A stretch of 28,739 bases of DNA from a virus: IMG/VR virus record IMGVR_UViG_3300008267_000544, positions 1-28,739 of that record. One strand, given 5' to 3'. Under the pieces are notes generated by a model. It was not told the origin of the DNA. It saw only the letters and a program-made list of their open reading frames with translations, and ran no database searches. Positions 1-28,739 of the stretch are shown one piece after another; the stretch's first letter is position 1, and each line of letters opens with the position of its first letter. A program made the translations under genes and the position numbers.

Positions 1-1
1 C

Positions 2-97
2 GCAACAGTTGAGGCGTCAGTGCCGCTTCAGCAAATACAAGCGGCCATGCCAACTCCAGAAGAACTGGAGCGACTCATGACGATGACCCCGGACTGA
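2..97 (+). CDS. C-terminal end of an unidentified protein (partial, 5' cut by window edge)
   Basis: An open frame enters from the left edge and ends with TGA at 95-97. The 31 visible residues end with PTPEELERLMTMTPD. The stop overlaps the next start as TGATG, the coupling style used throughout this genome, which supports real coding. The visible part is too short to assign a family or function. Confidence 0.55.
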   Translation, partial: ATVEASVPLQQIQAAMPTPEELERLMTMTPD

Positions 98-258
98 TGC
101 TCACCATCGACTGCATTGAGCCCGAACTGATCCAGGTCTGTCTGACCGAGGACGGGTTCACCAACTGCTGCTACGTCACCAGCCACCACCTCACGGTGGA
201 GAAAGAACAGCAGCTGCGTAACGCCAACCTTCGTGATGCCCTGGAGGCGCTTGAGTAA
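97..258 (+). CDS. small hypothetical protein, 53 aa
   Basis: The ATG at 97 overlaps the preceding stop (TGATG) and the frame runs 53 codons to TAA at 256-258, which overlaps the next ATG (TAATG). The protein begins MLTIDCIEPELIQVCLTE and has a charged, probably helical C-terminal half (EKEQQLRNANLRDALEALE). It has no signal peptide or membrane segment. I do not recognise it. The interlocked starts and stops with both neighbours make it a plausible member of a small translationally coupled operon. Confidence 0.5.
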   Translation: MLTIDCIEPELIQVCLTEDGFTNCCYVTSHHLTVEKEQQLRNANLRDALEALE

Positions 259-392
259 TGGCTGTCCGCTCCAAGACCGGCACCGGTGCTGTACCCCGCA
301 AGGAGCCGGTGCATCACAAGACAACGCAGGGCAGTGGCCGCGGCAGCAAGCCAAAGCCCGGCCGTAAGGCATACCGCGGGCAGGGGAGATAA
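258..392 (+). CDS. small basic hypothetical protein, 44 aa
   Basis: The ATG at 258 overlaps the upstream stop. The product is 44 residues and rich in Lys, Arg and Gly (MAVRSKTGTGAVPRKEP ... KPKPGRKAYRGQGR), with no hydrophobic core, so it is probably disordered and could bind nucleic acid. Small basic proteins of this kind are common in T7-like phages, but none is specifically recognised here. Three nucleotides separate its stop from the next ATG. Confidence 0.5.
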   Translation: MAVRSKTGTGAVPRKEPVHHKTTQGSGRGSKPKPGRKAYRGQGR

Positions 393-395
393 GTC

Positions 396-1115
396 ATGGC
401 GCTCGTCTTCATCGACCAGGACCAGCCGGAGCCCCAGCAGTTCGACGCCAGCAAGCTGGAGCAGGACATGGGCGAAGTGGCTGGGCTACAGCCGTTGCCC
501 CTTGGCCGGATGTTCCGGCAGGCCGGCAAGCCAATGACTCGGTACAGAAGCGAGCCAAACAAGGCACTGCAAGACCTGACGATTCAGCGGAACCAGCGCA
601 ATCAACAGGTCATCGAGAACTGGGACCCGATTGGGGCCGAGAACAAGCAACGGCTCAACAACACCAATCCAAACCCCAGGAGCAAGCAATCCGCCCCCGA
701 AGACAGGGCGGTTCACAAGTTCTTCATGGATCTCTCGGAAACCGCACAAGGCCGGATGCGTGGCGCCTTTCATGACGCCTTCCGGGCCGACAACAAAGGC
801 AATCCTCAGTACGGCTCGTCTTACGACAAAGCGTATTCAGAAAACCAAGACCTCAGGCACAAGAGCGACCAAAGCGACTTTTTGACGAAATCTGAGCGCA
901 ATGCCGCCAAATCGATGCTGCTTGACCACCTAGACACAAAGGCAAAAGGGCGCAAAGAGCTGAAGAAAGATGATCTGCCCGTTTGGGTACAGCTGCGATT
1001 CCCAAAGCTGAGCAACGATCTGCTCTACGAGTGGAACGCTCGTCGTGCCCGGCAGCTCCGTGAAGGCACGCTGGACATGCTGGAGATCCGCCGGGACACG
1101 ATCCGCGGTATCTGA
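396..1115 (+). CDS. hypothetical protein, 239 aa
   Basis: The ATG at 396 follows the GGGGAGATAAGTC Shine-Dalgarno context that straddles the preceding stop. The protein is hydrophilic and charged, with a Gln/Asn-rich middle (IQRNQRNQQVIENW) and an Arg-rich C-terminal helix (EWNARRARQLREGTLDMLEIRRDTIRG). No transmembrane segment, signal peptide or catalytic motif is visible. Its TGA at 1113-1115 abuts the stop of a minus-strand gene at 1116, so the two operons converge with no spacer. It could be a virion or packaging accessory protein, judging only from its place next to the terminase operon. Confidence 0.7.
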   Translation: MALVFIDQDQPEPQQFDASKLEQDMGEVAGLQPLPLGRMFRQAGKPMTRYRSEPNKALQDLTIQRNQRNQQVIENWDPIGAENKQRLNNTNPNPRSKQSAPEDRAVHKFFMDLSETAQGRMRGAFHDAFRADNKGNPQYGSSYDKAYSENQDLRHKSDQSDFLTKSERNAAKSMLLDHLDTKAKGRKELKKDDLPVWVQLRFPKLSNDLLYEWNARRARQLREGTLDMLEIRRDTIRGI

Positions 1116-1277
1116 TCAGTTCACCTTCCAGGGCATCGGCCCCCACTTGGCCACCAGCCCGGTGAATAGCCCGTGACTGGGGTGGCAGTCATGCTGCCTT
1201 CCGTCCAGTCTGTACAGCTTGTCCAGCCACTCCATCCGACGCTCATCTTCACGGCGCCACTTCGGGTCGTAGGTCAT
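1116..1277 (-). CDS. small conserved-looking phage protein downstream of terminase, 53 aa
   Basis: On the minus strand, ATG at 1277 opens 53 codons to TGA at 1118-1116. The protein begins MTYDPKWRREDERRMEWLDKL and continues with LDGRQHD and HGLFTGL. This pattern, a charged N-terminal helix followed by an LDGR and GLFTGL core, matches my recollection of small conserved proteins beside terminase in cyanopodoviruses; its function is unknown. It lies 24 nt downstream of the terminase stop and would be co-transcribed with it. Confidence 0.65.
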   Translation of the reverse strand: MTYDPKWRREDERRMEWLDKLYRLDGRQHDCHPSHGLFTGLVAKWGPMPWKVN

Positions 1278-1301
1278 GGATTTACTTGACTCGCGGCAAG
1301 G

Positions 1302-3020
1302 TTAGATCCAGTTGCACCCTTCTCCTGCATCAGCAGCCCGCGCCTGTTCCAGCGTCATCCCCATGGCCATCCGGTCTGGTGTCATCACCACATGGCCGTG
1401 CCAGTCACCGATCATTGCCTCCAGCATTTCAACGCTGCGGGCATCACGCCGTACCTGCTGATCCTGTGCCGCCTGTTCCTGGAACCACTGGACGCACATC
1501 GCCCAGGCATCCAGACGGTCATCGTGCAGCAGTGAGCCACGGTCTGCTGTAAGACGCGTCATTTGATAGAAGAGGCTGTAGGAGCTGTCCTTGTCCTCCA
1601 CCGCAGCCCTAAGCAGTTCGGCGTCCGCCTCAACAACACGCCGATCCACCACCATCCGATGCGTCTGCATCACCGGAGCCAGGGTGTCGATGATCCGTAG
1701 CTCCTTCCGTTGATTGGAGCGGATCGGCTCCACCCGGCAGTTGGCCCCAGCCTTTACCAGGAATGGCTTGAGCAACTGGGCGTAGATCTCCAGGCCGCCG
1801 AAGTTGGTCTCCACCAGGATCTCGTTCACCCGATGCTGTTTGGCCAGGGAGGCGATCTTCTCCCACAAGCTCTCGCCAACGCCCCCCAGGCGTCCACCGG
1901 ATTCCATCAGGTAGTAGTTGCCAGCCCATGCCTTGACGATTGCCCAGGCGAACTCGTCACTGCCCCCACCACTGGGGTCTAGGGCCATGACCGTGGGGAC
2001 TTCCCCAACAGGCACTGTGCCTTCTACTTGGGCTGGGCGGTAGAACCTCGGGTCATGTGCCATGCCAACGCAGGGCAGGTCATCCAACGCCAGGTACTTC
2101 GCCTTCTCGTGGGTGAGCACCTCCGGCAAGTGGCCATCGATGGTCATCACCATCAGGTCAGCGCAACGCAGCGGGTAGCGCTCAATGTCACTGAGGGTGG
2201 CATCCAGGAGGAACTGCAGCTTCCACTGCATGGGGCTCATGCTCAGCTCCCGCTGCAGCAGCTCATCCTCCGAGAAGCGGGTGTCCGTAGGCCGGCCATC
2301 CGAGATGCCCACTCTTTTCTGGATCAGGGGGGCCAAGGCTCCGCGGTATGGGGTGGGGTCAGCTGGCACCCGAGCTGGCCACATCCGCATGTCGTAGTTC
2401 AGGTCACGCTGCAACGCGAAGTAGATGCTGTCCGTTGAGCTATGGGGTGTTCCCAGATAGACAATCTCTGGTCCCTCCCCTGGCTTGAGGATCGCCTCCA
2501 GCTCGTTCAACGAGTTCCGCAGCTTCTCCCGTTGCACCTGGGTCAAACAGGTCTGCGGTGTTTCGCAGTCGTCAACCAGGATCGTGCTGGCACGGGAGCC
2601 TGTGATCTGCCCCGTGATTCCCGCAGCGCGGACACTTGGGCTCTGCTCGATGTTCTTGCAGGTGCCAACGTCGAAGTTGATTCGGCTGTACCGCCCGTCA
2701 TGACTGTCGGGCTGCATGTGCTTCAACCAGGGCACCCGCCCAATGGTCTGCAGCAACCAGGCACTCATGGCTTCTGAACGTGCCATGGAGGCACTGATGA
2801 TCAGACACTTCTCGTCAGGGTCGTGATACAGCTTCCACAGCAAATACATGGCACTGAGCGTGCTCTTACCACACCCCCGAAATGCTGCAATCACCCTCCT
2901 CTTTGGCCCATTCTCCAGATAGTCACTGATCTGCAGCTGTACTGGCGTTGGAGCATCCGCCATGTTCAACTCACGCATCAACAGCGTAATGAACTGGGGC
3001 AGGGGGAGGGTTTGCGTCAC
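1302..3020 (-). CDS. terL: terminase large subunit (DNA maturase B, T7 gp19-like)
   Basis: This is the packaging motor ATPase and nuclease that docks on the portal and cuts concatemeric DNA. The 572 residues match the roughly 586-aa length of T7 gp19. A Walker A motif lies near residues 47-54 (FRGCGKST), a Walker B-like strand follows (STILVDDCETP), and the C-terminal RNase H-fold nuclease shows ALDPSGGGSDEF, VETNFGG and HDDRLDAWAM, with the expected acidic metal ligands. The start overlaps the stop of the upstream 62-aa gene (ATGA), so translation is probably coupled. The gene is transcribed away from the early region and against the replication and capsid genes. In T7 the equivalent gene lies on the same strand as everything else. 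Confidence 0.95.
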   Translation of the reverse strand: MTQTLPLPQFITLLMRELNMADAPTPVQLQISDYLENGPKRRVIAAFRGCGKSTLSAMYLLWKLYHDPDEKCLIISASMARSEAMSAWLLQTIGRVPWLKHMQPDSHDGRYSRINFDVGTCKNIEQSPSVRAAGITGQITGSRASTILVDDCETPQTCLTQVQREKLRNSLNELEAILKPGEGPEIVYLGTPHSSTDSIYFALQRDLNYDMRMWPARVPADPTPYRGALAPLIQKRVGISDGRPTDTRFSEDELLQRELSMSPMQWKLQFLLDATLSDIERYPLRCADLMVMTIDGHLPEVLTHEKAKYLALDDLPCVGMAHDPRFYRPAQVEGTVPVGEVPTVMALDPSGGGSDEFAWAIVKAWAGNYYLMESGGRLGGVGESLWEKIASLAKQHRVNEILVETNFGGLEIYAQLLKPFLVKAGANCRVEPIRSNQRKELRIIDTLAPVMQTHRMVVDRRVVEADAELLRAAVEDKDSSYSLFYQMTRLTADRGSLLHDDRLDAWAMCVQWFQEQAAQDQQVRRDARSVEMLEAMIGDWHGHVVMTPDRMAMGMTLEQARAADAGEGCNWI

Positions 3021-3205
3021 CTCTTCTTACGCCTCTTCTTCTTCTGTGGAACGGTGTCAACAGGTTGGCACGCTTTCTCCTCCCTCATCTCCGCCTGTAG
3101 CTCCTGGTATCCAGGTGCATCAGGAACCCCTGCACTCCGCAGGATCTCCGTCCAGTTCACCAGTGCCTCCTCGCTTCTCTCTTCGCCCTCTGCTGTCTCG
3201 CCCAT
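3017..3205 (-). CDS. small Lys-rich protein upstream of terminase (possible small terminase or accessory), 62 aa
   Basis: The frame is open from 3235, but the best start is the ATG at 3205, preceded by a strong purine-rich site (AAAGAGGAGG) about 2-8 nt upstream. The protein has an acidic N-terminus, a core NWTEILRSAGVPDAPGYQEL, and a very basic tail (PQKKKRRKKR). Its stop overlaps the terminase ATG (ATGA). Position directly upstream of terL and small size fit T7 gp18-like DNA maturase A, but no decisive motif is visible. It overlaps the upstream gene by 49 nt in another frame. Confidence 0.55.
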   Translation of the reverse strand: MGETAEGEERSEEALVNWTEILRSAGVPDAPGYQELQAEMREEKACQPVDTVPQKKKRRKKR

Positions 3206-3612
3206 TCCCTCCTCTTTGCAACCTCCCCCTCCCATCTCACCCTTCCCCCTAACGGCCTAGCCCCAACCACATCCACCTTCACCTCTCCTCCGCACTCCTC
3301 CTGGATCTTCCTCTCCGCCCTCAGATCATCCTCTCTCTTCTTCAACTCATACTCAGTCGTCAACCTCACCCCCCTCTGCTCCCTCAACCACTTAATCCTC
3401 TCCTTCAACATCCCATATACCCTCAACGTATTCATGTTCCACCCAGCTCCCTCCTTCATCTCCTTCTCCCTCATCCTCTGAATCATCGCCCTGCACTTTC
3501 CCTCATCCATACTCGCCACCCTTAACTCCCACTCCCTCAATACCCCCCAATCCCCCCTGGCTCTCCCCCCCCCTCCAACCCCTACCCCCCCCACCCCGTT
3601 TCCTGGCGACAC
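3157..3612 (-). CDS. basic helical protein at the head of the terminase operon (possible small terminase)
   Basis: The longest frame starts at GTG 3612 and encodes 151 residues, but its first 30 residues (GVGGVGVGGGG type) come from a G-run tract and look non-coding. An internal ATG at 3510 (MDEGKCRAMIQRMREKEMKE) is a more believable start and gives 117 residues. The rest is strongly helical and basic (WLREQRGVRLTTEYELKKRE, then EWARQQRAKREARRHW), consistent with a DNA-binding or coiled-coil protein. Position just upstream of terminase suggests a packaging role, by inference only. The extreme purine bias of the coding strand means some similarity to real protein could be compositional. Confidence 0.45.
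   Translation of the reverse strand: MSPGNGVGGVGVGGGGRARGDWGVLREWELRVASMDEGKCRAMIQRMREKEMKEGAGWNMNTLRVYGMLKERIKWLREQRGVRLTTEYELKKREDDLRAERKIQEECGGEVKVDVVGARPLGGRVRWEGEVAKRREWARQQRAKREARRHW
3541..3600 (-). other. G-run tract on minus strand, candidate G-quadruplex
   Basis: The plus strand carries at least six runs of four or more C within 60 nt, so the minus-strand transcript leader of the terminase operon carries the matching G-runs. More than four G-runs separated by short loops satisfy the usual G-quadruplex pattern. The tract lies at the 5' end of the packaging operon. Confidence 0.55.
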
Positions 3613-3736
3613 CTATGGAGGCTCGCGAGGGGCCAACCTCGGTTGCTCCAACACCAGATCCCGTTCCTAATTTGGAAGCGGGTGAACGCACTCACGCGCT
3701 CAGGTGTTTCCCCCCAAGGGGGTGTGCATCTGAACG

Positions 3737-3773
3737 CCTGTGCAGCACTTGCAACCAGCCAGTGCTGCACAGG
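3737..3773. repeat. perfect 13-bp inverted repeat with 11-nt loop
   Basis: CCTGTGCAGCACT at 3737-3749 is the exact reverse complement of AGTGCTGCACAGG at 3761-3773. The loop holds a GCAACCA motif at 3751-3757. It is not followed by a T-run, so it is more likely an operator, origin or packaging signal than an intrinsic terminator. Confidence 0.75.
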
Positions 3774-3842
3774 GTTCTTAGAGGATCACCAGTCCGTTGG
3801 ATTTGCAACCAAAGGATTGGGAGGGGGATAGGTTCACCCTCA

Positions 3843-3865
3843 GGTGCACAGATGGGTGCACAGAT
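3843..3865. repeat. tandem repeat GGTGCACAGAT x2
   Basis: Two exact 11-nt copies at 3843-3853 and 3855-3865 are spaced 12 bp start to start. Each has a palindromic GTGCAC core. Roughly one-turn spacing fits a repressor binding side by side on one DNA face, but no protein can be assigned. Confidence 0.6.
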
Positions 3866-4057
3866 CCTTCACATGCCCACCCGACCCGGGGAGGGTGAGG
3901 GGGAGGTGAATGAGGGGGTGAAGGGGAGGTGAGAGGGGAGGTGTCGAGTGAAGTGGAGGGCCGTCTTGGAGAGCTCGCGGGTAGCGAGCGAGCAGGCCCG
4001 GAACGAGCGAGCTCACCTTTGGGGATGTGGTGAGGTTGAGAGATGAGTTATTTGCTG

Positions 4058-4107
4058 TTGTTGATGAGAGCGAAGCTCTCCTAATTAGGAGTTACTTAGG
4101 AGTTACT
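4058..4107 (+). promoter_or_regulatory. weak sigma70-like promoter with overlapping palindromes and tandem repeats
   Basis: TTGTTG (4058-4063) and TAATTA (4082-4087) are separated by 18 bp. Overlapping them are a hairpin GAGAGC-GAA-GCTCTC (4066-4080), the perfect palindrome CTCCTAATTAGGAG (4078-4091) and the exact tandem repeat TAGGAGTTACT (4086-4096 and 4097-4107). The promoter match is weak, but the clustering of dyads over it suggests a repressible early promoter. A second direct repeat, AGTGGTTTGG, follows at 4109 and 4121. Confidence 0.4.
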
Positions 4108-4201
4108 CAGTGGTTTGGTGAGTGGTTTGGGTTGAGGTGTGTGGGAGCTGGTGTGGGTGGGTGACGGGTGAGATGGGGCGATCCGGTGGAAATGCAACCA
4201 A

Positions 4202-4247
4202 GGGGAGGGGGAAGGGATGAGAGGGGAAGGGGAGGGGAAGAGGGAGG
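4202..4247 (+). other. G-run tract on plus strand, candidate G-quadruplex
   Basis: At least seven runs of three to five G separated by one to four bases lie in 46 nt, in the presumed 5' leader of the early transcript. The tract mirrors the minus-strand G-run tract at 3541-3600. Confidence 0.55.
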
Positions 4248-4270
4248 TGAGCTCGCTTGCTGCGGGCCTG

Positions 4271-4295
4271 AGGTCGGCCGCTGTGGCGGCCGCCT
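4271..4295. repeat. very GC-rich hairpin in early leader
   Basis: CGGCCGC (4275-4281) pairs perfectly with GCGGCCG (4286-4292) around a TGTG loop. The flanking AGG and CCT extend the stem past a single bulged T. No U-tract follows. A second small hairpin, ATGAGG/CCTCAT (4389-4394 with 4403-4408), sits just before the first early gene. Confidence 0.55.
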
Positions 4296-4415
4296 CCGGG
4301 ACGGCCCTCCGCTGCGCTCGGCACCTAGGGGAGAGGTTGAGGGGAGGCACCTGTTGACAGGAGGCAAGGTGTGTGCTCTCATTGAGGGATGAGGTGCTGT
4401 TGCCTCATGACGTGT

Positions 4416-4424
4416 ACCTTGCAA
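4416..4424 (+). promoter_or_regulatory. ACCTTGCAA early leader motif, copy 1
   Basis: ACCTTGCAA ends nine nucleotides before the ATG at 4434. The same nonamer recurs at 5204, 5426, 6026 and 6983, at similar distance from early start codons except the last. It does not resemble an anti-SD-complementary site, and this gene has no other obvious ribosome binding site. Confidence 0.6.
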
Positions 4425-4433
4425 CCACAGACC

Positions 4434-5099
4434 ATGGCTTCCAACCTCATCCACATTGATCCGCACTATCTGGAGTGCTGCAGCCTTGACACAGCCGGCC
4501 ACCTGGAGGCCTCTCTAGGCGTGCCCTTGGAGCTGCCCGAACACATCAACGCCGATGGGTGGGCCACTGAACAGAAAGACGCTCTCTGCCGGTGGCTTGC
4601 CCGACTGACTCACAAGCAATACGAACACGTCACCAGAGACAACACTTACAACTCAGAGAATGACTTCTCAGAGAACTTTGTTTTCTCTGTGTTTGCTCCT
4701 GTTGATCGCAGTGACTGGCTCTACTGCGACGACGTGTTCATTGTGGTTGAAACGCACCTAGGTGGCGATGTGCGCGGCAACTACGGCCCTTTCCAAGTGT
4801 TCCGCGTTCACAACGTGGCAGAGAGTGGCTTTTTTGATTGGACCTTGGGCTGGTGGGCTGAGCCGATCAACCCGGACGCTGTTGATCACCTGGCGAAGCT
4901 GGAGGATCGGGAGCTGCAACGGGCGAACGATGAGATGGGTGTGGGTTGGAGCTCCTGCCCCAGCTCGCATCTGATCAACGATTTGATCATGCCCAACACC
5001 ACGCCGACCTGGAGTGAGCGCCTGCGGTGCTGGGTTGGCCGACTGCGTGACGTTGACTTTGCAGTGAAGCTGCACCCTCAGGAGCCCTTTTATTGCTGA
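4434..5099 (+). CDS. early hypothetical protein, 221 aa
   Basis: The frame is open from 4389, but the ATG at 4434 is preferred. It sits nine nucleotides after the shared ACCTTGCAA leader and in an ACCATGGC context also seen at 5444. The protein is acidic and soluble-looking, with a central VVETHLGGDVRGNYGPFQVF stretch that resembles a motif I recall from uncharacterised phage proteins. It is rich in Trp and Asp and has no membrane segment. No enzyme signature is visible. As the first early gene it may act in host takeover, which is inference from position only. Confidence 0.75.
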   Translation: MASNLIHIDPHYLECCSLDTAGHLEASLGVPLELPEHINADGWATEQKDALCRWLARLTHKQYEHVTRDNTYNSENDFSENFVFSVFAPVDRSDWLYCDDVFIVVETHLGGDVRGNYGPFQVFRVHNVAESGFFDWTLGWWAEPINPDAVDHLAKLEDRELQRANDEMGVGWSSCPSSHLINDLIMPNTTPTWSERLRCWVGRLRDVDFAVKLHPQEPFYC

Positions 5100-5109
5100 G
5101 CTCCTGTTG

Positions 5110-5134
5110 CCTCCTTTCAACTGTTGAAGGGAGG
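5110..5134 (+). terminator. 11-bp hairpin after first early gene
   Basis: CCTCCTTTCAA (5110-5120) pairs with TTGAAGGGAGG (5124-5134), with one T-G wobble and a CTG loop. It lies 11 nt after the stop of the 221-aa gene. There is no strong U-tract, so it may stabilise or process the 3' end of the message rather than terminate transcription. Confidence 0.55.
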
Positions 5135-5147
5135 TTGTGCCTGGATT

Positions 5148-5199
5148 CTCCTACTGAGGCCTTCCTGGCCTCTCTAGGGGCCTCTCGCGGCTCCTGAAA
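5148..5199 (+). repeat. early intergenic double-hairpin element, copy 1
   Basis: The element begins CTCCTACTGAGGCC and contains TCTCTAGGGGCCTC at 5171-5184. Hairpin 1 is GAGGCC-TTCCT-GGCCTC (5156-5172), followed by a pyrimidine tail. Hairpin 2 pairs GGGGCC with GGCTCC through one G-U wobble. Copies 2 and 3 at 5656 and 5970 differ in sequence but keep both hairpins. Confidence 0.7.
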
Positions 5200-5203
5200 G
5201 AAC

Positions 5204-5212
5204 ACCTTGCAA
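5204..5212 (+). promoter_or_regulatory. ACCTTGCAA early leader motif, copy 2
   Basis: The nonamer ends eight nucleotides before the ATG at 5221. No AGGAGG-like sequence lies at the usual distance, so this motif may define the start region. Confidence 0.6.
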
Positions 5213-5220
5213 CCTCACCC

Positions 5221-5409
5221 ATGATCAACCGCATCGAAGCCGACTTCCTCGTTCATTGCATCGATGTGTGGTGCAACGAGATGCCTGTGATCGCCGGCCG
5301 GCCCCTGATGTTCACAACACAGGAGGGCGGCGAAGAAAGGGTCCTGCTGACAAGCGATCAAATCGAAGCGCTGTTCCTGCGCCTGCAGGCCAAGCACCAC
5401 ACAGCCTGA
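5221..5409 (+). CDS. early hypothetical protein, 62 aa
   Basis: The ATG at 5221 follows the double-hairpin element and the ACCTTGCAA leader, giving 62 residues to TGA at 5407-5409. The product is small and soluble: MINRIEADFLVHCIDVWCNE, then a likely C-terminal helix (LLTSDQIEALFLRLQAKHH). No family is recognised. The cassette layout shared with its neighbours supports that it is expressed as an early gene. Confidence 0.65.
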   Translation: MINRIEADFLVHCIDVWCNEMPVIAGRPLMFTTQEGGEERVLLTSDQIEALFLRLQAKHHTA

Positions 5410-5425
5410 TCAACAGCAACAGCAC

Positions 5426-5434
5426 ACCTTGCAA
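5426..5434 (+). promoter_or_regulatory. ACCTTGCAA early leader motif, copy 3
   Basis: The nonamer ends nine nucleotides before the ATG at 5444 and is followed by an ACCATGGC start context, as in copy 1. This gene has the leader motif but no double hairpin before it. Confidence 0.6.
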
Positions 5435-5443
5435 ATCCAAACC

Positions 5444-5653
5444 ATGGCAAGTCTCAAGCTGAAAGAGCGCCTCTTTTACCCGCCGAACAGCCTCACCGGC
5501 TCTGATCACTGGGTTGTGCAAACCCTGAGGGTAGATGGCTCCTACCGCACCTATACCGAGCACCAAACCAAGGCCGCAGCAGTTGAGCAGCTGGGGCGGA
5601 TGGTTGCGCGCTATCCCAGCCACCAGCTGCGGCTGGTTGAGGTGAAGGTCTGA
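5444..5653 (+). CDS. early hypothetical protein, 69 aa
   Basis: The ATG at 5444 is chosen over the in-frame ATG at 5429 because of the leader motif spacing and the context shared with 4434. The 69-residue protein (MASLKLKERLFYPPNSLTG ... LRLVEVKV) is basic. Alternating polar and hydrophobic stretches such as WVVQTLRVDGSYRTY suggest beta strands followed by a helix (KAAAVEQLGRMVARY). It has no membrane segment. Function unknown. Confidence 0.65.
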   Translation: MASLKLKERLFYPPNSLTGSDHWVVQTLRVDGSYRTYTEHQTKAAAVEQLGRMVARYPSHQLRLVEVKV

Positions 5654-5655
5654 AG

Positions 5656-5708
5656 CTCCTACTGAGGCCCTACGGGGCTTCTCTAGGGGCCTCAAGCCCC
5701 TCCAATCG
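5656..5708 (+). repeat. early intergenic double-hairpin element, copy 2
   Basis: CTCCTACTGAGGCC at 5656-5669 leads into hairpin 1, GCCC-TACG-GGGC, whose loop is a UNCG-type tetraloop in RNA, then CTTCTCTAGGGGCCTC. Hairpin 2 is GGGGC-CTCAA-GCCCC. It lies three nucleotides after the stop of the 69-aa gene. Confidence 0.7.
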
Positions 5709-5718
5709 CACCGAAACA

Positions 5719-5967
5719 ATGGAACTCACAGAAGAACTCACAGCAACGGAAAACGAAGGCCTGCCGGGCTTGCCGTATCGCTCGCCTGTTCGCTTCGCCG
5801 CATGGATGTGCGAGCACGAAACCCAGCTGCTCACGATCCACAGGCTGTTTCAGGTGGCGAGCTACGACGCACAGCTTGAGGATGAAGAGCTAATCGAGCG
5901 AATCAAGGATGGCGTTCACCTCTACTGCGAGGTGATGACTGACTACCGGGAGCGGTTCTGCCTCTGA
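5719..5967 (+). CDS. early hypothetical protein, 82 aa
   Basis: The ATG at 5719 follows double-hairpin copy 2 but lacks the ACCTTGCAA leader. The acidic 82-residue protein (MELTEELTATENEG start) is mostly helical in appearance (FAAWMCEHETQLLTIHRLFQ, then DEELIERIKDGVHLYCEVM). The stop is TGA at 5965-5967. Small acidic early proteins often bind host factors in T7-like phages (for example T7 gp2 or Ocr), but there is no sequence basis for a specific role here. Confidence 0.65.
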   Translation: MELTEELTATENEGLPGLPYRSPVRFAAWMCEHETQLLTIHRLFQVASYDAQLEDEELIERIKDGVHLYCEVMTDYRERFCL

Positions 5968-5969
5968 CG

Positions 5970-6020
5970 CTCCTACTGAGGCCCTGCGGGGCTTTTCTAG
6001 GAGCCTCATCTGGGCTCCCT
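5970..6020 (+). repeat. early intergenic double-hairpin element, copy 3 (terminator-like)
   Basis: CTCCTACTGAGGCC at 5970-5983 leads into GCCC-TGCG-GGGC followed by TTTTCT, the most terminator-like copy. Hairpin 2 is GGAGCC-TCATCTG-GGCTCC. Relative to copy 2, both arms of hairpin 2 changed together, so pairing is kept. Confidence 0.7.
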
Positions 6021-6025
6021 GTTGC

Positions 6026-6034
6026 ACCTTGCAA
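6026..6034 (+). promoter_or_regulatory. ACCTTGCAA early leader motif, copy 4
   Basis: The nonamer ends nine nucleotides before the ATG at 6044, the start of the RHH-like gene. Confidence 0.6.
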
Positions 6035-6043
6035 TGCCTGATC

Positions 6044-6205
6044 ATGCACCACAGATCCAACCCACGGCTCACCGTGGTTCTGCCGACTGTTGTATTTGAG
6101 CGCATCGCCCACTTATCTACTCAACAGGGGCGAAGCATGTCTAACCTAGTGGCACACCTACTTGAGAACGCGTTACAGCGTCACCGATCAGAACCTGAAT
6201 TATGA
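6044..6205 (+). CDS. ribbon-helix-helix (CopG/Arc-like) DNA-binding protein, 53 aa
   Basis: The ATG at 6044 lies nine nucleotides after the ACCTTGCAA leader and opens 53 codons. Residues 8-20 (PRLTVVLPTVVFE) form the N-terminal strand and first turn; a helix, a GRSMSNLV turn and a second helix (AHLLENALQRH) follow. This is the classic ribbon-helix-helix layout of RLTVxLP, a helix, G-S-S-L, and a C-terminal helix. Such proteins dimerise and bind DNA through the paired strands, usually as repressors of their own operons. Its stop overlaps the next start (ATGA). It is a candidate regulator of early genes or of the lysis-lysogeny choice. Confidence 0.75.
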   Translation: MHHRSNPRLTVVLPTVVFERIAHLSTQQGRSMSNLVAHLLENALQRHRSEPEL

Positions 6206-6447
6206 AGCACTTTTGCATCACGGCGGCCGCTCTGGCCGCCTTTCTTCCGGCTCCTGCCGGGGCCTATCCGGCACCTAGCACCTATGGCCAGCCGAGCACT
6301 CAGTACGGCCAGCCGTGGGGGCAGTCACAACAGCAGCAGGAGATCCGCAATCTGCAGCAGGAGATCTACAACCTGAAGGATCAGCGGATGAAGAACTGCG
6401 TGAACAGCGGCTCTACCTACTGTGGCTGGGATAAAGGAGGCTGGTGA
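6202..6447 (+). CDS. small secreted protein with signal peptide, 81 aa
   Basis: The ATG at 6202 overlaps the RHH gene stop. The N-terminus MKHFCITAAALAAFLPAPAGA is a textbook Sec signal peptide: positive start, Ala/Leu core and a likely cleavage after AGA near residue 21. The mature part has Tyr/Gln/Pro-rich repeats (YGQPSTQYGQPWGQ), a short coiled-coil-like segment (QEIRNLQQEIYNLKDQRMKN) and two Cys that could form a disulfide. An early phage protein exported to the periplasm suggests superinfection exclusion or envelope modification, but this is inferred. Confidence 0.65.
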   Translation: MKHFCITAAALAAFLPAPAGAYPAPSTYGQPSTQYGQPWGQSQQQQEIRNLQQEIYNLKDQRMKNCVNSGSTYCGWDKGGW

Positions 6448-6614
6448 TGGATCTGGAAGCCCTCATTGCACACCATGTTGAGGCCTTGATTGGCCTCGGT
6501 TGGAGGTGGGAAGGCCGCGGCCTTGTGCCCACTTTGCGTGGCAAAAACATGCCTGCATTCAACAGTCAAAAGCTGTCACACGAGTCAATTAACCACCCTT
6601 CAGAGAAAAGTTAA
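6447..6614 (+). CDS. small hypothetical protein, 55 aa
   Basis: The ATG at 6447 overlaps the previous stop (TGATG), and its own TAA overlaps the next ATG (TAATG), so it is tightly coupled on both sides. A strong AAAGGAGG site about ten nucleotides upstream (6432-6439) supports the start. The N-terminal half (MDLEALIAHHVEALIGLGWRWEGRG) may form an amphipathic helix. The C-terminal half is polar. Function unknown. Confidence 0.55.
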   Translation: MDLEALIAHHVEALIGLGWRWEGRGLVPTLRGKNMPAFNSQKLSHESINHPSEKS

Positions 6615-6823
6615 TGAATCGCTGGAACATGTTGGGTATTGCGATAGGGTTAACTGCAGGCTGCTTCGCAATACAGCTAGGTGATCCCCAATTCTTTACA
6701 TCGGAACACGCTGAGATCTGGCATGAACATTTGGCTCCCGGTCGATTTCTACCTGAGCCTGTCCAGGAGCCGTACCAGGTTGCTGGAGGTGCCGACCGTG
6801 GTGTTCCACAGTGGGGTTACTAA
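6614..6823 (+). CDS. small putative lipoprotein or membrane-anchored protein, 69 aa
   Basis: The ATG at 6614 overlaps the preceding stop. The N-terminus MNRWNMLGIAIGLTAGCFA is a short hydrophobic segment ending in LTAGC, which resembles a lipobox with Cys at residue 17, although Thr at -3 is not ideal. The rest is acidic and Pro-rich (HEHLAPGRFLPEPVQEPY). It would face the periplasm or the inner-membrane surface. Together with the upstream secreted 81-aa protein it makes an early envelope-directed pair. Confidence 0.5.
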   Translation: MNRWNMLGIAIGLTAGCFAIQLGDPQFFTSEHAEIWHEHLAPGRFLPEPVQEPYQVAGGADRGVPQWGY

Positions 6824-6869
6824 GGCCGTGCGGATTGAGTGCTGCTTTGTGCTGCACTTGTGCCTGATT

Positions 6870-6899
6870 GTTGATTTTTCACTGATCAACCTTTATAAA
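6870..6899 (+). promoter_or_regulatory. sigma70-type promoter with overlapping dyad, upstream of MarR-like gene and integrase
   Basis: TTGATT (6871-6876) and TATAAA (6894-6899) are separated by exactly 17 bp. GTTGAT (6870-6875) and ATCAAC (6885-6890) form an inverted repeat covering the -35 box and spacer, a natural place for a repressor. It is the best sigma70 match before the regulator-integrase pair. Confidence 0.6.
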
Positions 6900-6990
6900 G
6901 TCTTCCGCCGATGAGCTGCTTGAACACAGTCAAGTGATGCACCGCATAGGCAACGTTTGACTTACGTTGACATTGTGAGAGCACCTTGCA

Positions 6991-7341
6991 ATGTCAAATC
7001 TGTCCAAACTCCACGCGGCAATGCGGTTTTGCCGGCGTGAGCACGCCCAGCTACGCGCAAGCCAGCTGGAGCTGTTGCTAGCCATCCAACTCAAACCAGG
7101 CCAAACCCAGTCAGAGCTTGCTACTGACTGCAGCTTGACCCTTTCGGCTGTCTCTAGGGCGGTCGATGTTATGGGCTCGAAAGGGCGCAGCGACAACAAG
7201 GGTCAAGTGGCCATGCAGTGGGTGGAAACACGCGACAACCCGCATGACGAGCGGATCAAGCAGGTCTATTTGACACAAAAGGGCTCCGAATTCCTTCACC
7301 TATTGGAGATGATCACTTATGGCAGTACGGTTCCGGAGTGA
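6991..7341 (+). CDS. MarR-like winged-helix transcriptional regulator, 116 aa
   Basis: The frame has MarR features: a helical N-terminus, a helix-turn-helix at about residues 45-65 (TQSELATDCSLTLSAVSRAVDVM) and a wing with charged turn (DNPHDERIKQVYLTQKG) ending in GSEFL. MarR-type proteins bind DNA as dimers and usually repress nearby operons. The gene overlaps the integrase start by 23 nt, so the two are co-translated. The ATG at 6991 shares its A with an ACCTTGCAA motif; an alternative ATG at 7021 would shorten the protein by ten residues. A MarR-like gene next to integrase suggests control of integration. Confidence 0.7.
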   Translation: MSNLSKLHAAMRFCRREHAQLRASQLELLLAIQLKPGQTQSELATDCSLTLSAVSRAVDVMGSKGRSDNKGQVAMQWVETRDNPHDERIKQVYLTQKGSEFLHLLEMITYGSTVPE

Positions 7342-8347
7342 CCGAAACAAGTGGTATGCCCAGGTCACCACTGATCACGGTCGATTCTCCAAGTCTTTCG
7401 ATACTGAAAGGGAGGCAACTGAATGGGAGGCCGAGGCCCTTGCTGCCACGGCACCCAAGGTCAAGGCCCACGAGCGGCCCTTCCCACCTACCAGCGAGGG
7501 CTCCCTGGGCCAGCTGGTTCGGGTCTGTGAGCAGATCGACTGGGCCGGGAAGGATGACTCTCAGATGAAGAACGCCCACCGCCTCGTGCGGATGCTTGGC
7601 CCTGACACCCACATCAGGGAGCTGACCATGCGCCGCCTTGACGATCTGGTGGCTGACCTGCGGGTTGCTGGCCCCAAGGGCGAGCCCCTCAGCAACACCA
7701 CGATCCTCAAGTACATCAGCGCCGCCTCGATCATGCTCAAGCGGGCCACCCGGCTTGGCTACATCGATCAGCCACCGCTGCTGCCCGAGAAGCGCACCCT
7801 GCGCACGCCTGAGCCGCGTGATCTGGTCATCTCAGACGAGTGGTTCGCAGCCCTGTTGGACGGCATGGAGAAGCGCGAGCAGCGCCTGTCCATCGCCATC
7901 ACCCTGTTCCTCCGTCAAATGGGCTGCCGTGTCGGCGAGGCCCTCAACCTGACCTGGGATCGGGTTGATCTGAACAGGGCCTGGGTTCAGTTCGTGAAGA
8001 CCAAGGGCTCGATGCCTCGCCGCCTGCCTGCTTCTGAGGAGGTGCTCTCAATCCTCAAGGCGATGAAGGCCCGGAAGACCCAACGCGTCTTCCCGATCCG
8101 CTACTGGACATACCTCACCCACTACTCAGATGCGAAGCACGACGCGTGCGACGCCCTGGGCCTAGGTGACACGGTGCGGAAGGAATGGGTGATCCACACG
8201 CTTCGGCATACCCGGATCACCGAGCTGGCCAGCCAGGGCCACCAGGCACCGGCCATCCAGCAGTGGGCGGGGCACAAGTGCCTTGCAGTAACCCAGCGTT
8301 ACATCCACGGCGCAGGTATCAATCTGCAACCAATGGTCAACTGTTGA
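7319..8347 (+). CDS. int: tyrosine recombinase integrase, 342 aa
   Basis: It catalyses site-specific recombination between phage and host att sites. The C-terminal catalytic domain contains the expected residues: Arg204 in MGCRVGEAL, Lys229 in the beta-hairpin KTKGS, His293-x-x-Arg296 in HTLRH, His319 in WAGHK and nucleophile Tyr328 in TQRYIH. An N-terminal SAM-like core-binding domain spans about residues 60-150. The start lies inside the MarR-like gene. Immediately downstream are GCAACCA repeats and a tRNA-Leu-like core, as expected for an attP beside its integrase. The frame is intact, so the enzyme could be active. Confidence 0.95.
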   Translation: MAVRFRSDRNKWYAQVTTDHGRFSKSFDTEREATEWEAEALAATAPKVKAHERPFPPTSEGSLGQLVRVCEQIDWAGKDDSQMKNAHRLVRMLGPDTHIRELTMRRLDDLVADLRVAGPKGEPLSNTTILKYISAASIMLKRATRLGYIDQPPLLPEKRTLRTPEPRDLVISDEWFAALLDGMEKREQRLSIAITLFLRQMGCRVGEALNLTWDRVDLNRAWVQFVKTKGSMPRRLPASEEVLSILKAMKARKTQRVFPIRYWTYLTHYSDAKHDACDALGLGDTVRKEWVIHTLRHTRITELASQGHQAPAIQQWAGHKCLAVTQRYIHGAGINLQPMVNC

Positions 8348-8410
8348 ACGGTGTCTAATGCGTGAGAATTGGTTGCAACCAGAGCAACCAGAAATGCAAC
8401 CAAGCAACCA
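8326..8410 (+). repeat. GCAACCA repeats, candidate integrase arm-binding sites
   Basis: Five exact GCAACCA copies lie at 8326, 8375, 8384, 8396 and 8404, the first inside the integrase 3' end. The second is part of the perfect palindrome GGTTGCAACC (8371-8380). Two more copies lie on the other side of the att-like core at 8592 and 8601. Clustering of one heptamer on both sides of the core is typical of arm-type sites. Confidence 0.6.
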
Positions 8411-8426
8411 AGCTTGATTTGAAAAA

Positions 8427-8540
8427 CCCTGTCCTGGCCTAGGATCTGACCCCGCGGGAGCATGGCGGAATTGGTAGACGCAGCGGACTTAAAATCCGGG
8501 CAAAGATTGCCACCGCGCAAGAACCCAGGCCAGAACAGGG
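8427..8540. repeat. long inverted repeat enclosing the tRNA-like core
   Basis: CCCTGTCCTGGCC (8427-8439) pairs with GGCCAGAACAGGG (8528-8540) with one mismatch, and one further base pair extends it inward. The arms enclose about 88 nt holding the tRNA-Leu-like segment. A transcript would fold the tRNA-like part on top of a 13-14-bp stem. Confidence 0.65.
8456..8498 (+). other. attP: attP-like core: 5' half of a tRNA-Leu(UAA)
   Basis: From GGGAGCA through the D-arm (TGGCGGAATTGGTAGACGCA) to the anticodon stem-loop (CGGACTTAAAATCCG, anticodon TAA), this matches the consensus 5' half of a bacterial tRNA-Leu(UAA). A variable-arm-like hairpin, GGCAA-AGA-TTGCC, follows at 8498-8510, but no TPsiC arm or matching 3' acceptor strand is present, so it is not a whole tRNA. 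Marine cyanopodoviruses carry a comparable tRNA-Leu segment next to integrase. The core runs uninterrupted through the anticodon. Confidence 0.75.
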
Positions 8541-8562
8541 ATTCCCACTGAGATCCCTGAGA

Positions 8563-10947
8563 ATGTCCGAACAACAGTCAAACGCTGTCAAGCAACCACT
8601 GCAACCACAGCTTGAGCTGGAGGAGTGGTGCAGATCTACGAGCACAAGCCGTTTCCTGAGAGATGGATGGCAGAAGGGAGCGAGTGGAACAATCGTTCAA
8701 CGGTTGGCATCTCTTTATCTCGAAAAAGTTCTGGAGATCTATGAGAAATCGAAGCTCTCTCCTGGCCGCCAACATCACATTTGGGCATTGATGCACAGCC
8801 GTGAGGCTGTCCGGCATGTTGCACTTGAAAGCCTTGCTTACCTGCTGGGCAACCTCAACGACGAGCGCCCCTACAACCAGATCTGCGGGATTCTCGGGAA
8901 ACGGGCTGAGTACGTCCTCTGGTTGACCCATCCCTCATGGGGGCGTGGCCTGCACCTGCAGGGCCTGCGGCTGGCCAGCAACAACGACCTGTCAATGGGG
9001 CTGATCCGCAAGCGGCTACGGGACAAGGGGTTCCGCAAGGCCGCGGCCTACAGGGAGCTCAAGCATGTGGAGCGGGCTGCCCTGGGTGCCTTCTTCATCG
9101 AGTGCGTGGCCATGAGCACCCAGATGCTGGAGGTGTTCGTGCAGGTGAAGCACCGGCGCAAGACCCGGATGGTCCGCTACACCCCGCTGTACTGGAACTT
9201 CCTCAAGCGCTGGCGGGAGGCGGCCACCCTGTTCCGGCCGCTGTACATGCCGATGGTCCAGCCGCCGCGGCCATGGTCCGGCCATACCGGAGGCGGGTAT
9301 CTGAGCATCGGCTCAACCGTGTCCACCGTTGGGTGGGAGCGCTGGCCTGAAGTCAGCAAGCGGATGCTGCCTTGCGTGCTGGGCAGCATCAACCTGCTGC
9401 AGGCCCAGGCTTACGAGCTGGACCACGCGCAGGTGGCGTTGACTGAAGCGTGCTGGAACCTGGGCCACGAGATGGGCAGCCTGCCCAAGCGTGAGCGGTT
9501 GGCTGAACCCGTCGATGCTGAGTTCAAGGAGCAGGGCCTAGGTCCTTCTGCCTATTGGAAGGCGGTGTGGAAGTGGAAGAGCGATCAACGCAAGGACGGC
9601 CAGCGTTCCCGCTTCATCAATGCACTGATTGCATACCGCCGGCTGGAGGAGGCGCCCTCGATCTGGTTTGTCTGGCACATGGATCACCGGGGCCGCCTGT
9701 ACAGCAGGGGTGCCCAGCTCAACATCCAGGGCCCCGATCACCTGCGCAGCATGACCCGCTTCCACGAGCGCAGCCCGATCAAGGGGCATGAGAAGGCGTT
9801 CGCTTGGAGCCTGGGCGAGGCCCTCGGTACACCGCCCCACCCAGCAGACAGGCTCAGCTACTTGGAACTCATGTCCACCGTGGTGGGCAGGGTGGGTGGT
9901 GACCCGCTCGGCAACATCGGCTATTGGGAGCGGGCCAAAGAACCTTGGCGGTTGATCCAGCTCTGCCGGGACTGGCACCAATACCTGGAGGACCCCGGCT
10001 ACTGCAGCGGCACCATCCACTGGTTGGATCAGACCTGCTCAGGCTGGGGCCACGTGGCCTGCCTGACGGGTGATGGCACGTTGGCTCAGTACACCAACGT
10101 GATTGGCAGCAAGCCAGCTGACCTGTATCTGGGCATCGGAAAGCTGGTCAAGACCAGGATCCGTTGGCAGTGCGAGCAAGAGCACCCCGAGCGGAAGCAA
10201 AAGGCGTTCGAGTGGTGGCGCAACCACGAGATCCCTCGCTCCCTATGGAAGAAGGTGCTGATGCCCGTGATCTATGGGCGCAGCTACCTGAGCCTGGCCG
10301 AGGAGATCAAGCTGTACCTGCGGGATGAGGTGGGTGACTTCCTCACTGATGAAGGTCTGCGGGTGTTGGACCTGGCCTTGACCCTGGCCACCACCGTGAA
10401 CAACGTGGTCAACGAGGCGCTGCCTCATGTGAAAGACCTGAGCCGGTGGCTGGTGACGTTGAGCAACCTGCAGATCGATGCAGGACTGCGGCCCTACTGG
10501 TTCACGCCCAACGGGCTGGCGATTGAGTGCTATCAGTCAGCCACCAAGCGGGACAACATCGAGCTGAACCTGGCCAAGCGGACCATCAGGTTGAGCCTGA
10601 ATGACGCCACTGGTTGCAAGCCAGACAAGCGGAAGACAGCCCGCAAGTTGGTGCCTGACTTCATCCACAGCATGGATGCGGCGTACTTGCAGCGCTTTGT
10701 TGCCCACTGGGGAACGTACAGGCATCCGATTGCAACGATCCATGACTGCTTCGGTACAACGCTGGAGTACGTGGAGACGTTGCAGTCAGAGCTGAATGAT
10801 CAGTGGCACCGCTTCTACTCGGTGGACCACCTGCGTAAACACAAGGAGATGGTTGAGGTTCTGCTTGGGGCTGAAGTCCCTGACCCGCCGATGGTGGGCA
10901 CGCTGGACCGCAGCCGCATCGGCGAGAACCGCTACTTGTTCACTTGA
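8563..10947 (+). CDS. T7-like single-subunit DNA-directed RNA polymerase, 794 aa
   Basis: It transcribes the phage middle and late genes from phage promoters. Catalytic motifs are intact: Asp489 in LDQTCSGWGH (T7 Asp537 region), Lys563 and Tyr571 in WKKVLMPVIYGRSY (T7 Lys631 and Tyr639, same eight-residue spacing), PDFIHSMDAAYL, and Asp728 in IHDCFGT (T7 Asp812). At 794 residues it is shorter than T7 RNAP (883), with reduction mainly in the N-terminal and intermediate regions, as in other cyanopodoviruses. The ATG at 8563 lies 22 nt downstream of the att-associated inverted repeat, so integration would separate this gene from the early operon. Confidence 0.95.
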   Translation: MSEQQSNAVKQPLQPQLELEEWCRSTSTSRFLRDGWQKGASGTIVQRLASLYLEKVLEIYEKSKLSPGRQHHIWALMHSREAVRHVALESLAYLLGNLNDERPYNQICGILGKRAEYVLWLTHPSWGRGLHLQGLRLASNNDLSMGLIRKRLRDKGFRKAAAYRELKHVERAALGAFFIECVAMSTQMLEVFVQVKHRRKTRMVRYTPLYWNFLKRWREAATLFRPLYMPMVQPPRPWSGHTGGGYLSIGSTVSTVGWERWPEVSKRMLPCVLGSINLLQAQAYELDHAQVALTEACWNLGHEMGSLPKRERLAEPVDAEFKEQGLGPSAYWKAVWKWKSDQRKDGQRSRFINALIAYRRLEEAPSIWFVWHMDHRGRLYSRGAQLNIQGPDHLRSMTRFHERSPIKGHEKAFAWSLGEALGTPPHPADRLSYLELMSTVVGRVGGDPLGNIGYWERAKEPWRLIQLCRDWHQYLEDPGYCSGTIHWLDQTCSGWGHVACLTGDGTLAQYTNVIGSKPADLYLGIGKLVKTRIRWQCEQEHPERKQKAFEWWRNHEIPRSLWKKVLMPVIYGRSYLSLAEEIKLYLRDEVGDFLTDEGLRVLDLALTLATTVNNVVNEALPHVKDLSRWLVTLSNLQIDAGLRPYWFTPNGLAIECYQSATKRDNIELNLAKRTIRLSLNDATGCKPDKRKTARKLVPDFIHSMDAAYLQRFVAHWGTYRHPIATIHDCFGTTLEYVETLQSELNDQWHRFYSVDHLRKHKEMVEVLLGAEVPDPPMVGTLDRSRIGENRYLFT

Positions 10948-10954
10948 CGCATTG

Positions 10955-10983
10955 TTGACACCATTCAACATTGCCTCTATCAT
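10955..10983 (+). promoter_or_regulatory. sigma70-type promoter between RNA polymerase and SSB genes
   Basis: A perfect TTGACA (10955-10960) is followed after 17 bp by TATCAT (10978-10983). It sits eight nucleotides after the RNA polymerase stop and about 80 bp before the SSB start. A small TGCCC-AGC-GGGCA hairpin follows at about 10986-10998. It would let host RNA polymerase transcribe the replication genes. Confidence 0.6.
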
Positions 10984-11063
10984 CTTGCCCAGCGGGCATT
11001 GGTGGTGAGCTTCGGTCCACGCCATGTAAGACCCGCCTACCCACGTTTCATCAGGAGTAATTC

Positions 11064-11657
11064 GTGCCCAAGTTTGTGTCTCCCATCGGAGCCATGGTGT
11101 TCGGCAGCATTGTCGAACCACGCGAGAACCCCAACAGCGGCAAGGTCGAGTGGAACCTCGGCTTTGTTCTCAGTTTGGAAGACTCCAACACCATCATGGA
11201 GAACATCGCAACAGCTGTTGCTGCAAAGCGTGCCGCCAACCCCAAGTTCCCTCAGACGGACGACAAGCTGAAGTTCCCCTACCGCCCCTCGCAGCGCCGC
11301 AATGAGGAGGGCGAGAAGGAAATGGACCCCGACAACCTGCTCTGGAACTTCAAGCGCAACGCCACCTACCAGACCAAGACCGGAGAGATCAAGCAGAACA
11401 ATCCCCCTGCTCTGTACGACAGCCTCGGCCGCCTTGTCACCGGCACTATCGACCGCGTGCCCTCAGGCACCACGGGCAAGGTGGTCTACGACATCTACGT
11501 GTACGACATGCCCGGTGCCAAGGGCGTGTCCCTGCAGATCGTTGGCTTCCAGATCGCAGAGATGAAGAAGATCGAGACTGACCTGGCGCCTATCGAAGGT
11601 GGCTGGGTGCCGGACGAGATCGACGACATTGCCGCTGCCCTAGCCGCCGATGCTTGA
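11064..11657 (+). CDS. single-stranded DNA-binding protein (T7 gp2.5-like), 197 aa
   Basis: The GTG start at 11064 has an AGGAG site about eight nucleotides upstream (ATCAGGAGTAATTC). The protein begins with an OB-fold-like region (MPKFVSPIGAMVFGSI) and ends with an acidic tail (DEIDDIAAALAADA), the feature T7 gp2.5 uses to contact DNA polymerase and helicase. It is somewhat shorter than T7 gp2.5 (232 aa). Position after RNA polymerase and before endonuclease I is the T7 order. The acidic tail is retained although its usual partner, DNA polymerase, is not seen in the window. Confidence 0.85.
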   Translation: MPKFVSPIGAMVFGSIVEPRENPNSGKVEWNLGFVLSLEDSNTIMENIATAVAAKRAANPKFPQTDDKLKFPYRPSQRRNEEGEKEMDPDNLLWNFKRNATYQTKTGEIKQNNPPALYDSLGRLVTGTIDRVPSGTTGKVVYDIYVYDMPGAKGVSLQIVGFQIAEMKKIETDLAPIEGGWVPDEIDDIAAALAADA

Positions 11658-12189
11658 CCGGTACAACCGGCGAGTACGCAGCAAGAACGACAAGGAGCGC
11701 CGCTCCAAGCTTGAAGATGAAGTGGAGCAAGCCCTGATTAACCAGGGCTACTCACCTGAGTACGAGAGCGAGCGGTTCTCCTACGTCTTGCATCGGAAGT
11801 ACCGCCCCGACTTCAAGGTGGGCAACGTGTATGTGGAGGTGAAGGGCTGGTGGCCACCGGCGGAACGATCCAAGTTCCTGGCGGTGATCTTGAACAACCC
11901 TGGCCTGCCGATCTTTGTGGCGCTGCAACGTCCCAACTTGACGTTGAACAAGCAAAGCAAAACCACCTACTCAGAGTGGTGCTCTAAACACGGCATCGCC
12001 TGGTGTCCCATCCCCATCCCACCGGAGTTCATGAAGCAATGGCAAGAGGGAGCGCGACCCACATTCCATGTCCCAACGAGGAGTGCGGGAGCTCGGACGC
12101 AGCAACCGAGTACCCAGACGGTTCTATTTACTGCTTCTCATGTCAACAGCGATTCACTTCAGACGGACAACCTTGGAAACAGTCAATGA
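11650..12189 (+). CDS. endonuclease I (T7 gp3-like Holliday-junction resolvase), 179 aa
   Basis: It resolves branched DNA and helps degrade host DNA. The catalytic core is visible as RSKLEDEVEQAL, YRPDFKVGNVYVEVKGWW and the downstream strand PIFVAL. The D-x(n)-E-x-K arrangement fits the PD-(D/E)XK resolvase fold. The start overlaps the SSB stop. T7 gp3 is 149 aa; the extra C-terminal 30-50 residues (after about residue 130) are encoded over the start of the primase gene and are low in recognisable structure, so the tail is probably dispensable. Confidence 0.85.
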   Translation: MLDRYNRRVRSKNDKERRSKLEDEVEQALINQGYSPEYESERFSYVLHRKYRPDFKVGNVYVEVKGWWPPAERSKFLAVILNNPGLPIFVALQRPNLTLNKQSKTTYSEWCSKHGIAWCPIPIPPEFMKQWQEGARPTFHVPTRSAGARTQQPSTQTVLFTASHVNSDSLQTDNLGNSQ

Positions 12190-13697
12190 GTACAACGGCA
12201 AAGCGAGCCTTCTCAGGCTTGCCACGCACTGATTCAGTCACCGCCAAGGCCAGCCTCCTGGTTGGCAAGGCCGCAGGCGTCCCCACTCGCAAGATCACCG
12301 AGCGGACCTGTCGCCTGTTTGGCTATGACGCTGCTACCTACCGAGGGCAGCAAGCGCAGATCGCCAACTACCGGGATGAGAACGGGCTCACCGTTGCTCA
12401 GCACATCCGGTATGGCGAGAAGCAATTCGCCTGGCTTGGCCGGGAGAAGGGTCTCAAGATCCAACTCTTCGGCCAGCACCTTGGCACCGATGGCACGCTC
12501 ATCCTTACCGAGGGCGAGGTCGATGCCATGTCGGTCTACGAGTGCTTGTACAAGCACCGCCACCAAAACAAGTTTGTTGTTGCCTCGATCCCCGATGGAG
12601 CAGCCTCGGCCAAGAAGTCATGCACTGATCAGCTGGCTTACATCCTGGGCTTCAAGCGGGTCGTCATCTTCATGGATACAGACGAGCCCGGCCGCAAGGC
12701 TGCTGCTGATCTGGCTGCACTTATCGGCCCTACTGCTGCTATCGCAGGAGGCTTCCCTTACAAGGACGCCAATGAGGCGTGGATGGCCGATGACTACAAC
12801 GCCATCCTTGAAGCCATCAACAACGCCAGGCGCCATCGGCCGGAGGCGATTGTCCACGCACCAGATCTCCTTGAGAAAGTCCTCAAGCCTGAGCACCGCT
12901 TTGGCTTGCCATACCCCTGGGCCGGGTGGAACCGGATGACCGAGGGCATGAAACCGGGGCAGCTGGTGATGGTGTCCGGGGGAACCGGGATCGGGAAGAG
13001 CCTGTTCACCCGCAGCATCGCCTTGCATCTCTGCCGAGATCACAAGGTCAAGGTTGCCTACATCGGCCTTGAGGAAAGCTGCGAGACCAGCCTGGAGCGA
13101 ATGCTGTCTGAACAGATGGGCGTTCCGCTTCACCTCGATAAGCCAGAGGAGAGGGCAGCTCGGGAGCCGGCAACCATTCGCTCAGCGATGGACGCTTTCG
13201 CCAACAACCTGTTCTTATTGGACAAGTTCGGCAGTGATGACTTCGACTCTTTTGTTGCCACCGTTAAACATTATGTCCTGGGGGAGCAGTGCCAAGTTGT
13301 TGTCCTTGATCACTTCTCCTTGCTCGCGGATGGCATTGCCCTCAATGCTGATCAGCGCAGGGCTATTGATCGCTGCATCAAGGATCTCAAGACGCTGTGC
13401 GTCGAGCTCAACTTCACGATGGTCGTCGTGTGTCACCTCTCCAGAAGCGGTGGTATTGGCCCATCTCACGAAGAAGGAGGCGAGCCAAGTCTTGCGGAAC
13501 TTAGAGGGTCACACAGTCTGGCCCAAATCCCGGACTTCGTAGTCATGTTGCAGCGCAACCCCCGCGCTGAAGACAAGGAGGAAGCCAACACCACTACCTG
13601 TTGGCTGAAGAAGAACCGGGTCAAGGGCGAGCTTGGCCCCATGTGCAAGCTCAAGTACCTGAGCAGCTTCTGTCGATTCCAGGAGATCGATGCGTAG
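12039..13697 (+). CDS. DNA primase-helicase (T7 gp4-like), 552 aa
   Basis: It unwinds the fork and makes primers. From the ATG at 12039 the domains are: a zinc-binding motif (IPCPNEECGSSD ... YCFSC, about residues 8-35), a TOPRIM primase core (LTEGEVDAMSVYE and IFMDTDEPG), and a RecA-like helicase with Walker A SGGTGIGKS (Lys320, Ser321), a Walker B-like VVVLDHFSL and a VVVCHLSR sensor. Length matches T7 gp4 (566 aa). An upstream in-frame GTG at 12003 would add 12 residues; 12039 starts just before the zinc motif and is preferred. It overlaps endonuclease I by about 150 nt in another frame. Confidence 0.93.
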   Translation: MARGSATHIPCPNEECGSSDAATEYPDGSIYCFSCQQRFTSDGQPWKQSMSTTAKRAFSGLPRTDSVTAKASLLVGKAAGVPTRKITERTCRLFGYDAATYRGQQAQIANYRDENGLTVAQHIRYGEKQFAWLGREKGLKIQLFGQHLGTDGTLILTEGEVDAMSVYECLYKHRHQNKFVVASIPDGAASAKKSCTDQLAYILGFKRVVIFMDTDEPGRKAAADLAALIGPTAAIAGGFPYKDANEAWMADDYNAILEAINNARRHRPEAIVHAPDLLEKVLKPEHRFGLPYPWAGWNRMTEGMKPGQLVMVSGGTGIGKSLFTRSIALHLCRDHKVKVAYIGLEESCETSLERMLSEQMGVPLHLDKPEERAAREPATIRSAMDAFANNLFLLDKFGSDDFDSFVATVKHYVLGEQCQVVVLDHFSLLADGIALNADQRRAIDRCIKDLKTLCVELNFTMVVVCHLSRSGGIGPSHEEGGEPSLAELRGSHSLAQIPDFVVMLQRNPRAEDKEEANTTTCWLKKNRVKGELGPMCKLKYLSSFCRFQEIDA

Positions 13698-13920
13698 CTC
13701 AATCGTTAGTGCCGAGGGGTACAACCCCATCAACCGCGGCCGCACTTTTTCTGATGATCCTAAGCACCCACTATGGAAGATCCAGGTCAAGTTCCCAACA
13801 GCGAAGCCAATGGTGGAGCTGATCAAAGCTCCGACCAAACAGGCAGCGATCCAGTACGCGAAGACCAAGTACCCGGAGTCCGAAATCTCATTGCTTACGG
13901 CTACTCCTGTGCGCCGCTAG
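13690..13920 (+). CDS. small hypothetical protein, 76 aa
   Basis: The ATG at 13690 lies within the last codons of the primase gene (eight-nt overlap). The basic 76-residue protein (MRSSIVSAEGYNPINRGRTF ... ATPVRR) contains LWKIQVKFP followed by a helix (KQAAIQYAKTKYPESEI), a beta-alpha pattern. No motif is recognised. It occupies the place where T7 carries DNA polymerase and is far too short to be one. Confidence 0.65.
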   Translation: MRSSIVSAEGYNPINRGRTFSDDPKHPLWKIQVKFPTAKPMVELIKAPTKQAAIQYAKTKYPESEISLLTATPVRR

Positions 13921-14120
13921 ACCCGGACACTGAGTACCGCATCTGGGGTTCATACATCAACTCGATGTGTGACCACGCCATTGAACACTTCAACAACGCA
14001 CCCAACCCTGATTATGCCCAAACGTCGTTCGCCCAAGCCTTCTGGAACGGTTACGGAGTCGCAGCCGGAATCCTTAGAAACACCATCAGGAGCTATCCCG
14101 TTAATCCAAAGGTGCAATGA
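13773..14120 (+). CDS. hypothetical protein, up to 115 aa (start uncertain)
   Basis: The only ATG available is at 13773, giving a 148-nt overlap with the previous gene and a low-complexity acidic N-terminus (NSEANGGADQSSDQ). The believable coding part begins near residue 40 (NLIAYGYSCAPLDPDTEY) and continues with GSYINSMCDHAIEHFNN and AFWNGYGVAAGILRNT. A non-standard start near 13890 cannot be excluded. No family is recognised. Confidence 0.55.
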   Translation: MEDPGQVPNSEANGGADQSSDQTGSDPVREDQVPGVRNLIAYGYSCAPLDPDTEYRIWGSYINSMCDHAIEHFNNAPNPDYAQTSFAQAFWNGYGVAAGILRNTIRSYPVNPKVQ

Positions 14121-14304
14121 CGCCTACTGGTTTCCTGACTCGCGTTATGCGCTGTCTGATTCGGTGCGTATGGCGTCCGCCCTCAAGATCATTGCCGACG
14201 AGGTGGATGAGTGGTCGGCGGAGTGCAAGGCCAAGGGTTCGGAGATCGTTGCCCTTGCTCTACATGGGGTGGCGGAACGGCTCAGAGATGCAACAAATGT
14301 CTAG
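14014..14304 (+). CDS. hypothetical protein, about 96 aa (start uncertain)
   Basis: The convincing part is the C-terminal two-thirds: NDAYWFPDSRYALSDSV, then a charged helical region (ASALKIIADEVDEWSAECKA and ALHGVAERLRDATNV). The in-frame ATG at 14014 overlaps the previous gene by 107 nt; another ATG lies at 13969, and GTG 14164 or ATG 14170 are possible shorter starts. No ribosome binding site decides between them. Function unknown. The next gene starts inside its last codons. Confidence 0.5.
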   Translation: MPKRRSPKPSGTVTESQPESLETPSGAIPLIQRCNDAYWFPDSRYALSDSVRMASALKIIADEVDEWSAECKAKGSEIVALALHGVAERLRDATNV

Positions 14305-14536
14305 TACCCCTTTCACCCCTGCGGTCGTGGAGGAGAGCTGGCTCAGCGACACCGTTCATGCGCAGCACATCTCCAGAGATGGAGTCAGTGATCTGTACAT
14401 CGGTGGAGTCGGCAACAAGTCGATTGTCTTCTACAGCCTGCAAGACCTATCCCAATGGTTCATTGAGCATGGCATCGATGCTGATGATCCTGTCTGGCTG
14501 TACCTGGAACACCTTGCCAACGAGGAAACGAACTGA
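14288..14536 (+). CDS. small hypothetical protein, 82 aa
   Basis: In-frame ATGs at 14288 and 14297 overlap the end of the preceding gene; either is plausible. The acidic protein reads MQQMSSTPFTPAVVEES and later FYSLQDLSQWFIEHGIDADD, then VWLYLEHLANEETN. It looks like a compact alpha-beta fold with no membrane segment or catalytic motif. Its stop overlaps the next start (TGATG). Confidence 0.6.
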   Translation: MQQMSSTPFTPAVVEESWLSDTVHAQHISRDGVSDLYIGGVGNKSIVFYSLQDLSQWFIEHGIDADDPVWLYLEHLANEETN

Positions 14537-14796
14537 TGGGACTATCTGCAACAGGCCCTGACTGCCCCTCCTGCGGGGCATGGATCACCAAGGTGATCCT
14601 CACCAGGGCCAACACAGCCTGCGACGAGTTGATCAGGCGTCGCCACTGCCACTACTGCGATCACCGCTTTTACACCAGGCAGGTGAGAGAGGAGATCGTT
14701 GACGTGAAGTGGGTGCCTGGCGCCAACGGGAAGTCAACGATTCCCAAGGTGATCAAGGTCTATGACACACCACTTAAGGGGAGGGCTGCAGCGTGA
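14536..14796 (+). CDS. small zinc-ribbon protein, NrdR N-domain-like, 86 aa
   Basis: Two Cys pairs, CPSC (residues 10-13) and CHYC (residues 38-41), flank a basic linker ending IRRRHCHYCDHRFYTRQ. This closely follows the N-terminal zinc ribbon of the NrdR repressor (CPxCG, RRRxCxxC, RFxT). The ATP-cone that completes NrdR is absent. A stand-alone ribbon could bind DNA or assist the replisome. No ribonucleotide reductase gene is in the window, so a true NrdR role is doubtful. The start overlaps the upstream stop and the stop overlaps the exonuclease GTG. Confidence 0.65.
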   Translation: MGLSATGPDCPSCGAWITKVILTRANTACDELIRRRHCHYCDHRFYTRQVREEIVDVKWVPGANGKSTIPKVIKVYDTPLKGRAAA

Positions 14797-15632
14797 CCAT
14801 CTTTCTGCTTGACGGCGACATGCTGCTGATGCGTGCCGCCACTGCCACAGAGGTAGAGGTGCAGCTGGGTGACGACGTATGGACGCGTCACAGTGAGCTG
14901 CCCCAGGCCAGGGAGATGTACTGGCAACAGGTCGAGGCCTGGTGTACCCAGTTCGAGATCACCTTGGATGACGTGTGGCACTGCTTCACCGAAGCCAGTG
15001 CCTTCCGCAAGGAGATCTACCCCGGCTACAAGGCGAACCGGAAGAACAAGCCCAAGCCGATTGGGTACAAGCAGTTGAAGGCGGAGATCATGGGGGAGCC
15101 GAACGCGTTCTGCTTCCACCAGATCGAGGCGGACGATCTCATCGGGATCTTCGCCACCATGCCGGAAGCGAAGGATGAGCGTGTCGTCATCGCGGCACGT
15201 GACAAAGACTTAATGCAAATCCCTGGCATCCACGTGTGGATGGATGAGGGGCAAGATGTGGAGGATCAAGATGGACTTGTGGTTCAACGCGTCAATGGCA
15301 ACGTCATCCAGACCAATTCGCCAGAACATGCCGAGCGCTTCACGTACCAGCAATACCTATCGGGTGACTCGACCGATGGGATCCCAGGCTGCCCCGGCCT
15401 GGGACCCGTGGGAGCCGCACGACTCGTCAAGGAGTTCGACATCACGCAGCCTGTGGATTGTTGGGAAGCGGTTGTTCGGGCGTATGAGAAGGCACAGAGC
15501 AAGAAGAAACTTGATCTATACAACGCACCCGAGTACGCCACGCAGCAAGCGCGACTAGCTCGCATCCTGCGACATGGCGAGTATGACTTCAACACCCACA
15601 AGGTCACGCTATGGAATCCCCCGACACGTTGA
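14793..15632 (+). CDS. 5'-3' exonuclease (T7 gp6-like), 279 aa
   Basis: It removes RNA primers and degrades host DNA. The GTG start at 14793 overlaps the upstream gene by four nucleotides (GTGA). FEN-type motifs are present: FLLDGDMLL at the N-terminus, YPGYKANRKNK, EADDLIG, AARDKDLMQIPG, and the helix-3-turn-helix GDSTDGIPGCPGLGPVGAA. These supply the acidic two-metal ligands. Length is close to T7 gp6 (300 aa). In T7, gp5 DNA polymerase sits between gp4 and gp6; here only small ORFs do. Confidence 0.92.
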   Translation: MTIFLLDGDMLLMRAATATEVEVQLGDDVWTRHSELPQAREMYWQQVEAWCTQFEITLDDVWHCFTEASAFRKEIYPGYKANRKNKPKPIGYKQLKAEIMGEPNAFCFHQIEADDLIGIFATMPEAKDERVVIAARDKDLMQIPGIHVWMDEGQDVEDQDGLVVQRVNGNVIQTNSPEHAERFTYQQYLSGDSTDGIPGCPGLGPVGAARLVKEFDITQPVDCWEAVVRAYEKAQSKKKLDLYNAPEYATQQARLARILRHGEYDFNTHKVTLWNPPTR

Positions 15633-15793
15633 AGCGCATCATCACCAAGCACCTTGACGATGAATTGCTGGACGCTCTTGATCAGTTGTTCCCCGAAAGA
15701 ACTCCTGAGCTGAATGACTCTATTGATCAGATTCGGTACGCTTCTGGTCAGAGATCTGTCATTCGCTTTCTCAGGGGGTTAGTTGATGGGTAA
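15611..15793 (+). CDS. small hypothetical phage protein, 60 aa
   Basis: The ATG at 15611 is inside the exonuclease 3' end (22-nt overlap). The protein, MESPDTLKRIITKHLDDEL then LDALDQLFPER, ends with a basic helix (RSVIRFLRGLVDG). This layout resembles small conserved phage proteins found between exonuclease and portal genes, whose function is not known to me. Its stop overlaps the next gene. Confidence 0.65.
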   Translation: MESPDTLKRIITKHLDDELLDALDQLFPERTPELNDSIDQIRYASGQRSVIRFLRGLVDG

Positions 15794-16844
15794 GAAAAAG
15801 TCCTCTCCGACAAAGGTCCAAACCAATGCCGGAGTCAACCCAATGGGCGCTCCTGCAAAGCCAGCAGCTGTGTCATCAATCGCGGCGGCTGGTCCTGTAC
15901 TTAGCAAGAGCGAAGCGAGAAGCATCGCCGATGCCAAAGGCAAGACGGTCGCCCAGGTTATGGCCAACGCCCAAAACAAAGGCGTTGCGCTTGGATCTGG
16001 CTTGGTCAACCAGTTCAACAGTGGAAAGCTTGGACCAAACACGGCAATAGCCGGCACAAAAGCCTTTGACGCACTGCGCGGGCTTCAAGGCCTGCAGATG
16101 AATCCAGGCACGGCCTACGCCGGCTACAGCACCACAAGCACGCCTGCCAGTCGTTCCGTCAATGGCGGCTACACCAGTGGTTCTTCGACAATCAATCCGA
16201 TTGTCCTGCCACGAAACATCGTCAGAGCTGCCGCTGGCGCAACCGGCACGGCCAGCGGCGGAACCGGCGGGACTGGTGGAACCGGCGGGACTGGTGGAAC
16301 CGGCGGGACTGGTGGAACCGGCGGGACTGGTGGGAAAGGGGGCAAAGGCAACAAGCCCGGCACCCAGGGGTACATCAACAGCCAGTTCGACGCCTACCAG
16401 GAGTGGGCTCAAACCACTATTGACACGCTGACAACAGGCCAAGACGTACTGACCCAGCAGATCCTTGACCTGCAGACGCGTAATGATCAGAACGTTGCCG
16501 ACATCATGGCAACGTTCAACGATCAGCTGTCCGCAACTCAAAGCGCAGCAGATGAGCAGATCGCTGGGCTGCAGAACTTGATGATGCAGCAGGAGCAGCA
16601 GTTCCAGCAGGCCAACCTCGCTCAGCAGCAGCAGGCCGCTGCAGCCCAAGCCTCCTATGAGGAGCAGCGTCGTCAGGCCGAAGCTCTTGCTCGTGCCTAT
16701 GTCCCGAACATGGAGCCCACCGCTTCCAACCTGACCTACGGCAGCAACAAGAAGCAGGAGGACACCAACCTGCTGTCCAGCCTGACGATGCTCTCCCCCG
16801 CTAGCTCCACTTCGCCTTACCTCGCCGGTCTGCAAATCGCATGA
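15786..16844 (+). CDS. gp7.3-like tail-assembly or virion protein with Gly-Thr repeat, 352 aa
   Basis: The start is ATG 15786, one codon after a TTG. The N-terminus is basic (MGKKKSSPTKVQ) as in T7 gp7.3, and the gene lies just before the portal, where T7 has gp7.3. The middle carries a Gly-Gly-Thr repeat (about residues 157-182) encoded by four exact 18-bp units, then a Gln-rich coiled coil (MMQQEQQFQQANLAQQQQ) and a short conserved-looking end (SPYLAGLQIA). It is probably a particle-associated scaffold or tail-assembly protein. The assignment rests on position and composition; it is far longer than T7 gp7.3 (99 aa). Confidence 0.65.
   Translation: MGKKKSSPTKVQTNAGVNPMGAPAKPAAVSSIAAAGPVLSKSEARSIADAKGKTVAQVMANAQNKGVALGSGLVNQFNSGKLGPNTAIAGTKAFDALRGLQGLQMNPGTAYAGYSTTSTPASRSVNGGYTSGSSTINPIVLPRNIVRAAAGATGTASGGTGGTGGTGGTGGTGGTGGTGGTGGKGGKGNKPGTQGYINSQFDAYQEWAQTTIDTLTTGQDVLTQQILDLQTRNDQNVADIMATFNDQLSATQSAADEQIAGLQNLMMQQEQQFQQANLAQQQQAAAAQASYEEQRRQAEALARAYVPNMEPTASNLTYGSNKKQEDTNLLSSLTMLSPASSTSPYLAGLQIA
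16260..16331 (+). repeat. 18-bp minisatellite, four exact tandem copies
   Basis: GGAACCGGCGGGACTGGT is repeated four times without change (16260, 16278, 16296, 16314), encoding Gly-Thr-Gly units in the gp7.3-like protein. Exact identity, including third positions, points to recent expansion. Confidence 0.85.
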
Positions 16845-18430
16845 AAAACACTGCTCAGTCCCGGTGGAAAGACCTGGAGCCGTACCGGAGCCTTTACCTC
16901 CGGCGTGCGATTGATGCCAGCAAGCTCACCATCCCAACGCTGATCCCTGAGTCAGATCAGAACGACAGCTGGGGTGGCGATAGGTACAACAGCATCCCCA
17001 GCCTGTACCAAGGAGCAGGGGCTAGGGGCGTCAACAGCCTCAGTGCCAAGCTGCTGCTTGCTCTGATGCCCCCGAGTCAGCCCTTCTTCCGGCTAACCAT
17101 CGACAAGGGAAAGATCCAGCAGTACCTGGAACAGCGCGGCGGACAGGAGGAGCAGCTGCTCAGCCAGCTCGATCAGGCTCTGTCTGATCTTGAGCGCCAA
17201 GTGCTGCGCCGCCTGGATCAACTGCAGGCCCGCTCCGCCCTGTTTGAAGCGGTCAAGCATTTGATCGTTGGTGGCAACGCACTGCTATACATCGGTGCTG
17301 ATGCAATCCGCATGTACACCCTGCGGTCGTTCTGTGTTGACCGTGACCCGGAGGGGAACGTCACCGAGATCGTGGTGCGTGAGCAGGTGGCTGAGCGCTA
17401 CATGCCTGTCCGTCAGCCCAAGGAGTCAGGCGAGGGCGAAAGCGACGAGCGGGAAGACGTGTACACCCACGTCAACATCAGCCCCCAAGACAACCGGGTT
17501 GAGTGGTATCAGGAATACGACGGGGAGAAGCTGGCTGGCAGCGCTGGCTTCAGTTCCCTGGAGACCAGCCCCTGGGTGGTCCTAAGGCTTCGGAAGGTGG
17601 CTGGCGAAAGCTATGGCCGCGGCCTCGTGGAGGAGGTGCTGGGTGATCTTCAGAGCCTGGAGTCACTGAGCAAGGCAGTTGTGCAGGGTGCATTGATCAG
17701 CGCCAAGGCGTTGTTCCTGGTCAACCCCAACGGCACGACCAGGGCTGATGTGCTGGCCCGCGCTGAGAACGGAGCCATCGTTGCAGGCAACGCAGCCGAC
17801 GTGGAAGCGCTGCAGGTGCAGAAGTCATCCGACATGTCGGTTGCCCTGCAGGCCATGCAGTTGCTGGAGCGCAGGCTCAGCTACACGTTCCTTGCCGACG
17901 AGGCGATCCAGCGTGACGCGGAGCGCGTTACTGCTGAAGAGATCAGGCTTATGGCAGAGAGCCTTGAACGTGGATTGGCGGGCGTGTACTCCATGCTCAG
18001 CGCCGAACTGCAGCTGCCATTGATCCGCAGGGTGATGCACCTGATGGAGCGCGAGGGCGACATTCCCCCGGTGCCGAAGGGACTGGTTGAGCCTCAGGTG
18101 ACTACCGGCCTGGAGGCGATTGGCCGCGGCAATGACAAGCAACGGCTGACCACATTCCTGCAAACAGTTGCTGCATCCATTGGTCCTGAGCAGTTCCTGC
18201 AGTACATCAACCCCAGTGAGTTGATCCGTCGTTTCGCTGCAGCGGACGGCATTGATACAGCTGGACTGGTTAAGGATGACCAGGAACTACAGGCTGAGCA
18301 AGCACAGCAACAGCAGGCTATGTTGGCACAACAACTCGCACAAGGAGCGATCCAGAGTGGAGCAACGGCGACGCCGCAACCCAGCGGAGGAACAGCTGTC
18401 GGAACTGATCAAGGAGCAGTCGCAGCCTGA
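16841..18430 (+). CDS. portal protein (head-tail connector, T7 gp8-like), 529 aa
   Basis: It forms the dodecameric ring for DNA passage and tail attachment. The N-terminus (RWKDLEPYRSLYLRRAIDAS, then LYQGAGARGVNSLSAKLLLALMPP) matches the collar/connector family, followed by VGGNALLY and a long helical crown region with ERRLSYTFLADEAIQRDAERVTAEEI. Length equals T7 gp8 (536 aa). The start overlaps the upstream stop (ATGA). The C-terminus is Gln/Ala-rich and disordered, and a small gene starts within it. Confidence 0.93.
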   Translation: MKNTAQSRWKDLEPYRSLYLRRAIDASKLTIPTLIPESDQNDSWGGDRYNSIPSLYQGAGARGVNSLSAKLLLALMPPSQPFFRLTIDKGKIQQYLEQRGGQEEQLLSQLDQALSDLERQVLRRLDQLQARSALFEAVKHLIVGGNALLYIGADAIRMYTLRSFCVDRDPEGNVTEIVVREQVAERYMPVRQPKESGEGESDEREDVYTHVNISPQDNRVEWYQEYDGEKLAGSAGFSSLETSPWVVLRLRKVAGESYGRGLVEEVLGDLQSLESLSKAVVQGALISAKALFLVNPNGTTRADVLARAENGAIVAGNAADVEALQVQKSSDMSVALQAMQLLERRLSYTFLADEAIQRDAERVTAEEIRLMAESLERGLAGVYSMLSAELQLPLIRRVMHLMEREGDIPPVPKGLVEPQVTTGLEAIGRGNDKQRLTTFLQTVAASIGPEQFLQYINPSELIRRFAAADGIDTAGLVKDDQELQAEQAQQQQAMLAQQLAQGAIQSGATATPQPSGGTAVGTDQGAVAA

Positions 18431-18536
18431 AGCCCCAACTCCCAGTGACAAAAGCTTGACACCAGGCAAGGGCTTGCATACGCAGCCCCTGCCCGATGGT
18501 GGTCACATGATTATTCGGGATGGGTTCAATGTCTGA
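18357..18536 (+). CDS. small hypothetical protein overlapping portal end, 59 aa, GTG start
   Basis: A GTG at 18357 has a good AAGGAG site nine nucleotides upstream (18342-18347), which favours it over the ATG at 18252. The protein is acidic then Gly/Pro-rich (NPAEEQLSELIKEQSQPEA, then PGKGLHTQPLPDGGHMIIRDGF). It overlaps the portal by 74 nt and the scaffold by 17 nt in other frames. The PDGGHMIIRDGF end looks like a folded beta hairpin. Function unknown; possibly a head accessory. Confidence 0.55.
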   Translation: MEQRRRRNPAEEQLSELIKEQSQPEAPTPSDKSLTPGKGLHTQPLPDGGHMIIRDGFNV

Positions 18537-19233
18537 AGTTGCATTTGATGGTCAGTCAGGCAGCCCTGCAGAGCAGGGAGCTGCGGCCGAAGAGTCAGCC
18601 AAGATTGAGGCAGCCCGCGCTGAGCTTTACGACGAACAGGCGGGTGCCCAAGGGCAAAGCGAAGGGTTGATTCTGGGGAAATACCAGTCAACCGAGGACT
18701 TAGCCCAGGCGTACCTGAACCTGCAAAGGGAGTACAGCCGCGTCAAGAATGGCCAGCTGCCAAGTGATCCAGCACCCGAGCAGCAGGATGCTGAGGACTA
18801 TGCCGGAGACGACGACTCCGAGGATGGTCCTGATCAAGGGGGGATTGACGCAGCCACCGCCTCCGCCATCCGCACCTCAGTGCTTGAGCAGGCCGGAGGA
18901 GAAGCTGAGTATCAACGCCTATCCACTTGGGCTGTGAACAACCTGCCGCCTGAGCGGACCGAGGCGTACAACGCCGCGTTGGCTTCTGGCGATCAGGCTG
19001 CAATCATCAACAGCCTCAAGGGTCTGCAGTATGACTACATGATGCAGAACGGCTACGAGCCCAAGCTCACTGGTGGCCGCGCCCCTGCGAATGAAGTTCG
19101 CGGGTTCAGCTCTCGTTACCAAGTGACGGAAGCAATGGCTGATCCCAGGTACGAAAAGGACGCTGGGTATCGACAAGAGGTGGAGCGGCGTATAGCTGCA
19201 TCACCTGATTCCATTTTCGGATTCCAGCGTTAG
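18520..19233 (+). CDS. scaffolding / capsid assembly protein (T7 gp9-like), 237 aa
   Basis: It guides capsid assembly inside the prohead. Position between portal and capsid, very acidic composition (DAEDYAGDDDSEDGPDQGG), helical low-complexity character and a basic-aromatic end fit the family. An LILGKYQSTEDLAQAYLNLQ segment (about residues 48-67) is typical of phage scaffolds. The start may be ATG 18520 or 18529 (MSEVAFDG); neither has a clear ribosome binding site. T7 gp9 is 307 aa, so this one is short. Confidence 0.85.
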   Translation: MGSMSEVAFDGQSGSPAEQGAAAEESAKIEAARAELYDEQAGAQGQSEGLILGKYQSTEDLAQAYLNLQREYSRVKNGQLPSDPAPEQQDAEDYAGDDDSEDGPDQGGIDAATASAIRTSVLEQAGGEAEYQRLSTWAVNNLPPERTEAYNAALASGDQAAIINSLKGLQYDYMMQNGYEPKLTGGRAPANEVRGFSSRYQVTEAMADPRYEKDAGYRQEVERRIAASPDSIFGFQR

Positions 19234-19277
19234 GGGCTATAAAAGGAGCAGATCAACCAACCACGTGATCTGCTCCT
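19234..19277 (+). promoter_or_regulatory. 12-bp hairpin between scaffold and capsid genes
   Basis: AGGAGCAGATCA (19244-19255) is perfectly complementary to TGATCTGCTCCT (19266-19277) across a ten-base loop, with no U-tract. T7 has a strong promoter and an RNase III site just before gene 10, and this is the equivalent place. The sequence GGGGCTATAAAAGGAG just before the stem has a faint T7-promoter look, but no second copy supports it. The capsid gene has its own AGGAG site at 19364-19368. Confidence 0.55.
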
Positions 19278-19376
19278 GGGCCGGTGCGCCGATACCCCAG
19301 AGACGCGACGTTGGTGAAGGCAAGAAGCCTCAGTGGTTAATCAACCGCACACCTTTCATCAACTAGGAGCCACATC

Positions 19377-20414
19377 ATGGCTGCACCTAACGCAACACTG
19401 TCTCGCCCCGGTGCTATTAACAACACCACGGGTACTTGGGCACAGGACAACGCCCTGTTCCTCAAGGTCTTTTCCGGAGAGGTTCTGACCAGCTTTGAGC
19501 GGAACTGCATCTTCGATGGCCTGGTCCAGACCCGCTCGATTCAAAACGGCAAGAGCGCCCAGTTCCCCGTGACGGGCCGCTTCACCAGTCGCTACATGAC
19601 CCCCGGTGAAATGCTCACCGGTCAGGGCAACATGGCCCAAAACGAGGTGGTCATCAAGATCGATGATCTGCTGATCGCTGATGCCTCGATCTTCGACCTG
19701 GATGAGGCCAAGACCCACTACGACATTCGCTCGATCTACTCGGTTGAGCTTGGTCGTGCCATGGCTCGGAGCTATGACAAGCGCCTGGCCCGCGTGCTGA
19801 CCCTGGCTGCTCGCACCAGCACCAGCGACCTCACCGCCAACCTGCCCACCGGCTTGTCTCCTGACGATCCGTACCGCGTTGGCACCCGCATCGACATCAA
19901 CAAGGCCACTCCCACCCCGGACGACCTGGTTGCCTCGGTGTTTGCTGCCGCTCAGGCACTGGACCAGAAGGACATCCCCGCTGATGGCCGCGTACTCGTC
20001 TGCTCGCCTGACGTGTACTACACGCTGATCCAGTCCAGCCGGGCCGTGAACAGCGATTTCAACCAGCCTGGCGCCAACGGTGGTTATGCCTCTGGCCAGA
20101 TTTCTCGTCTGGCTGGCTTCACTATCCTGAGCAGCAACCACATCCAACAAGGCAACGTCACTGCCCCCACTGGCGAGCAGGGCTATACCTTTGGTGGTAC
20201 TGACACTGTGCTGTCTTCTGTGAACATGAGCACCACCAAGATGCTTGCGTTCCAGAAGGGTGCAGTTGGTGTCGTGAAGCTGCGTGATCTGACCATGCAG
20301 ATGACCGGCAACGATTACGCCGTGACTCACCAAGCCACCCTGATGGTTTCCAAGATGGCTTATGGCGCAGGTCCCCTGCGTCCTGAAGCTGTGGTTGAAA
20401 TCCACAACGGTTGA
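19377..20414 (+). CDS. major capsid protein (T7 gp10-like), 345 aa
   Basis: It forms the icosahedral shell with the HK97 fold. The sequence shows the family pattern: NNTTGTWAQDNALFLKVFSG, EVLTSFERN, KSAQFPVTGRF, DEAKTHYDIRSIYSVELGRA and a C-terminal VHQATLMV-like region (AVTHQATLMVSKMAYG). Length equals T7 gp10A (345 aa). A CTAGGAGCCACATC leader gives a good ribosome binding site. A GC hairpin with U-tract lies downstream. The frame after the stop remains open in +1, see findings. Confidence 0.95.
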   Translation: MAAPNATLSRPGAINNTTGTWAQDNALFLKVFSGEVLTSFERNCIFDGLVQTRSIQNGKSAQFPVTGRFTSRYMTPGEMLTGQGNMAQNEVVIKIDDLLIADASIFDLDEAKTHYDIRSIYSVELGRAMARSYDKRLARVLTLAARTSTSDLTANLPTGLSPDDPYRVGTRIDINKATPTPDDLVASVFAAAQALDQKDIPADGRVLVCSPDVYYTLIQSSRAVNSDFNQPGANGGYASGQISRLAGFTILSSNHIQQGNVTAPTGEQGYTFGGTDTVLSSVNMSTTKMLAFQKGAVGVVKLRDLTMQMTGNDYAVTHQATLMVSKMAYGAGPLRPEAVVEIHNG

Positions 20415-20438
20415 GTTCGGTCAAGTTGTTGGCAGGAT

Positions 20439-20462
20439 GGGGGCAGCGATGCCCCCTTTTTT
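20439..20462 (+). terminator. intrinsic terminator after capsid gene
   Basis: GGGGGCA (20439-20445) pairs with TGCCCCC (20450-20456) around a GCGA (GNRA) tetraloop, followed by TTTTTT (20457-20462). It is the counterpart of T7 T-phi, which also follows gene 10. The next ATG is one base after the U-tract. Confidence 0.85.
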
Positions 20463-20463
20463 C

Positions 20464-20949
20464 ATGGCAACGACAATCACCACTATCAATCCACCCAGCA
20501 CAGTCACTGCACTGGGTTGGAACTGGCAAGATCAACAGACCATCGATCCTCTTGGCGCCCAGGCTGTTGTGACCCTGGCCTCGGGTTTGGCCACTGGCAC
20601 CCGCGCCGATGGCTCCGCCACCACCGCTCAGGTCTATCGCGTGACCGGCGTGAATGGCATCGTTGGCCCCGGCGGCTGGAAGGGCAACGGCGGTGTTCCC
20701 GGTGCAGCAGTAACTGCCAGCGCAGTGGCTGTGATTAACAACGGTGCCAGCGGTGCAACCAACAAGACCGGCGTGGCAACCGTTGGCGGCAGCGGTACTG
20801 GTCTAACCGTGAACCTCACTGCTGGTAGCGGCGTCGTCGCTTCTGCTGCTGTGAATGCTGCCGGTACTGGCTACCGGGCTGGTGACGTTGTGCGCGTAAC
20901 CGCCACGGTGGCCGGCACCGGCGCTGATGTTCTGCTGCGAGTGAGCTGA
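20464..20949 (+). CDS. putative capsid decoration or virion structural protein, 161 aa
   Basis: The ATG at 20464 is preferred (MATTITTINPPSTVTALGW); the frame stays open upstream into the capsid gene. The protein is Gly/Ala/Thr/Val-rich, with beta-strand repeats and a GTGYRAGDVVRVT motif of the type found in phage virion proteins with jelly-roll or Ig-like domains. Position between capsid and tail tubular A suggests a head decoration or fibre protein. No ribosome binding site is visible because the upstream bases are the terminator stem and U-tract. The stop overlaps the next start. Confidence 0.65.
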   Translation: MATTITTINPPSTVTALGWNWQDQQTIDPLGAQAVVTLASGLATGTRADGSATTAQVYRVTGVNGIVGPGGWKGNGGVPGAAVTASAVAVINNGASGATNKTGVATVGGSGTGLTVNLTAGSGVVASAAVNAAGTGYRAGDVVRVTATVAGTGADVLLRVS

Positions 20950-21575
20950 TGACTGAGCTGGAGGCGATCAACACGCTGCTGTCCGTCATCGGGGAGGCGC
21001 CCATTGATCGCCTCAGTGACATCAGCGTCAACGAGATCACGGACAGCGCCCTGGCCCGCAAGGTGTTGGGTGAAGTTGAACGTGACGTACAGGCGGAAGG
21101 CTGGTCGTGGAACACCGACAGCGAAGTGCCGCTGCAGATGAATGGCTCAAATGAGTTTCCCATCATCAGCAGCGCGTTGTCGGTGCAGTTCTCGCCAGCC
21201 CGTTACCCCAACATGCAGTACGTGGCACGGGGTAACCGTGTCTACGACAGGCTGCAGCGCAAGTTCAACTTTGGGGTGACCGGCATGTCACCGCTGTATG
21301 TGGACCGGATTGTCACCAGGCTGTCCTGGGATGAACTGCCCCATGCAGCGCAGCAGTACATCACGATCCGTGCGGCCCGGATCTATGCCGACCGCTACCT
21401 GAATAGCAACGCGATCTACGCGTACACCGTCCAAGACGAGGAGTACGCCCGCGCCATGTTGATCAGGGATGAGGAGCGGCAGCTCAATAACAATCTGCTT
21501 TGGGGCAATGACCGGGGTGCTGGTCAAGGCCTTGGCTACATCCCTGCAGAGGGTGTCAACTACCGGAGAGTCTGA
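20949..21575 (+). CDS. tail tubular protein A (T7 gp11-like), 208 aa
   Basis: It forms the upper tail ring under the portal. The N-terminus ELEAINTLLSVIGEAPI is a family hallmark, followed by DSALARKVLGEVERDVQAEGW, and the C-terminal helix has AARIYADRYL. Length is close to T7 gp11 (196 aa). Starts and stops interlock with both neighbours (TGATG). Confidence 0.93.
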   Translation: MTELEAINTLLSVIGEAPIDRLSDISVNEITDSALARKVLGEVERDVQAEGWSWNTDSEVPLQMNGSNEFPIISSALSVQFSPARYPNMQYVARGNRVYDRLQRKFNFGVTGMSPLYVDRIVTRLSWDELPHAAQQYITIRAARIYADRYLNSNAIYAYTVQDEEYARAMLIRDEERQLNNNLLWGNDRGAGQGLGYIPAEGVNYRRV

Positions 21576-23470
21576 TGCGTTCCAAGTCTCGGCTGACCCC
21601 TCGGCGTGAGGTGCCAGCAAGCCTGGTGCAGGCCAACGTTGATTCGTTGACCCAGGGCATCAGCCAGCAACCTGCCCACCTGCGTCAGGTGGGTCAAGCC
21701 GAGAAGCAGGTGAATGCCTGGAGCTCTCCGGTGGAAGGTCTGACCAAACGCAGACCGACGAAGTACGTGGCCAGGGTGAACTCCAGCCCGGTCACGGACT
21801 TCTTCATGGAGTTCATGCAGGTCACCCAAGGGGAGACCTACAGCCTGATGTTGTATCCCAGCGGATCTGGGATGAAATTGCAGCTGATGAACAACGGCGC
21901 AGCCCCTGCTCTGGATGTGCACGGGACTGGGCTGAGCGTGTCGGCCTCGCCTGGCGCAATCGACATTGCCAACACCGGCTACCTCTACAACGCTGGATCG
22001 GAGTTCAGCGACAAGTACGTCTTTATCAACAGTGGCCCGCTTGGCCTGCTGCTGAACCGGGAGAAGGTGACGGCGATGGATGCCGCCACCAAGGCCGCCA
22101 AGGTCAACGAGGCCATGCTGTTCATTCAGGGTGTTGCCTATGAGATCACCTATCGGGTGACACTGAACGGCACAGCTCTGACTGCCTACACCACGCCAGC
22201 CGCTACGGCGACGCCGAACACGATCAGCACCACGCTGGTCGCCAACAACCTGGCCAGCACTATCGGCGCAGTCAGCGGGTTCACCGTGACCCAGGTGGGT
22301 CCGATTGTCTACGTGAAGAAGACAGACGGCAGCGACTTCACGATCAGCATTGACGACGGCCGCAGCAACACGCTGGCCAGGGCAATCAAGGGCAAGGTCA
22401 CAACGGTCAGTCAGCTTCCCACCCAGGCGTACAACGGGATGATCCTGCAGGTGGACTCCAACCCTGGGGACAACCTGGATGACTATTGGGTGCAGTTCTC
22501 TACTGACGATCCCACCGTCAACATTGGCCCTGGTAACTGGCAGGAGGTGACCCAGCCAGGCCAGCAGTACAAACTCAACGTGGACACCATGCCGCTGGTG
22601 ATCTACCGCAGGGATACCAACGTGGTGTTTGTCGGCCCAGCGGATGGGGCCACTCGTTCATTGACTGTTGGCCCAACGACCTACAGCTTCACGTTCCCCA
22701 AGTGGTCTGAGCGGGATACAGGCAACTCGACCACGGTTGAAACGCCAGCCTTTGTTGGGCAGAAGATCAGGGACCACGTGCTGTTTCGCGGTCGCTATGC
22801 GGTGTGCGCTGGGCAGGCGGTCATGTTCAGCGCAACTGACGAGCCGTTCCGTTTCTTCCAGAAGACCTCGACCCAGCTCCTAGACACCGACTCGTTTGAC
22901 GTAAGAGCGAGCTCGGAGCGAGGGGAGGAGCTGAACTGGCTGCTCCCTATCGATGAATCCCTGCTGGCCTTCAGCCAGTCCAGTCAGTTCCAGGTGAGGG
23001 CGGCTGACGTTGACGTGTTGACGCCCAGGACCGCCACGATCCTGCGCCTGACCAACATCGAGATGAACCCCTACCTGCGGCCCAAGATCGCAGGACCGAC
23101 GATCATCTTCTCCACCAAGGAAGCCGGATACACCAACTTCCGGGAGTACCAGTTTGTTGACAACCAACAGCGCAGGTTGGGCTTGAACCTGGGCAGCAGC
23201 CTCAACATCAGTCTGCACGCTCCTAAGTACATCAAGGGTATTGCAACGCATTGGGACGTTGACGAAAGCCTTGACTACTTCTTGTGCAGCTCGCCAGATG
23301 ATCGCAAGAAGCTGTTCATCTACAAGGCAAGAAGCTGTTCATCTACAAGTACCTGTACCAGGCGACAGGCGGCGGTACTGCTAAATCCCAGGCCAGTTGG
23401 AGTGAGTGGACGTTTGACGGGGACATCCGCTACATGCGCTTCCTCGACGGCGATCTGTGGTTGGTCATGA
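21575..23470 (+). CDS. tail tubular protein B (T7 gp12-like), N-terminal part before frameshift
   Basis: It forms the tail nozzle. The N-terminus (SLVQANVDSLTQGISQQP then LRQVGQAEKQVNAWSSPVEG) is diagnostic for gp12. About 584 residues are in frame up to 23326; then an exact second copy of a 23-bp segment shifts the frame. The last 47 residues (ARSCSSTSTCTRRQ onward) are out-of-frame nonsense ending at 23470. The natural continuation lies in the ORF ending at 24189. With one copy removed the protein would be 863 residues, in line with gp12 proteins (T7 794 aa). Confidence 0.9.
   Translation: MRSKSRLTPRREVPASLVQANVDSLTQGISQQPAHLRQVGQAEKQVNAWSSPVEGLTKRRPTKYVARVNSSPVTDFFMEFMQVTQGETYSLMLYPSGSGMKLQLMNNGAAPALDVHGTGLSVSASPGAIDIANTGYLYNAGSEFSDKYVFINSGPLGLLLNREKVTAMDAATKAAKVNEAMLFIQGVAYEITYRVTLNGTALTAYTTPAATATPNTISTTLVANNLASTIGAVSGFTVTQVGPIVYVKKTDGSDFTISIDDGRSNTLARAIKGKVTTVSQLPTQAYNGMILQVDSNPGDNLDDYWVQFSTDDPTVNIGPGNWQEVTQPGQQYKLNVDTMPLVIYRRDTNVVFVGPADGATRSLTVGPTTYSFTFPKWSERDTGNSTTVETPAFVGQKIRDHVLFRGRYAVCAGQAVMFSATDEPFRFFQKTSTQLLDTDSFDVRASSERGEELNWLLPIDESLLAFSQSSQFQVRAADVDVLTPRTATILRLTNIEMNPYLRPKIAGPTIIFSTKEAGYTNFREYQFVDNQQRRLGLNLGSSLNISLHAPKYIKGIATHWDVDESLDYFLCSSPDDRKKLFIYKARSCSSTSTCTRRQAAVLLNPRPVGVSGRLTGTSATCASSTAICGWS
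23304..23349 (+). repeat. exact 23-bp tandem duplication breaking tail tubular protein B
   Basis: Positions 23304-23326 and 23327-23349 are identical, and each begins GCAAGAAGCTGTTC. As 23 is not a multiple of three, the frame shifts. Deleting one copy restores RKKLFIYKYLYQATGGG and a continuous gene. It is either a replication-slippage mutation or an assembly artefact. Confidence 0.95.
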
Positions 23471-24189
23471 CCTACCCGGATGGCACCTACAACTGCACTT
23501 TGTCGATTGATGAGCTGCGGGTCACTACCGAGCCAGAGATCCTGCTGGATCGAAAGGTCAACTACCCCGAGTGCAATGCGAACGTTGCACTTACGGACAA
23601 CATCACTGCCAGCTACAGCGCCGCTACGAACCTGACAACGTTCACCTTGCCGTATCAGATGCAGGGTGAAACCAAGGCTGTGATCAGGTTCGACAACAGC
23701 CGGCTGAAGGGGCTACAGCTCGGCATTGCAACCACTGGCACAACCATCGTCTGCACAGAACGGGGCGACTACACCGGAGACAAGATCTCTTTTGGCCGCA
23801 CCTACACGATGGAGTACGAGTTCAGCACCCCGTACACCGTTGAGAAGGACCAGGCCAGAAGTCGAATCATTGGCGATCTGGATGGGCGACTGCAGGTTGC
23901 GACCTGGACCACCCACCATCAAGAGACTGGTGAGTACGAAGTTGTTGTGCGTCGCCTGAACAGGGCGAATGACAGCCGCCAGCAGTTCCGCAGCCGCAGG
24001 CTCAACGTGCTGAACAACTTGATCAGCACAGAGACAAGTGTGCTTGAGAATGGCAGGTTTCGTGTTCCTGTTTATTCACGCAATACGCAATGCAGCGTGA
24101 CGATTGAAAGTAGCAGCTGGCTCCCGGTGACGATCACTGGTGCTTCATGGGAGGGCAATTACACTAATCGCAGCAAGAGCTTGAACTAA
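23434..24189 (+). CDS. tail tubular protein B, C-terminal part after frameshift
   Basis: This frame continues the gp12-like protein after the 23-bp duplication; it is open from within the second repeat copy. The ATG at 23434 is merely the first Met (MRFLDGDLWLVMTYPDGTYN) and not a likely native start. The C-terminal features DGTYNCTLSIDELRV, FGRTYTMEYEFSTPYTVEKD and SVTIESSSWLPVTITGASWEG are typical of nozzle-protein ends. Its stop TAA overlaps the next ATG. Confidence 0.85.
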   Translation: MRFLDGDLWLVMTYPDGTYNCTLSIDELRVTTEPEILLDRKVNYPECNANVALTDNITASYSAATNLTTFTLPYQMQGETKAVIRFDNSRLKGLQLGIATTGTTIVCTERGDYTGDKISFGRTYTMEYEFSTPYTVEKDQARSRIIGDLDGRLQVATWTTHHQETGEYEVVVRRLNRANDSRQQFRSRRLNVLNNLISTETSVLENGRFRVPVYSRNTQCSVTIESSSWLPVTITGASWEGNYTNRSKSLN

Positions 24190-25328
24190 TGGCCTTCGGT
24201 TGGGACGATGCAGCCTTCCTTGGCATAGGAATTGCTCAGAGCATTTTCGGATCATCAAGCCAACAGGCTGCAGCAGACGCGCAAAATGCTGAGCAAGAGC
24301 GCATAGCCAAAGCTCAGTTCAAGCGGGCCCGGCAGGAATACCAGATTCAGAAGAAGCGAGACGTGACCCAGTGGTACTGGGATCGCGCTCGCATCGAGCA
24401 GCTGCGCTTCAACGAGAAGCAGACGGCCCTGGATCAGGCCACCTATGGCGCCAAGCTGATCTCTTCAGCCACGGAGAACCTGGCCATCAACAGCCAGGCT
24501 CTCTACGACAAGTTCGTGACCGAGGAGCGGCTGCGTGCCACTCAGGTCGGGATGGACTACCAGTACACGACCAACAAGCTGGCGGCCGACAGCACGGAGG
24601 CGGTGCGCCAGTACATGCAGAACATCAACCAGACAGCGCTGCAGAGCAATGCCACGGTTGCCAAGCTCACGACCGACACGCAGGAGCTGCTTGCCAGCCT
24701 GGCGCTGGAGGAGCAGCGTGACTACCTGGGCTGGCAGCTGAACGTGCTGTCAGCCGCGGCCAAGGACAGCGAAGCCAAGGCCGTAGCCAGTGCCCGCCAG
24801 GGAGGCAGCAACACCTCTCGCAAGCTGGCGGTGCAGGCCGCTCAGCAGCTCGGCCGCACATGGGCCGAACTTGATCAGCGGGCTACCAGCCGCGACGTGA
24901 AGCTGGGCCTGCTGAACAGCGCGATGAAGAACGACGTGTCTCGTCAGCTCAGCCAGTACGCGCTGACGATGCAGGACGAGACCGACAAGATCAAATACAC
25001 CAATGCCAGGTACGTGTCTGACTACGGCCTGGCGAAGTCTCAGATGGAATCGCTGACCATCCCCAGCTTCCAGCTGGCCGAGAAGCAATACGGCCGTGAG
25101 CTGAAGAGCCTGCAGCTGCAGACCCGTCAAGCATTTGATGAGGCAACGACGAAGTACAGGGAGCAGACGTTCTTCGATCCGCTGAAGCCTGTTGCAGGCC
25201 TGCGTCCCAAGTACATCGCGCCGACCGCTATTGCAGGACCAAGCGCAGGCTCTGTCATTGGCAACGCAATCCTTGGTGGTATTTCGACTGCCGCAACGTT
25301 CAGTGATCCCAAGACGTGGTTTAAGTAG
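24189..25328 (+). CDS. internal virion protein (T7 gp14-like), 379 aa
   Basis: It is likely part of the internal core ejected into the host. It follows tail tubular B, as T7 gp14 does. The N-terminus (FLGIGIAQSIFGSSSQQ) is a short hydrophobic segment; most of the rest is long Ala/Gln-rich helix (DTQELLASLALEEQRDYLGW, AKAVASARQGGSNTSRKL), and the end is Gly/Ala-rich (SVIGNAILGGISTAATF). It is longer than T7 gp14 (196 aa), near cyanopodovirus sizes. T7 gp15 and gp16 equivalents do not follow. Confidence 0.75.
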   Translation: MAFGWDDAAFLGIGIAQSIFGSSSQQAAADAQNAEQERIAKAQFKRARQEYQIQKKRDVTQWYWDRARIEQLRFNEKQTALDQATYGAKLISSATENLAINSQALYDKFVTEERLRATQVGMDYQYTTNKLAADSTEAVRQYMQNINQTALQSNATVAKLTTDTQELLASLALEEQRDYLGWQLNVLSAAAKDSEAKAVASARQGGSNTSRKLAVQAAQQLGRTWAELDQRATSRDVKLGLLNSAMKNDVSRQLSQYALTMQDETDKIKYTNARYVSDYGLAKSQMESLTIPSFQLAEKQYGRELKSLQLQTRQAFDEATTKYREQTFFDPLKPVAGLRPKYIAPTAIAGPSAGSVIGNAILGGISTAATFSDPKTWFK

Positions 25329-25358
25329 TAAGCTTGACACCGTACAACTGTCATTCTC

Positions 25359-25478
25359 ATGGCGAAGCTGAAAGGGCAAGAATTGCTTGCTTACATCCAG
25401 GAGCGTGCTGGCACTGATGAAGGCGCCATCATCCAGGGTGCTGGTTACTACGGGTATCGCAACGGCATGGCCTCGTGA
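25359..25478 (+). CDS. cyanobacterial AbrB-like protein, N-terminal half, 39 aa
   Basis: The ATG at 25359 opens 39 codons: MAKLKGQELLAYIQERAGTD then GAGYYGYRNGMAS. The LxGxELLxxI opening and the later GYY resemble the N-terminus of cyanobacterial AbrB-like regulators (LTGKALLEKVKEL ... CGYYT). The frame ends at TGA 25476-25478, and the C-terminal AbrB-like part continues in the next ORF, which starts GTGA inside it. A TTGACA at 25335 lies upstream as part of a possible promoter, without a good -10. The gene could be decayed, or split with coupled translation. Confidence 0.55.
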   Translation: MAKLKGQELLAYIQERAGTDEGAIIQGAGYYGYRNGMAS

Positions 25479-25705
25479 TCGGTGACCCTGTGCCTGACGA
25501 GCGCCCCGGCAAAGAGCCCACGTTCCGCCTAAAGGTTGGCCCCAAGGGGCTGGTCCCTGTTGGCCGTTGCTATACCGAGCAGTGCAACATGAAACCTGGA
25601 ACCTTTGTGAAGGTTGTGATTGAGGACGGCTGCGTGATCCTTGAGCCCGAAGACGCAGCTGTTTCAGCAGCCCCACCTACTGCAACACTGGCAAGCATTG
25701 CCTAA
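25475..25705 (+). CDS. cyanobacterial AbrB-like protein, C-terminal half, 76 aa
   Basis: The GTG at 25475 overlaps the previous stop. The core GKEPTFRLKVGPKGLVPVG, then RCYTEQCNMKPGTFVKV and CVILEPEDA, follows the C-terminal part of cyanobacterial AbrB proteins (GREPTYRV ... IVIGAxYT ... MGLxPGDEFEI). In cyanobacteria these proteins control carbon and nitrogen genes. Here the middle helix-rich part (the NLTxFYxALLxAxGI region) is missing, and a frame change separates the halves. An intrinsic terminator follows the stop. Confidence 0.65.
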   Translation: MIGDPVPDERPGKEPTFRLKVGPKGLVPVGRCYTEQCNMKPGTFVKVVIEDGCVILEPEDAAVSAAPPTATLASIA

Positions 25706-25727
25706 CCTCAACAAAGGGGAGATCGTG

Positions 25728-25754
25728 GAGGGGTTGCAGCGACCCCTCTTTTTT
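25728..25754 (+). terminator. intrinsic terminator after AbrB-like gene
   Basis: GAGGGGT (25728-25734) pairs with ACCCCTC (25742-25748) over a seven-base loop and is followed by TTTTTT (25749-25754). The next ATG lies five bases after the U-tract. Confidence 0.8.
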
Positions 25755-25759
25755 GTGCC

Positions 25760-27244
25760 ATGGGGATCAAGGAAGTGCAGTTCACGCCCGAGCGGTGGAT
25801 CCAGTTCTGGGACAACTACAAGGGCCTGGAGCACCAAGTCGATGCCATCCGCAAGCTTGGCCAACACATCAACGAGGCCGACCCCTGCCTGCTGAGTGAG
25901 TCAGCCGACTGGGTGCAGACCTGGCGCACACCCATCGTTGATGTACCCAATACCTGGGAAGGTGTGGAGCTCGCAGCCAAGAACTCAGGCGCCAAGTTCC
26001 CCGAGCTGGTTGCAGCCCAGTGGGCCCTGGAAAGCGGCTGGGGCAAGCACACCAGCGGACGCCATAACTACTTCGGGCTGAAGGGGCCTGGCACTGCTCA
26101 GAAGACGCAGGAGGTGGTGAACGGCAAGACCATCACCATCACCGATGAGTTTCTCAACTTCCGCAGCCTCAGCGAATGCGTTGAGTACCTCGTTGACCGC
26201 TGGCATCGGGACTTCACCGCCAACGGCAAGACCTACCGCGGGGTCAACATTGCCAGCTGCCGGGAGACCGCAGCACGTGAACTGCAACGCCAGGGGTATG
26301 CAACCAACCCAAGCTATGCCGACCGCCTGATTGCGTTGATGCGCCAGCGGCGCCCTGTTCAAGGGGAGGCCGTTACCCGCAACCCGTTGAATGTCCGGTG
26401 GCAGAGCCAGAACGACAACAAGAGCGGCACTGGTTACCGCGAGTGCTTCTCCTCCAGCTGCGCCATGCTCGCCATGTTCTGGGGCAAGGTCGTTGGCGAT
26501 GACGCCTACAACGCCATCCGCCAGAAGTACGGCGACACCACCAGCGCACAGGCACAGCTGGCAGCACTGCGCTCCCTTGGCTTGCGGGCTGACTTCCACA
26601 CCGATGGCAACCCCAAGAAGCTGGAGGAAGAGATTGATGCTGGCCGGCCTGTCGCTGTTGGCTGGCTGCATAAGGGCCCTGTCTCCAGCCCCAGCGGCAG
26701 CGGCCACTGGTCCGTCGTGATCGGCTACACGGACATTGCCTGGATCCACAACGATCCGAACGGCGAGGCATCCCTTGTCGGCGGCGGCTACGCCAACAAC
26801 ACCAAGGGGGCCGGGATTGCCTACAGCCGCAAGAACTGGGCCTGGTGGCTCTGGCGGCTGGTATCTCACCTGCAAGCCATGAAGAGAGAACGACTTCACC
26901 TCAGCGTCTACACCAACATCGAAACAGGTGTGGACTGGAACGGGCGGTATTACATCGCCTACACCAACGGGGCCAGCATGTTCTTCCGTTGCCCCAAGGA
27001 AACGCGGAAGTGGCTGAAGCTCCCGGCCAAGATCCCTTCTCGTGAGGCCTACGACAGCTGGATCGCTTCGCTTGAAGCGGCAGACCAAGCACGTGTCAGC
27101 AAAAAGGCCGAACCTTTAACAAGGGAGGAGCCTATTGAACAAATGCGGCCCAACCTTTCACAAGAGCTGCTGGCCACAGGCTTTGGCCCCGAGTGTCACC
27201 TGGATGAGACTGACCCCAACTACCAGACCAAGATGATCACCTAG
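25760..27244 (+). CDS. bifunctional muralytic protein: GH73 glucosaminidase plus C39-like peptidase, 494 aa
   Basis: An N-terminal cyanophage-type region (FTPERWIQFWDNYKG, residues 8-22) precedes a GH73-like N-acetylglucosaminidase domain (about 65-195) with catalytic Glu91 in AAQWALESGWG and the RHNYFGLKG motif. A papain-like C39-family domain (about 205-355) follows, with Cys234 (SSSCAMLAMFW), His316 (SGHWSVVIGY) and Asp332 (HNDPNG) as the likely catalytic residues. It could therefore cut both glycan and peptide bonds. It has no signal peptide. It may be a virion-borne lysin that opens the wall for DNA entry, or the endolysin. The start directly follows a terminator, with no clear ribosome binding site. 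Confidence 0.85.
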   Translation: MGIKEVQFTPERWIQFWDNYKGLEHQVDAIRKLGQHINEADPCLLSESADWVQTWRTPIVDVPNTWEGVELAAKNSGAKFPELVAAQWALESGWGKHTSGRHNYFGLKGPGTAQKTQEVVNGKTITITDEFLNFRSLSECVEYLVDRWHRDFTANGKTYRGVNIASCRETAARELQRQGYATNPSYADRLIALMRQRRPVQGEAVTRNPLNVRWQSQNDNKSGTGYRECFSSSCAMLAMFWGKVVGDDAYNAIRQKYGDTTSAQAQLAALRSLGLRADFHTDGNPKKLEEEIDAGRPVAVGWLHKGPVSSPSGSGHWSVVIGYTDIAWIHNDPNGEASLVGGGYANNTKGAGIAYSRKNWAWWLWRLVSHLQAMKRERLHLSVYTNIETGVDWNGRYYIAYTNGASMFFRCPKETRKWLKLPAKIPSREAYDSWIASLEAADQARVSKKAEPLTREEPIEQMRPNLSQELLATGFGPECHLDETDPNYQTKMIT

Positions 27245-27455
27245 CTCTGTGGGCCTCCCAGGCCTCACCCAGGTTCTCCGCTGCTTCATTGGCAAACCAC
27301 CGAGCGATAGCCGTCTGCTGGTGCCACAGGCTGTTCAACAGCATGGCTGCGTTGAATAGCCCCTCGCAGTCCTCCGACTCAAACAGGTCGAGCAACGTCC
27401 GCTTGGTTGCTTCCTGCCTGAACTCCAGCTCCTGGCCGACAACGAAGGGCTGCAC
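27237..27455 (-). CDS. small hypothetical protein, 72 aa, GTG start
   Basis: On the minus strand, GTG at 27455 follows a GAGG site. The helical, acidic protein (MQPFVVGQELEFRQEATKRT ... NEAAENLGEAWEAHRAR) has no membrane segment. It is the last gene of the leftward late operon, starts three nucleotides after the upstream stop, and overlaps the end of the plus-strand muralytic gene by eight bases. Function unknown. Confidence 0.6.
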   Translation of the reverse strand: MQPFVVGQELEFRQEATKRTLLDLFESEDCEGLFNAAMLLNSLWHQQTAIARWFANEAAENLGEAWEAHRAR

Positions 27456-27458
27456 GGC

Positions 27459-27644
27459 CTACCTCTTCACCAGAGGGCTGACGATGCCAGCCAGTACCTC
27501 AACAGCTCGATAGAGCTTGACCGCAAGCCTGCGGTAGTTGCTCAGCGCTTCATTGTCCTTAGGCGTTGGGGTCATGTTCACGATGACCAGTGCAACACCG
27601 TGGATTGCTACTGCAAGAGCAACGTAATCACTGATGCGATCCAC
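27459..27644 (-). CDS. small membrane protein, holin candidate, 61 aa
   Basis: GTG start at 27644. One hydrophobic segment (YVALAVAIHGVALVIVNM, residues 7-24) is followed by a polar stretch (TPTPKDNEAL) and a second amphipathic segment (LAVKLYRAVEVLAGIVSPLVKR) with a basic end. Small size, one or two membrane segments, a basic C-terminus and the neighbouring lysis-type genes fit a holin. No family motif proves this. Confidence 0.6.
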   Translation of the reverse strand: MDRISDYVALAVAIHGVALVIVNMTPTPKDNEALSNYRRLAVKLYRAVEVLAGIVSPLVKR

Positions 27645-27672
27645 TGTTGAAGAGCGGCTCGCCCAACCCTAC

Positions 27673-27900
27673 TTAATCCTTGACACCTGGCAAGTGTGTT
27701 TGCTCAAGCGTGCGGATGCGCACCTCGTGATCACGTAGGTCGTCTTCCAGTACACGTATGTCCTTCTGCAGCTCAGACCTCAACATCCTCACCTCGCTAA
27801 GGATTGCGTCCATCCCGCGCTTCATGGAGCCGTGCTCTACGGCCATCTTCCATAGGGCGCCTGTCGCGGCTACCCCAACAACAGATGCGACCTCAAGCAC
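27673..27900 (-). CDS. membrane-anchored coiled-coil protein, possible spanin or holin partner, 75 aa
   Basis: GTG start at 27900. An N-terminal hydrophobic segment (VASVVGVAATGALWKMAV) is followed by a charged coiled coil (GMDAILSEVRMLRSELQKDI, then RVLEDDLRDHEVRIRTLEQ). That is the architecture of inner-membrane spanins and of some phage holin-like proteins. It lies 28 nt upstream of the holin candidate in the same operon. Specific function unproven. Confidence 0.6.
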   Translation of the reverse strand: MLEVASVVGVAATGALWKMAVEHGSMKRGMDAILSEVRMLRSELQKDIRVLEDDLRDHEVRIRTLEQTHLPGVKD

Positions 27901-27953
27901 GGTGCTGCAAAAGCTATAAGCAGAGTACCGAGTTGAGGCCGCAGTTCCAGGCT

Positions 27954-28484
27954 TCAGCCAATGATCTGAGCGCTCGTTGCTCCACCGCTGAAGGTGATTG
28001 TGTCCTCAGGTGCAGGCGCCGGCGCTGAGTCCTGCGAGGGCCACGCTGGGTAGTCAGCACCTGTGATGTAGGCAGCCAGAGCAGGCGTATCCACCGTGTG
28101 CTCGATCTCGTAGACCTTGCTGCCTGCTGCCAGGCGTACTTGCTCGCGCCAGGTCTTGATCACCGGGTCAGCGACCTTGCCGTTATCGGCCTCGCGGATG
28201 ATGATCCAGTCGGTGGGCTGCAGCAGGGTGTTGGCGGTCTGGCGGGTTTGCGCCACCCACTGCTCAACGAGCTGGCCGTGATCCTTCCAGATCAGGCTGC
28301 CGTCTTCTGAGTAGCCCCATGCAAATCTCTGGTCCCAGGTCGGAGGGTCAGGCACTTCTGTGACCCCAGCCTGCTCGCGCTCTTCAGGCGTCGCTAAGCG
28401 CAAAAAGTTGGCGGGCCGGAGAATCCCGTGGACATCAGTGAAGGCCACGTCGGGAGACAGTGGCTTGCCGTCTAGAAGGAACAT
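27954..28484 (-). CDS. tail-fibre assembly-like protein, 176 aa
   Basis: On the minus strand, ATG at 28484 opens 176 residues. The N-terminus (MFLLDGKPLSPDVAF) contains a beta-rich module followed by PANFLRLATPEEREQAGV and EVPDPPTWDQRFAWG. The C-terminal part (TLLQPTDWIIIREADNGKV, then KTWREQVRLAA) matches the pattern of tail-fibre assembly chaperones, in which an LxPTDWxxxRxxE motif precedes a helix. It lies downstream of a gene encoding the C-terminus of a fibre-like protein. The Pro/Ala-rich end is disordered. Role inferred. Confidence 0.7.
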   Translation of the reverse strand: MFLLDGKPLSPDVAFTDVHGILRPANFLRLATPEEREQAGVTEVPDPPTWDQRFAWGYSEDGSLIWKDHGQLVEQWVAQTRQTANTLLQPTDWIIIREADNGKVADPVIKTWREQVRLAAGSKVYEIEHTVDTPALAAYITGADYPAWPSQDSAPAPAPEDTITFSGGATSAQIIG

Positions 28485-28532
28485 GGCTGGTGGTGCGGTG
28501 TTACATGGGGCGGTGCCCAGAAGTCGTGTTCA

Positions 28533-28619
28533 CTACGAGGGCGGTCCGCTGTAACCAACTTGGCAGGCGACAACTACGACTGCGAGTAACACCAGCGGAA
28601 TCCATAGAAGTATTTCCAT
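28533..28619 (-). CDS. very small membrane or lipobox protein, 28 aa
   Basis: The ATG at 28619 overlaps the upstream TAA (TAATG). The product MEILLWIPLVLLAVVVVACQ plus eight residues is essentially one transmembrane helix with a lipobox-like VVAC. It could be a minimal Rz1-like outer-membrane lipoprotein, a holin modulator or a membrane anchor. The overlap with the fibre gene supports translation, but at 28 residues chance cannot be excluded. Confidence 0.45.
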   Translation of the reverse strand: MEILLWIPLVLLAVVVVACQVGYSGPPS

Positions 28620-28739
28620 TAGCGTGCGCGGGCGTATTGGAAGGGCGATTCGGCGAAGGCGGCGTAGACGAATACGCTGTTATTCGTGCTCACCAGAGTG
28701 TTTCTCACTTTGAAGCCGTTAGATAGTATGTCTATTGGA
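28619..28739 (-). CDS. C-terminal end of a tail-fibre or virion adhesin (partial, 5' beyond window)
   Basis: The minus-strand frame enters from the right edge and ends with TAA at 28621-28619. The last residues, NGFKVRNTLVSTNNSVFVYA then AFAESPFQYARAR, match the common C-terminal beta-sheet of cyanophage fibre and receptor-binding proteins (GFKxRNT ... YIYAAFAENPFK). It heads the leftward late operon visible here. Confidence 0.7.
   Translation of the reverse strand, partial: PIDILSNGFKVRNTLVSTNNSVFVYAAFAESPFQYARAR

Follow-up and report, generated by a model that had tools for sequence, protein, structure and literature searches.

The window analysed here (the whole of a linear virus record, 28,739 bases long) appears to come from a temperate T7-like phage which lost its DNA polymerase gene, gp5, long ago, and which would unwind and prime its own DNA and leave synthesis to a host polymerase, most likely Pol III; we give this reading a probability of roughly 0.7. 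T7 provides the textbook minimal replisome, in which gp5 is central. The initial annotation held that T7 and the cyanopodoviruses carry gp5 between helicase and exonuclease, a view that is outdated, as 18 cyanopodoviruses without a DNA polymerase have been isolated, forming the clade MPP-C (Cai et al. ISME J 2022, PMC9860041). Polymerase-less cyanopodoviruses have thus been known since 2022 and, as MPP-C was published earlier, the window is not the first of them, but appears to represent a separate branch, which has in addition lost the tails of gp4 and gp2.5. The features of the window are as follows.

1302..3020, minus strand: terminase large subunit (T7 gp19-like); PHROG 38, E 4e-89; PF22530
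6991..7341, plus strand: MarR-like regulator; PHROG 9665, E 1e-16
7319..8347, plus strand: tyrosine integrase; PHROG 1, E 1e-41; PF00589
8456..8498, plus strand: probable attP, 43 nt, reads as the 5' half of a tRNA-Leu(UAA) gene (tRNA identity by eye)
8563..10947, plus strand: T7-like RNA polymerase; PHROG 414, E 5e-104; PF00940
11064..11657, plus strand: gp2.5-like SSB without a C-terminal phenylalanine; PHROG 112, E 8e-16
11650..12189, plus strand: endonuclease I (gp3-like); PHROG 945, E 1e-32; PF05367
12039..13697, plus strand: gp4-like primase-helicase with zinc-binding, Toprim and helicase domains; PHROG 239, E 4e-139; PF03796, PF21268, PF13155; alignment
13690..13920, plus strand: gene A, 76 aa, predicted beta-beta-alpha-beta, conserved across the clade
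13773..14120, plus strand: gene B, at most 115 aa, start uncertain; homologues in 31 clade contigs
14014..14304, plus strand: gene C, about 96 aa, helical; homologue in S-SRP02, E 2e-8
14297..14536, plus strand: gene D, about 79 aa, start taken from homologues; homologues in 29 clade contigs
14536..14796, plus strand: gene E, 86 aa, NrdR-like zinc ribbon; PF22811, E 4e-8, above cut-off
14793..15632, plus strand: gp6-like 5'-3' exonuclease; PHROG 107, E 4e-55; PF02739
16841..18430, plus strand: portal (gp8-like); PHROG 449, E 1e-161
19377..20414, plus strand: major capsid protein; PHROG 267, E 7e-84

T7-like packaging and head genes, RNA polymerase, primase-helicase and exonuclease are all present by profile matches, and the module runs in the order MarR, integrase, RNA polymerase, SSB, endonuclease I, primase-helicase, five small genes, exonuclease. 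The primase-helicase frame is extendable to a GTG at 12003, but the ATG at 12039 is the likely start, as most relatives have a stop just upstream. Compared with Krakvirus and the longer relatives, roughly 13–15 kb of late genes are absent from the window. Two gene structures differ from those of relatives: tail tube B is broken by a frame break (21575–23470 and 23434–24189) where close relatives have a single 863-aa ORF, and the lysis ORF at 25760–27244 (494 aa) is a fusion, represented in one relative (G006) by two ORFs of 378 and ~121 aa. The protein encoded between exonuclease and portal contains a Gly-Gly-Thr run, produced by an array of 9-nt repeats (GGT GGA ACC / GGC GGG ACT) at 16257–16346.

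The primase-helicase ends at 13697 and the exonuclease starts at 14793, and both these coordinates and the lack of a polymerase in the 1.1 kb between them, as first annotated, were borne out: the ORFs of the interval gave no polymerase match against PHROGs or Pfam, and the family A polymerase profile (PF00476) matched nowhere in the 28,739 bases of the record. Absence from the window would by itself be no proof, as the window is a linear fragment with the late genes outside it. PF00476 also had no match in 21 related contigs or in the five named complete genomes (Krakvirus, Oinezvirus, Nohivirus, Stopalavirus and S-SRP02), and the family B, viral B, Pol III alpha and prim-pol profiles (PF00136, PF03175, PF07733 and PF09250) had none in seven relatives of 38–45 kb or in the same five genomes. 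The PF00476 search was sensitive enough for the purpose, as it found the polymerase in 12 of 12 polymerase-bearing T7-like control genomes and contigs (S-TIP37, S45C18, P-RSP2, two distant contigs, T7, HTVC019P, CRP-361, LUZ100, S-CBP42, RHEph01 and YIMV22061); the only negatives in the comparison set were P-SCSP2, the group G9 genomes and S-SRP02. Three of the long genomes are probably complete, given their overlapping ends, which suggest circles or terminal redundancy: G008 (41,897) and G011 (41,906) have identical ends of 24–25 bp, and Krakvirus (41,987) of 50 bp. A helicase scan of viral contigs returned 39 loci, including ~30 contigs with both helicase and exonuclease of the window's clade; in these the interval was always short (~0.66 to 1.5 kb), in Krakvirus and one further locus (L034) it was 0.2–0.35 kb, and in polymerase-bearing relatives 1.8–2.6 kb. 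Judged from these sequences, the phage is truly without a DNA polymerase gene.

The position of the window was determined with a 22-genome tree based on terminase, portal, capsid and tail tube A; the sample is small, and the group was picked with the trait in mind. The window groups with Krakvirus (support 100/100) within a clade of seven polymerase-less genomes (97/98), which includes Oinezvirus, Nohivirus, Stopalavirus and S-SRP02 and is sister to the polymerase-bearing P-RSP2, and MPP-C branches elsewhere. Forcing all polymerase-less genomes together was rejected (delta lnL 55.8, AU p 8.65e-6). With polymerase-bearing outgroups, two losses of gp5 are the simplest reading, the loss in the window's branch apparently being independent of that in MPP-C.

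The MPP-C phages (Prochlorococcus phages P-SCSP1a-u and P-SCSP2; absence confirmed in P-SCSP2 by the PF00476 search) are, like the window, T7-like picocyanobacterial phages that keep RNA polymerase, an SSB-like gene, primase-helicase and exonuclease, with a gp4 that has no aromatic end. However, the helicase of P-SCSP2 and P-SCSP1u is followed immediately by the exonuclease, whereas the window has five small genes between the two, MPP-C keeps the phenylalanine end of gp2.5, and the window falls outside the P-SCSP1/P-SCSP2 group in the tree. Krakvirus S39C11 (AP013549.1; group G9 of Mizuno et al. 2013, PMC3861242; Autographiviridae) is collinear with the window from MarR and integrase through to the tail tube and has no polymerase (identity to the window: helicase 54%, portal 70%, terL 72%), but is marine, with lower GC (0.52) and a shorter helicase-exonuclease interval. 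S-SRP02 (MW822601.1) and Stopalavirus S38C3, of the same polymerase-less clade, keep a T7-like RNA polymerase, SSB and exonuclease but, unlike the window, have no primase-helicase (PF03796 absent from both, seven other genomes positive) and carry an SSB with a bacterial-SSB-like PF tip (EEIPF in S-SRP02, L062; DDDMPF in Stopalavirus S38C3, L067). We considered this tip as host-replisome mimicry and rejected it, as the same tip occurs in the polymerase-bearing S45C18 and RHEph01. S-SRP02 shares with the window homologues of genes C and E and a lysis peptidase stretch of 78% identity. The nearest polymerase-bearing relative in the packaging/head tree, P-RSP2 (HQ332139.1), differs from the window in that a family A polymerase separates its helicase from its exonuclease, and in that both gp4 and gp2.5 keep their aromatic ends.

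In T7, gp4 and gp2.5 dock the polymerase via acidic C-terminal tails ending in phenylalanine. The paper on the gp2.5 phenylalanine is cited as reference 23 by PMC9917605. Among the polymerase-bearing relatives examined, gp2.5 ended in phenylalanine in 13 of 13 and gp4 had an aromatic end in 10 of 13. The window SSB ends EIDDIAAALAADA, with no terminal phenylalanine, so that its description as an SSB with an acidic tail in the initial annotation is only partly right, the T7-type tail being absent. In the window's subclade gp2.5 ends ALAADA or similar, and gp4 ends SFCRFQEIDA or similar, with a net charge of ~+1 over the last 20 residues; in a few members gp4 ends VAF or VAAF, with no acidic stretch. 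The T7 replisome features, gp5 together with acidic, aromatic-ended tails on gp4 and gp2.5, are not found in the window. The pattern is uneven across polymerase-less phages, as MPP-C has lost the aromatic gp4 end but kept the gp2.5 phenylalanine, and Oinezvirus and Nohivirus have kept the aromatic gp4 end though the polymerase is absent. The tail losses fit the loss of a polymerase partner, in what would be few independent events. T7-like phages would then have lost gp5 on two or more occasions, with the docking tails going too on one of them and the helicase as well in some relatives, and this repeated loss makes the coupling of a phage helicase and SSB to a bacterial polymerase testable.

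With no recognisable polymerase in complete relatives, use of a host polymerase, which the initial annotation had offered as one of two possibilities, is the best remaining reading, reached by exclusion. The phage would supply RNA polymerase, SSB, a Holliday-junction nuclease, primase-helicase and 5'-3' exonuclease, its helicase would unwind and prime, and synthesis would be carried out by a host enzyme, most likely the Pol III holoenzyme. In support, S-SRP02 of the same clade grows (PMC8790148) without a polymerase gene. We infer Pol III over Pol I by argument: the task calls for a processive replicative polymerase, and the gp5-like contacts that Pol I could be expected to use have disappeared. 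For MPP-C, host Pol I, host Pol III and an unrecognised polymerase have all been proposed (PMC9860041). Recruitment of Pol I to the phage gp4 helicase would have the merit that Pol I is of family A, like T7 gp5, and that the phage brings its own 5'-3' exonuclease; we nevertheless consider it unlikely, as both gp4 and gp2.5 are without the C-terminal features of polymerase-bearing relatives, and it is well established that Pol I, with its low processivity, serves mainly in repair (PMC9860041).

A phage-encoded DNA polymerase too divergent for current profiles, the option left open for MPP-C (PMC9860041), is very unlikely here. Several large late-region proteins are without a family match, including three internal-virion or tail proteins of ~1,000 aa each with no Pfam match, but these sit among internal virion and tail genes, next to a protein that does match an internal virion protein, whilst genes A to E, at 76 to 115 aa, are too small for one and the docking tails expected with a polymerase are absent. 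That a 2 kb polymerase gene was dropped in assembly, or sits in a portion of the phage that was not sequenced, is scarcely credible: the window is a linear fragment without its late genes, yet ~30 independently assembled relatives show this junction too, which does not bear out a collapsed interval, and no polymerase was found in the seven close relatives of 38–45 kb or the complete Krakvirus, which cover the missing part, so that these data do not support a move of the polymerase out of the window. A satellite using the polymerase of a helper phage would also explain the absence from the window, but hardly comes into question, as relatives carry full sets of T7-like packaging, head, tail, lysis and RNA polymerase genes and S-SRP02 is an isolate reported to grow on a strain of Synechococcus (PMC8790148).

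The five short, heavily overlapping ORFs first annotated between helicase and exonuclease do correspond to five genes, whilst the heavy overlap is partly an effect of the ORF caller, as homologues shift the start of gene C downstream to ~14014 and that of gene D to ~14297. Homologues of the five proteins were found in 24 to 31 clade contigs. Median dN/dS, a rough ratio here given the overlapping frames, was 0.23 for gene A (13690–13920), 0.25 for gene E (14536–14796), 0.27 for gene C (frame of 13969–14304) and 0.38 for gene D (frame of 14117–14536). Gene B (13773–14120) gave 0.61 over the whole ORF, with clear conservation in the C-terminal half only, and its N-terminal part may therefore be non-coding. 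Profile searches recovered gene A in Nohivirus (E 1e-30), gene C in S-SRP02 (E 2e-8) and gene E in both S-SRP02 (E 9e-21) and Nohivirus (E 7e-7), whilst no polymerase-bearing genome tested gave a convincing match to any of the five and Krakvirus held no clear homologues. Structural models of genes A and C (pLDDT 77 and 78) had no significant PDB match, and PHROG scans with the two families returned no matches. More speculatively, genes A to E may couple the phage helicase to the host replisome. An extended version, possible but rather doubtful, is that the T7 replisome was dismantled stepwise, with gp5 and the docking tails going first (window, Krakvirus) and gp4 afterwards (S-SRP02, Stopalavirus), and that genes A, C and E, detected only in the polymerase-less clade, are new adaptors passing the fork to the host Pol III replisome.

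Lysogeny is likely, given the integrase and the 43-nt tRNA-Leu(UAA)-like attP between integrase and RNA polymerase. This attP candidate is conserved in the window and six relatives, and S-TIP37 has a similar tRNA-Leu piece after its integrase; ARAGORN found no tRNA in the window. The host is probably a freshwater picocyanobacterium, as suggested by the kinship with S-SRP02, the shared lysis peptidase stretch and the tRNA-Leu attP, S-SRP02 being an isolate that infects and grows on a freshwater Synechococcus strain (PMC8790148). A bacterial genome search yielded no convincing prophage, and its sole close match, a short contig in a Planctomycetia MAG, is likely a misbinned phage.

Published annotation conceals the absence of the polymerase. 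The S-SRP02 gene labelled 'DNA polymerase I' (L062:22389–23129) contains, in Pfam, only 5'-3' exonuclease domains, and the published S-SRP02 tree used a gene called DNA polymerase (PMC8790148). An Oinezvirus gene (L065:20750–21481) also bears the label 'DNA polymerase I' and lies in the size range of a 5'-3' exonuclease. In a literature search that had subscription journals and preprints outside its scope, we found no published mention of a missing polymerase in Krakvirus or S-SRP02. Surveys of cyanopodoviruses based on polymerase genes overlook the window's freshwater lineage too. A sliding clamp was considered as a replacement and rejected, since the 'DNA polymerase III beta subunit' of S-SRP02 gives only a weak PF02767 match (0.0065, below cut-off), finds no counterpart in the PDB or in other phages and shows no kinship to window ORF 4389.

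Likewise rejected as a replication enzyme was the reverse transcriptase of one relative (G011, IMGVR_UViG_3300020162_001586), which belongs to a diversity-generating retroelement (L053:9024–12253). The reverse transcriptase gene lies at 9024–10052 (PHROG 1423, 1e-95), with template and variable repeats near 10310 and 10850 on the minus strand, and all 17 mismatches between them over 90 nt fall at a template A. The variable copy is located near the 3' end of the gene for a 512-aa late protein, and a second reverse transcriptase, 36% identical to that of G011, is present in another relative (G018).
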